64,000 bases of DNA, taken from contig OX393570.1 in assembly GCA_947652115.1 (NCBI GenBank), forward strand, positions 21,830,481-21,894,480, written 5' to 3'. Under the pieces are notes generated by a model. It saw only the letters and a list, made by a program, of their open reading frames with translations. It had not been told where the DNA came from and did no database searches. Source of the stretch: Blastomussa wellsi. Its lineage: Eukaryota > Cnidaria > Anthozoa > Scleractinia > Plerogyridae. This document shows positions 1 through 64,000 of this stretch, in pieces (within the stretch, counting starts at the first letter, position 1; each line of letters starts with the position of its first letter). The position numbers and the translations under genes are program-made.

Positions 1-175
1 TGTAGTGGTGATATACGACATGGACTAGGATGCTGACACAGGCATGGATCACAGCCCTGTGGATATCAACACGGTGATGGATGAGGGCTTGGTTTGGCTT
101 GATTTCCCTTTGTTTCAGATTATGCTAATCAACATGAGACAAAGGGAAATAAAAATCAAACTGGTTTAAAAAATT

Positions 176-206
<31 letters not shown>

Positions 207-458
207 GTACACATAGTTAAATGGATAAATTATGGCTACGGACATGGACTTTGTCACATAGATGCAGAGGTCAGGTGGGTGTGGTCGTGGATGGAAGTGC
301 CAGTTGCAGTGCCAGTGAATTGCTTTTTAGTATACTGTCTTGTACTTTGCACACAAGTTCAGATTCAAGTTTATATCATTGCACACTGTTTACATAAAAC
401 TAAACGTAATACCCCAGTTGTGCACACCTACACTTATATATTCTCTTGTTTTGCACAG
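1..458. other. intron sequence with inverted repeats, 5' of first visible MCCC1 exon
   Basis: No coding exon is visible. The stretch ends in a splice acceptor (AG at 457-458). Around 85-190 there is a nested inverted repeat: a TTGATTTCCCTTTGTTT arm is answered by a CAAAGGGAAATAAAAATCAA arm, followed by the palindrome GGTTTAAAAAATTTTAAACC. This looks like a small foldback transposon remnant. Confidence 0.5.
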
Positions 459-3400
459 TACATCTAAGGAAATCATGGGCAGTGCTGGAGTGCCAATCAT
501 TGAAGGTTACCATGGTGAGGACCAATCAGATGCTAGATTGAGACAAGAAGCAAAGAGAATTGGGTGAGACTAATTGTCAAACTTAATATTTACTTAATTT
601 TTATTCGGTTTTCTACTGAATTTTTACCATTTTGATAATATTATAATTGTGTAACTATTTAATTTATTTCAGCTACCCTGTTATGCTCAAAGCTGTACGA
701 GGTGGGGGTGGAAAGGTACTTTTTCCCCTTATATGTGTGTAATGAAACTCAGTACAGCTATACCATGCATGGCTACTTAATATCACAGCTCTTGACGCAT
801 TGCAATGTTTATGTCGCAAGATCAATGACATCAGGTAACAGGTTTGCTACTCCCCCTGATGGGATGCTAGTTCATTGAATAGGCACCCTCTAGTATCCAT
901 CAGTTTGCCCTAAAAAATAAAACTGGTTCACCATTTATATTCAGACCTGGTTTTTGAAAGGAGTTAAGAATCTTGTCTAAGAACACAAAGCAGTGACTCT
1001 GCATGGCCAAGGCGTGATTCAACCCAGACTGTTCAATCCTCAAGTCCTGCAGTGCCCTAACTACGTAATTGGTCACCATGTCTGATCTGCCGCTTTCTAC
1101 ACACTTAGTATCCTGCATAGCTACTTTATATGGCGCACTTTTGACTTATGTTTGACTCCATTATTTGTTTTCAGGGAATGAGGATTGTTATGAAGCCTGA
1201 AGATTTTGATGATGCTCTGGAATCAGCCAGAAGGGAATCTCTGAAGTCCTTCAATGATGACAACATGCTAGTGGAAAAGTTTGTTGATACCCCAAGGTAC
1301 TGGCACTCATCAAACTTGTCTAATGATCATACAGGGATTGAAAATACCTTGAATGACTTGCCGTTCAGACAAGCAACTCTCAAATTTTTCTCGCCGTTAA
1401 GGCATGTGCATGCCTGTGTTATTTATGCTTTTAATTAATTAATGATGAGTACCCAAATGTAGAGTTACTGGAGACTGGCAATGGCTTACTCATAACTACC
1501 TACGATATATTTGTAGTCAGTCTGAAATTAATGTAGCCCTTTCCACCTGATTGTTCCAGACATGTAGAGGTTCAAGTATTTGCCGACACTCTTGGGAACA
1601 CTGTGTACTTGTTTGAGAGAGACTGTAGTGTTCAAAGAAGACATCAGAAGATCATTGAAGAGGCTCCTGCTCCAGGTTTGTCATCAGAGGTGCGGCAGAA
1701 GATTGGCGAGGCAGCAGTGAGGGCGGCAAAGGCTGTTGGATACGTTGGAGCAGGTATGCAGAAACAGTCTGAATATAATTTCAAATTAGTGAACTGTCAA
1801 GAAGACGAGTCATAAGTCTTAGAATAAAATAAATTATCCACGTAGATCAATGACTAGATTGGAGTGGAAATAATAATATCACAGAATGGGTTGTCTGTGT
1901 TCTAATCAGAGATTACCCCTCAACATTTGTTTTTGAAAGGTCCCATGGGTTAACAGTTTGTCATTAAATAAATTTGTACTCTTGGGTAAAGAGATCAAGA
2001 CACATAGTTAGCTTGAGGACTGGCCATGTCAGACTCAACTCAGTTTAGCCAGGAACTAACATTTAGTAAAATCAAAGTTGCCTGAACTCATCCAATTATG
2101 AATTGTGACACCTGTAAATATTATATTTATGTTTCTTCTTTAAGGCACTGTTGAATTCATTATGGATAAAAATCAAAACTTTTACTTCATGGAAATGAAC
2201 ACCCGTTTACAAGTAAGGAAATACAGATTATAAATAAGTATCAACTGCATCGCTAAATGGAGGTTGGGTGCCTGGGATATCCACTGTTGGCAGCCAGCCC
2301 TAGTCCGCGTACCACTCCCATGGCTCCAATCGCTGCATTTTGACTTGTGTTTTGGAATTTACTGCACTTAACAACAACAACAATAATTTATTTAACCCAA
2401 AAAAAAGAAAAAGTAAAACTTACGTTTGGGAAAATTAAATAGTAGCAAGGATATTGGCTTCCTAGAATAACTAAGTAGTTAAAAGAGTCTAGGAAGCCCA
2501 AGTTACAAGATATTAACGACTGCATCGCTAAGTGGAGGTTGGGTGCCAGGGGTATCCAGGGCCTTCCACTATTGGCAGGCAGCCCCTAGACTGAGTACCT
2601 CTCCCATGGCTGGTAAATCCCCGCAACCCAGCCATGAGCCCCCACGCCAGGCATCCAGCCAAGGGAGGGGAGGGAGGGAAGAAGACAGCTGAAATACCCA
2701 GCACAAGATGGCTGTTGAAGCTGCACAATGAACACTGCTGTGTGACTGAATGAACCATGTGAGCCTGTGAGCCCAGGATGTAGACCACTGAGCGCTAACC
2801 ACTGGCCACTATCGCTCTTTGTTGTTTGTTAAAATATGCATTTTAACCGCATTAAATTTCTCCAGTACAGACAGTTAACTAGTCAAGGAAATTTTCGTTT
2901 GATGTATCAAGAGAATTGTTGTTTCAAAAGGAAGATTTGTTTCGTGATTCCCCACTTGAAATCACATTTGTCCAAAGTAGACAAATAACTTTCTATATAT
3001 ACATTGCCATGATAGTGATTTTCTAGCCAAATAAGAAGTAAGAAGTTTTACAAGAATTTATTTTGAAAAAAATTGAAAATCTGACAAGAAATTCTTGTGT
3101 TTGTTAGGTTGAGCATCCTGTGACCGAGATGATCACAGGACAGGACCTGGTTGAGTGGCAACTGAAAGTTGCAGCAGGAGAACATTTGCCTCTTATGCAA
3201 GACAATATCAAACTTACAGGACATTCATTTGAGGCTAGGATTTATGCTGAAGATCCTGATAGGTACATCTCAAATACAGCGTGTTTAATTTTTATTTGAC
3301 TATGTGTTCCATATATACATTGCCATGAATTTGTCAGAGACAACAAAACTCTTGAATTTTAAATTTGTTTTGTCTCATTTTTCTTGTGTAGTGATTTTCT

Positions 3401-6400
3401 TCCAGGAGCTGGTCCTTTGCTGTATCTATCAACACCTGAGTCATCTGACACAATCAGAGTAGAAACGGGAGTACGACAAGGTACATGTTCCGCATTAAAA
3501 ATTTAGAGTTTGTTTAGAGGCATGCAGATGTAGAGTCTGACCAGTACTCTATTTAGCTGTAGCTCTTTGTCTGAAAACATGCATTGCAGACCTATGATAA
3601 GTGCTGTATATCCTGTTGCTTGCGGTTGCTGATTGTTACTTGTCAATAATTACATTAATATTGTAAGCTGGTTAGATTGATCAACAACTACAACAACAAC
3701 TACGACAACAACAGCAACAAGCTTTATTTCTGAGTGTGCACAAACAAACAGACCTGCACATAAAAGCAATGGACAATCATTATTTGGTAAAGGTTAATAA
3801 TATAATATTGTTATTCATTATAATTGTTTTCACAGGTGATGAAGTGTCCGTTCACTATGATCCAATGATTGCCAAGCTTGTGGTGTGGTCAGAAAACAGA
3901 GACCAGGCATTGAGCTTACTGAAAGAATCATTACAACAGTATAATGTATGCATACTCCAATAATTCATCATTCATCAAAGAATAAAAGCTCTCCTTCATG
4001 CCTGACTTGTTCATGACCTGTCTTATTATTAATAATTGCTATTATTTTTGCAGAGCTGTTGGCTATAAACTGTTTTGCTTTTGTTCACTTCTCTTCAACA
4101 GATCGTTGGATTGAACACAAATATCAACTTTTTGTCAAGTCTGTGTGGACATGACCATTTTAAGGCAGGAGATGTTCACACTGATTTTATAAAGGTAAAG
4201 AGAATAATGTTCACAGCTGAAAATGATCCCTCATATATTTTACGCAATAAACATGTTTTGGCCCGTGCTGCTGGAGCTTATCCCGGTTGCTTTATAAAGC
4301 AGCTAGAAACATTTCTACTCCCCCCTGGATGGGATGCTAGTCCATTGTGGGTTACTCCCCCCTGGATGAGATGCTAGTCCATCGCAGGGTTACCTCCCCT
4401 GGATGGGATGCTAGTCCATTGTGGGTTACTCCCCCCTGGATGTGATGCTAGTCCATCACAGGGTTACCCCCTCTGGATGGGATGCTAGTCCATCGCAGGG
4501 TTACCCCCTAGCATTATTTTTGCCGGTACCCATTTATAAACCTGGGTAGAGAGAGGCACAGTGAGAGTAAGTGTCTTGCCCAAGAACAAAATTCAGTGCC
4601 CCAGCCAAGGATCGAACTCAGACTGACCATTTGATCAGTAATGTCGGTAGTGAAACCATCTCAAATTGCATTTAGGCCAAACCCCTTTAATTACTTTGTT
4701 ATTTCAACGAAAATAAAACGTGACTTGCCATCGCTTTATGGCAGCAACACCATCATGACCTGTTCCCAGCAAAATTGCTGCTGACCCATGAGGTGCTGGC
4801 TCAAGCAAGCTTGGGACTTCTGCTACTCGAAACAAAAGAACGAGAAAGACAAGCTAAGTTGTCGAACGGTGAGAACAGTTATATTTATAATAATTGTTTT
4901 TTAGGCAAGGGGGCAGTAACCTTGGAGCACAGGGATTTGTTTAGTGATTTGACATATTTAAATTTTATAAAAAACTTGATGTGTACTCAATTGATTCTAA
5001 GTATCTTACATTTATTACTCTTTTTATAGATCCGTTTTCAGTGTGGAATTCTAGCATTAGTTTTAGACTGAACAATGTTGCTAAGAGGAAAATACGACTC
5101 GACGATGGTGACAAAAGTAAGATAATAACTCTAGTACTTTATTATGTGAAACGTTAGTAACTTGCTGCATTAGTCACATTGCATTATTGCTGCACTACAC
5201 TGTACTTCATTAAACTGTGCTGTGCTTGCTGCGCTTTGCTGTGCTGTAGTGTCTTGTATTGCGCTGTACTGTGCTGTGCTTGCTACACTTTGCTGTTTTG
5301 TAATGTCTTGTATTTCACTGTACTGTGCTTTGCTTGCTGTTCTGTAGTGTCTTGTATTGCACAGTACTGTGCTGTGCTTGCTGTGCTTTGCTGTTCTGTA
5401 GTGTCTTGTATTGCGCTGTACTGTGCTGTGCTTGCTACACTTTGCTGTTCTGTAATGTCTTGTATTTCACTGTACTGTGCTTTGCTTGCTGTTCTGTAGT
5501 GTCTTGTATTGCACTGTACTGTGCTGTGCTTGCTACACTTTGCTGTTCTGTAGTGTCTTGTATTGCGCTGCACTGTGCTATGCTTGCTGCACTTTGCTGT
5601 TCTGTAGTGTCTTGTATTGCGCTGTACAGTGCTGTGCTTGCTACACTTTGCTGTTCTGTAGTGTTTTGTATTGCGCTGTACTGTGCTGTGCTTGCTACAC
5701 TTTGCTGTTCTGTAGTGTCTTGTATTGCGCTGTACTGTGCTGTGCTTGCTACACTTTGCTGTTCTGTAGTGTCTTGTATTGCGCTGTTCTGTGCTGTGCT
5801 TGCTGTGCTTGATGTGCTTGCTGTGCTTCCTGTGCTTTGCTGTTCTGTAGTGTCTGGTATTGCGCTGTACTGTGCTGTGCTTGCTACACTTTGCTGTTCT
5901 GTAGTGTCTTGTATTGCGCTGTACTGTGCTTGCTACACTTTGCTGTTCTGCAGTGTATTGCGCTGTGCTTGCTGTGCTTTGCTGTTCTGTAGTGTCTTGT
6001 ATTGCGCTGTACTTTGCTGTGCTTGCTACACTTTGCTGTTCTGTAGTGTCTTGTATTGCGCTGTACTGTGCTGTGCTTGCTGTGCTTTGCTGTTCTGTAG
6101 TGTCTTGTATTTCACTGTACTGTGCTTTGCTTGCTGTTCTGTAGTGTCTTGTATTGCGCTGTACTGTGCTGTGCTTGCTGTGCTTTGCTGTTCTGTAGTG
6201 TCTTGTATTGCGCTGTACTGTGCTGTGCTTTGGTGTTCTGTAGTGTCTTGTATTGCGCTGTGCTGTGCTGTGCTTGCTACACTTTGCTGTGCTGTAGTGT
6301 CTTGTATTGCGCTGTACTGTGCTGTGCTTGCTACACTTTGCTGTGCTGTAGTGTCTTGTATTGCGCTGTACTGTGCTGTGCTTGCTGTGCTTTGCTGTTC

Positions 6401-9400
6401 TGTAGTGTCTTGTATTGCGCTGTACTGTGCTGTGCTTGCTACACTTTGCTGTTCTGTAATGTCTTGTATTTCACTGTACTGTACTTTGCTTGCTGTTCTT
6501 TAGTGTCTTGTATTGCGCTGTACTGTGCTGTGCTTGCTACACTTTGCTGTGCTGTAGTGTCTTGTATTGCGCTGTACTGTGCTGTGCTTGCTACACTTTG
6601 CTGTGCTGTAGTGTCTTGTATTGCGCTGTACTGTGCTGTGCTTGCTGTGCTTTGCTGTTCTGTAGTGTATTGTATTGCGCTGTACTGTGCTGTGCTTGCT
6701 ACACTTTGCTGTTCTGTAGTGTCTTGTATTGCGCTGTACTGTGCTGTGCTTGCTACACTTTGCTGTTCTGTAGTGTCTTGTATTGCGCTGTACTGTGCTG
6801 TGCTTGCTGTGCTTTGCTGTTCTGTAGTGTCTTGTATTGCGCTGTACTGTGCTGTGCTTGCTACACTTTGCTGTTCTGTAGTGTCTTGTATTGCGCTGTA
6901 CTGTGCTGTGCTTGCTACACTTTGCTGTGCTGTAGTGTCTTGTATTGCGCTGTACTGTGCTGTGCTTGCTACACTGTGCTGTTCTGTAGTGTCTTGTATT
7001 GCGCTGTACTGTGCTGTGCTTGCTACACTTTGCTGTGCTGTAGTGTCTTGTATTGCGCTGTACTGTGCTGTGCTTGCTGTGCTTTGCTGTTCTGTAGTGT
7101 CTTGTATTTCGCTGTACTGTGCTGTGCTGTGCTGTGCTTGCTGTGCTTTGCTGTTCTGTAGTGTCTTGTATTGCGCTGTACTTTGCTGTGCTTGCTACAC
7201 TTTGCTGTTCTGTAGTGTCTTGTATATCGCTGTACTGTGCTGTGCTTGCTGTACTTTGCTGTTTTGTAGTGTCTTGTATTGCGCTGTACAGTACTGTGCT
7301 GTGCTTGCTGTGCTTTGCTGTGCTGTAGTGTCTTGTACTGCGCTTTACTGTGCTGTGCTTACTGCGCTTTGCTGTTCTGTAGTGTCTTGTACTGGACTGT
7401 GCTGTGCTTGCTACACTTTGCTGTGCTGTAGTGTCTTGTACTGTACTGTGCTGTGCTTGCTGCACTTTGCTGTTCTGTAGTGTCTTGTACTGGACTGTGC
7501 TGTGCTTGCTACACTTTGCTGTTCTGTAGTGTCTTGTATTGCGCTGTACTGTGCTGTGCTTGCTGCGCTTTGCTGTTCTGTAGTGTCTTGTACTGGACTG
7601 TGCTGTGCTTGCTGCACTTTGCTGTTCTTTAGTGTCTTGTATTGCGCTGTACTGTGCTATGCTGTGCTTTGCTGTGCTGTAGTGTTTTGTATTGCGCTGT
7701 ACTGTGCTTGCTGTGCTTTGCTGTTCTGTAGTGTCTTGTATTGCGCTGTACTGTGCTGTGTTCTGTAGTGTCTATACTTGCTATGCTGTGCAGGGCTGTA
7801 CTTGCTGTATTATGCTGTACTTGCTGTGCTGTATTTGCTAATTCCCTGTACTGTACCTGCTGTCTCGTTTCGTCCCTGCCAAGGGACTCTTCAAAGACCT
7901 CGTTGAGCATCGCGCTCAAAGAAGGTCTCTGAAGAGTCCCTTGGCAGGGACGAAACGACAAGCTCTGCGTCAGACTAGCCACGAACAATGTCAAAACTAA
8001 CTGTCAACTTTTATTGTCGATGATCTCGTGAATTTGTGCGGTCGGGAATCCTTATGCGATATGAGGCGAGATTGCTGTCATCATTTTCTTAGCGAACGGG
8101 ACTGAGCGCGATGCTCAACGAGTTTGCCAAGTAGAAATGTTTCTGAAGAGCCCCTTGATAGGGACGAAACGACAAGCACTGCGCCAGACTAGCCACGAAC
8201 AATGTAATCTGAATTTCTTTGTTTCATCTGGAAAAACAGTAGAAGAAACGTCTCTTGAGGGTAATAAATGGTTGAGTCACATTGTAATGCAATGCAGTGC
8301 AGTGCAATTAGCGTCCTAACGTAGGACGAGGCTTATGTGTAAAACCACGAGCACATTTGTTTCTTGTAAGCCCTTGTAGGGGTTTAATTCATTTTCTGAC
8401 CTGAATCCCTGTCTGTTTCATATAAGAATTCCTCCCGAAATAATTTTCTTGTGTATTCATGAGTCTAAATATATAATTATACATATTTTTGGGCTTTTAG
8501 AGGTTTACATCGTCGTTTCTTACAATAAAGATGGGAGTTACACACTTGAGGTAAGTTGAAACAATGGTACATTTTGTTGGCGTCGGAAACAGTTATTCAG
8601 ATGCTGAACGCCCAACCGGGCTAGAGACTATGTGGTTGGAGGGGATCAGAAGAAGAAGAAGAAGAAGAAGAAGAAGAAGAAGAAGAAGAAGAAGAAGAAG
8701 GCGGGGGGGGGGGGGGGGGAGGGGAGGGGGTGTTAGGACAACTTCTCAAGGGCTTCCGTTTAGAGCAAAAGTATCAATACCATAGGTATTTTCGGAACAA
8801 CCATGTTAAGGGTTAGGTTAAACTGATACAGTCTGATAAAATCCCATCAAGTTTATAATCGTTTTTCGTTTTTGCTTCGTTTGGCGTGTATTCTTACTGA
8901 GTCCTTTCTGATAATGTAATGCTGTGCTTTGTAGATCGAAGGTCACCATATGCATGTGAAAGGAAAGCTGCACCAAGATGATTCAAAAACCAGCCTCATA
9001 GCTAACGTAGATGGGCGAGTCTTTAAATCATGCCTTGTCGACCAACAGGGAACTCTGCACTTATTCACCGAGGTATTGATACACGCTGCTGATGACTCCG
9101 TCGCTTATGATCGAGCGAAAACCAGATTATCGGAGTCGCAAGCAGAAAGGAAGTACTCAGTGTGCCTGGAACTAGCAATGTGATTGGTTCATTCTTCCGC
9201 TTCTGCTTGCGACAAGGACAATCTAGTTTTCACTGGATCGTAAGCGACGGAATCATAAGCACAATCATGCCTATAATTCCGTCGTGCTTATGACTCCGGT
9301 AATAGTCACGCAGAGGAGGTTGGACACAGTCCGAAAGGCATCTTGGTATCACTGCTTCTATTCATTGCTCTTCTCAGAGGAAATGAACACACGCAAGAAA

Positions 9401-11741
9401 TCAAGAGTTTATCCGCATGTATTTCAAGATGTGCTACATTTTTAGTCTAACAAAATATTCGAAATGAAAATTAAACAGTACAATGAAATAGCCTTATCCA
9501 CTAAATATCAACCTCATCGCTGAAAATTCGATTTTATTGAGAACTTACTGGCATATAATGATAAATAATATTTGAGAACTACACGCCAAATTTAAAATGC
9601 AAATACATGTAAAAAGTGCAAATATATATAAGGTCTTGTCAGAAGAATAATATGAGATGTTCCTACCGCAACGATCACCAGTCCTTGCTATCACTAAATA
9701 TGGACAAAATGCCTAAAACGAGCAGTCGGTCAGGGTATCGTGCATGGGCTTTTCTTGCAACTGGGTAGCTCTAATCGTTCAATTTTAAATTTTCTGTGGA
9801 ATTTAGCCACGCGTGCTTTGTCGGTGAGACGTTGAATCGATCAGCTGAGCAAAGCTACGTTTGGGATGAAGCCTGTGTCGATTAGTTCAAAATAAACAAC
9901 GACTAGTCAAAAAGATAATAGAAACGGCGATCCCGGCCGATTCAGTCTTCACTGTAGCTAAAATTTGTGGTAACTCGAGGTCCGCACTGCTTGAAGGTTC
10001 GTTACAACTGAATGGAACGGCACTCTGCTCGACAATTCGCCCCATGATACCTTGTGGACCGTGTCCAACCTCCTCTGATGGTGACGCAAAATTTAGCGGC
10101 AAGACGCCGCAAGAGACGCACGTTGTGGAAGCAACACATAATTCAAACGCTGTAGCTTTGTCAGTAGTCCCTTTTTTTCGTACCTCTGCGGCGTCTCGCC
10201 CCGAAATTCTGCGTGACCATATAAATTTATTCGCTTCACGCTCGGCGGACTAAGAAAAAATGACTGCTTGTAGTCTAGCGTTCTTACAAATCCGCTACAG
10301 ATCAACTCCGACTCCAACTCCGTTGCTAGTGAAAATCAGGCTTTAGCAACTGCTCTGCAGGGAAAAAAGGTCACGCAGTTAATAACACAAGCATCCACAG
10401 CGAACTAGCGCTGTAAATGTACCCAACTTGGCACATATGCTCTACGCATTATATGATCTTGTTTCCGTCTTTGTGCTTAATTCAGGATGGCTGTCACAAG
10501 CTTCGTCGCCCAGTTCCCATGTTCTTGAGAGGTGGACCCTCGGCAGCTTCCCAAGGTTCCGCGGTAGCACCCATGACAGGCACTGTTGTCAAGGTAAGCT
10601 TGAATGGCCGTTGTTGCTTTAGTAAAACATCTTGTCCAGTGATTTTCAAGAATAAAACAGCTGCTTATGCGATATCAGGCGAGATTGCTGTCATCATTTT
10701 GTTGGCGAACGGGACTTTGAGCGCGATGCTCAACGAGTTTGCAAAGCAGAAAGGTCTCTGAAGAGTCCCTTGGCAGGGACGAAACGAGAAGCGCTGCGTC
10801 AGACTAGCCACGAACAATGATTATCACAAGTAATTGTCAGCTTATAGAATCGAAGAAGTATTTGGATAACATTCCGTTTTGTTGTGTGCCGCTGGCAGGT
10901 ACTTGTTGAACCAGGACAGAGTGTTGAACAAGGTGAAACGTTGGTCATCATGGAGGCGATGAAAATGGAGGTACAGTTGCGACTTCAGTTTTGTGTGTAC
11001 TGTAATTCTAATAAAAACTACTTTAAAGTTGTACAAGGAGTGTTACTTGTTGGTTTCTTTCAAACGTGGTTGAGCATGAACCGGACAGTGGAAAGCGCCA
11101 GAAAACTTGTATTCAATGGAAAATGCGAAAAATCACGCAACGCGTTAGGAGATATCAGTGAGCTCTTTTGTTTGACGTGTTGGCAATTTGAATAACAAGA
11201 ACAATGTTTGTAAACAAATATCTTCCCTATAAGTGCAGCAAACGATCACATGGTACAAAATCCGCCATGCTGAAGAGCAAGCTTATTGTTATTCCCTAAC
11301 ATCCTAAACGAAGAAATGTCGAAGTCGCTTTGTTTGGCTGACCAAGTGCGGTAATATCAGTAAACTTGCCCTCCAGCAAGGATTTTGATATTACCACTAG
11401 TTTATATTTTGTCCACTTCACCTCCCGCCTCGATTAGCTCTTGCGAACTGCGAGTTTTGTGAAATATTTCCTTTTAAGTTTACTTTAATTTGCAATACTT
11501 AAAATAAAGTTGTTGTTTTCCTTTCGTTTTATTAGCACGTGTTGTTGTTGTTGTCTAATGTAACATTTTCCTTTTGTTTCATTAGCACGTGATTCGAGCA
11601 CCAAAAGCTGGTGTGATAGAAAAAGTGCTTTTCGCGGCCGGAGAGATCGTGAACAGGCATGCGCAGCTGGTACAATTCCAAGAACAGGGTGAAGAGCAAA
11701 AAGAGTTGGACGAGGACGCGGTAGGGCCTGAGGCCGAGTAA
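459..11741 (+). CDS. MCCC1: methylcrotonoyl-CoA carboxylase subunit alpha, mitochondrial (3' 16 exons; 5' end outside window)
   Basis: This is the biotin-carboxylase and biotin-carrier subunit of 3-methylcrotonyl-CoA carboxylase, which works in leucine breakdown in the mitochondrial matrix. Exons: 459-563, 673-715, 1175-1296, 1560-1753, 2145-2212, 3108-3262, 3392-3480, 3836-3945, 4102-4194, 4745-4868, 5030-5116, 8501-8550, 8935-9072, 10486-10593, 10899-10970, 11586-11741. All junctions are GT-AG and the phases join into one frame of about 570 codons. In order one sees the ATP-grasp glycine loop (RGGGGKGM, exons 2-3), [12 protein letters not shown], the substrate-binding [15 protein letters not shown], the biotin-carboxylase end [10 protein letters not shown] and [19 protein letters not shown], then the linker domain. 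The biotinylation site is EAMKMEH, split between the last two exons. The family is about 725 residues, so roughly the first 150, including the mitochondrial presequence, lie left of the window. The stop is TAA at 11739-11741. Nothing in the frame is broken. Confidence 0.95.
900..1100 (+). repeat. diverged SINE-like repeat in MCCC1 intron
   Basis: The stretch CTTGTCTAAGAACACAAAGC, preceded at 850-900 by a relic of the motif GATGGGATGCTAGT, matches the better preserved copy at 4310-4640. A weak box-B-like ATTCAACCC follows. This is a member of an interspersed family with further copies at 4.3 kb and 31.7-32.5 kb. Confidence 0.5.
2520..2822 (-). repeat. tRNA-derived SINE, minus strand
   Basis: Read on the minus strand from about 2815, the sequence begins with a tRNA-like box A (TGGCCAGTGGTTAGCGC). 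A weak box B (GGTTCATTCAG) and a long non-tRNA body ending near GCATCGCTAAGTGG follow. A shorter relic of the same tail (GCATCGCTAAATGGAGGTTG) lies at 2248-2330. It is an intronic retroposon; no gene is seen in it. Confidence 0.55.
4310..4640 (+). repeat. SINE-like element with internal VNTR
   Basis: About five tandem copies of a ~42-bp unit containing CTGGATGGGATGCTAGTCCA (4317-4510) are followed by a unique body with GAGAGTAAGTGTCTTGCCCA and a box-B-like GGATCGAACTC. The same unit in reverse orientation builds the 109-bp array at 31.7-32.5 kb. It lies in the intron between the ninth and tenth visible MCCC1 exons. Confidence 0.65.
5190..7790 (+). repeat. 54-bp tandem repeat array (about 47 units)
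   Basis: The unit runs TGCGCTGTACTGTGCTGTGC, then a TTGCTACACTTTGCTGTTC segment, then TGTAGTGTCTTGTAT. Because 54 is a multiple of three, long open frames appear on both strands (for example 5325-6503 and 6122-7480 on +, 6500-7465 on -). They encode only a cysteine/leucine/valine-rich (or, on the minus strand, serine/threonine/glutamine-rich) 18-residue period and are not genes. The array lies wholly in the MCCC1 intron 5117-8500. Two unit variants, with TGCTACACTT or TGCTGTGCTT, alternate in blocks. The ends (from about 7640) decay into shorter, irregular units. Confidence 0.95.
7862..8000. repeat. palindromic copy of interspersed repeat family R1
   Basis: Two inverted arms built on CCCTGCCAAGGGACTCTTC and GAAGAGTCCCTTGGCAGGG face each other at 7864-7960, followed by the family tail GCGTCAGACTAGCCACGAAC. 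Plain copies are found at 8049-8204 and 10665-10820. All three lie in MCCC1 introns. Confidence 0.75.
8049..8204 (+). repeat. interspersed repeat family R1, copy 2
   Basis: It starts CTTATGCGATATGAGGCGAG, continues through GCGCGATGCTCAACGAG and ends GCCAGACTAGCCACGAAC. It aligns almost base for base with the copy at 10665-10820. No coding potential is seen. Confidence 0.7.
8648..8731 (+). repeat. (AGA)n microsatellite followed by a G run
   Basis: About 17 AGA/GAA triplets (8648-8701) run straight into a G-rich block (8702-8731). It is intronic, just downstream of MCCC1 exon 8501-8550. The purine-only strand is sense to the gene. Confidence 0.9.
9090..9262. mobile_element. short inverted-repeat transposon (MITE)
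   Basis: The left arm GACTCCGTCGCTTATGATCG is answered by CGATCCAGTGA...GATCGTAAGCGACGGAATC on the right; pairing extends over roughly 65 bases per side. It starts only about 17 bases after the splice donor at 9073 of MCCC1 exon 8935-9072. Confidence 0.65.
9308..10085. repeat. ~30-bp inverted repeats bounding a 0.78-kb intronic segment
   Basis: CAGAGGAGGTTGGACACAGT near 9313 is repeated inverted as GTGTCCAACCTCCTCTG near 10063, with flanking similarity (CTTGGTATCA / TGATACCTTG). The interior has no gene. It may be a non-autonomous DNA transposon. Confidence 0.5.
10155..10284. mobile_element. MITE of the AGTCCCTTTTTT family, copy 1
   Basis: The left end AGTCCCTTTTTTTCG and the right end AAAAAATGACTGCTTGTAGTC pair with one another. 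Related copies are at 22755-22877, 24806-24896 and 26150-26266. All carry the internal CGCTTCACGCTCG / GACGGACTAAG motif. Confidence 0.65.
10665..10820 (+). repeat. interspersed repeat family R1, copy 3
   Basis: Same family as 8049-8204: TTATGCGATATCAGGCGAGA start, GCGCGATGCTCAACGAG core, GTCCCTTGGCAGGGACGAAA and the GCGTCAGACTAGCCACGAAC end. It lies in the 305-bp intron between MCCC1 exons 10486-10593 and 10899-10970 and fills half of it. Confidence 0.7.
11520..11592 (+). promoter_or_regulatory. duplicated splice-acceptor segment before last MCCC1 exon
   Basis: CCTTTCGTTTTATTAGCACGTG (split: CCTTTCGTTTTATTAG at about 11520, then CACGTG) is repeated about 51 bases on as CCTTTTGTTTCATTAG CACGTG. 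Both copies give a pyrimidine tract, AG and the first exon bases CACGTG. Homology and frame favour the second (exon at 11586): after the first, the frame runs GTTGTTGTTGTCTAATG and meets a stop. Confidence 0.55.
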
Positions 11742-13320
11742 ATGGACACAAGAAACACGAAGTGGACTGGACTGGTGCGAAGATATGGCGAGAGGAAATG
11801 GGCCAAGGATCATGTGCACCTGAAGTCACTCATTGAACAATACTCGTGAATGAAATATGAACATACCATGATATAAATGAGCGAAGATTACGGTGATACA
11901 CACTCGTAAATGTTAACACCTGTTTGACAACTTGCTGCTGGTTTCTACTTGAACCGGCTGAGCTAACCGTGGGAAATGTCGAGGGTAGGGATTCACCATT
12001 CACTTTCGGCTCAACCTGCCAAGAAACTACAAGTTGTCGTATTGCTAAAGATTATTTGAAACGGAGACAACCAAAGTTGTCAATAAGTTGTCGTAAGCTA
12101 ATCATCATCTTTCCTTTGTGGCAACGGGGTGTAACTGAGGTTTTTTAAGACGAGTTGAAGGAAATACGTTCTCGATTGTAACGAATCCTTTGGTCGCTAT
12201 GTTGATTAGCATTTAATACAGCACAGGAGAATTTAAAAACATGGTCAACCAAAGCATGATATTTAACGAAATTCTCCTAACTTTTACTGGAAAATATATG
12301 GACTAGCAAACAGAATCTGTACTGTAATACCATTCGGCGCAAAACCACAGGAAACCGAAAAATCCACTGTTATAAAATGTTTTCATTTAATAAAAGGTGG
12401 AAGAACAGCTCAAGGTCATTCCACCGAAATAGAACCCACACTCGGGATTATCGATTGTTTGTATTATGGAACTTAAATTGTGAAATAAAAATCGGGGTCC
12501 CCGTGCTCTTTCAGGAGCGACAACACCTCGTCTATACGCAGTAATTCCTCATTATTCCTGACTTTACTTACGATTGGCTTGTGAAAATACGTTTTCGACT
12601 ATTGTTTCTTTTTAACACTGAATTGTCTATATTTTTTGTACAGGAAGCAAGTTATTAATCAATTCAAACAAACGCACAAAAGATAGGTCACCGCACTCGT
12701 TTTTGAGAAAATGACGATTTACGTCTCTGGTGTGCCCCAGGCATAAAAAACCCGCCATTCTTAATGCGCTCGCACCAATCACGTTTGAAAGATGCGCAAT
12801 GTATAAATAGGGACATTCCTTCTGCACCTGTGATTTGCCGTGTGCCCTAGTTTGAATTCGTGTGACTGGTTGCAGTTACAAAACTTTTCACGTGTCGCAC
12901 GAGGCGAAATGTGGCAGCAACTTGTCCCCGCGAAATGTCGCTCCGACTTGTCACCGAGTGTCACTTTATCTCAAAGGCGATTAACCTGACCAACTGGCCA
13001 TTTAATTAACGGAAAAATCACAATAATGACTTAGAACTAAAGAACTTGAAAGAAACGCAGAAAAGCCGCGATGGGACATGTATGGTCAAAACTGGAGATT
13101 ACAACGGATGGCATTCCATTACACTTGAAAAGCGTCGACTAGCTCTTTTCCAGGTGTATCTCTGGACTGAAAAAGCCATTTTCAATGCTCGCAAATCAAC
13201 CATGTTTATTTCCAATGAGACACTTGCTCTGATAGAACTCGTAATTTATAACAAATAAAAAGAATGACCATGAGCTAGCCCTTCTACAAAAACAGAGTAA
13301 CTGGAAGAAATCAAACATTT
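11742..13320. other. convergent 3' ends of MCCC1 (+) and the FXR gene (-), noncoding
   Basis: This is the tail of MCCC1, with AATAAA at 12389-12394 and at 12484-12489 as likely polyadenylation signals, followed by sequence without a recognisable gene. At 12770-12810 CCAATCACG is followed by TATAAATA, which resembles a core promoter, but no downstream reading frame supports it. Confidence 0.5.
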
Positions 13321-13326
13321 TAGTCT

Positions 13327-13338
13327 TTTATTTTTATT
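13327..13338 (-). terminator. polyadenylation signals of the FXR gene
   Basis: Two overlapping-range TTTATT motifs on the plus strand read AATAAA on the minus strand, about 620 bases downstream of the FXR stop at 13957. Confidence 0.55.
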
Positions 13339-13956
13339 CCTCACTGTAACATGCACTTTCTTCGAGTTATAAAAATATTACTCTAAAATCACTTGAGTTG
13401 CAGATATTCAATTTCAATCTCGAGTCCTTTGTGGCCACCAATTTCTCGGTAAGTTACATAATTAACAATCACCAATAGCGCACGAAAGAGAAAATACATG
13501 AACGCCAAGCGAACGAAAAAAGGCGTTTAAATAAAAAGATGTTCTGAACGTCACACTATAGAAAACAAGAATGAAGTATATGTTAGCAACCACTTAACCG
13601 AGACATGTTTAGACCGTTCGGTTGCCATGAGACACGGCTTTCAGGAATGTGACGAGAAGCTGCATGTGTCGTGATATGCTCTTTGATTGGATAACAGTTT
13701 GGCAAACCAACAAAATGTCACTACAAATTGACCACAAACTTCAGTCGGTAGGATATGTTTCACAGTTGAGATAAAATGCGCTTTTGAAAATGATTGAAAA
13801 TAATCCATAGAATAAAGCGGTTTTCATTGCGCTTAAAATTTAATAAACCAATATCTGGTTTCACTGATAAATTAGATGTTATCATTCAATAGATAGTTTT
13901 TTCTATCTGTCTGTACAATTTTCTACATCAACAGGGTTTAATGCTCCCGTTCGAGT

Positions 13957-14525
13957 TCAGTTTTCTTTTACAGGTCCCTCTTTCACTTCCGCTGTCACCG
14001 CATTCGTATCCGGAGGCTTTTCATCAGTCACAGGCCCGCTCGGTTTCTCATCCGGGCTCTTCATATCGCCATTTTCGGTCGCCTTTTCTTCTACCTTCGC
14101 CTCCTTCTCTTCCTCTCCTCTGGAAGCCTTCTGTTCCGTGCTCGTTCCACTGTTTTTCTTCGCATCGGCTTCCTTCGTTTTGTCCCTGGTAGACGCCTCG
14201 GATTGAGCCTGGGGCCGGTCTCTCCAATTCGTTGATAGACTTCCGCTGCTCGGCCGGAACTGGTTGCCGCTATTTCCTCGGGGCCTGTATCCTTGCTGCG
14301 ACTGTGGCTTTTGCTGTTGATTTTTACTTCCGGCTCGCTGTCTCTGGTCCTGTCTTCCGTGTTGCTTACTTCCGTTGCCCTGGTTTGTTCTTGACTCGTA
14401 ATGGTCGTTCTTTCGGTGCCCCTCATTCCTTTTGTCATCTTTCCCTTCGTTGTCCATTCGTCGGTTTCCTCCCGAGAACCACGGCGCAGGCCTTTTGGGT
14501 TTTCCTTCTTTTGGTGGAGAGGAGG
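13957..14525 (-). CDS. FXR last exon with two overlapping open frames
   Basis: From the acceptor at 14525 one frame runs 569 bases to the stop at 13957 and encodes a tail with GGNRRMDNEG, QGYRPRGNSGNQ and an acidic/lysine end, as expected for a low-complexity RGG-like region. The frame that exon 14 (phase 0) would enter directly instead stays open for 144 codons to a stop at 14091, ending in a run of arginines. Either an undetected exon of length 3n+1 lies between 14526 and 16687, or the two ends are alternative isoforms. Confidence 0.6.
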
Positions 14526-17500
14526 CTGGAAACAAGTCAACCATAAATACGTCATTAACAAACGTTTTCAAAATATTAATACATTCAAAGCACTCATAAG
14601 AATTCAAAAAGTGATTTAGTTTTGGATTACTTTTTAGTTGCCTTTGTGCTTGCTTTTGGTGCTTTCAATTCTATTGTTCAACTGCTATGCGCGCTCTGTT
14701 ATAATTTGTTTAATTTTCAAATTTCAAACTCTTAAAGTAGATTTAAACGTAATTCTGTAATGTATTTATAAACGGGGAAAATTCAAAGTGTATAACGACA
14801 TTTGCAACTGACGATAACATGAGAGAGAAGGTCGAAACATGTTTTGCAAAGTCAAAACTCTTGTTTCTTTCTTGACAATTGTTGGTGAGTTCGATTTCCA
14901 GGCTACATAACCATCTTGAACTAAATTTGGAGATTTTTATCATCCCATGTTACCACGCAATGTTATACTGTGGTAAATTCGATCAAACTGCTGACCACTA
15001 AAGGCTAGTTTGTCATAACGATATAAGCACGAGCATAAGAAGAACAAAAACACTTGTTTTTCACATGTTGTTTTCACTAGGAATCACCGCGCAAGAAGTG
15101 TCCGTTGTTCTTATGCTTATGCTTATGTTGTTATGCGCTAGTGAAAACCAGCCTTAAAATTGAAACTCTACGACTGGTAGCCTGCGTCGCAGACGTACAA
15201 AACCGCCAGTAAAGTCCGTCTGCGCAACGGCTCCCAAAAGCTTGTTCCGTTTAAAAGAATCTGTCTATTCATTTCTGATTGGCTAGTATCATATTGCTTT
15301 CTATCGAGCTTTTCGATTGGTCCAATTTTAATTTACTTCACGTCCAGTAGACGTGCAGCCAACTGTGCAGTCACGTAACGAGTTAATATTCCTTGTTTTT
15401 CCCGTGAAAACAAAACGACGGAGATCAGTGATGAATGTTTGAAATCGATCAACTTCTACTAGAACGAGAAAACATACTTAAGACATTTCTTGGAGGCCAC
15501 AATGTATTCGTGAATTTGACAACGGGACACGGCAAATCTTTTACTTTCCAGTGTATTCCTATCGCACCGGAAGCGCTCGTGGTTTCAGTGTTGTCGTTGT
15601 GATATCGCTGTTGCGATCGGTTATGGAAGACTCAAGTCGCTTATCTTTTATGGAGTCCCAGCAGACATTTAAGTTCTTCTTCTTACTTTTTTATCTGCTC
15701 AAGAAGTCTTCTTCGTTTTTTTTTTAGTTCTGCAACACAGTTTCTGCAGATGTACTTGCTTATCGATCGGATCGATAACTCCAGACCGTGATTCGGCAAG
15801 CATGTCGAATTGTTTCCAACCATTCTCGAGTAATACTCTTTCGCGACTCTTATCTATTAAACGGCAGCATAAATTACAATATATGGACAAATTAGACACA
15901 GGCTTTTTGACCTTTACGACTTTTGTTTTTCAAAGCGTAAGCTAGCCAATCAGAAATGAATACACAGATCCTTGCAAACCTGCAGGGGTCGGAACAAGCT
16001 TTTTGGAGCTGTTGCGCACACGGACTATACCGAGGATTATGTGACACGTCCGGATGCAAAGCAGGCTATACGACTGGTCGCTTACGAGAAGGCCAGTTGG
16101 TAGTGATGATGGTCGTAACTTTACCCAGTTGCTTACGAGAGTGGACGTGAGGACAGCTGCGACTGTACCTCTTTCTTACGACTTTTATGGAAGGATTCCA
16201 CTGTAATTATTTGCTTCACTTTTACGTTCAACTTTATGAGCCACGCCATCTGCTCAACCATTGCATCGAAAGAGAAGCCACTCGCGAATTACGCACATCT
16301 AGTCTCTGAACGGAGGCTCTCTGGCGAAGAAAAGGTGAGAAGAAAGAGGAGGGGAGGGATAGAATGAAACGCAGGCAGGTGTAGGAGGAGTCGCTTGCCT
16401 GCAGCCGTCTATTATTTCCTCACGGCTGCACGCAGGCCAGTGGATGAGGGGGAGAAAGGTTCCGCTACCCCCACCCCATCCCTCCTCCATCTCCTCCGCC
16501 CGCACTCGCGGCCTTAATACACTCGACACACTGTGTTTTCACGCGATTTGAACTGGTTGCCCACTCCTGATTGGTTTATTACACCAGTTCTCTGTGTTAT
16601 TGGTTCGAAGCACAAACATACGTTTAGAAGGTTTTCGCTTTAATACTTACATGTTACGATTTCTTCTTTGTCACTGGCTTCACTTACAGTCACCCCAGAC
16701 TTGCTCCTCGCTTCCTCGCTCTCCTCAGTCTCCTCCACGATCCCTTTCAGGTCTGACGTTGGTGTAGACGCTCGACGGTTTCCAGAATTCTGTCACAAAA
16801 TACGGTAGATTGTACACTGAGCCCTGACCAACTCTCGCAAAAAACACGCTCGTATCAACAGAAGGAAGCATTGCGCATTTGTTATGAAGCACTTTGTAGA
16901 ACGCATGAACCATGGATGGTGGCTTCTCAGCCCATCGAAAAACAATGAAAGATTTTAACGTGTAAACGGGTTTTCTTTATTTACTAATTTCAATGATTCC
17001 TCTCTCAATTACAACCAACATCAATTATCGATACGAACTAATAACCTTTCACTTGTCACATGGCGTATGTGCTCAGAAAATCCAGTAGTGAACGCTGAAC
17101 GAACGTGTTGGTTTCCATGCTCATTTCCACCGACAATGTAATGAAACAATTGTTTCATGGTTTTAGCTGTGCATTATCGAGGGATGACGGAAAATTTGGG
17201 AGGCACTCAAGAAGGTATCGCCTCACCTAACTATTTCGCCTTTTTCGTGCTCTTCAAACTTCCCGCGTACAACATAACTCGACAGTACACGAAAAAGCAT
17301 GAAGTAATTGTTAATCCTACCCAAACTCACCTTTGATGATTGTTGCGTGTTCGCTTTGTTTTCAGCGCCTTCGCATTCACTGCTTGATCTTATTCGTATC
17401 GTTGGCTTCGTTCTCGGCCCGTCCATTGTACTCACAAACATCCCCTCACTCAGGTCCCCGGCGAAGCTCTCGGTAGTCAGGGACCTGTCTCGCAGGCTCA

Positions 17501-20500
17501 ACATGTTGTTGCTGTCCTGACCAATAAATGACAGACTCGGTCCAGGGCGCATCTCAGCTGGTGTGGGTATGTAGGCGGGGCCCTGGGGCGGGTTGATGCC
17601 CATGCTTCGGAGCTGCTGGTCCAGACTTTCTTTCTCTTTCTTCATCTGCTCCACATCCTGTGACAAAATTACACTGTAATTTAATGCGAATGCATTTTAT
17701 AATCATAGTTTTCCAATAATCTCGATTATATTGGCGACGTTAAAAAAGGCCAAATGAGAATTCAAACATTAGCTTTGCTGATGCCCTCGTGGAAACACGA
17801 GCCTCATAACTAGTGAATTCAAACATTAGCTTTGCTGATGCCCTCGTGGAAACACGAGCCTCATAACTAGTTCAAACATTAGCTTTGCTGATGCCCTCGT
17901 AGAAACACGAGCCTCATAACTAGTGAGTTCAAACATTAGCTTTGTTGATGCCCTCGTGGAAACACGAGCCTCATAACTAGTGAGTTCAAACATTAGCTTT
18001 GTTGATGCCCTCGTGGAAACACGAGCCTCATAACTAGTGAGTTGAAACATTAGCTTTGTTGATGCCCTCGTGGAAACACGAGCCTCATAACTAGTGAGTT
18101 CAAACATTAGCTTTGCTGATGCCCTCGTGGAAACACGAGCCTCATAACTAGTGAGTTGAAACATTAGCTTTGCTGGTGCCCTCGTGGAAACACGAGCCTC
18201 ATAACTAGTGAGTTCACACATTAGCTTTGCTGATGCCCTCGTGGAAACACGAGCCTCATAACTAGTGAGTTCACACATTAGCTTTGCTGATGCCCTCGTG
18301 GAAACACGAGCCTCATAACTAGTGAGTTCAAACATTAGCTTTGCTGATGTCCTCGTGGAAACACGAGCCTCATAACTAGTGAGTTCAAACATTAGCTTTG
18401 CTGGTGCCCTCGTGGAAACACGAGCCTCATAACTAGTGAGTTGAAACATTAGCTTTGCTGATGCCCTCGTGGAAACACGAGCCTCATAACTAGTGAGTTC
18501 ACACATTAGCTTTGCTGATGCCCTCGTGGAAACACGAGCCTCATAACTAGTGAGTTGAAACATTAGCTTTGCTGGTGCCCTCGTGGAAACACGAGCCTCA
18601 TAACTAGTGAGTTGAAACATTAGCTTTGCTGATGCCCTCGTGGAAACACGAGCCTCATAACTAGTGAGTTCACACATTAGCTTTGCTGATGCCCTCGTGG
18701 AAACACGAGCCTCACAACTAGTGAGTTGAAACATTAGCTTTGCTGATACCCTCGTGGAAACACGATCCTCATAACTAGTGAGTTCAAACATTAGCTTTGT
18801 TGATGCCCTCGTGGAAACACGAGCCTCACAACTAGTGAGTTCAAACATTAGCTTTGCTGATGCCCTCGTGGAAACACGAGCCTCATAACTAGTTCAAACA
18901 TTAGCTTTGCTGATGCCCTCGTGGAAACACGAGCCTCATAACTAGTGAGTTCAAACATTAGCTTTGCTGATGCCCTCGTGGAAACACGAGCCTCATAACT
19001 AGTGAGTTGAAACATTAGCTTTGCTGATGCCCTCGTGGAAACACGAGCCTCATAACTAGTGAGTTCAAACATTAGCTTTGCTGATGCCCTCGTGGAAACA
19101 CGAGCCTCATAACTAGTGAGTTGAAACATTAGCTTTGCTGATGCCCTCGTGGAAACACGAGCCTCATAACTAGTGAGTTCAAACATTAGCTTTGCTGATG
19201 CCCTCGTGGAAACACGAGCCTCATAACTAGTGAGTTGAAACATTAGCTTTGCTGGTGCCCTCGTGGAAACACGAGCCTCATAACTAGTGAGTTCAAACAT
19301 TAGCTTTGCTGATGCCCTCGTGGAAACACGAGCCTCATAACTAGTGAGTTGAAACATTAGCTTTGCTGATGCCCTCGTGGAAACACGAGCCTCATAACTA
19401 GTGAGTTCAAACATTAGCTTTGCTGATGCCCTCGTGGAAACACGAGCCTCATAACTAGTGAATTGAAACATTAGCTTTGCTGGTGCCCTCGTGGAAACAC
19501 GAGCCTCATAACTAGTGAGTTCAAACATTAGCTTTGCTGATGCCCTCGTGGAAACACGAGCCTCATAACTAGTGAGTTCAAACATCAGCTTTGCTGATGC
19601 CCTCGTGGAAACATGAGCCTCATAACTAGTGAGTTCAAACATTAGCTTTGTTAACAGTGACCACAGTTAGAATCCAGATCGCTCGATCCGGATTCCAGTC
19701 GACACAGAGCTATCAGGTGGCGATACATTACACATCACTTGGCGCGACATTACACATCACGTGGCGATACATTACACATCACGTGGCGATACATCACACA
19801 TGTGGTCGTTGGCTACTTGATTGGTTGTTATTGGGAAGATAAAAAACGTTTTAATGGTCGCAATCGTATAATGAATTCAAAAAGTTCACCTTTAGATGCG
19901 ACAAGTGGTAGTCCAACATCATCCGCGCATTAGCTATACATTCTTTTGTTCCGACAAACAGGAAGGACACTTCTTTCTAAAAAGCAAAAATATCAAACGA
20001 TATCTTTCCCGCGATCAGCATTTTTGTTTCCCACACTTATCACAGGCTAGTATTTATTGTGCTTGAACCACAGGGAGGCCAAGGTCTCAATGTGAACCGT
20101 ACAAACAATATGGCTTCAAATTATAAGGGTTTGTATGGGAAATACGACAAAGTATGCATGTAGGAATTAAAAAAGAAATCGCTTAAAACGCCTTAGATCG
20201 ATGAAATAATCACACCACAAACAATCAATACACAAAAGGAACAAGGTAAGCCTTTTTATTGACAACTTTCTCGTATAGCTACCTCCATGCATCCTTTGTT
20301 GGATTTCCCATACAAACCCAAACAATTTGAAGCCATATTGTTCAAGTGCAGTTCATATAGAGAGCTTGGGCTGCCTGTGATTGGACAGACGCTACTGTAC
20401 CTCACGTCTGGAGAGAGTCGCAGCAGTTCAAGTTTAAGGTCAAAATCGTACACAAAAGTATCAACGAACGCTTTTCATTCAACTAATTTATTCCGTTGTT

Positions 20501-23500
20501 TTCACATTACCAGGCACCAGCCAATAGCGAAGCTCCATCTTTCTGTATAAAAAAATACACGACGCACAATTCCTCAATTCGCTCCGACGAAGGGCTAACG
20601 CTCGAAACGTCAGCTCCTGAATCTCCTAACGGTGGCCAATTGACATTATCAACCCAGTTGATAAAACCAAATTATATTGTTACTATATTATACTTACTAT
20701 ATTCTAACTTACCCCCTCTACACAAAAGTAATAGTTACATACCTTAGCAACTTTTTCTTCGTGAGAAGATCTTTCCTCTGGAGGCTCAATCTTAACGCGA
20801 GTGACACCTGACCTATCCACAATATCCTGGATTATACGACCGCTCTTACCTATAACTTTACCTGTGAATTACACGAATGATCCGCTATAAGATATTTTTC
20901 ATTGGCCATTTGTTTAACAACAAAATCAAAATTATCCTGCCCAGCCTCGCAGAATATCGTCTTATTTTAGCTAACTCGGCATACAGCCTCACTGGCTGTA
21001 AACTATCAGGCGAGTTTATGTAAGATTTTGTGAAGTATAAGCCTTCAGAAAAAGGACATACACCGTACACAATGGAAGAAGTTAAAAACACTTTAACCTT
21101 TTGCTTAGACTTGTGTTTGTGTTAGGGTTTGCGTCGCCAAAAGCCAATCTTAATAAATCGCCAAAAATATATCTTGACCACATTTAAGTTTGTCTGCAAT
21201 GGCAAGAATCTCTATTTTTTCTAGAGGCGACGTCACATGGTTTTTTCTATGAACGGACAATCTCCCACGCCTACATCTGTAATAATAACATCGATTTGTG
21301 TGAAACAACAAGGCAGTGAAAAAGAAGGTCTCAAAAAAAGCTCAACACAAAGATTAGATATCTTTGTGAACTTCTAAAACTTACCGACAAGCGGTCTTGG
21401 TACATAAACAGTTTCTTCTGCAAATTCCAGTAACTTTCTGGCTTCTTTAACGGTTTCTTCACTCTAAGCATAAACGAAAGATAAGGGAACCATTTCGTCA
21501 ATTTCCAAGTATTCCTGTTTCCTTTCAGGATTAGTCGAGTACACAAGCGTGCAAGCAAGTGCAAAATCACGCACGCAATCACGCGCAAGCAAACATGAAA
21601 ATAGCGTAACGAAAATAGCACACCCGAGAACACGCAAGCAAGCAAGCACTAAAATCACCGCACTATCTCAAGCTACTCATTTCATTTCGGTATATAAATC
21701 TTGACCAGAAACGTGTTATTTCACATATATTGATGTAATTTCCCAACCAATGAACAAGATACTTCACTAATATAAAGTATTTATTACTTTATTATTTATC
21801 ACGAAGTACTCACATCTCCACAAATGTGGAAAGTACAGTTGTCTTCATCAACTTCGATCGAGATAATACCAGGCAGCCGTCTCGCCTGTTGAATGTTGGC
21901 ACCTTGTGCACCGATGGCAAGACCCATCAGATGATCTGGTAAGGTCAGCATCTCGACCACACCCATCTGCTTCTTTGCAGTCTATACGTGATTGAGACAA
22001 AACAGAGAACGCTACAAAATAAGAGACTTTGATGAAGACAAATACTTCATAGGCAAAATGAGTCATGATTGGCGATGGTTTTTGTTTTTTGGTTGAGGAA
22101 ATGGTGTAAATTACGTACATATATTGATGTAATTTCTAAGCCTAGTAATGCAAAACCAGTGCCTACTGAGAATTAACAATATACCCAACCCAAGTTGCAG
22201 TACTCTAAGACAAGCACTTATCCAAACTTGCCAATTACTTAATTTCCAAATGAGGTCGACTTCCCAGTGGTGAAATATCATCGTCAATATTATGATATTG
22301 CATCTTGCAAATCATTTGCCATAAATTTGTTCATAGTAGAGTAAAGCCAGACCTCTAGTTGTCTTGCTGTTTCATCTGTCCAGGACTGTAGCAACATCTT
22401 TGTTCTCAGGCTACGGAAATGGATCTCACTGAGCATGGCTGCACACTTCACAGGACGTTCAGAACGAGACTAAATAAACACACAAACGATGAATGTCGCG
22501 AAACAGACATTTGGTTGAATCTTTCCACCTGTATTGGGGGATATTGTACTGAACTTGAAGAATCTCTCTACCGATATACAAGGCCAGATCACAGAAACCT
22601 CATAAGCTCAGCTGCGTTTATCTTTGTTACACATTTAGCCCATACACTGCTTCAGGCAGATAGGCTTTTTCTCAAGAGAAACCAAGTTCTAACGCCAAAT
22701 CTACAAATGGACTTTTTTTTACTCCCGCTCAAAAAAATTCTCAATTGAAACCCTTACCTTAGTCTGCAGTCCCTTTTTTCATGCCTTGTCGCGTGGGCGC
22801 ATCTCCCACTTTTCCCGCGGCCATTTTTTCGTTCACGCTTGACAGACTAAGAAAAATGGGACTGCTCGTAGTCTAGGATCAGGTCATGATCATATGAAAT
22901 GTTTGGCTAGCACTAAATTCACATTATTCTTTGAATAGATAAAAGGTATTGGAAATGTTCTGTGTGCTACTTATATATAACAGCAGCACACATTTTCACA
23001 GAAGCGTTGAGTTGCTCACCAAAACAACAAGCACAGCTAGTTCATCGTGATAATGAACACAGGACGCCCCACACTGTTTCTTGAACTCCCTGTGGACTGC
23101 TTCATCTCTGCAGCTAGGAACAGAAAGTAAACAAGTCATCTTGTTCAAAGCCTTCTCCAAACTAGTGCTATCAACTGAAGAATTTGTCCCAGCCAAAATT
23201 ATGCCCAGAAACCATATTCAATTGCAGGTTTCAAAACCAGTGTCATAATTAATATTGTTCCATAAGTAATGGCCCTCATATTGACTGGATTCAGAAGCCT
23301 ATTCCTTTATATTACTTTGAGAGGTTAACAACCTTGTGAGATCACTACTTTTGCAGGATAGTTGAAATGATATCAACATTGTTTTACTTGTTGACTGCTC
23401 TTAAATTCAGGACAGGAAGAAAAAGTTAAAATCCCCTTGCCCGCATGCACTGAGCCAATAAATTCCAATTTTCACTCGCCCCACTTCAATATTTCAACCC

Positions 23501-26500
23501 GATTGGAACACAGAAAGCATACAAAAGGCCAAATAGTTCACTTGACCACTGGGCCACCAAACTTTTGTTTTTGCTTGCCACAAGAATATTACTGACTTAC
23601 TAGATCAGAAGTTTTTTCCTGCCCTGCAAACACACATATTTAGCAATATTGAATGAAATACAACCAAATCATTGTGGTCGGGACAGTGATCAAAATCCTT
23701 ATCAAATAATACAAAAATTAATGGTCAGAATCAAAATCTTACAGTTGTCTCAAATCTTGTGGCACATCAATCATGACTTTGTGGTACATGCTCCTGAAAA
23801 TTGGTCCACTACAAAAAAAGGAAAACTTAAATTTGGTTATGTAATTTATGATCAAGCCAATGCTGGTCAGTGGTACTAATCCTGAGACTACACAGTGTGT
23901 CAGGATAGACACATACATGTACAGGGTTCACATGATGTTGTCTCCCAGCTGTTTGAGGTCGTGCAGTTATTACCCGCCTTAAAACATGCTTGTTTGCTGC
24001 AGTTTTACTTCCTCACCCTCCCTCCCTCGTTGGTGGACAGGGTAAGTATGTAGGTTGGTAACTAAGTGTATCTCCACTGATTCCTTCCGTGTGACAGTGC
24101 CTGGTGGCAGGGTTTTCAACAAGAATCAGAGTAGGCAGCAAAAACTTCAGTAGTAGACGGTGAAGGCCCAACTCGAGCCAAAGGCATGACCTTGGGGTGG
24201 GGGTGCAAGCGGCAAAATCATGCGAAGTAGCCAGCGACTTTCACCACTCGCTGGCCCTTATTGAAAACCCTGTGGTGGTGGTTGCCATGGATACCTGCTT
24301 CAGGCTTGTATTTTGCCTGGCACCACCACTCTCCAAGCACATCGATCTACTGGCGATGAGTTTAACAACTGCATGTCATCCAAAATATACAAACCAATCT
24401 TAGTCATGATTCTGATCAAATTTTCCTCAGGCTCAATAAATTACTTATTACCATGATACTATTCAGTTTTGCTATGCTTTCAATTACTTACTTGTGACTA
24501 GCTGGACGAATTCTTTCTCTTGGAACGATCTCATTAAATGTGGCATCCCATCCAGCATACTGAATAACATAGTACTAAAAGAAATGAAATTCAATACGTT
24601 GACAGAAAATGTATGTATTCCATGTGATTTTTCAACTGTTGAGTCATTTTACATTTTATGCATAAAAATTATAAATTATCTGTACCATCCCCACAGTTGT
24701 AAGGGATTTTTCTCAAGACCCCTCCACCCCTCTGGAAATTCCAGTTATACATGTAGTGTAACCTTCATACATTTCTTAAATTTTTTGGCCTCAAACTTAA
24801 TCATAATTAATCAGTCCCTTTTTTCTTAGTCCGTCGAGCATGAAGCGAAAAAATGGCCATGTGACCTGGAAGATGCGCCCAAGAGGCTATCGACTAAGCC
24901 ACAGCATTTGACCTTCCACGGCTGAATGATTTTTTGGTGTTCACTTCAAAATTTGCTGCAAATCCTACCAAATACATGTCAGCACAACATATTTGAAACT
25001 TATCTTGGCTATTAGGGCTGTTTACTTGCCATAAACTTGTAAATTTATCTTTAAATTTTGTCACTGCCACAAGTAAACAATGTACCAAAAACTACCAGGC
25101 GTTCTTAGGGCCTGATTACATGGACCGGGCTGGCCTGGTTAGCCGGGCTTGTTTCAGTTTGCCAAGATCTCGGCACTTCTGTTAAGCGCAACAAAAATCA
25201 ACTTCGCAATTACATGACAACCGGGCCAGCCCAGTTAGCCGACAAAGCAAACCATCCCGGCAAACCGGGCCAGCCCGGCTCATGTAATCAGGCCCTTAGA
25301 CTAATGTTGTCAAAAACTGGGCACTGGCCACAATGTGAAGACTTTTCGTTGACACTAAATGGAGTGCGAAAGGAAACTGTTGTCTGTAGTAATGCTGGCA
25401 CATGTTTACTCGTACGTGCAGGACACGATCGAAGACGCAAGAATGTTTTGACTTCACAAATGAATTTGAACCTTCAATCACAAACAATCTTGCCTTGAAA
25501 ATGCAAAGCAACATAAGACAGTGAGGACAGAAAAGAAATTTATTGCGCTGCTGTTTTTGGCTCTAAATTGCATCTGAAAAAGGAGGATAACCGGTTGACG
25601 TTTTTCTTGTCGTTCGAAACAAGAGTTCAAAGTTTCTTTCAGAATTGTGTTGGATGAACTTTTGTGTTTTCTTCCTTGCCCTGAATTTGACATCCTGCAG
25701 TATTTTTTCTGGAATGTTTCTTGCTTGCATTTTATCGAAATTTGCCCCAAAAACTCCCACGAAATCGGCCATTTTCTCCCGAATTTGTCTCTGCAAATCC
25801 AGCGAAATTTGACTTTTTTCCCGCAAATTATCAGAAGCCCTGGATTCATCTTCATGTACAACCACCATTTTGGTTATTCTGATTTCCTCTGACAAGCAAC
25901 ACCAAATCCAGATGGCAAAATAGCAAAAACATTGTGACCTGCCAGAAGAGCTTTCAACTTTTGTGTTTGTTCTGGTTCCAAAGCTTTATTTTTGGAAGCA
26001 GAGATAAGCATTCCTGCAGTTCCATCGTAAAATGACATGTAAGGACAGACTTGGGTGTTGACATGTTCTTGTCAACGTTAGAAGCGTTAGCCAATCATAT
26101 TTTTGCATTGCAAGAGCAACGCATAATTCAAATGCACACGGCTTAGTCGCTAGTCCCTTCTTTCATGCCTCACTGTGTGGGCGCGTCTCCCAGGTTTTGC
26201 GCTGCCATTTTTTCGCTTCACGCTCGACGGAATAAGGAAAAAAGGGACTGCTCATAGTCTAGCTTCAACTCCAATCACAGAAATTCCTCTGAGTATAGGA
26301 ATGAAAAATTGCAAAATCCTGTCAGAACCCTAGCCTGAAAATAAAGAACTTGAGCCTGCGATCCATTGAAAAACCATCACATGGTCAGTGCAGCAGGTAC
26401 ACTTTATATTTCTCAGTTTTATACTCAACAACACAAACAAGATGTTGTGTTTGTGTGCATGTTAGTGTCTATTGTATATACGCATTTTGCACCTAGCTTG

Positions 26501-29500
26501 TAGGGCGCAGGCGCAAGGAGGCCAGGCAAGGGCGGACGCCATGATGTAGTAAAGGTTTTTGTTTTCTCACTCAACGTCTTGTCTTGTCTCCCGACAATAC
26601 CATATTTTGGCGACGAGGATGGCGGAGATCACGTCTATTCCACCCTTCGATGCCTTCGATCAAGCCGGTAGCGTGGGTCCGCGATGGACCAGATGGAAAC
26701 AACGGCTACAGTATTACATTGATGCTCGTGGAATTACAGTCGACAACCGCAAAAGAGCTTTACTTCTTCATCTTGCCGGACCAGCCGTCCAAGATATCTT
26801 CGCTACACTTTCTGACACGGGCACTACTTACGCCGACGCAGTTGCCGCACTGGAAACGTATTTTTCCCCCCAGAAAAACCTACAGTTCGAGCGGCACTCA
26901 TTTCGACAGGCACATCAAGCTGCCAGCGAACCGGTGGATCAATACGTCACACGTCTGCGCCGTCTGGGCGAAAACTGTGAATTCGACAAGTATTCTCTCG
27001 ACGAAGCCATCAAGGACCAGTTGATTGAACACTGTTCGTCCACTATACTCCGTAGACGCCTCTTGCGTGAGAAATCCTCAGCTACACTGAGTTCTTTATT
27101 GGACATCGCTCGATCGATGGAGTCAGTGAACTTTCAAGCTGCGAACATTGAAGAAACTTCGCCCCAGGACCACTCCGCACACGCTCACCACGTTACGATG
27201 CCGGCGGACGAAGATGAACGAGCAAATTTTACCTCTGCCCGGCGACGACAGTGCACCCACTGTGGACAGGCAGCTGACCACAAACCTCGAACACCCAAGT
27301 GCCCAGCGTTTCGTAAGACCTGTTCGCAATGTGGAATTCTACATCACTTTGGTCGGGTTTGCCTCAAGAGAACACCAGCCTCTAGACACCCAGCACAGCG
27401 GGACGCCAACTCAAACATCCAGTACACATCCCTTGACAGTGAAAATCAGCATGACGCTTTTCAACTCAGCTCTAGTCAAGCAAAGGCGGATACTACCGTC
27501 ACCATTGAAGGTACCCCTGTTCAAGTTTGTATTGATTCAGGTGCAACAGCTAACACTATTGACTATGCAACTTATGAAGCACTCAGCACCGTCAAAACAT
27601 TGCCTTTAAAGCCCACAGATGTGAAACTTCGTCCATATGGCGAGGACAACCCTGCTCCAATTCCCCTCGCTGGATCATTCTTCGGATTAATCACTGCTCC
27701 TTCCGGGCAGAGGGATCTGACAAGGTTCCTAGTGTTGAAAGCTAGAAATGCTGGTTGTCTCTTGAGCCGTGAAACTTCCACACGCTTAGGAATGTTGCAT
27801 GTTGCTGCGTCAATAAAATCTGAAAGTTATTCTGCCCATGGAGAATACAATTATCTCCTTGAGAAATTTCCAGCAGTGTTTAGTGGTGAGATTGGAAAGC
27901 TGAAGGACTACCAACTTGAGCTCAGCATCGACCCAACCGTACAGCCCATGGCTCAGAATTCACGCCCTACGCCAATACACTACCGTGCCAAGGTAGAGGC
28001 TAAACTGAAACAACTTGAAGACCAAGATATAATCGAGCCTGTCACTGGCCCTACACCTTGGGTGTCACCAGTTGTAATTGTTGATAAGCCAAACGGAGAT
28101 ATCAGACTGTGTGTAAATATGTGCAAACCCAACGAAGCCCTCCTTCGTACACACCACCCGTACCCAACTTCAGAAGAAATTCTCCAGGATCTGAATGGAT
28201 CCAAGTTCTTTTCTAAGATCGATCTTAAGGAATGCTACCACCAAATTGAGCTGGCCGAATCTTCCCGCCACCTGACAACATTCAAAACCCATGTTGGTCT
28301 CCGCCGCTACAAGCGCCTCCCATACGGAGCATCAGTTGGATCAGAGATCTGCCAACACGTAATTGGCCAAGTCTTAGAAGGATGTTCAAACGTCAGGAAC
28401 ATTGCCGACGACATCCTCGTCCATGGCACCACTAAAGAAGAACATGACACATCTCTAGAGAGCACATTACTTCGTCTTCAAGAGAACAATCTCACAGTGA
28501 ACCCAGCAAAGTGTTTATTTGGTGTCACAGAACTGAACTATTATGGATTTCACATCTCAGCACTCGGAGTGTCACCAGATAAGGATCGAGTACAGGCAAT
28601 CAAACAAATGCAGCCTCCCAGCAGCGCTACTGAAGCAAGAAGCTTTCTAGGATTAGTAAACACAGTGGCCCGTTTTGTTCCCAATGTGGCTACCATGACA
28701 GAACCTATACGTAGACTGACACACAAGAACGCTCCATGGTCATGGGGTCCTGAACAATCACAAGCCTTTGAAAAGCTGTGTAACCTCATTTCGAGTGACA
28801 CTGTTCTAGCTCATTTTGACCCTCCTTACCAACTCAAGTACGCCACGACGCTTGCAAGATCGGAATCAGCGGCGCCTTAACTCAGAAGCACCCTGACGGA
28901 TCTATACGCCCTGTGGCATTTGCAAGCCGTAGCCTTTCCCCCGTAGAGCAGCGCTACAGCCAAACAGAAAGAGAAGCCTTGTCGGGAGTCTGGGCGTGCG
29001 AAAGATTCCATTTTTACATTCACGGCAGTCAGTTCGACTTGGTTGGTGATCACAAACCTTTGGCAGTTCTCCTAAATGGTCGTGGTAACCCATCCCCGAG
29101 AATTGAACGTTGGCGATTACGACTTCAGCATTACAACCCACGAATCGTTTACCAACCCGGCATCCTAAACGCTGTTGACATCCTGTCACGCAAACCACTC
29201 CAGACTGAGACGTCCAGAGACCCGGTAGAGGACTACGTCAACTCTCTTATCGTGGATTCTCTCCCTTCTGCAGTCACCCTCCAACAACTACTAGTGGCAT
29301 CAGAATCTGATCCTACATTGAACACTGTCAAAGATTGCCTTGACACTGGCAACTGGTCAGCTGCACCACAACCCTTCCAAGTTCTAAGAGAAGAACTTTC
29401 TCAGAAACGAGGCCTTGTTTTGAGAGACAACCGCATTGTCATTCCACATGCAATGCGCCCCCGCATTCTTGAACTTGCACACGAAGGGCACCAAGGTATC

Positions 29501-32500
29501 ACCAAAGTTAAGCAGCACCTGAGGCAAAGAGTTTGGTGGCCTGGTATGGATTTAGAGGCAGAGAGATATGTACGTGAGTGCCTTAGTTGCCAAATCGTGG
29601 GCCCAAGGCCCCCCCCAGAGCCCCTGAGGATGACTGACCCGCCACGACAAGTTTGGCACACAATTCATGTTGACTACTGTGGCCCGTTCCCAACAGGTGA
29701 ATACCTCTTTGTTGCAGTTGATGAAACTTCAAAGTATCCTGAGGTTCATGTTACACACTCAAGTTCAGCAGCCACAGCTATTACTCATCTCAATCAAATG
29801 TTCGCAACACATGGCATTCCTGAGGTTATTACGTCTGACAACGTCCCCTTCGGATCTGGCGAGTTTACAGCATGGTGCAAACAAATGGGCATCAAACATC
29901 GCAAAATCACGCCTCTTTGGCCAGCTGCCAATGCTCAAGTAGAGCGGTTCAATGAAACCTTGGAGAAAACCATCCGAATTGCTAATGTAGAAAGGAAGAA
30001 CTGGCGTTCGGAACTGTTTGTTTTCTTACTGAACTACCGAAATACCCCACACTCATCCACGGGTGTGTCACCTGCATCCCTGATGATTAATCGTCACATC
30101 CGTACCAAAATCCCATACCTGGATCTTTCTCGCCCTTCAAAGATGCTTCGAACCGCATGTTCCAATGATAATCGTAGAAAGTCGAAGGCAAAGGAGTACA
30201 TGGACAAACGACACAAGGCAACTCCTTCTGCCATTCAACAGGGGGATCAAGTACTGTTGCTTCAAAAACGCGCCAACAAATTATCTACACGATATGACCC
30301 ACGGCCTTTTACTGTTGTCAAGAAAAAGGGGGCTAGCGTCGAACTTTCCAGAGGAGAGGCACGATTGTTCCGGAATTTATCCATGGTCAAGAAAGTAATC
30401 CCTTCAACCCGGAACACTGAACAGTCCTCAAGACCCGCTCGAGAACTACGGATCCCCAGAAATTTGAGTATTACCGTGCCGGAAACTGGATATTCTCAGA
30501 GGCCTTCCCGAGACCGACGTATTCCCAGTTATCTGAACAGTTATGTTTTGGAATAGGACATTTCATAACTTTGCTCATTCAGGCTTTCACAGTTTAACCA
30601 TAGTTTGTTGTTGTTCTTGTTATCTTACATTACCCAAAAAGGAGGATATTGTATATACGCATTGCGCACCTAGCTTGTAGGGCGCAGGCGCAAGGAGGCC
30701 AGGCAAGGGCGGACGCCATGATGTAGTAAAGGTTTTTGTTTTCTCACTCAACGTCTTGTCTTGTCTCCCGACAATACCATAGTGTCATGTCTGTGTGTAT
30801 GATAGTTAGTATATTCATTTGCTATATTGTACTTCTGCTGTAAACATTTAATTTAATTTATTTGATCCAGCACCCTGACATTTTTAACTCTTTAGTTACT
30901 TCAGGGTGCTGGTACCCTTTAATTACTATATTTATATTTAATTTTCTTTGTAATTTATTTGATTTTAACTTCTTGGGTACAATAAACATTGTTGTTGCTG
31001 TTGTTGTTGTTGTTGCAAGCCAAATCAGTGAAGCATTCAACACCTATAAGTTAAGATATCCTAGCATTGGTTAACAAGACCAAAGTCTTGTCAATAAACT
31101 TGTACAGCTGCACTACAATCACAGGGAGAAGTCGTGAGGCATTTGTTTGCTCAAAGTGCAGGGCTGCATATAACAGTCGGGCATCAGATAATGCCCGACC
31201 AAAATATGCCAATGTCTTTTCATGCCTTCCAGTGTCAACGCTAATGTTTTTCATTGACAATACGTTATCGAGGAGTTCTGCAAAATATGTGTAATGTCCA
31301 ACCTAACTACTGTTTGTTCAATAAAAATCATCATGTGGTTATTTAGTCAGACACAGAAAAAATTACTTGAACCCCTGAAGTTATTGTGAAGTTACAGCAA
31401 ATCTCCATACCTCCCGCACAGTTCTAAGAGATTGGAAATGAACATTAAACAAAACAAAACAATACTGGTTACATGACGATTGTGTGTATTTTGAAACATT
31501 ATTTGGGGTTGCATGACCTGCATGGTGTGATATTATTGTTAGGGAATGAAGGTCACACAAAAGTATGGAAACTATTATGTTTCATTACCTCCCCCTTTTT
31601 ATGAGCAATTCTTGCCAGCCACCATCCACAAGGTTCGCCATCATCATCTCTTGAGAACACCTTGGATTAGTGAATACACAGTCACCAAATTATAATTGTA
31701 AACATTTAACTAATAAACTTAAGGGTTCCAAATTCCTAGAAGATGAGGGTATTGAAAGTATTCTTTGGCAAGACACTTTACTCTCACAGTGCCTCTCTCC
31801 ACCCAGGTGTACAATGAGTACTAGCTAATTTAATGTTGAGAGGTAGCCCTACAATGGACTAGCATCCCATCCAGGGGGAGTAGAAATACTCTCATGGTGC
31901 CTCTCTCCACCCAGGTGTACAATGAGTACTAGCTAATTTAATGTTGAGAGGTAGCCCTACAATGGACTAGCATCCCATCCAGGGGGAGTAGAAATACTCT
32001 CACGGTGCCTCTCTCCACCCAGGTGTACAAACGAGTACTAGCCAATCCAGTGTTGAGAGGTAGCCCTACAATGGACTAGCATCCCATCCAGGGGGAGTAG
32101 AAATACTCTCACGGTGCCTCTCTCCACCCAGGTGTACAAACGAGTACTAGCCAATTCAATGTTGAGAGGTAGCCCTGCAATGGACTAGCATCCCATCCAG
32201 GGGGAGTAGAAATACTCTCACGGTGCCTCTCTCGACCCAGGTGTACAATGAGTACTAGCCAATTCAATGTTGAGAGGTAGCCCTACAATGGACTAGCATC
32301 CCATCCAGGGGGGAGTAGAAATACTCTCACGGTGCCTCTCTCCACCCAGGTGTACAAACGAGTACTAGCCAATCCAGTGTTGAGAGGTAGCCCTACAATG
32401 GACTAGCATCCCATCCAGGGGGAGTAGAAATACTCTCACGGTGCCTCTCTCCACCCAGGTGTACAAACGAGTACTAGCCAATTCAATGTTGAGAGGTAGC

Positions 32501-33522
32501 CCTACAATGGACTAGCATCCCACCCAATGCTACAAGCCAGGATGACATACTTTGGAGCTATGCAGGCTTGCCCTTTTTACGGGGCCCAGCCGAAGGCTGG
32601 CACCGGTCATAAAATGCAGACGGTTTCTGTCGCTTTTTCAACGTAACGTTGTAAGGGATATATCGCTGACTTGAGATATATCGCTGGCTTGTTACTTTTG
32701 GGAGTGCTCGCTGGCTCATTGAAATTTTATCCGCCATATTGATTGAGCTTTCTCTATACGCATGATCAACACAAGTTCGAAATCAAATATTTCATGTAAA
32801 CGAACAATTATTTTTAAAAAGGTTTTTTAATGTTAATGTTATAACGAAATAACGAGAGTTTTTTTGATATTGAGATTTTTATATGCGCGATCAGGACAAG
32901 TTCGAAATCAAATATTTAACGTTAATATTATAACGAAATAACGAGAATTTTTATGACATTGAGCTTTCTACACAGGACAAGTTCGAAATCGAATATTTCT
33001 TGTAAACAAAAATAATTATTATTTTTAAAAAAGTTTGTTAATGTTATAACGAGAATACATACTTCAAAGAAAATTCTAATATTATAAGTTGATTGACACA
33101 ATAACTATTAAAATTACTTACATCAAAGAAAGTCTTAAAACTTTTTGCTGGAAAAACCTCTATGATTGCAAAATTGTTTTAAAAATTATTAGCGAAAATG
33201 TAAATATGCAGAAGTTTTCTTAATTTTTGCCTCATTGCGTAAAATGCCTGGTCACATTCGCGAATTTAACAGGCTAAAGCCTAGAGCCACGATTTGGAAT
33301 TTAACATATGGTGCAATAATAACACTGAAGCGGCTTTAAGAGTTTTTTGTCTCTGGTTGTGAATTACGTCAGTATTAGCCTCCACAGAACAGGGGGGAGG
33401 GCTGCGAGAGATTAACTATATTTATGCAATCCCGTGTCCCACTGGGCTCCGGTAAGTTCCACATAGTGGTCCTAGTTATTATTTGTTTCATTTTTTGGCT
33501 AGCTCAACCCAGGAAATTATAG

Positions 33523-33554
<32 letters not shown>

Positions 33555-34718
33555 ATGTCGGTGGGAAGTATAACAAGATAATTTGGTTTTGTCAACTGGG
33601 TTGATAATAGGGTATTAAGTAAACATGACCTTTTGAGGGATTATTGTTTATTGGCACCTGCATAGTGTCATTTGCGGCCCGACCGCACCTCGATGGTTTT
33701 CCCGCTTCAAACGGTCTGAACGTAATCTGATTGGTTTAAATTCATTGTGTGAACCAATCAGCTTCAGGGCCGTTGCGGTCCGCACAGCGTGTGTTTTGAC
33801 GATCAATTTGACCGAGTATGTGGATAATAATGTGAATTGGCCAACGTAGAGAGATTCGAGAGCCGATGTTTCGAGCGTCAGCCCTTCATTGGAGCGAAGT
33901 AGACCAATTCAGATTATTAAACAGCGATTAAAAAACAGCTGGTTAAGAGAAATTTGCAGCCATTTAATAAAATGACAATCCATGGAAGAATAGTGATAAA
34001 TACAAATTGTTTCCTGCAGCTAAAATTAAGTTAAATGTTTGACCTTAGAAGAACGCACGTGGGTATGTCGTAGTAAACAGTATCAGATGGGTGCGAAACG
34101 TTTTTCACAAATATTATTGCACAATCGCACGCCATTATCGAGGAATATTGGTGAGAAAATATAAAAAAATATCATTATCAAGTAACAATATATTTAACGA
34201 TGCCAGTACCACTCGCTATTGATTCAAAACGTGAATAAAAACAATCAAGGCCTTCCACAAGCGCTGAGTGACCTTTTCGCAATTCGATCACATGGCTCTG
34301 GGGCCCACAAGTACCAAAAAGGTTTTCCCATAATTTATAAGTTACCTCAACTTCATCGTCCACATATAAATCGCATCTTTGGTTTGTAGCTGGAGGTAAA
34401 CGAACTTCTTCGTAAGGGACCCTTCTGCAGTTATTTAATCTGTTCGGAAACAATACGAAAAGGGTTTGTAAGCGAGCATTGTATGAAGGTAAACAATGAA
34501 TACAAATGAAAAATCCCGCGCGACCGCCAAGATCCGTAAATACGTACTCGTGTTGAAGGGCAATTGTGACTTGATCCTGGTGAATGTTCCTCACATAAGC
34601 CTACCAAATAATTATCTGATAAGTACCCAAGTATCTGCTTGATTATCTATTGATTTCATGGCCGCACCTTATAATAAGCCCCATTTTTACCGCAAACCTC
34701 CACAGACAAATCCTCCAT
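13957..34718 (-). CDS. FXR1: FMR1/FXR-family RNA-binding protein (fragile X related)
   Basis: A cytoplasmic mRNA-binding protein controlling translation and RNA granules. Exons on the minus strand: 34718-34668, 34600-34548, 34439-34346, 31660-31589, 24574-24492, 23793-23743, 23113-23020, 22469-22353, 21981-21814, 21463-21385, 20861-20743, 19976-19890, 17657-17331, 16789-16688, 14525-13957. The first 14 join in frame to 499 codons. Start MEDLSVEVCGKNGAYYK fits the family N-terminus; the ATG sits in a good context, though the frame stays open upstream. Tandem Tudor/Agenet: exons 1-5 (CGWWLARI; GWDATFNEIV). KH1: MGLAIGAQGANIQQARRLPG (exon 9). KH2: VIGKSGRIIQDIVDRSG (exons 10-11). Exons 12-13 carry the YHLSHLK coiled helix, and the last exon a GNQ-rich tail. 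The last exon does not join in phase to exon 14 in its most plausible frame, so one small exon is probably missing here. The paralogue (FMR1, FXR1, FXR2) cannot be told; invertebrates usually have one. Confidence 0.93.
15001..15155. mobile_element. foldback MITE
   Basis: AAGGCTAGTTTGTCATAACG at the left is answered by an inverted copy ending CGCTAGTGAAAACCAGCCTT at the right. The arms continue with GATATAAGCACGAGCATAAG and its complement. About 155 bp, no coding content. Confidence 0.65.
15169..16077. mobile_element. Mutator-like DNA transposon remnant with RecQ-helicase fragment
   Basis: The element spans 15178-16068 and is flanked by a perfect 9-bp direct repeat TACGACTGG (15169-15177 and 16069-16077). 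Its ends are TAGCCTGCG... and ...GCAGGCTA, with inverted arms recognisable over about 150 bases, including ATTCATTTCTGATTGGCTAG. The interior at 15450-15680 encodes, on +, GGHNVFVNLTTGHGKS and, one frame over, VVVVISLLRSVMEDSSRL. These are the Walker A and following strand of a RecQ-type helicase, broken by a frameshift. It sits in the last FXR intron. Confidence 0.75.
15440..15690 (+). pseudogene. RecQ-like ATP-dependent helicase fragment, frameshifted
   Basis: The start resembles the region just before motif I (LLLERENILKTFLGGHNVFV), followed by LTTGHGKSFTFQC. The frame then breaks near 15580 and resumes as VVVVISLLRSVMEDSSRLSF, the motif Ia region of RecQ proteins. Only about 75 residues of a normally much longer helicase domain are left. 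It is internal to the transposon at 15178-16068, so it is cargo rather than a host gene. Confidence 0.65.
17763..19646 (-). repeat. 57-bp tandem repeat array with a perfect hairpin in each unit (about 33 units)
   Basis: On + the unit contains TTCAAACATTAGCTTTGCTG, ATGCC, the hairpin CTCGTGGAAACACGAG, then CCTCATAACTAGTGAG. The 57-bp length is a multiple of three, so the minus strand stays open (17826-18848 and 18848-19642) as a 19-residue period; this is not a gene. Units differ mainly at GAGTTCAAAC / GAGTTGAAAC / GAGTTCACAC. The array fills the FXR intron between exons 19976-19890 and 17657-17331. Confidence 0.95.
20068..20392. mobile_element. foldback element with ~100-bp inverted arms
   Basis: Left arm GAACCACAGGGAGGCC...ACAATATGGCTTCAAATT, right arm AATTTGAAGCCATATTGT...; both include GGGTTTGTATGGGAAAT or its complement. 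The ~325-bp unit lies in an FXR intron. No target duplication was identified. Confidence 0.7.
20455..20712 (+). mobile_element. Penelope-like element noncoding end (copy 1)
   Basis: It shares CAACGAACGCTTTTCATTCA, the motif CGAAGGGCTAACGCTCGAAA and CAACCCAGTTGATAAAACCA with the copy at 51910-52170. The same motif follows the GIY-YIG coding remnant at 50.9 kb (minus strand), which identifies it as the terminal noncoding part of a Penelope-like retroelement. Confidence 0.65.
22755..22877. mobile_element. MITE of the AGTCCCTTTTTT family, copy 2
   Basis: Ends: TAGTCTGCAGTCCCTTTTTT and AAAAATGGGACTGCTCGTAG. Internal CGTTCACGCTTGACAGACTA corresponds to the internal motif of copies 10155-10284 and 26150-26266. 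Confidence 0.65.
24097..24295. mobile_element. short inverted-repeat element
   Basis: CTGGTGGCAGGGTTTTCAAC at 24102 is mirrored by ATTGAAAACCCTGTGGTGG at 24260, with CAGCGACTTTCACCACTCGC near the right arm. About 190 bp in an FXR intron, no coding content. Confidence 0.55.
24806..24896. mobile_element. MITE of the AGTCCCTTTTTT family, copy 3 (inverted, truncated)
   Basis: CAGTCCCTTTTTTCTTAGTC followed by GAGCATGAAGCGAAAAAATGG is the reverse complement of the copy at 26150-26266. The pair could be the ends of a larger element that encloses the helicase fragment at 25.9 kb. Confidence 0.6.
25105..25298. mobile_element. PIF/Harbinger-type MITE with TTA target duplication
   Basis: The element spans 25108-25295. 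Its ends are GGGCCTGATTACATG and CATGTAATCAGGCCC, perfect inverted repeats of 15 bases, with further imperfect pairing of GGGCTGGCC / GGCCAGCCC. TTA occurs on both sides (25105-25107, 25296-25298). The 3-bp TTA duplication and length are those of PIF/Harbinger MITEs. Confidence 0.8.
25560..26060 (-). pseudogene. RecQ-like helicase fragment and adjoining open frame
   Basis: On the minus strand about 26000-25905 encodes LEPEQTQKLKALLAG followed by HNVFAILPSGFG, the Q-motif and Walker A region of RecQ-type helicases. The lysine-serine of GFGKS is replaced (GFGVACQ), so it could not bind ATP normally. Downstream at 25895-25563 a 110-codon open frame (SDNLREKSQISLDLQRQIRE...) has no family that I recognise. 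The region lies between two inverted copies of the AGTCCCTTTTTT MITE and is best read as transposon-borne debris. Confidence 0.5.
26150..26266. mobile_element. MITE of the AGTCCCTTTTTT family, copy 4
   Basis: Ends CTAGTCCCTTCTTTCATGCC and AAAAAAGGGACTGCTCATAG; internal TTTTTTCGCTTCACGCTCGA. Same family as 10155, 22755 and 24806. Confidence 0.65.
26470..26604 (+). repeat. 5' LTR
   Basis: Begins TATTGTATATACGC and ends CGACAATACCATA; 135 bp. If the terminal TA belongs to the target site instead, the LTR ends at 26602; the left boundary is fixed by the GTGTC repeat. Confidence 0.85.
26619..28880 (+). CDS. retrotransposon gag-pol, first part (Gag, protease, reverse transcriptase)
   Basis: I chose the ATG at 26619, just behind the primer-binding site; the frame is also open upstream into the LTR. 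Residues 1-190 are a retrotransposon Gag domain (RWTRWKQRLQYYI; YFSPQKN). A zinc-knuckle region follows, with CTHCGQAADH and CSQCGILHHFGRVC. The protease shows the active-site triad CIDSGATANTID. The reverse transcriptase shows FSKIDLKECYHQI and the catalytic NIADDILVHG, then LGFHIS-like and SFLGLVNTVARFVP connection motifs. The frame runs off at 28880 because of a one-base shift near 28850, at the start of RNase H; the reading continues in another frame. Confidence 0.9.
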   Translation: MAEITSIPPFDAFDQAGSVGPRWTRWKQRLQYYIDARGITVDNRKRALLLHLAGPAVQDIFATLSDTGTTYADAVAALETYFSPQKNLQFERHSFRQAHQAASEPVDQYVTRLRRLGENCEFDKYSLDEAIKDQLIEHCSSTILRRRLLREKSSATLSSLLDIARSMESVNFQAANIEETSPQDHSAHAHHVTMPADEDERANFTSARRRQCTHCGQAADHKPRTPKCPAFRKTCSQCGILHHFGRVCLKRTPASRHPAQRDANSNIQYTSLDSENQHDAFQLSSSQAKADTTVTIEGTPVQVCIDSGATANTIDYATYEALSTVKTLPLKPTDVKLRPYGEDNPAPIPLAGSFFGLITAPSGQRDLTRFLVLKARNAGCLLSRETSTRLGMLHVAASIKSESYSAHGEYNYLLEKFPAVFSGEIGKLKDYQLELSIDPTVQPMAQNSRPTPIHYRAKVEAKLKQLEDQDIIEPVTGPTPWVSPVVIVDKPNGDIRLCVNMCKPNEALLRTHHPYPTSEEILQDLNGSKFFSKIDLKECYHQIELAESSRHLTTFKTHVGLRRYKRLPYGASVGSEICQHVIGQVLEGCSNVRNIADDILVHGTTKEEHDTSLESTLLRLQENNLTVNPAKCLFGVTELNYYGFHISALGVSPDKDRVQAIKQMQPPSSATEARSFLGLVNTVARFVPNVATMTEPIRRLTHKNAPWSWGPEQSQAFEKLCNLISSDTVLAHFDPPYQLKYATTLARSESAAP
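28850..30556 (+). CDS. retrotransposon gag-pol, second part (RNase H, integrase)
   Basis: Continuation of pol after the frameshift; the first ATG in this frame is at 28913, but the homology starts earlier. RNase H: AFASRSLSPVEQRYSQTERE and VDILSRKPL. Integrase: the HHCC zinc finger (HEGHQG ... CLSC), then the DDE core with VDYCGPFP, SDN and NAQVERFNETLEK, and the LNYRNTPHSSTG motif. A SDNVPF reading replaces the usual SDNGP-F, a small departure next to the second catalytic aspartate. The C-terminus (QGDQVLLLQKR) resembles the GPY/F-type DNA-binding end. The stop is TAG at 30554-30556. Confidence 0.88.
   Translation, partial: ACKIGISGALTQKHPDGSIRPVAFASRSLSPVEQRYSQTEREALSGVWACERFHFYIHGSQFDLVGDHKPLAVLLNGRGNPSPRIERWRLRLQHYNPRIVYQPGILNAVDILSRKPLQTETSRDPVEDYVNSLIVDSLPSAVTLQQLLVASESDPTLNTVKDCLDTGNWSAAPQPFQVLREELSQKRGLVLRDNRIVIPHAMRPRILELAHEGHQGITKVKQHLRQRVWWPGMDLEAERYVRECLSCQIVGPRPPPEPLRMTDPPRQVWHTIHVDYCGPFPTGEYLFVAVDETSKYPEVHVTHSSSAATAITHLNQMFATHGIPEVITSDNVPFGSGEFTAWCKQMGIKHRKITPLWPAANAQVERFNETLEKTIRIANVERKNWRSELFVFLLNYRNTPHSSTGVSPASLMINRHIRTKIPYLDLSRPSKMLRTACSNDNRRKSKAKEYMDKRHKATPSAIQQGDQVLLLQKRANKLSTRYDPRPFTVVKKKGASVELSRGEARLFRNLSMVKKVIPSTRNTEQSSRPARELRIPRNLSITVPETGYSQRPSRDRRIPSYLNSYVLE
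30647..30781 (+). repeat. 3' LTR
   Basis: Same 135 bp as the left LTR with two adjacent substitutions near position 15 (CGCATTGCGC against CGCATTTTGC). The polypurine tract lies directly before it. Confidence 0.85.
30787..31588. other. FXR intron 4 flank, no gene
   Basis: AT-rich sequence with GTTGTTGTT simple repeats near 30990-31015 and a short palindrome GGGCATCAGATAATGCCC at about 31181. An open minus frame at 31051-31260 has no recognisable motif. Confidence 0.4.
31742..32523 (-). repeat. 109-bp tandem repeat array (about 7 units), SINE-related
   Basis: The unit contains CTCTCACGGTGCCTCTCTCC, CAGGTGTACAAACGAGTACT, GTTGAGAGGTAGCCCTAC and TGGACTAGCATCCCATCCAG. It is the reverse complement of the 4310-4640 element. 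The array sits in FXR intron 3. Confidence 0.85.
32524..34345. other. FXR intron 3, AT-rich, with Penelope relic
   Basis: 32800-33060 holds several near copies of a segment with ACAAGTTCGAAATCAAATAT and TTAATGTTATAACGA (irregular ~60-120-bp duplication). No exon was recognised between 31660 and 34346. The Penelope-related part is listed separately. Confidence 0.45.
33525..33912 (-). mobile_element. Penelope-like noncoding end interrupted by a ~230-bp insertion
   Basis: 33525-33613 and 33826-33910 are the two halves of the sequence that is continuous at 50845-50945 (CAACTGGGTTGATAAT then GTGAATTGGCC). Here the halves are parted by 33614-33825, flanked by GATAATA on both sides, which looks like a target duplication. 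The insert contains an imperfect inverted repeat (CGGCCCGACCGCA / TGCGGTCCGC). Confidence 0.6.
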
Positions 34719-35488
34719 GTTTTCTTGCTCAACTTGCTCTACTGCCCGAGCAGCAGTCTGGGATATCAACAAATTGCGCAATCTGAGCGCGAAACGTTTC
34801 ACTGCCATCTTTATGCATCCCGCACGGGGGAGTAGTGCGGGCATAGGTGGGGGATTTGAACTGAGCTGAGATTTTCTCTTCAATTGCGCGGTCCCAGGGC
34901 AATTGTAGATAGTCAAAAGAGTCACTAATAGTCAATTAAATGTTGCTATAAAGGCCAATAATACGGTCAAAAGTCCCCACTACGGGACGATAACTACTGA
35001 TAAATCCCCCACCTATGCCCGCACTCCCCCCCCCCCCCACCCCGCGGGATTTACATTGATAGGTGCATTATTTCTACACAAGTCAATACAAATGCACTAC
35101 TGACAGCTAGCCAATGACTCCTAAGCAAAGGAAATACAGTGGCTATTCCCTTGTGTATCGGTACACGAGGACAGAACCATTGAATGTATTATTTCAGATT
35201 TTTCACCTATCGAGCTGGGGGACCCCGGGCACACGTGGGGCATTTGACCTCTATAGAGTACCGAAGTGATGACGTTAAAAAAAACTAAATTTCTGATAAC
35301 TCTTACCGAGATCTTGATTATTGGGTTGTTTATGTAGGTACCGGAGCACAGTATACGGCAGTATACGACGCTGGAAATAAATTAATTCCGTGTAACTACA
35401 TAATTAGCGAAAATTATTTTAAAAGGCATAAATTACAAACACAGTACTTAAACTAACACTGCATACATATACGGTTCCACAAATCATC

Positions 35489-35755
35489 ATGCACTTCTTA
35501 CTACATATATGTATACATTCTGTCCACAGCCCACAGGTCCTCAGGTCCACACGTCCACACTTCTTACTACATATATGTATACATTCTGTCCACAGCCCAC
35601 AGGTCCTCAGGTCCACACGTCCACACGTCTTACTACATATATGTATACATTCTGTCCACAGCCCACAGGTCCTCAGGTCCTCAGGTCCACACTTCTTACT
35701 ACATATATGTATACATTCTGTCCACAGCCCACATGTCCTCAGGTCCTTCTTCATA
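35489..35755 (+). repeat. 66-bp tandem repeat (4 units)
   Basis: The unit contains CTTACTACATATATGTATAC, ATTCTGTCCACAGCCCACAG and GTCCTCAGGTCCACACGTCC. The palindrome ACATATATGT recurs in each unit. The open frames on both strands come from the 66-bp (3 x 22) period. Confidence 0.9.
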
Positions 35756-36326
35756 TGAAAATGAGTTTGCTTTGCATGACATTGAACGTGCAGGTAAAAC
35801 GCATTTTCATATGAATGGTTTCGCTCTTATACTCGGAAATGGCCTATTGAGTAAATTAATGCGATCGTTTGAAGAATGAAATTTCGAATGAAATTTCATT
35901 TTAAGTGATCATTTTGTTAGCATAGAAGCTGCGAACAGGCAATAACAACAAGAAACGGCGTTATAAATTAATCTTTGAACGAAGCCTATATTGATGTTTT
36001 TTTTATTTTGTACTGAGGTATTTTGTACCATGCAGGATGTCAAAATATCAGAAAGCCAACGTTTAGTGAACGTCCATTCTTCAGTACTAAACTGAGACGG
36101 ATACAGTAAAGTACTGCATGAGCTGCCGGCATCCCCAAAAACTTGTTCTGTGACATCTTTACATTTGGAAATTAAACTAAGAACACAGCAGCTTATAAGT
36201 AATGGAAGAAATGACATTAATATAAATTTGGAATATATGGTTTAGACTTTCACTACCCGCGCCGAGACCGGTTATCCATCGTTCCTTGCTACATTTACTC
36301 TGCATCATCATTTCTCCTTGCCACTT

Positions 36327-36516
36327 CCCTTCCCCTAGCCTGCGCGGCAAGCGTTCCCGCCCGAGCGAAGACCGATTTCTGGTCGCGCGAAAATTCGTGC
36401 GAGGGCAAAAAGGGAAAAGAAGGGGGAGGGAGAGGGGCGCCCTAATTTTCGCGCCTCCAGATCATAACAGCTCTTCGCTCGCTTGGGAACGCTTGCTACA
36501 CAGGCTATCCGTCCCC
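36327..36516. mobile_element. Mutator-like MITE with TAGCCTG ends
   Basis: The element spans 36336-36507. The arms TAGCCTGCGCGGCAAGCGTT and (inverted) TAGCCTGTGTAGCAAGCGTT pair over about 60 bases. Nine-base flanks CCCTTCCCC and TCCGTCCCC match at seven positions. The TAGCCTG terminus is shared with the element at 15178-16068. Confidence 0.7.
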
Positions 36517-37624
36517 AGTGAGCTAACTTTGGGGTTCCATCTGCGGAAATCCAAAACCCGCTGACCCCTTTTTCCTCGCGGGGATCGCATTAAAAACTTC
36601 CTGTTTTGTGATCTGTAAATAGTCCTTTAATTGAAAACGGAACTTGAATCAGAATATGCGGCAAGTCGTCTTTACAATGCAGGTTGTTAATAGTATTAAA
36701 TGTATAATATTTCACGTTTACATGGTTTAAAATAGAACTGATGTGTCACTGTTTAGTAATGATGTTAATGTTTGTCTGAGCGAGAACGGCATTTAAAAAT
36801 CTCACCTGACGCATAGCAGCCAACAAAATTTTGAAAATTATTGTTTTTATATTAAAATGCTGTTCACATTTTCCAAGACAGAGATGTAAACAGCTGATAA
36901 AATATTAAAAATAGCTTAGATTAGCGTTCAATTAGTTTTTTTATAAAGCACATTTAACTGGCTTTGTGGTTTAAACGTGTTTCGTCTATTTGTCACAGGC
37001 TAGCTAAATAAACGTATGGAACTCCCACTGACAGGTAAATTCACCTGGTTTCATAACGCTTGGATGCAATTTGGACATTTTAATTTATGATCCCCTTTTT
37101 TGTAATGTAGGGCATTTTGTTAAATGCAGAATTCGCGAACCGAGCTACTGAGACCTACTTATTATATGCGCGCAATTAATTTTCAAATGAACAGACGATT
37201 TATGACATTCGATTGAGACAAGCGACATTTGAGTTCGCGATTAATTTTTTATTCACTCAATGAACTTTTTCGATCAAAAACTCATTTTTTATATGTATAA
37301 TATTACAACTTTCTCGCTTAACTTTGCCAAAGGGCATGAAAACCACAAAGAAAGCCACAGAATTCAGTCACTTTGTTTGCAGAAGTGCAAGCTTTAACAA
37401 AAAAGTAATAAACATTAAGAATGTCATAATTTGACTTTCAATTCCTGTTCTAAACAATGGAATCATGACGTGAAAAGGCAACCATTAGAGAGACGGCTGT
37501 GTATAACTTGAAAAGCTTGTTAATTGGTTCCCGGCTTTTACTTTTTAAGAGAACTGAAGAACAACCGTGAGTTAGAACCTGAACATTCAAGCAAGTGCGT
37601 GTGACATTTCAAGTTGTGAGAATT

Positions 37625-40600
37625 ATGTTCAGAACGTCATTCCAATTTGCTATTTTAATTGCGATTATTTCCAGATCACTGTCTTTCGCGAGAAACATTT
37701 CATTTCAGGTGAGTCAAGGGGTAAAAACCTTTTCTTTAATACATAGCCTCGTGGCCGAATTTCTTTGATTTTTCTGCCATGAATTGTCAGCGTTGAAGCG
37801 ATGGGCCTTTCCTCTGCAAATCTGATTCGTCTTACGAAGGAAAAGTTTAGTTTGAGAAACCAATTCAATTCAAGTATTTCGAAAGTAAATTCAGCTCTTT
37901 TGGCAATAGAGAAAACTATCAAAGAATTTTTAATCCACAAAACAACTGAACCAATTTGAAGCAAATAAATGTGAAATTTGCATATATTTTTCTCTTTAAA
38001 AAACCTTGTCTGACGACCTGCTGCATGTTACTAAATCAATTCAAAAATTATGTTATGTATTTAATCTGCCTCTGCAAATTCAGCTCTTTTGGCAATAGAG
38101 AAAACTATCAAAGAATTTTTAATCCGCAAAACAACTGAACCAATTTGAAGCAAATAAATGTGAAATTTGCATATATTTTTCTCTTTAAAAACCTTGTCTG
38201 ACGACCTGTTGCATGTTACTAAATCAATTCAAAAATTATGTTATGTATTTAATCTGCCTCTGTCGCTTTTTATGGCTTTAATTTGTACGAAACCAAGGAG
38301 AAACCAACCGTAGCCAAATATTCGTTGGATAATTGATTATTTTTAGCTTGTCTTGGCCGCGAAAGGCGGTTGTGGTATAACCGGTTTTTTCAGCCTGACA
38401 ATTACCTGAAAATTAATTTATTTCTTATCGTTATCTGATAAGAATGGTTAAACTAAAACAAAAGTTATTATGAACACATGTCACCATTAGCGTGTTATAC
38501 TCAGGTGCATCAGAAGTCTGTTTAGCGCGTTTAAAGTTAACAGAATTCTCGTACCAGTTTGTAATGTTATCCAATGTGAAATAGCGTCATTGTACCTCAA
38601 GTACAAGTGGCTTTGGAGAAACGATTTGATTGGCTAGATTTTAACAAAAGGAAAAACGGGAATAACCAATCAAAACACAAGTCTAAAATGCCTTTGCTGA
38701 AAGAGAGTTAAACTTCATTTGTCAAATCTAGTCAAACAAATAATGTGCTCCAAATTTCAATAAGCACACCCAGAAATCACTTGAAATAAGTTATAACAGA
38801 AATATCGGTCAGTATAAAATATGGACTGTGGACTACGGACTACGGACTACTACTACTACTGAGGTATAAAATATGGACTAGGACTGCGGACTGGGTATAA
38901 AACACGGACTGAGGTATAAAATATGGACTAGGACTGCGGACTGAGGTATAAAATATGGACTAGGACTGCGGACTGGGTATAAAACATGGACTGAGGTATA
39001 AAATATGGACTAGGACTGCGGACTGAGGTATAAAACACGGACTGAGGTATAAAATATGGACTAGGGCTGCGGACTGAGGTATAAAATATGGACTAGGGCT
39101 GCGGACTGAGGTATAAAACACGGACTGAGGTATAAAATATGGACTAGGACTGCGGACTGAGGTATAAAACACGGACTGAGGTATAAAATATGGACTAGGG
39201 CTGCGGTCTGGGTATAAAACACGGACTGAGGTATAAAATATGGACTAGGACTGCGGACTGAGGTATAAAACACGGACTGAGGTATAAAATATGGACTAGG
39301 ACTGCGGACTGAGGTATAAAATATGGACTAGGTCTGCGGTCTGGGTATAAAACACGGACTGAGGTATAAAATATGGACTAGGGCTGCGGACTGAGGTATA
39401 AAATATGGACTAGGACTGCGGACTGGGGTATAAAACGCGGACTGAGGTATAAAATGCGCGCTGGGATTAAAACATGGCAAAGTACCGTCGGCTCCTGGTA
39501 CAGTAGAGTGGGTAAAATGTGAGTTTCCTCGTAGCACGAGTCAAGTGCGAGTCAATATGTTTTCACCTCTTTTTTCTTTCAATAATATCCTTTGCTTGTA
39601 ATTGTTATTGCCCAACAAAATGTCTTAACTGCAGAATACCCTGCCACTCGAGGTAAATTCCATGTAGCCGGCTACGCGGTAGGCAGAAAACAATTGATTA
39701 ATTCAAATAAGAAATTAAATTTATTCAATGGACAAATGACAAGAAACGACAGCAAAACCGGACATTCGTTGATTTGATTGCGGTTTTAGGAAGATCAGTT
39801 GGACTAAAAAAAGTGAAAATTAAGAAGTCGTTGACCTTGGATGGGTGGCGGAAAGTAAATCATCGTTGTTATACTTCTGTTTCATTTTGTTTTACAATAG
39901 CAATTACAGTCAAACTAAACCATCTTTATTAAAAAAAAGAAGAAAAGACAGCAAAAAAAGAAAAAAAAACATTAACTCGAACTTGACTCGTGACTCGAAC
40001 TTCAATCGTCTGCTCTCGCAGGTCAGAAATTGACTCGTGCTGCGAGGAAACTCATGTTTTACCCACTCTACGGCACTTTACCGTGTTTTATTCCCCAATC
40101 CCCATTTTATACCTCAGTCCGTGTGTTATACCCAGTCCTGGTCCATATTTTATAGCTCAGTCGATGTTTTATACCCAGTCCGTAGTCCGTAGTCCGCAGT
40201 CCGTGTTTTATACTGACCGTAACATATATATAAACAAAATCGGAGCTTTACAATCCCTCGCACCCTACCGTTGCCACTAGGCAAAGTTTTTGATTAATTT
40301 TTGACATTTCTTGTTCAAGAGGCCAATCAAAATGCAAGATATGAGGGAGCTGGGGCCGACCGGGCACAGCAAACTATGAGGGAGCTGGGGCCGACTGAGC
40401 ATATGAAACTATGAGGGAGCTGGGACCGACCGGGCATAACAAACTATGAGGGAGCTGGGCCGACCGGGCATAACATACTTGACATCTCTGCCTCTCACCA
40501 AATTAAACAGTTGCAAAAAATATGTGAAAAAAAAAACGTTTGAAAGCTTTGTCTAGTGGCAGCTGTTCGACGCGCAGCACTGTAATAATTGTTTTTACTG

Positions 40601-41469
40601 ATTGCTTACTTCTGTCTGTAGGATGAAGAAGTCGGCATCCGGGAATTCAATAAATTTGCTACACGAGAAAGATCTCGGTACCAACATTCCCAGCAGTCCA
40701 AGAGAGGTAAGAATCAGTGATTACTCTTTGGTCAGCACCCATTCACAATTCCCAAAAGTACGACATTAAACATTTAACCAAGATTAGCTACCGCTGCGCT
40801 TGGGTTAGCCTAACTTAGAACCCAGGTTAGCCCCTTCGTGGTTACCTTTCATTTTTTGGTAAGGGCAATATCCTTGTGACTAGTGTGAACTTGTGCCGAC
40901 CTAACTCTTGATCCTAAGAGTGCTGACCGGATTTATAAAGCAGTTTCCTGACCCAGTAAACTAATTACCTCTGACCGTGAAGCCCGGATAATGCTTATTA
41001 TACATTATCATGATATTGATTATAATTTTTGAAATGAACCGGATTAGTTTTCCTTTCTTCAGGTGGAGTGAAACTTCCTGAAGTTGCTTGTAAACCTCAA
41101 CCCGAGGTTGTCCAAGTTGAACCTGACGTCACGCACGTGAGGAACATGCCACAGTTTGTCACGGTTACACGCTGCAAAGGGGCCTGTGACCGAGCTCTTG
41201 ACTCGCAGAGATGTTCACCGAATCAAACGCGCCTTATTCCAGTCCAAGTGACGTCGGCCGACGGCGCAACCTACACCCAGAAAGTAGAAGAGCATTTGGC
41301 ATGCGCGTGCAAATGCCAAATAGCGTGTAGTGTGCATCATTACCCAGACGAGAAGAATTGCCGCTGTGACTGTACAGAGAAGTGCAAGGGAGATGAAAAC
41401 CAAGATCCGATCACATGCATGTGTACTCCAAGAGCAGGAAAACGAAGAGACGAAACAATAGACTATTGA
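37625..41469 (+). CDS. PDGF/VEGF-like secreted growth factor A
   Basis: A predicted secreted cystine-knot ligand of the PDGF/VEGF family, expected to act on receptor tyrosine kinases at the cell surface. Exons: 37625-37708 (signal peptide, MFRTSFQFAILIAIISRSLS), 40622-40706 and 41063-41469; phases 0 and 1 join cleanly to about 191 residues. The third exon carries the PDGF domain: ACKPQP, RCKGAC, RC and HLACACKC give six knot cysteines. The two cysteines that link VEGF-A chains (C51 and C60) are absent: MPQF and KGAC stand there. The tail has two CxCxxxC blocks (CRCDC, CMC) like the VEGF-C/D tail and ends basic (RAGKRR). A decayed copy lies 4 kb downstream. Intron 1 is full of repeats. A short (ATAA)n run at 41627 may serve polyadenylation. 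VEGF-like versus PDGF-like cannot be decided by eye. Confidence 0.82.
37887..38264 (+). repeat. 189-bp tandem duplication in intron 1 of growth-factor gene A
   Basis: Two copies with a 189-base offset, each starting AAATTCAGCTCTTTTGGCAA and ending AATCTGCCTCTG. They differ at only a few bases (CACAAAAC/CGCAAAAC, one A fewer in an A run), so the duplication is recent. Confidence 0.9.
38807..40218. mobile_element. foldback element with tandem-repeat arms rich in TATAAAA
   Basis: Outer ends CGGTCAGTATAAAATATGGA (left) and TTTTATACTGACCG (right, inverted) with ACTACGGACTACGGACT next to both. The left arm expands into a ~640-bp array of ~51-bp units, each with GAGGTATAAAATATGGACTA and GAGGTATAAAACACGGACT. 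The right arm (40080-40215) has only a few units. A second inverted pair lies further in: GTAGAGTGGGTAAAATGTGA (39504) against the inverted copy at 40049-40068, with GCACGAGTCAA. It lies in intron 1 of growth-factor gene A. Confidence 0.8.
40337..40475 (+). repeat. ~37-bp tandem repeat (4 units)
   Basis: Unit AACTATGAGGGAGCTGGGGC followed by CGACCGGGCATAAC, in four slightly different copies, 150 bases before the second exon of growth-factor gene A. Confidence 0.85.
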
Positions 41470-42893
41470 TAATTTATTGGATAGTTTAGAGTACAAACTG
41501 TTGAGCAATTTATTTAGTTCTATGCAGCCTACGTAATTAAGCTGGTATACCATTTTTATATACTTACAGGTGTAAAGTAAAATGCTGTTGTAACAATATA
41601 ACTTTTCATGCAAATTAAGTTGTTATAAATAAATAAATAAATAAATAAATAAATACAACAAATCTTACGAAAAAAACTGACTATTTTGTTCTACATTGCT
41701 TTCAATTCCGGCCGATCAATTATTTTAATATTTCGAAATGCTTCTTTTACGCGCCTGTCGACCTAGAATTTTACTAATTACTCTTTGGGGACTCCTGTTT
41801 AGATACTACATAGATGCAATTTACACTGACAAAATGTATTCACAACCGCGCGCTTTGGCTTAAGAACAATTGACGATAAAAATTATGGACGATGGGTGTG
41901 CGTAAAGACTCTGCAAGAAATAGAGTTGTACATACGTATGCAAAATGTGCATTTCCATTTACGCATAAACTGTATAACAAAATCCAAGGCCGGCTATTCG
42001 TTTAAGTTAAAATAGAATGAAGGAAACTGAATGGGGATGATCAGGCAAAGGAATGTTTTGTAAGTACAGCAAAATATTCTAGAAGTAAACCGGCAACAGC
42101 GTTTGAGAAAATCAAACATTTTTCGAATCACTGAGCCGACAAAAATTCAATTCGTCCATGTGTATTCGTTTTAGTTTGATAACGCAACTTTTCCTTGTGG
42201 ACTGGCCTTTCGTCCACACATCTGCAGTGAAAACGGTAAACGATCCGGAAAAGAATGCCTCTCTGCCATCTAAAAATTATTCACAATAAAATGTTAAATA
42301 AAGATCTCTTTTCAGGGTAACTGTTGCAAACGTTTCGCGCTTAGCCCTTCATCAGTGGAAATCAGTCGGTTGAGTTCTATTGATGAAAGGCTAAGCACTC
42401 TTTCAAACAGAAAGGGCTTGTGGGAGTGTTTTAGTAAAAATCGGGAAACACGATTTATTTCTCTAATAATCTAAACGAATATGTGTTAGACGTCCAAGGC
42501 GCTTTGTCGGTGAGAGTTTGCTAAATGGCCTACTTTTTAACAGCTGAACAAAATTGAAACAAATTAATGAAGCTTTACTAGATGCAGTCATTAATGGATG
42601 AAATTTATGTATGTACCAATGAAATCATCGCAAACCAAATGAGCTTTATTGTGTTTGCCTGCGACCAGCTGGCGTGTCGCCTACTTTTCCGGTAGTCGTA
42701 GAAACGGCCACTGTTTTAACGTGTTTGTTGCCGCATTACAGACCATGTGACATTCTCTAGAGAATTGTTCTTTTATCCATCCAAACTCCATTTATTCATG
42801 TACACGAAACTATTTGAAAATTTGAAAGAAAGAATTCTCAAGAGTATGATCACATGGTCTGCAACAAACCGCCCAAGCGAGAAAGGTCTATTG

Positions 42894-43062
42894 TATCAGT
42901 GGAGGATCCAAACGTTCCTTTCTGTGGGCCTTAAATTAAAGTGGGGGCCCAAGAAACTGTCGGCACTTCGAACCTTTCATCCATCATCCATTTTCATCCA
43001 TAATGGTGGTGGGGGGGGGGGGGGGGGGAAGGGGGCTCCTCTTCATCCGCCACTGAGTATAC
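42894..43062. mobile_element. MITE with GTATCAGTGGAGGATCC ends
   Basis: GTATCAGTGGAGGATCC at the left pairs loosely with CATCCGCCACTGAGTATAC at the right. The interior holds a run of G (43010-43028). The CAGTGGCGGATC-type terminus is common in hAT-like MITEs; the assignment is inference. Confidence 0.5.
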
Positions 43063-44565
43063 AGGTTAGGATTTTGGTAAAAACAGCTGCCAGATACTAG
43101 GTTATCGAAAAAAATTAGTCAACGTTCAGAAGAAAATTAGGCTGTCCAATCTCGCTATTTTAGGAGTTACACCTCATCTATCTCTTGTTCCCCATCCTTC
43201 CTGCCCAGGGCCAGGTAGTTCAGTGTTAACACCGCGATTATATCGTGAACACGGATTAACGGACGGAAACGTAAAGTGTTTTCTTGTACATGTAGAAATA
43301 TACAGTTTATTTTATTCCTTGCCACAAATTCAGTTTCACAAGCTAAAGAAAAGAAACTTATGTAAACCAATTATTATTGTTTTCGAACATCCATTCATTT
43401 TAACGTTAGATAAATTTATACTTTCACATGTGATATTTAACTTGCCATTAAGGTGTACACACCTTTGCATAAGATCACTGAACTGAAAATGTCGCGCACG
43501 TGAGGCGGCCACAAATGACTTATTGCTAAAAAAGCTACCATAAAAACTACATTAGACCCCCGTGGAAATACGCAAACCAGCATTGACCCGATTTACCTCC
43601 ACCAGCTTTCCAAGATCGATATCGCAATCCATTAACACAATTATACAAAAAACAGTCATTTTAGGCGACTGAAATAATGCTAAATAATTTCCTACTCTGA
43701 ATTTTTTTTATGCACAATTGTTGCTGACAAAAAAAGTTGCCCGAGGCGAAAAGGCAATGAATATGATTTCGTGCATACAGCTAGTACAACGAATGGTCAC
43801 GACAAATTAAAAAGGGACATATTTTCCCTAATACGCAGATATTCGCCTTTCAGCTCTAGCCGTATGTAGAAATGAAATGTATGTATGTAGTTCTACTTCA
43901 TCTGCTTTGATTCATTGCAACTGGGTAAAGTTGGCTTATTTAAATTTACACTATGTCCTTTATTCATCTGCCGCATGAGCGATCCAAATCGGGCGATCTT
44001 TGCTTATGTTGGTGTTATTAAAACAGAAATTAGTCTGTCGATCTCGCCAAATTATTTCTAAGCTGTAGCTGCAGGAAAATATGGGTGTAACTTGTTGATG
44101 TTTCTGTTGAAAAATGCCAAAACTGGCATCATTAAATGGCGGGTAACAAGATCTACCACCTGGTGATTTACATAGCAGTAAAATAACTGTGGCAAGTCTG
44201 GAGCGTACAGCCTTTGAACCGTTCCTTTTGAAACACAGCGAACTAACAAGGCTATGCGTGCTCCTCTTAATTGTCATATCTTCATAAAATAGACGAATTC
44301 TTACATTAGAGATTGTACTATTGTGCGGCCGGCAACTCAACTTTTTGTAACAATTTATTTCCAAATTAAGAAACAAGTTTGCCTTTCGCTCAACTGGCAT
44401 ATTTAAGCTCAAAACATATTTCATATACAGTTAGTTCATTAGTACAAGATTGGAACCTTACCGAAAAACAACTGATTGTAAATAATATATCAACCCCCTT
44501 TCCCCACCTCGTTTGTGTGCTCCTCGCCCCCAATTCCACCAGATGGCAAATAATTTATTCGCCAG

Positions 44566-44596
<31 letters not shown>

Positions 44597-44726
44597 TTCC
44601 AAACAGCGCTAAAACATCCAAAGTCCAGTTTGTTTCTTTTGCTTATGTACTCTAACTGATAGGTGATTAGGGGCACGCCCCCTTCCTCTAATAAGCCCTC
44701 ATCTCTAGTCAATTCCTCCGTATTAT

Positions 44727-44933
44727 CGGAGCTGCGTCACCATATTTTGAATTATTGTTTTGCGACGAGCCAAATTCCCCTTAAAATGTAGGAAACCTAA
44801 AAATAATAGTTTGCTAAGGAAGAAAAACAACAAAGAAGTGAAACAAGGATGGTTGAGGATGGAGAAGACTGAGACGGATTACAAATGACGAGTTTGAAAA
44901 ATATAGGCACAAACCGTGACGTAGCTTCTTTAA
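44727..44933. mobile_element. MITE, GGAGCTGCGTCAC family, copy 1
   Basis: GGAGCTGCGTCACCATAT at the left and GTGACGTAGCTTC at the right are inverted; internal AAAATGTAGGAAACCTAAAA is shared with the shorter copy at 60267-60360. Confidence 0.6.
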
Positions 44934-45642
44934 AGCCCCGGATGAGTTTGATTGAGCTATCACGTGAAGTGTTTCATAAACAAAAACATGTCTTAATTCC
45001 ACTTTCAATTCTTGTCAAAAATGATCGCGCCATGTCATGATAAGGTGATTATTAGCGTAGCATCTGTCTTTTAATTAATATTTGCAGCTGTTTTATTCTT
45101 TTAATGTACTTTACCCCACCAAGAAAAAAACTAGTTTGTAAGTGCTTTTCAATTAAAAGGAAAACCGACGCCAAGCTGCAATCATTCAAGCAGGCGGCGA
45201 GGTAGCGAGATCAGAACTACAGCATGTGGTTGAAGGCCAATTTGCTGTTTGCACTCCGTTAATTTCTCGTTCCGTGTCCTTTGCAAGAAATAATTCACTT
45301 CAGGAGTGTCTGAGTTTTTTGTTTAACGTTTCCTTTTTTAAGTAAATTGTGGATTCAATTCGTAAATATCAATTCTCAAAATCTTTAAAGCAACCAGTTT
45401 GTATTGCAACTGTTTTTCAGCTGTATGTATATTTTTGTGATCTTTAAAAAAAAAGAAGTTTTAGCAGTTTAAGTTCGACACAAATTCCTTTAATTTGAGA
45501 CACAATAGGAATAAACAAGTATATAAGGATGAAAGAAATTTTTTCAAGCAGACAGCTATAGAGCTTACAACGTTTCCTTCTAAATTATACTAGTTCTACG
45601 TTTGATAACCTGCATGACATTATCTGTTTGTCGCACCTATAG

Positions 45643-46260
45643 GAGGAAGAAATCAGCATCCGGGAATTTAACAATTTCTCCCCAAGAAGGAGAACCAGCC
45701 TTTTCCATGCATCCAAAGAACCAGGGATCACCTCGTTTGGTGATGGTCACCATAGAAACCAAATGTATGACACAGTAAGAGTTTTTTCAGTGAACTACTG
45801 CTGGCCGCGAAGCCTGAATGATGTTTGTTTCGATATCCATATTTTTAACTACAGTTGTTCAATAATTGGATAGTTTTTTCTTTGTTTTCACATGGGGAGA
45901 ACTCTCTTGAAACTGTTTTCTCGCCTTACCCCGATGCTACGTTCGTGCGGAACAGACCGGAGTTTGTAACGGTTAATCGCTAAAAAGGGACGTATGACCT
46001 GCCTGTTAACTCGCAGAAATGTTCACCGATCAAAAGGCACTATATTCCTGCCGTGGCAACGTCATCCGCCGACGGTAGAACATACTACCGATTTGTAGAA
46101 GAGAATTTGGAATGTGCGTGTGAATGCCAGATCATGCACCACACGGACGCCATATAAGAGTTATGACTGCATAGAGAAGTGTGAGGAAAATGACCACATG
46201 CGTGTGCACTCCAAGCACAGGGAAACGAAAGGACAAAATAATGGAGTATTCGTCAATAAG
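45643..46260 (+). pseudogene. decayed PDGF/VEGF-like gene (copy of growth-factor gene A)
   Basis: Exon 45643-45774 (EEEISIREFNNFSPRRRTS) matches the second exon of gene A. The third-exon counterpart at about 45893-46250 retains ATFVRNRPEFVTVNR and FVEENLECACECQI but is broken in several ways. The splice acceptor AG has become AC, the first knot cysteine is lost, the cysteine after VNR is a TAA stop, and the frame shifts after the CxCxC block with two further stops. No signal-peptide exon is seen. Homology to gene A is clear at both DNA and protein level, so this is a tandem duplicate that died. Confidence 0.8.
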
Positions 46261-46305
46261 AAAAAAAAGATATTAACTGGTGATTGTCGCCGGGCTTGGC
46301 GATAA

Positions 46306-47055
46306 GATTAGCTATTTTCTCTGAGGAGTGGTGGTGACACTTGATATGCAATTTTATTTGGGCTGGCGCTCGCGCTGGTTTCATTTAGAATCTACGACAC
46401 CGTGCTGTCGAGTCCAAGAAAAGCCGTGAAAGACTGAACTATGCACGGCTACAACCCTGCTTTATCGGTTTCGTGTTGAGGAGTCGCAAAGTCCAGCCTT
46501 GCAGTTTTTATTTTTGGCTGATCTCTTGCAGATCCCACGTAAGTTGGTTTATCGATTTCGGTCATGTTGATATCTCGCAAAGTTAAATTTTTACGTGGTA
46601 TCAGCGTTGCAGTTTTGTTTGCGCAACTTTTCAGAATGAATCTAACGGCTTGTGGGAAATTGAACTGTGCAGTTTTTCACCTGAAAGAAACTTTGCACGA
46701 GAAAGTAAATGTTGCGTGTACTGCTGATCTTTATTCACAGGAAACGACAAAACACAGCAGCTGAGATAGATTTACGTTTATTTTGAGCTTTAACATTGAC
46801 ATTACATTTCCCATACATTCCTTTATAATTCGAACATACAAACAGAAAGACCACTTGTGTGGGCTCCCTGTACTTTATTAATGCACAATACTGTTCTCGC
46901 GTACCAATTACTAGTACAGATTGCCACAAGTGAAGTTTAATAAATAAATAAATAAATAAATAAATATCGTTTATTCCACTCTCTTGCAGATAACTGAATT
47001 AACAAGCGGTTAAAATTAACAATAGTGCTTTCAGAATATTTTTCATTAATCTGAA
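46306..47055. other. intergenic between pseudogene and gene C
   Basis: No gene recognised. An (AAAT)n run occupies 46939-46967, and on the minus strand TTTATT motifs at 46940-46975 offer polyadenylation signals for gene C. Confidence 0.4.
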
Positions 47056-48555
47056 CTAAACTCTTCCTTCAAATGCTCCAATGTGTTCATCAAGCTCGCA
47101 CATGCACGAGTCTTCGCTCCATCTAAATCCAAACTCACACTTCAGTTGGTAAATACTACACCGGCATTGACACAATTCTCTATCCCATCGTTTGATTTCG
47201 TTTTTCCTACATTCGTCTTCACCACCATCAATACATACACATTCACAAATATCGCCAGCAAAACGTTGCCAAGAATAACACTTCTTCGGTAAGCAGGCAC
47301 ATCCACAGGCTGTGTGATTCCTCATTACAACTAGTTCGATTTTTTCACCCAAGTTTACCGCAATGGTAACGTTATTCTCTTTTGTGACAGCGCAATAACC
47401 AATCCCTAGGAAGAAAAGTAAAAACGTTCGAAAATTTAACAATTAGCAATTATTCTACGAGTTTAGCGGAGGCTACGCTTCGTTGGCTATTTGCGCATAA
47501 AAAACTCGGGTTCGCAGTCTCTTTGTGCTTGTAATTTTTTACTTGTGTGATGCTGAAGGCCTGCATAAATGGTTTCCTTCGCAGTCGTTATTTAACAAAA
47601 AATGCAAAGGAATAAAATCACGTACACATGAAAGAGAAGGCGAGAGAGAAAAAAACCGCCATGCACAAAATCGACCAAGATAACGCGTCGCTGCAACATG
47701 CCTTTTTGCCCTCCCTTGTGTGTTCACTTATTGTAATTATATGTCTCGGAATTATGTCCCTGTAACAAGCCAGCATTTAAACTCTGACGCCAGCCGGGAC
47801 GAATCAGTCAACTTACTTGGAGATATAGAACAGCCTCCAGCGCAGCGATGAAGTTTAACAAAGCTCGGCATATAAAAGCTTCGCCAATCTCTGGGCCCAG
47901 GCACCTGTACGATGCTAGGATACGGCTGGCAAAACATCATATGCAGTCTAACAACTTCTCTGTCTCCGCCTTTCTCTAGTCCGTTTACTACTAATAAAGA
48001 ATTCAGAACGGAGTCAGAGTGATGAAATATTTTGTCGCCTACTAAATATTTTGTCTAGTACCCCACAGCAAATCCGGACTACACTTATCAAGTTTTGCCC
48101 GTGCGAAGGCCTGTACTTTAACAGAGCTAGATTGAGGGCGAAGGACAAGTACAATCAAGAAAGAAAGCTTGCGATTTCTGTCCCTTTCTAATTGTACGAA
48201 ATATGAGAGAACATCTTCTTGCAGTATACATGCAATGTACTGTGGTTTTTGTGTTGACCTGTATTGTGTGGAAAACTGTAGCACATCTCACCTTCCTTAC
48301 CGTGTTCAGCTCCCAAGCGATTGTTGTCTTCAATTCGTTTGTTTTGGTGGTGCCATTTCAAGAAGCCTATTTTTATCTCTCGTGTATTTTCTGGTATGTC
48401 TTCAATGCGCTATTGAATTCAATAAAAACACGTCGCCATAATGGGTGGTTTAATTTAGTTATGTTTACGCATATATTTATTTTTACGCATATATTTGTAC
48501 TGTAAGGCTCTATTGAACCGTTGGGAAATAGCGCGGTATAAATTTATTATTATTA

Positions 48556-48632
<77 letters not shown>

Positions 48633-49739
48633 AAACTCCAGATGGTGTCAGTAGGAAGGGATATATAAACCTCTAGGCCGCTGGAGGCATTTTCCATTTA
48701 AGTGCCATTAACCGTCACATTTCCAGATGGTAATAAAAGAAATTAGTGGGCGTGTTTTTGGTGCTGTCTTCCCACAAAGGCCTAAACAGTCGCGCACCTT
48801 TTTTTGTGAACTTGCTTCAAATAAGCTGTTATCTCTATCGTAAGATATCAGTTTTCTTTAGTGCTTCCTGTCCGTTCATGAAAAGCAATTAGCTGCCGTT
48901 AGCCCCCGAGGGCTTGCTGGAGGTTTTAAGACGAGTTCAGATAATTATTTACAAGCACACGAAAGACTTATTGGCGTTCTGGAATTAATATTTCAGTAAA
49001 TCTCTCATTTGTTTTAGTTCCTCTGAATGTGTGGGTGTAATGTATTTGAACAAATGACAAAATATATGAAAATGAAATACCAAATAAGTAGATTATCGGA
49101 AACGCGAAACTCAGTAGAAATAACGTTGATAAATGAGTAAAAATTCATGTTTTCAGCTTCGGATACTAAATATAGATCTATATAGAGGTTGCACCAGAAT
49201 TCCATCGTTTATCACATTGCTAATCATGTTTGTTAAATTGCTTGAACCATTCTGGGGCTGTGGGTTATGGCTTTGTGCGTAGTTTATGATAGAAACTAAA
49301 ACGTTTCCTTTTAAGGTTAAAAGTTAGAATCGATTCGTCCCTTAATGCCAAACCATTAATACAATTCTTTTTAGAAAGGGAATAAAAATTACCCTCAATT
49401 AATGGCATCCAGCTTAATTTCCATTTACTGACGTCGTCACTCTTATCGAACTTTTAAAGATAAACCAATGTCCTCAAACATTGGATAGGTATTTGTTGGT
49501 CCCCGTTAATTTGTATTATGATCATAAGGAACAAAAATCTTCAAGGCCTTCCTGTAATAAAGAGCCTTGAATTTTCACGTGAAGTGAGAAATAATTAAGG
49601 CTGACATCCCCGTCACTGATGGAAATAGTTTTTTTCTTACCTTCAAAGTATCCAAAGAAATCGCCTTTTGCTTGATTCGCAAAGATACTGCGATAGTACA
49701 CAAGAACGCGAAGTTCAGTAATATCGTGACTTCCTTCAT
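47056..49739 (-). CDS. PDGF/VEGF-like secreted growth factor C
   Basis: Minus-strand exons found: 49739-49641 (signal peptide, MKEVTILLNFAFLCTIAVSL), 47975-47817 and 47405-47056. The second encodes FCQPYPSIVQVPGPRDW and KLHRCAGGC, the third GYCAVTKENN and HTACGCACLPKKC, so the cystine-knot domain is split by an intron. The tail has CECVC, CQCRC and CMC blocks and ends AFEGRV. The junction 47817/47405 is in frame; the one from the signal-peptide exon to 47975 is one base out of phase, so a short exon of 3n+1 bases between 47976 and 49640 is probably missing, as genes A and D have one or two exons there. Like the others it lacks the VEGF-A interchain cysteines (MPSF; AGGC). A TATA-like TTTATAAGG lies about 70 bases upstream of the ATG. 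Confidence 0.78.
47976..49640. other. intron of growth-factor gene C
   Basis: Contains an (ATT)n microsatellite of about 80 bases (48545-48625). No exon could be assigned with confidence, although one is expected from the phase mismatch. Confidence 0.4.
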
Positions 49740-49806
49740 TGTTCTGTGGTACGTGTACAGAAGCTAAAAGTTCAATGTATAATGGTTATCCCACTGATTG
49801 ACAGCC

Positions 49807-49816
49807 TTATAAAGAC
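49807..49816 (-). promoter_or_regulatory. TATA-like box of growth-factor gene C
   Basis: CTTTATAAGG on the minus strand, about 70 bases upstream of the initiator at 49739. Gene D has a TATAAAG at a comparable distance. Confidence 0.5.
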
Positions 49817-50339
49817 AGATGGTCTGCAGGAACTGATCCATAGCGAGCAAATTGTACTAAATTACCATAATTAATTCTGTTTTATTTATTTATATTAGTT
49901 CTCATATCAGGACTTCAAGATGTTTTAAACTGGACTGAATAATTTTTCATAACCTCGCTCCCGCGAGTAAAAATTATTACTTAATCCCGATGATTCCCTT
50001 ACAATTTTTGTAGAACGTAGTTTATTCAATGTTTACTCGACTATTTATTGTAATTTATCGATGTAGATGTTCGCAATTATATCATAAGTATAAATTAAGG
50101 CAAATGATATATTGTAAGGTAGCTATGAGATAACTTACTTGTAAACCTGAAATAACGCTAAACGAAGTCTAAAAATGAACAAAAAATGAACTTCATCTAT
50201 ACTTGGCCTCTTTAATATTAGCTTTGTTTTACGCAGCGTCGGTTTCAAACCACGCGATGATTTTAATATATAGTTTTAGCCAAGCCTACTTGAAAAGCTG
50301 AGCTCCGTATTTTTGCTGGTTCTTACAGCGCGAAAGGGC

Positions 50340-50551
50340 TAAGTGTGGCCACCCAACAAACTTTTTTGACGAGTTAGCCAATCAGAGAGCGCGGATTTGT
50401 TTGAGTTGTCCCGCCTCCTTGTTGAAAGCGCGACAGGTTTCGTGACAACAGCTTTGAACATTGTAAGGAGGCGGGACAGCTCAAATAAATTCGCGCTCTC
50501 TGATTGGCTAATTATAACTTGTCAAAAAAGTTTGTTGGGCGGCCACACTTA
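50340..50551. mobile_element. MITE with ~90-bp inverted arms
   Basis: AAGTGTGGCCACCCAACAAA at the left and TTTGTTGGGCGGCCACACTT at the right are inverted. Pairing continues through AGCCAATCAGAGAGCGCG and TGTCCCGCCTCCTT, leaving a loop of about 30 bases. Confidence 0.8.
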
Positions 50552-50842
50552 GGCGCGTCGCACTGTAATAATTTATCTGAAATAAATAATTATTGAAAAC
50601 GTCAACTCGAATTGCAGAATTCCCACTAAGAATGACCATAAAAAGTTAAAAAATGCTGCCAGAAGAAAAAAATCGGACCTAAACCCGCGATCAATAATGA
50701 AGAAAACCAATGCCTGGTCAGCGGTCAACTTAAAAAAAACACGTTACCTCGATGAGATCTAACCTGAGCCCCGAGCTGGTCATGTGATACTGGTCAGCGG
50801 ATACCTCGATTTGACAGCTGTCAATCGACCATAACATGGATG

Positions 50843-51538
50843 TAATTCGGTTTTATCAACTGGGTTGATAATGTGAATTGGCCACTGTAAAGAAATTCGA
50901 GAGCTGACGTTTCGAGCGTTAGCCCTTCGTTGGAGCGAATCAAGGAATTGTGTTTTTGTCGTCTTTCTCTACGTCACGAAGGTGTTCTCGGAATCGGTCG
51001 CCTAGTCCTCTCCCTGTTTCGCCGATGTATAACTTTTTGCAAAGAGTGCAAGTTATACAGTAGATGGCATTGGCTGAGGTACAGGTGAAATGATCAGTGA
51101 TCTCGATGGATCGCTTGGGTCCCGATATTTTGTCAACGTTGTGAATGAAAAGGCATGTTTTGCATCGTGCGCGAGCGCATTTAAAAGTTCCGAGTTGATC
51201 ACTTCTTTGGAATGCACTTCTGACTAAAAAGTTACCTATGTTTTTGTCGCGTTTGAATGAAATCGATGGAGGTTGCGAAAAGATTCTACCAGTGTCGGGA
51301 TCATTTTGAAGTAATTTAAAGTTTTTGAGAATGATGGATTTTACTGCGTGATTGTGAGGGTGAAATGTAAGGGTGAATGGAATTCTATCGTTGTTTTCTC
51401 TCTGTGACGTTTGTAGTGCTGACTGTCGATCAATTTGTTCGGCGCGATGATGGCCCGCTTGAACAACAGAAGCAGGATGCCTTCGATAGAAACTTTGATA
51501 TCCAGGAATGCTAAGGAAGTATCGGAAATTTCCCAGGT
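50843..51538 (-). mobile_element. Penelope-like retroelement remnant with GIY-YIG endonuclease end
   Basis: Minus-strand coding from 51535: a short piece with DTSLAFLDIKVSI (end of the reverse-transcriptase region), a frame change, then a long open stretch with RIFSQPPSISFKRDKNIGN and the GIY-YIG-type AIYCITCTLCKKLYIGETG followed by DRFREHLRDVEK. The order and motifs are those of Penelope-like elements. The protein stops at 50945 where the noncoding terminal sequence follows directly, so the last part of the endonuclease is deleted. The reverse transcriptase is almost wholly missing. Confidence 0.85.
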
Positions 51539-51909
51539 ATATTTAAGGGCAGTTGATACCGAAGAGAAAACTTGAAATTGTCACGAGCGAACACCGCCAC
51601 GCACAGTTGAGACAAACGGTACGATCGTTGTTTTCCCTGTTTCGAACTTTTCTCATAAACATCGCTAATATTTACCTTCCAAATGTTGCTGTCATAACAA
51701 CTCGAGTTCAAAAGGGATGCAATCGAAATTAATTGAAAACTCCGTGCCATACAGCCAAAATTTCTATCGATCTGTTTTCGTGGCGAACGAACAAGTTGAA
51801 ATTTCATTGTTCTGTACTCGACTTTTCATTGGTTGAAGTTAAAAAAATACAGAAATCTATTATTTCCGTTCTGCTTTTTGATTGGTTAACAGTAGCCGCA
51901 CTGTAATCC

Positions 51910-52170
51910 TCACTGTATCAACGAATGCTTTTCATTCAACTAATTTATTCTGTTGTTTTTCACGTTCCCAGGCACCGACCAATAGCATAGCTCCATCTTT
52001 CTGTATATAAACCACACACGACCCATAATTCCTCGATTTGCTCCGACGAAGGGCTAACGCTCGAAACGTCAGCTCTCGAATCTCTTTACGGTGGCCAATT
52101 CACATTCTCAACCCAGTTGATAAAACCAAATTATCTTGTTATACTTCCCACCGACGCAGAAACTCACCCC
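51910..52170 (+). mobile_element. Penelope-like element noncoding end (copy 2)
   Basis: Shares CAACGAATGCTTTTCATTCA, CCAATAGCATAGCTCCATCT and CGAAGGGCTAACGCTCGAAA with 20455-20712, and ends TTATACTTCCCACCGACGCA. A fragment of the same tail lies at 57475-57532. Confidence 0.65.
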
Positions 52171-52174
52171 CTCG

Positions 52175-52410
52175 ACTCTAACAAGGCTCTAACAAACGCT
52201 ATTTGAGGAGTAATATGTGTAAATGAAATTCGTCGCAGAAAACTTGAGTATCGTCTCAATTTTTGTAGATATTCTCGAAAAAAAAAACTCAAATTTCGCG
52301 TCTGTATCCCAGAAGATTGCCCGGGTCTCTTGATTCCCAGCAAAATGTTCAGATTTCTGGAAGAATTTGGTTTTTCTCTCGAAACTCACCCTCAAAGAGC
52401 TGACACCCCC
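52175..52410 (+). repeat. interspersed repeat family R2, copy 1
   Basis: Corresponds to 63020-63255: CTAACAAACGCTATTTGAG (CTAACAAACGCTGTTTGAG in the other copy), GATTCCCAGCAAAATGTTCA / GATTCCCGGCAACATATTCA, and GCTGACACCCC / GTTGACACCCC at the end. Diverged. Confidence 0.6.
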
Positions 52411-54063
52411 GTAAGCTAATAAATGACCTTGTTGGCCCTACGAGCACCCTCAAATGTGGTTTAATATCGGTTCGAGTTGTTCTTTGTCTCACCCACGTTC
52501 AGTGATCAACAGTTCATCTTTCACTTGGATTACCGATCTAAAAAAAGTTACCTTCTTTTTTCATCTACTAAATAATAAGTTGTCACAAGAATGTTTCAAG
52601 TCTAATATAGTACAATTGACTTGTTATTGGCACAAATCAAAGGCGTGGAAGCCGAAAATCAGTGTTTCTTTTAGATTTACGGGTTAAGTAGTAGTTCGCT
52701 CAAAACCAAGCAAATTGTCAATAAAATTAAATAAAGGTACAGCAAAATAATTATCCCTGATTTATCTTACTGTCATGAATGATGACCTTGAGACTATATA
52801 GTCGAATGCTTTTTACAATTAAGTTTGGTTTATTTTGTTTAGTTAAGACTAGTTTCTCTCTCAAATTTGGGGAGTGTTTTCAGTCGTGTAAGAAATTAAA
52901 CGACTTCTACTGATGGTATCATGGCAAAAGCAGAAGGTAAATAGTCGTTCGGAAATATGGCAAGAAATTTTCAAATAAGAAGCTTTGAAGTTCGACAAAG
53001 TTTTAGAGGTTGAGATTTTAAGGAAAATAATAACACAATAAAAAGCAGATAAATTATATTGATATTTCATTTTATATAAAATAAAAACTACTCTGAGCAA
53101 TGGGTTATTTTAAATGTTTACTGAAGAATAAATTTGTAAGTTGAAAGAGGTAACAAAAACTGTTAAAACGTGATTTACTTCCCAATCAATGTTCAGAATG
53201 TTTGCATTACAATCAAGGAACAGAGGTGGTGTTCATTTAAGTTCTCCAAAAATCTCTTTGAAGCTTGCGACCGAATATGGACTGTTCCCAGGGGCATTTT
53301 CTATCGACGTAACAAACTTGTTTTCTTCAAAATAAAACGTGCTAATTAAAATGAAACGTGATTGCAAAATAATACAACTCATAATTTAAAGATAATATTA
53401 CTTACTATCAATTTCCAAACATCCGTTGATTAAAATCTGGATCATGTTCTACATGGCTTTTGTTTTCCTTTTTGTTTTTGTTTAAAGATGCCCATGCTTT
53501 TACGTACGTTTAACGAACAGTTAAGAAGGATTCACTATAGTTTACTGCGATTGCATAAAATCAAATCTTGATTTTTTTGTGTGTGCGGGAACTGCAACAG
53601 GCAGTTAAAGTAAACAGTTTAATTATATAGTTCCCTAGCTTTAAGAAGTTGAGTGCTCACTTCCATTCCATATTTTTGTTGAACAAGCAATTTGGGGAAC
53701 AAATTGTGTCTGTAAATGGGTATATGTTACAAGTATCAGTTCTCAAGGAGAGTGAAACTGAATCGTTGCCTCAGAATTTGGTCGGTTTGTAAAGCGACAA
53801 GAAAGTCCATACTAGAGACTGAACGGGCAGAGAATTAGTCCTAGCTTTCAAATCTCCAATGGTGTTTTAGAGGCACGAAATTTACTTCACGCCGCACTAC
53901 ATTCATTGTTTTGTAAATACCTTCTTTTCTCCTAGGAATCGTACGACCGACATGTAAGTACCCCTGGAAACCGGCATCATTCTCTTAAGTGACCAATGCC
54001 ATTAGACGTACTGATTGACGTCAGCAATGTAAAGCCAGTTCAGTGTCAATTTCTCTTTGCATG

Positions 54064-54070
54064 TATAAAG
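54064..54070 (+). promoter_or_regulatory. TATA-like box of growth-factor gene D
   Basis: TATAAAG at about 100 bases upstream of the ATG at 54171. Confidence 0.5.
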
Positions 54071-54170
54071 TAGAATGTTTTGTGGCCAGTGATTGATCTC
54101 GGTACAGCACGCTTGTAGACTTACCTTACAGGAACGTAAGTAGCACCCTGACCTTCACCGCCAAGAAAAC

Positions 54171-57100
54171 ATGTTAAAATTCGTGTTTTGTGCTACGTTT
54201 TTCGTTCACGCGCTAACATCAGGCTTATATCAGGTATGAAAGGATAGTTATCATGGAAATTATGACAGAGTACTATAGGTTCTTGCGTATTACTGAGCTT
54301 CTCGCAAATTAAAAGGCATTTGGAAAAGTATGCGGATAAAACTCAAGACTACAGGCGAGCTGTTTGCGAAAATATTCATATTTAGTCCTGTCGTAACTGA
54401 ATTCATGAACTCAACTGGTGCTATTGTAGCTCGAAGCAACCTATCCGGATTATTGTAAATATAATTCCCTTGGTGAGTGAATCATCTTTGGTAAAAAATA
54501 ATAATATTCCAATAATTTTGTCTTCGATAATTGCCTGCGAAGACCCGAATGACAACAGTCGTTTGCATTTTTTAAAAGATTTAAAGCCGTCCCAAGGCGT
54601 TGTGTGGGCAATGTATAAGATCTACCAAATATTCGATCTGAACTCATTAATAATAACATTTCACATTTCAATGAGGCACTCTTCGCATAAAAGTTACTAT
54701 TGGATATTCATCGAATTATGTTCGATCAGAAATACATCTAAATACTGTTAAAAATGGTTAGATGGCAAGAGTAGTTAAAGTTGCGACCGTCCAATAAAAT
54801 ACTTCCTATTTTTAAAAACTGTACTGTTCGGCACAAGGAATTTCGTTGGATGAAAACGTATTTCATTGCAAGATATTTTGTTGTATAAAACGTTGGATAC
54901 CAAACGAAATAAAAAATCAATTAATATTATCCAACAATTTATTTTTGCAAAGTGTTGGCGAAGCTAGCATAAAGTAATTACTACATATACATGTTTTGTA
55001 ACAGATTTTTTAAACGGACAGAAGAAAGACTGCATACAGTTTTAATTAAGTTCTGTTGTTTATCATAACGGGTTTAAATATATTTTTATGGAGTTTCACG
55101 AGCTATACTCAGTCGTAGAACAGGAAGCTCTCTTTTGAAAACTTGTCGTTTGTTTCCATGGTCGCGTTTCGTTCGCAGTATGCATTAAATTTTATGCAGT
55201 TCATAAGAGGTTATTTGCAGGAAAAATTGTGTTCAGGAAGAGAGAAAAAAGGAAAGGAAAGAAAAAATTCCAAATCGTTGACGAGTATCCCTGTCTTTTC
55301 CATGTAATAGTTCCCCGGTGGATTATTTACGTTATTTTAAAATACGACCTAAGCAAGTTTTGATCTTCAAGTTTTAAATTAAATTTTCAGAAGTCGTGGT
55401 TTGATGACATAGACGGACCAAAATTCTTGAGAGGAGTCGAGGAACAAATCCAAGAGGAAAAGAAAGTGGACTCCCGTAATGTAAGTCTTTTTCAAGATCT
55501 AAAGCTTATATAACAACAAAAACAACATTTTATTACGTTTTCAATAAAGTTACAATCGCCTGGCACCACAGGTAACAGCGCTAATCGAGGCGGGCCAGGA
55601 TAATCGGAGAAAAAATGAAAATACGCGCTAAATAAAAATTAGATACGAGAACACAAATAGTGTGCAGAAACAGCTATGCAATTAATTGAGGCTGATAACG
55701 TATTACGTTATGAGAAGTAAATAAAAAGACAAAAATGAATAATAGAAGATAGGGCAAAAAAGCAGCTACTGAGAGTATTTTCTAACATTTGAGATAATAA
55801 ATTCTGATTCTTCTTACGAGTCTTCAGACTCTAATATATGCACACTTCACACTTAATTGTTTTTAAATTAAATGTTACAAAACACGGGCATAGCATGCCT
55901 TAATAGCCGAATTAAAAAGCTATACGAAAACAGAAATTAGGAAGTAAAGTAAAAGGGAATAACACAGTACTGACCTAATTTAAGACAGACGTTAAATGCG
56001 ATTTTGGTGTGCCACGCAGTTAAATCGGCCTGAAATCAACATTTTACTTTGGTGTATGTACACAAGCGAAAATTTTGTCTCGCCCCCCCGAGACAACTCG
56101 GGTAGGATCATATAAACTGTTGGTGGAATTTTTCAACATTTCAGTGAAAAGTTAGCTTCCCAGCTTAACTCGGGGATCATCATTTACCGAAACAATCCGG
56201 AAATAGAAAGACTAATTTTGTCTCCCTTAACGGAAATTTTCTCGGGAAAACGGAATTTCTCGAAAGGTAGACCAAAATTCCCAAACGGAATTTCCCAACG
56301 GAAAATGTGCTTACCATTTGCCATCCACCACAAGTTCCAGGCGCAATGCTAATATGTCAAACTCGACCTGGGCTTTCTCGGTAAGTTGGGTCTGCTTTGT
56401 AAATAGAACACGCCAATCCCAAACGGAAATTTCCATTGAGGATTTTTGCTTCCCATTTGCACAAACCGTCGACCAACCGGTAAACGGAAATGGTAAATAA
56501 CCCATATAAATTTGACGATTTATCCGCCTGAGACGGATAAACCGTCTAGGTATAAATCCGGAGTTTAGACGAATTATGTGGCCAAATTCGTCATAACACC
56601 GGATATATACTTAGACGATTTACCCGTCTCAGGCAGACGAATTACTCGAAATTACGTCTCATACGGCTAATTCGACTCAGACGGATGATTCGTCTTTAGT
56701 ATAAATTCGGCCAATGGGGCTTTATTTACATCGTGCATTGTTTCAGCTAGCAATATATAATACATGAAGCATAAAGGTAAAGTCTGTGTTCGAAGGAACA
56801 GAGGAACAGTGAGAGAATTTTCGCGTGATCAATGGTTGAAGCCTTGGTCTATCAGAGTATAAACCATGGAATCTGAATTAAATTTCTGAAAACTTAAAAA
56901 AATCTTCATGACGTTTCGAAAATAGAACCAGCGGGAACTAACCGAGATGTAAAAAGAAAATGCCAACTGGAATACTTATGACGAAATTTGCAACGCATTT
57001 TTCACCTTGCAAAAATTGTCTGGCATGCTGTGAAATTAAATTAGAAGTTACCTTCTGTTCAAGAAAAGCCACGCTGAATCTAGAAACGATGATAATGAAT

Positions 57101-59526
57101 GGAATCTGAACGCGAAGCTCTCTTTTAATTTGTTAATCATACTGGTAACCACGACGACTCCAATATCTTCACATCTGAAAGGTAAAATAAGGTATCTTCT
57201 TTGTGCACGATGACGATATGATTTTTTAGTGAAAGGGAAAATCCAGCTGGCATTTCATCAGTATCTATATAATAAAAACTACTTATTAACCTTGAACATT
57301 GAAGAAGTTTGTGGATGATTTTACAGGACTTTCCTAGCGATTTCAAAAGTCTTGCGAGAGATGAAATCGTAACTACAGCCTCATCGATAAAAGAATCAAT
57401 GATTTGTCAAGTGGCCGCGCATACAGACGGGATTAATACCACCAAGTGTAAGTACAGTATCTTTAAATTATGTTGTTATACTTCCCACTGACGCAGCACC
57501 ACAGTTTCTTTAGAAACTAACCCCCTCTATCTTTAAAAAAACCTACTCAGCGTCCGCCATTTTCCGTGCCATCGAAATTATGGAAATTGTATGGTGGAGC
57601 AAAATCTTATTGCATTGCTGTAAGTTATGCTACTGGACGTGTTTAAATTGCCTATAGCAAGTTTCTCCATAGGCGTACGGGCCGGGGCAGCTACAGCCCC
57701 CCCCCCCCCCACCCAACAAATTTTGGGCAAATCAGACTTTTTGGGCAGCATGAGAAAATTTGGGCCAAAAAATTGCCCGTACGGCTATGAGTTTCTCAGT
57801 GATGTCTTTCGTTTCGACGTACACGGTCATGTAAACAATAACAAATGTGTGGCTGACTAGGGCTACAAAGGCTATGACAGCACTCATTCCCAGTCCCTAC
57901 TTATTTGTCACGGAAGAAGCTTGCAGGATAAACCCTACTCTCATGTGATGCGTTTTAGTCAAATTCCTCTCAGGAGCGACTAGGAACGGTTCTAAAGCAC
58001 AGGGCAGAAAAAAGGTCACGATTAATCGATGATCGATAATCGATAATCGATAATCGGTGATGCCAGCAAGTAGGGAAGCCATGAGCCATCGATAACATGA
58101 TTCGGCTGGCTGGCCGCCTGATTGATGATTGGCTGGCTGGCCGACTGCATGGCTGGCTGGTCGGCTGGCTGACTGACTGCATGGCTGGCTGGCTGGCCGG
58201 CTGGCTGACTGCATGGCCTGCTGGCTGGCTGGCCGACTGCATGGCTGGCTGGTCGGCTGGCTGACTGCATGGCCTGCTGGCTGGCTGGCCGACTGCATGG
58301 CCTGCTGTCTGGCTGGCTGACTGCATGGCCTGCTGGCTGGCTGGCTGACTGCATGGCCTGCTGGCTGGCTGGCTGGCTGACTGGCCGGCCGACTGCATGG
58401 CCTGCTGGCTGGCTGGCTGAATGGCTGGCCGACTGCATGGCCTGCTGGATGGCTGGCTTACTGGCTGGCTGGCTGGCCGGGTGACTGTAAGGCCGGCTGG
58501 CTGGCTGGCATCTGGATGGATGGATGAATGGAATGGTTTGAATCATGTCAGGCTAAAAGTGGACATCTTAGGAGAGCAAGGGTGGCCCAGTGGTGAGAAC
58601 GCTCGCCTCCCACCAATGTGGCTCAGATTCGATTCCGGTCCAGTGCCATATGAGGGTTGAGTTTGTTGCTGGTTCTTTTCTCGCTCTGAGGGATAGAGGA
58701 CCCACATCACAACCAGCTGAGGCTGAGGTGGCTTCCTTTCTAAATACCGCAAAAAGGGTCGTTGCTTAGAAGGCCAGGATTTACAGTGAGGCATTTGTCA
58801 TATATTTTATATGCCTGAAAATGATTCTGATCTGTTAATTGACTTATTAACTCCATTTTTGTGTTTTCTTCACCAGGGGATAGGAGCAAGCCCACGTATG
58901 ATATATCTCAGTCGCAAAGCCATTTGAAGTTTAGGTGCCAACCTTACCCCACAATGGTTGAGCTGGAAAGACCGGCTGGTACCACTTTCCTTCCGGCTAC
59001 GGTGCCGCTTCATCGCTGCGTGGGCTACTGTGTAGCTCAGGATATCCAGAACTGTTCAGTTAAACGCCAAGAAGAAGTTGTATTGACAGTTTGGACGTCG
59101 TCGGGTAATCAAAATATCACAGTTTACAATCACACACAGTGTGGCTGCGCCTGCATTAAACGCGAGACTGACTGCGATAAAAAGCTCCAGAAATATGATC
59201 CGGAAATATGCGACTGTGAGTGTAAACACAACCAAAGCTCGTGCAACAGTTCTATACAGAGCTTTAATACCAAGAGTTGCAAATGCGAATGCAAAACCGC
59301 AGTGAAGCATTGCGACCAAACTTCAAATCACGAATGGAATTCAGATATCTGCGACTGTGACTGCACACAAAAGGTAAAAAAACGCTGTTGGCGAAAGGGT
59401 AAAGTGCTCAATGAAGTTACGTGTGCTTGTGAGTGTCCCACGGCCTTGCCAACATGCCCTGTAGGCACCTCGTTTCTGAAGTTCAACTGCACGTGTGTGA
59501 AGGACACTTCCGTGATTACTAAATGA
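54171..59526 (+). CDS. PDGF/VEGF-like secreted growth factor D with long CxCxC tail
   Basis: Exons 54171-54233 (signal peptide, MLKFVFCATFFVHALTSG), 55391-55480, 57327-57447 and 58877-59526; phases 0, 0 and 1 join to about 307 residues. The second and third exons form a hydrophilic propeptide-like stretch. The fourth holds the cystine-knot domain (FRCQPYPTMVELERP, LHRCVGYC, QNC, CGCAC). It is followed by five C-x-C-x-C blocks spaced by 10-20 residues (CDCEC, CKCEC, CDCDC, CACEC, then CTC at the end), the pattern of the VEGF-C/D tail. N-glycosylation sequons include NIT and NQS. The VEGF-A interchain cysteines are missing here too (VGYC). It is the most complete member. TATAAAG lies upstream and AATAAA at 59754. 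Confidence 0.85.
56505..56725. mobile_element. short element built of repeated GACGRWTTA motifs
   Basis: The ends CCCATATAAATTTGACGATT and (inverted) GGCCGAATTTATACTAAAGA are similar. Inside, GACGGAT, GACGAATT and their complements recur every 20-40 bases (for example GAGACGGATAAACCGTCT). It lies in intron 2 of gene D. Confidence 0.5.
57475..57532 (+). repeat. Penelope-like tail fragment
   Basis: TTATACTTCCCACTGACGCA, then ACAGTTTCTTTAGAAACTAA. The same end is seen, inverted, at 33525-33580, 25 bases after the third exon of gene D. Confidence 0.6.
58105..58505 (+). repeat. (TGGC)n-derived minisatellite
   Basis: Irregular repeats of CTGGCTGGCTGGCCGACTGC and ATGGCCTG. Long open frames on both strands (SQPASQPA-type or WLAGWLAG-type) are products of the repeat. 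It lies in intron 3 of gene D. Confidence 0.9.
58565..58795 (+). repeat. tRNA-derived SINE
   Basis: Box A TGGCCCAGTGGTGAGAACGC and box B GATTCGATTCC stand about 40 bases apart as in a tRNA gene. The body has TGCTGGTTCTTTTCTCGCTC and no tRNA fold at its 3' side. It ends about 80 bases before the last exon of gene D. Confidence 0.75.
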
Positions 59527-59753
59527 AACGCTATCAATGAAGTTCAATTTTGATTCGTTGAGGGGAATTAGCGGGATTTTTAAGGAGAAGGATATGATGC
59601 TGATTGAATTTCTTGAAAATATGTAATAAGCCAGTGTTTCTGGCTTGTGAAGCAACCATCGATTATCAACAGAAGTAGATATAGACCAGAATTTGTAATC
59701 GGCTAATATTTAAGTTATTTATGTTATTGTTCAAAATGACTGTAAGTAGAAGA

Positions 59754-59759
59754 AATAAA
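59754..59759 (+). terminator. polyadenylation signal of growth-factor gene D
   Basis: AATAAA 228 bases after the stop codon. Confidence 0.6.
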
Positions 59760-60266
59760 AAAACGGTGAAGGTTTATTGAAGGCTTAAGTCTATCTACAT
59801 GCAAAAGATAGCACATACACACACTGCCATACTCTTTCACTCATGATCACAAGTACCATTGCCAGCTCCCAGGACATTCCCATTCTCATGAAGGCGGTTT
59901 GGCGTCAACCGCAAACAGCAGACATTAACTAGGTCTCACTAGGGACGAGGTTGACTTCGTACACAGTCCGAAGTTTAGCGGAAGGGGAGCAGAGGAGACA
60001 GGAGTGATTTCCTCTTCACAGCCAAACTCTCGTCTTACTGGAGGAATTCGTTGTTTTTATTAGTTTTCGTTAGAACAGTTCTTCCAACAAAATAAAACTC
60101 TGGTTAAAATTGTACTCATCAACGTTGTTTTACCTGTTGTTTTCCTTGTACGTGTATCAAAAAAAGCAAAATTTGTTTGTAACTCGTTAAACGACGAAGG
60201 TATGTTGTATTTCCCATTCAAGGGTTTCACTAACTGATCGCGAAAAAAGAAAGCTTCCTCCCCTTA

Positions 60267-60360
60267 AAGGAGCTACGTCACGATATCCGTAACGACCCAA
60301 ATTACTCTAAAAATGTAGGAAACCTAAAACTACTAGTTTACTAAGGGTGACGTAGCTCTT
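60267..60360. mobile_element. MITE, GGAGCTACGTCAC family, copy 2
   Basis: AAAGGAGCTACGTCACG and GTGACGTAGCTCTT are inverted ends; the internal ATGTAGGAAACCTAAAA matches 44727-44933. Confidence 0.65.
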
Positions 60361-61684
60361 ATATGCTACCACAAATGTGAGATCATTTGGGATGGGTATA
60401 TAGGTTCACCTCCATCATAGTATCAGCGCTGTTGTCGGCACTACGGCATAGGTCAATATTAATGGGCAAATCACCAGAGCCAATCCCGTTATGAAAGAAA
60501 TAACGGTTTATGAATTTTAAATTGCAACGTAAACAAATGAAGTTAATGGTTAACTAGTGCAGATGACAAAATGTTTGTAAGATAATAAACAACACCAAAA
60601 ACACGAAATATATATAACTGGATTTATGACAACCAGGTCAAAGAATTAATGGCGCTCTTCTCACGTTGTATCGATGAAGACCTGTTAGGCATGTTAATTA
60701 TGCCTAAAAATCGGCCAAGAAGGGAGCGAAAAAATACATAACAATAATAATGGCAATATTAATAATAATAGTAATAATAATGATAATAATAATATTAATA
60801 ATCTGTCTTGATTTAGCAAAAAGTGGCTTGAGGCAATAGAGGAAATGTATGAGATTTCGGTCTATTTTGTTTGTTTTTCGAAGTAACCGTCGGTGACTAT
60901 TGGCCATTCTTTGCTGAAATTTTACACTTCATAATGTTCTCATGCCAAATTTGTGATGTTTGATACTTTTTACTATAGCCCCCCCCCACCCACCCCACCC
61001 GTTACTTTTGGCCATTATTACCCAGGCCCCAGCTCGCTGAGTACAATGGTTTGAATTTTTGGCACAGCGCGGCAGCTGATCTGTAGGGTTACCAATGAAG
61101 GTGAAAGTCTAGACTTTCTGAAAAGTCCTTCGTCTTGTTTATTCTCACGACTTCTTACCTGAAATATTTATGAGGTCGACTTGTGGCAAGTCTAGTGAAA
61201 GTTCAACGATTTGCAATCTAAGGGTCGGCTATTGTCTTTCCTTAAACAAAGCTCTAACGGGTGAACTTGAACAACTCGTTACGGTTTGTGCGAGGCGGGA
61301 TAATGAGGTGCTTGCTTTAGACGGCAAAACGTCCTTCGCCACACTAAATAGGACTCTCTACCGGACTTGACGGGTGATTCGAAGGCGGCCATGCCGATAT
61401 GTGGCTGGAACTATTCTGTGGCGAAAGACTAAGAACAATTCTGCTTTAATTTGTGCAGTATTGTGTCCCGCGTTACATCCCAGCAATTGCATTTAATTTC
61501 CCAGAAAATGGCTAGTCTTCTTGCCAGTCTTGCTCCGAAAAGACATAGGTTAGTGTAATTTGCGTTATTTACTGCCCATTGACACAGTCCCTACGAAAAT
61601 ATGCCTTCAGAACTATAGCGTCATGTCAAATTTATCTAGTCGAATTCTGGTGAATCAAGACAGAGTAATAATAACAGTAATAAA

Positions 61685-62274
61685 AGAGGGTCTCAATGGG
61701 GTAGTGGTTTTTACGGTTAACGGTTAATTTTTTGGCTTTTTTACGGCTAACGGTTAATTTTTTTCCATTACGGTTAACAGGAGTTAAGAAAATAATTGCT
61801 ATTGTTTTAAGAAGTTAAATATTAATTTCCATTGTTGTAAAACATACTGAAAGTCTTTGCACCATTTTAGATAAAAAAACTATTCTTTGTATGTGTGTAC
61901 ACTCCCAGTGAACTATATACCTCTTATGACTTTGCTGAGGTGAAAAAATATTAAGAATACCAAAATAAGATAATAAGATAATAAGAGTTTAAATTACTTA
62001 AAGTTAAATAAACAAGGAAATTATGCAGACACTTACGACACTTCCGGTTTCGATCGGCTTTTCTCGCTTCCAGAACACATAAACGCACAACACAGACTCA
62101 AATTGCACAACAATCTGACTCAGAAAAAAGCTCTCGAGGCCTTTACTTTTGTATTTAGATGTTTTACAGTTAACATTTTTTACGGCTAACGGTTAAAATT
62201 CTTTCATTTTTACGCCTAACGGCTAAATTTTTGGCCATTTTACGGGTAACGGTTAATGCCATTTAGATCCTCAT
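61685..62274. mobile_element. element with repeated ACGGTTAACGGTTAA subterminal motifs
   Basis: The outer ends GAGGGTCTCAATGG and (inverted) GAGGATCTAAATGG are similar. Next to both, TTTACGG(T/C)TAACGGTTAA recurs three to four times per side, in the same orientation, around an AT-rich core. Confidence 0.6.
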
Positions 62275-63019
62275 AAAAGCACTGAACTTTTGGATAAGAC
62301 AGTCACCAAGGAGAATAGAAGTTGCCAATCCTTTTAGCGAGAAAACAACCGCTTCTGGCGAGAAAATACAGCTTCTCAGGAGTTTCGCTCACAATTTCCT
62401 TTGACCCGGTTTACATAAATCCAGTCATATATAGTAGATGCAATAAAAATAGATATGTAGAAACGGCTGTTGGATACAGTCGAAGTACACTCGTAAGCGG
62501 ATAGCCCCCCCCCCCCCCCCCCCACGCAGACTTCCTTTGGGCTTCGTCACGCGTTCCTTCCCAACGGACGTCCAGTTTTGAGTAAATTCGCGCTTAATAT
62601 TAAGAATATTTTTGAAATTCGGGGCCGACCATGCAACTGTTCCTTAGCTAGACAAAGAAGAATGAGTGACGGGATATCTTTTGAACAATAGAACCTTGGC
62701 TAAAAGGCGAAGAAAAAAGTGAAGATTTGGGCGATGTAGCAGCTTTTCTAACATATAATGTGATTGGTTTGATACCCTAGCCCTAAACAAAAGACTCAAC
62801 AATTGAAACAATAACTTTGTCTTGAAAACAATAGAAGCTGCTTACAATGACAAACAAAAGTACAAAACAAAAGTTTTGGACAGCTGCTGGGGAAGATTTC
62901 GCTGCACTGTCACTCCGAGCCGTTAACTTCCGGTAAGATTCAACATGTGACACTTGATACACACATGTGACACTTAAAACACACATGCGCTGCTTGATAT
63001 CTTCTGCAGCGGGGGTTGA

Positions 63020-63255
63020 CAACTCTAACAAACGCTGTTTGAGCGGTACGGTGTGTAAATAAAAGTCGTCCCGGAAATCTGGACTATCGCCCCGAATATT
63101 TGGGAGAAATTCCCAAAAAAATCTCAAAATTCCCGAAATTTCAAATTCATTACCTCGTGTTTCCAGGAAAAGTCTCCTGATTCCCGGCAACATATTCAGA
63201 TTCCCAGAAGAATTTTGATTTTCTCCCCAAACAGCCCTTCTTAGAGTTGACACCC
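63020..63255 (+). repeat. interspersed repeat family R2, copy 2
   Basis: Counterpart of 52175-52410, here inside the 62502-63972 element; see that entry for shared motifs. Confidence 0.6.
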
Positions 63256-63455
63256 CTCCCCCCCCCGTGCTGCTGCTGAATCCCTTCGTATTAAAGCACT
63301 TCGTTGGTAAGTCACCGTGTTCAAAGTATTTTTTACTCCATTCTTTCAACGAAAGAAAGTTATTTGAAGGAATTTCGAAACGAACGAATTGCTTTCAACA
63401 GTGCATCGCACAGATGACTGTTAATTCACTCGTTGAAAAATTTGTAACGTCGATG

Positions 63456-63690
63456 CCAATGGCGTAGACTGCGAGCAGTCTCTATTTTACTCCAAAATCC
63501 GTAACGAAAGCGAAAATTGTTATCTTCGAAGGGCGAGAGGCAAATCCGCGAGCTTAACTCCAGCTGGCGCCCACGAAACTCGCGGCTCGCGGATTTGCCG
63601 CTCAACCCTCGAAAAAAACCACTCGCAAATTTTCGCTTTCGTTACGGATTTTGGAGCAAAATAGAGACTGCTCGCAGTCTACCAATGGCG
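63456..63690. mobile_element. 217-bp Mutator-like MITE with perfect 9-bp target duplication
   Basis: The element spans 63465-63681 with ends TAGACTGCGAGCAGTCTCTA and its inverse; the arms pair for about 55 bases with one mismatch. CCAATGGCG is directly repeated at 63456-63464 and 63682-63690. It is nested in the 62502-63972 element. Confidence 0.88.
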
Positions 63691-64000
63691 CTGTTGATAA
63701 AATACCTTGAATGAGTACAGAACGTTTTCCAAAAACTCGGACTGCCTTTTCCCAATGAGAACATGAAATGATAAATGATTGATCCGCGGCCGCGACGATT
63801 TCCAATCCTTCCCAACATGCGATAGGATGGCTGTCATACGATTAGTCGATACTGATTGTTTCCTATAATAAATTGGATGTAAACGTCCTGTGAACCGAAG
63901 CGGGTGTTCGTTTCAGAAAACGTCAGTGGGGAAGGAACGCGTTACGAAGCCCAAAGGACGCGTGCGAGGCTAGTAAACGAACAGCTCTACTTAGGCTAGG

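What the first reader, a model, noticed from the sequence alone, without database searches (positions are those of the whole stretch)
37625..59526. Cluster of PDGF/VEGF-like growth-factor genes in both orientations
Three intact-looking secreted cystine-knot genes (A +, C -, D +) and one broken copy lie within 22 kb. They share a separate signal-peptide exon, the knot domain and CxCxC tails, but the tails and the intervening exons differ strongly in length. That means local duplication followed by diversification, rather than recent copying. Cnidarian VEGF-like genes are known; a clustered, diversified set like this would be worth describing.
Basis: partly seen in the sequence, partly recalled or inferred. 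Interest (0 to 1): 0.78.

Follow-up and report, generated by a model that had tools for sequence, protein, structure and literature searches.

The report
Coral cluster of VEGF-like growth factors
A stony-coral chromosome carries a small neighbourhood of old, strongly diverged genes for secreted VEGF/PDGF-like signal proteins, several of which also exist in other corals, plus one that has died; the protein family is already known, so this is mainly an addition to it.

Summary
The window (contig C16 of a coral assembly, 75 kb from the contig end) has three complete secreted cystine-knot genes: A (+, 3 exons, 191 aa), C (-, 4 exons, 238 aa) and D (+, 4 exons, 307 aa), plus a wrecked copy B beside A. 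Each of A, C and D searched alone finds VEGF/PDGF sequences in the PDB at best E 2e-5 to 1.2e-4; A and D pass the Pfam PDGF cut-off; D folds like VEGF. Full-length homologs from Oculina, Orbicella and Desmophyllum fit the exon models. The types pair with genes of other sources, not with each other, so they are old; C-D neighbours recur in Oculina and Desmophyllum, judged by consecutive gene names. Most likely they are VEGF-C-like ligands without the two interchain cysteines, so paired without that disulphide. Receptor, processing and expression site are untested. Cnidarian VEGF-like proteins are published; this is a new member of a known kind.

The parts
37625..37708 (+). Gene A exon 1: signal peptide, ends phase 0 at GTGAGT
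   Evidence: aligned end to end with Oculina P0027 and Orbicella P0030
40622..40706 (+). Gene A exon 2: short propeptide ending in a Lys-Arg pair about 10 residues before the first knot cysteine
41063..41469 (+). Gene A exon 3: whole cystine knot and short CxCxC tail with Gly-Lys-Arg-Arg near the C-terminus; stop included
   Evidence: (PF00341 32.5 bits)
45237..46250 (+). Gene B, pseudogene next to A: pieces of all three exons; no in-frame ATG ahead of exon 1, exon-1 donor lost, in-frame stop at a knot cysteine position, further knot cysteines lost, frame shift in the tail
   Evidence: groups with Oculina LOC144639803
49641..49739 (-). Gene C exon 1: signal peptide
   Evidence: covered by Desmophyllum P0046 and by P0045
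48301..48409 (-). Gene C exon 2: propeptide
47817..47975 (-). Gene C exon 3: first half of the knot; 5' edge less certain (another in-frame AG lies 15 bases upstream)
47056..47405 (-). Gene C exon 4: second half of the knot and CxCxC tail; stop included
54171..54233 (+). Gene D exon 1: signal peptide
55391..55480 (+). Gene D exon 2: propeptide
57327..57447 (+). Gene D exon 3: propeptide; the Lys-Arg pair that 8 homologs carry here reads Lys-Ser
58877..59526 (+). Gene D exon 4: whole knot and long CxCxC tail; stop included
   Evidence: (PF00341 28.6 bits)
49740..54170 (.). 4.4 kb head-to-head interval between the start codons of C and D; room for shared regulation (not tested)
   Evidence: coordinates

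Best explanation
The locus is an old cluster of secreted PDGF/VEGF-family ligands of the VEGF-C-like (CxCxC-tailed) kind in a stony coral. Shown from sequence: A, C, D (and E outside the window) each have a signal-peptide exon, a propeptide, a PDGF/VEGF cystine knot and a CxCxC tail of different length; B is a dead duplicate of A; the types have separate counterparts elsewhere, among them named corals. Inferred: the proteins are secreted, the propeptides are cut (A has basic pairs on both sides of the knot), the knots pair as dimers without the usual interchain disulphides because both those cysteines are missing, the tails hold the ligand in the mesoglea or on cell surfaces, and the dimers signal through a VEGFR/PDGFR-type receptor tyrosine kinase. 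Different tails and propeptides would then give ligands of different range and processing from one neighbourhood.
For: PF00341 over cut-off for A and D. Single-protein PDB searches: A best E 6.6e-5, 10 of 10 hits VEGF/PDGF; C best 1.2e-4, 24 of 24 VEGF; D best 2e-5, 7 of 8 VEGF. Profiles: ten rows (six own, four homologs) hit 43 PDB sequences, all VEGF, PlGF or PDGF, one of them only by its heparin-binding tail; A-type profile 18 of 18, best E 8.2e-8. D model pLDDT 88.5; 38 Foldseek matches at E <= 0.001 and all 50 rows shown are VEGF, PlGF or PDGF. Models collinear with homologs: A 73% with Oculina P0027, C 52% with Desmophyllum P0046, D 64% with Oculina P0002, E 55% with Orbicella P0038. Tree: A-type 100/100, psi-B with Oculina B 100/91, C-type 100/100, D-type 95/94, E with P0036 97/89. 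Knot identity 26 to 36% among A, C, D, E against 61 to 72% to one named ortholog each. C-D neighbours: Desmophyllum OS493_018357 and OS493_018358, both contig length 2,225,669; Oculina LOC144662304 and LOC144662305, both 34,344,248. Six D-type proteins of 302 to 311 aa (P0008, P0009, P0011, P0016, P0018, P0019) and one C-type (P0045, 231 aa) sit on contigs of 1.0 to 1.5 kb, too short for unspliced genes like those here, so probably transcripts (inference).
Confidence: 0.82

Rival explanations
1. Cys-rich secreted proteins that only look like VEGF: other cystine-knot families (Norrin, von Willebrand CTCK, glycoprotein hormones) or Balbiani-ring-like proteins, used for matrix or mucus rather than signalling.
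Against: PDB sequence hits are VEGF/PDGF for A (10 of 10), C (24 of 24) and D (7 of 8); all 50 shown Foldseek rows for D are VEGF/PlGF/PDGF; PMC6385260 itself says those coral proteins encode VEGF domains. A VEGF fold does not by itself exclude a matrix role.
Confidence: 0.06
2. Venom-type VEGF components made in stinging cells, diversified by tandem duplication as toxins often are.
For: PMC7460484 (passages) lists 'Snake venom VEGF' PDGF-domain transcripts in 2 of 4 cerianthids; clustering and fast divergence would fit.
Against: [quoted passage not shown] the CxCxC tails are those of ordinary cnidarian VEGFs (PMC10328876, passages); A, B, C and D types are kept between genera.
Confidence: 0.05
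3. Relic cluster: mostly decaying duplicates of which B is the visible end and only one or two still work.
For: B is dead; D lost a conserved basic pair; the C15 exon F3 lacks a knot cysteine and the CxC spacing.
Against: A, C, D and E keep open frames, splice sites and the six knot cysteines, and match homologs over their length.
Confidence: 0.07

Closest known systems
Cnidarian VEGF-C-like proteins (PMC10328876; Podocoryne and Hydra VEGF)
   Same: Knot domain followed by CxCxC (BR3P) repeats; one or both interchain cysteines frequently missing (passages)
   Different: No genomic cluster of cnidarian VEGFs in the passages seen (12 of 15 and 12 of 23 places; 'tandem' occurs 0 times, 'synteny' once); A has one full repeat by my pattern against three to five in most; A- and C-type homologs carry no PDGF label
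Human VEGF-C / VEGF-D
   Same: Knot with long flanking propeptides and CxCxC tail (architecture from PMC10328876 passages); sequence and fold hits
   Different: A, C, D, E lack both interchain cysteines; of the ten loci here only C12a has them
Drosophila PVF-2 and C. elegans PVF-1
   Same: Invertebrate PDGF/VEGF ligands that also lack one or both interchain cysteines (PMC10328876 passages)
   Different: Not compared by sequence here
Coral 'balbiani ring 3-like' VEGF-domain proteins (PMC6385260, Montipora against Acropora)
   Same: Multiple fast-evolving coral proteins with VEGF domains (section 7 read)
   Different: No locus arrangement in that section; orthology to A, C, D or E not tested

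Membership tests
PDGF/VEGF family | PF00341 domain over the curated cut-off (27 bits) | tested here: met
   A 32.5, D 28.6, E 32.7, C12a 35.2, C12b 30.4 bits. Not met for C, whose knot is split by an intron: first half 20.2. hmmscan of the A and D ORFs listed no PDGF
PDGF/VEGF family | Nearest solved sequences are VEGF/PDGF | tested here: met
   A 10 of 10, C 24 of 24, D 7 of 8 hits up to E 10
PDGF/VEGF family | The six cysteines of the knot itself (C ... RCxGxC ... C ... CxC) | tested here: met
   Present in A, C, D and E; several lost in psi-B
PDGF/VEGF family | PDGF/VEGF fold | tested here: met
PDGF/VEGF family | Secretory signal peptide | tested here: met
   Hydrophobic N-terminal exons in A, C, D, E, shared with full-length homologs; judged by hydrophobicity and homology, no trained predictor
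VEGF-C-like cnidarian VEGFs | CxCxC (BR3P) repeats after the knot | tested here: met
   Full repeats by pattern C-x(8-13)-CxCxC over the whole protein: A 1, C 2, D 4, E 3; A and C are below the published three to five
Covalent PDGF/VEGF dimers as in vertebrates | Two interchain cysteines (C51 and C60 of VEGF-A; role recalled and from PMC10328876 passages, numbers also in the title of 1mjv) | tested here: not met
   Missing in A, C, D, E, C12b and F1-F4, present in C12a: 1 of 10 loci; not claimed as covalent dimers
PDGF/VEGF family | Activates a VEGFR/PDGFR-type receptor tyrosine kinase | tested here: inconclusive
   PF22971 gave nothing in this genome nor in the 14 controls, so it says nothing; binding needs an experiment

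The most novel reading that the evidence does not exclude
The cluster is a conserved ligand array of corals in which knots free of interchain disulphides (types A, C, D, E) can exchange partners and form heterodimers, and the A type is a separate, unlabelled ligand class released as a near-bare knot by cuts at basic pairs on both sides, the C-terminal one being the Gly-Lys-Arg-Arg motif kept in 9 of 10 A/B-type proteins.
Probability: 0.15. Interest if true: 0.6.

Novelty: new member of a known kind. Interest (0 to 1): 0.38.

Why it matters
None of 9 A-type and 4 C-type homologs carries a PDGF label, so automatic annotation probably undercounts coral PDGF/VEGF ligands. Ten loci of this family (four with full gene models) in an animal without blood vessels, in two rows and two single places, let one ask what early VEGF-type signalling did, type by type, across corals.

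Tried and rejected
Recent tandem copying: rejected; knot identities among A, C, D and E are 26 to 36% and each is nearer to another source's gene. A single local origin of the whole C16 set: not shown and not rejected (AU p 0.334); likewise the C15 row (p 0.12). An intron inside the knot as an ancestral mark: C, C12a and C12b have one each at different places, A, D and E have none. Receptor search with PF22971: nothing anywhere, controls included, no conclusion. Further A-type copies elsewhere in the genome are not excluded: genome searches with A and with C12b did not complete. Three 5,000-base runs of N may hide copies: window-relative 64001-69000 and 114001-119000, and C15:1338815-1343814. 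F1-F4, C12a and C12b were not modelled to full genes. Literature: searches listed no paper whose title or abstract start describes a coral PDGF/VEGF gene cluster; two searches listed only 25 of 44 and 20 of 605 papers, and only open-licence PMC papers are held, so this is no proof of absence. P0022 was left out of the tree and out of its counts (its N-terminal part is unlike the rest).
Full report
Where it is. The window is contig C16:21830481-21894480 of a 367.8 Mb assembly in 124 contigs; C16 is 21,969,008 bases long, so the window ends about 75 kb from the contig end. The named sources among the protein hits are stony corals: Oculina patagonica, Orbicella faveolata, Desmophyllum pertusum. 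That the window is a stony coral is an inference from these; the species was not identified.

Gene models. Splice-checked models: A, 3 exons, 191 aa; C, 4 exons on the minus strand, 238 aa; D, 4 exons, 307 aa; and E, outside the window at window-relative 82240-88891, 3 exons, 293 aa, starting 23 kb beyond the end of D. Each reads open from Met to a single stop with GT-AG introns. In all four the signal-peptide exon ends in phase 0 and the knot exon is entered in phase 1. Homologs cover the models nearly end to end: A with Oculina P0027 (73%) and Orbicella P0030 (58%), C with Desmophyllum P0046 (52%), D with Oculina P0002 (64%), E with Orbicella P0038 (55%). The 5' edge of C exon 3 has an alternative in-frame AG 15 bases upstream. 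C alone in the cluster has an intron inside the knot.

The broken copy. B begins about 3.8 kb downstream of the end of A in the same direction and keeps pieces of all three exons. It has no in-frame ATG ahead of exon 1, has lost the exon-1 donor, has a stop where a knot cysteine should be, has lost further knot cysteines, and shifts frame in the tail. Over the aligned knot it is 69% identical to Oculina LOC144639803 and 58% to A, and it groups with the Oculina gene at 100/91. Oculina carries that gene on the same 14,573-base contig length as its A-type gene LOC144639802. So the A/B duplication predates the split from Oculina, and an intact copy exists there.

How many, and how old. Genome searches with D, C and E as queries, PF00341 and a regional profile search give A, psi-B, C, D, E on C16; four knot exons in a row on the minus strand of C15 at about 1,327,800-1,359,740 (F1-F4); and C12a and C12b: ten loci with open knot exons and one pseudogene, a lower bound. 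In a tree of 57 knot rows (105 columns; 19 of 53 inner branches well supported) A-type (100/100), C-type (100/100) and D-type (95/94) each include named corals; E joins P0036, of unnamed source (97/89), while the wider E group, with Orbicella, is unresolved and draws in C12a at low support. Identity among A, C, D, E is 26 to 36%, to one named ortholog each 61 to 72%. Linkage elsewhere, inferred from consecutive gene names and equal contig lengths, not from coordinates: C-D in Desmophyllum and Oculina, D-E on a contig of 595,490 bases (P0001, P0037; unnamed).

How it most likely works. From the family: secreted, cut, paired ligands for an Ig-type receptor tyrosine kinase (established knowledge of the family, not tested). 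What sets these apart: both interchain cysteines are missing in nine of ten loci and kept in C12a, so pairing would not rest on them; a VEGF-A with those two cysteines changed has a solved structure, 1mjv (title seen). A has Lys-Arg about ten residues before the first knot cysteine, a basic pair there in two of the three homologs that reach this region, and Gly-Lys-Arg-Arg near the C-terminus, kept in 9 of 10 A/B-type proteins, the tenth reading Gly-Ser-Arg-Arg. Eight D-type homologs keep Lys-Arg in the propeptide where D reads Lys-Ser. Tails of 50, 78, 123 and 98 aa (A, C, D, E) suggest different matrix retention (inference). C and D are head to head with 4.4 kb between start codons, which would allow shared regulation (untested).

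What is known. PMC10328876 (passages) reports 72 VEGF-like proteins among about 115,000 cnidarian proteins and VEGF-like sequences in 7 of 18 annotated cnidarian genomes; they are VEGF-C-like, typically with four repeats, and frequently lack one or both interchain cysteines. PMC6385260 (section 7) notes multiple fast-evolving coral proteins labelled balbiani-ring-like that encode VEGF domains. PMC7460484 (passages) lists PDGF-domain 'venom VEGF' transcripts in cerianthids, with most such candidates weakly supported. None of the passages seen describes a gene cluster.

Noticed in passing
C15:1327800-1359740 of the same genome (loci L028-L031): Row of four PDGF/VEGF-like knot exons (F1-F4), all on the minus strand; F3 lacks one knot cysteine and the CxC spacing and may be decaying.
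   Followed up: partly
window-relative 82240-88891 (C16:21912720-21919371), outside the window: Fifth cluster member E, complete model of 293 aa.
   Followed up: yes
window 26553-30553 +: Retrotransposon remains: gag-like, reverse transcriptase, RNase H and integrase domains in two overlapping open frames.
   Followed up: no
window 50943-51542 -: Frame with a GIY-YIG endonuclease-like end (21.0 bits, just under the cut-off of 22.6) between C and D; perhaps a Penelope-like element (element name recalled).
   Followed up: no
window 10848-11192 +: Biotin-attachment domain exon (PF00364, 33.3 bits), perhaps a carboxylase gene flanking the cluster.
   Followed up: no
window 5161-8003: Repeat-like low-complexity stretch with strong AT skew (-0.629 in 6001-8000), open in several frames; no tandem-repeat program was run.
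   Followed up: no
P0047 (Oculina LOC144662305): The annotated C-type protein runs on where the knot intron begins, as the window's own C would if unspliced; a wrong model or a retained-intron form.
   Followed up: no
window 44976-45015 and 37408-37448: An 80% identical block of about 41 bases upstream of the first exons of B and A, possibly old promoter sequence.
   Followed up: no
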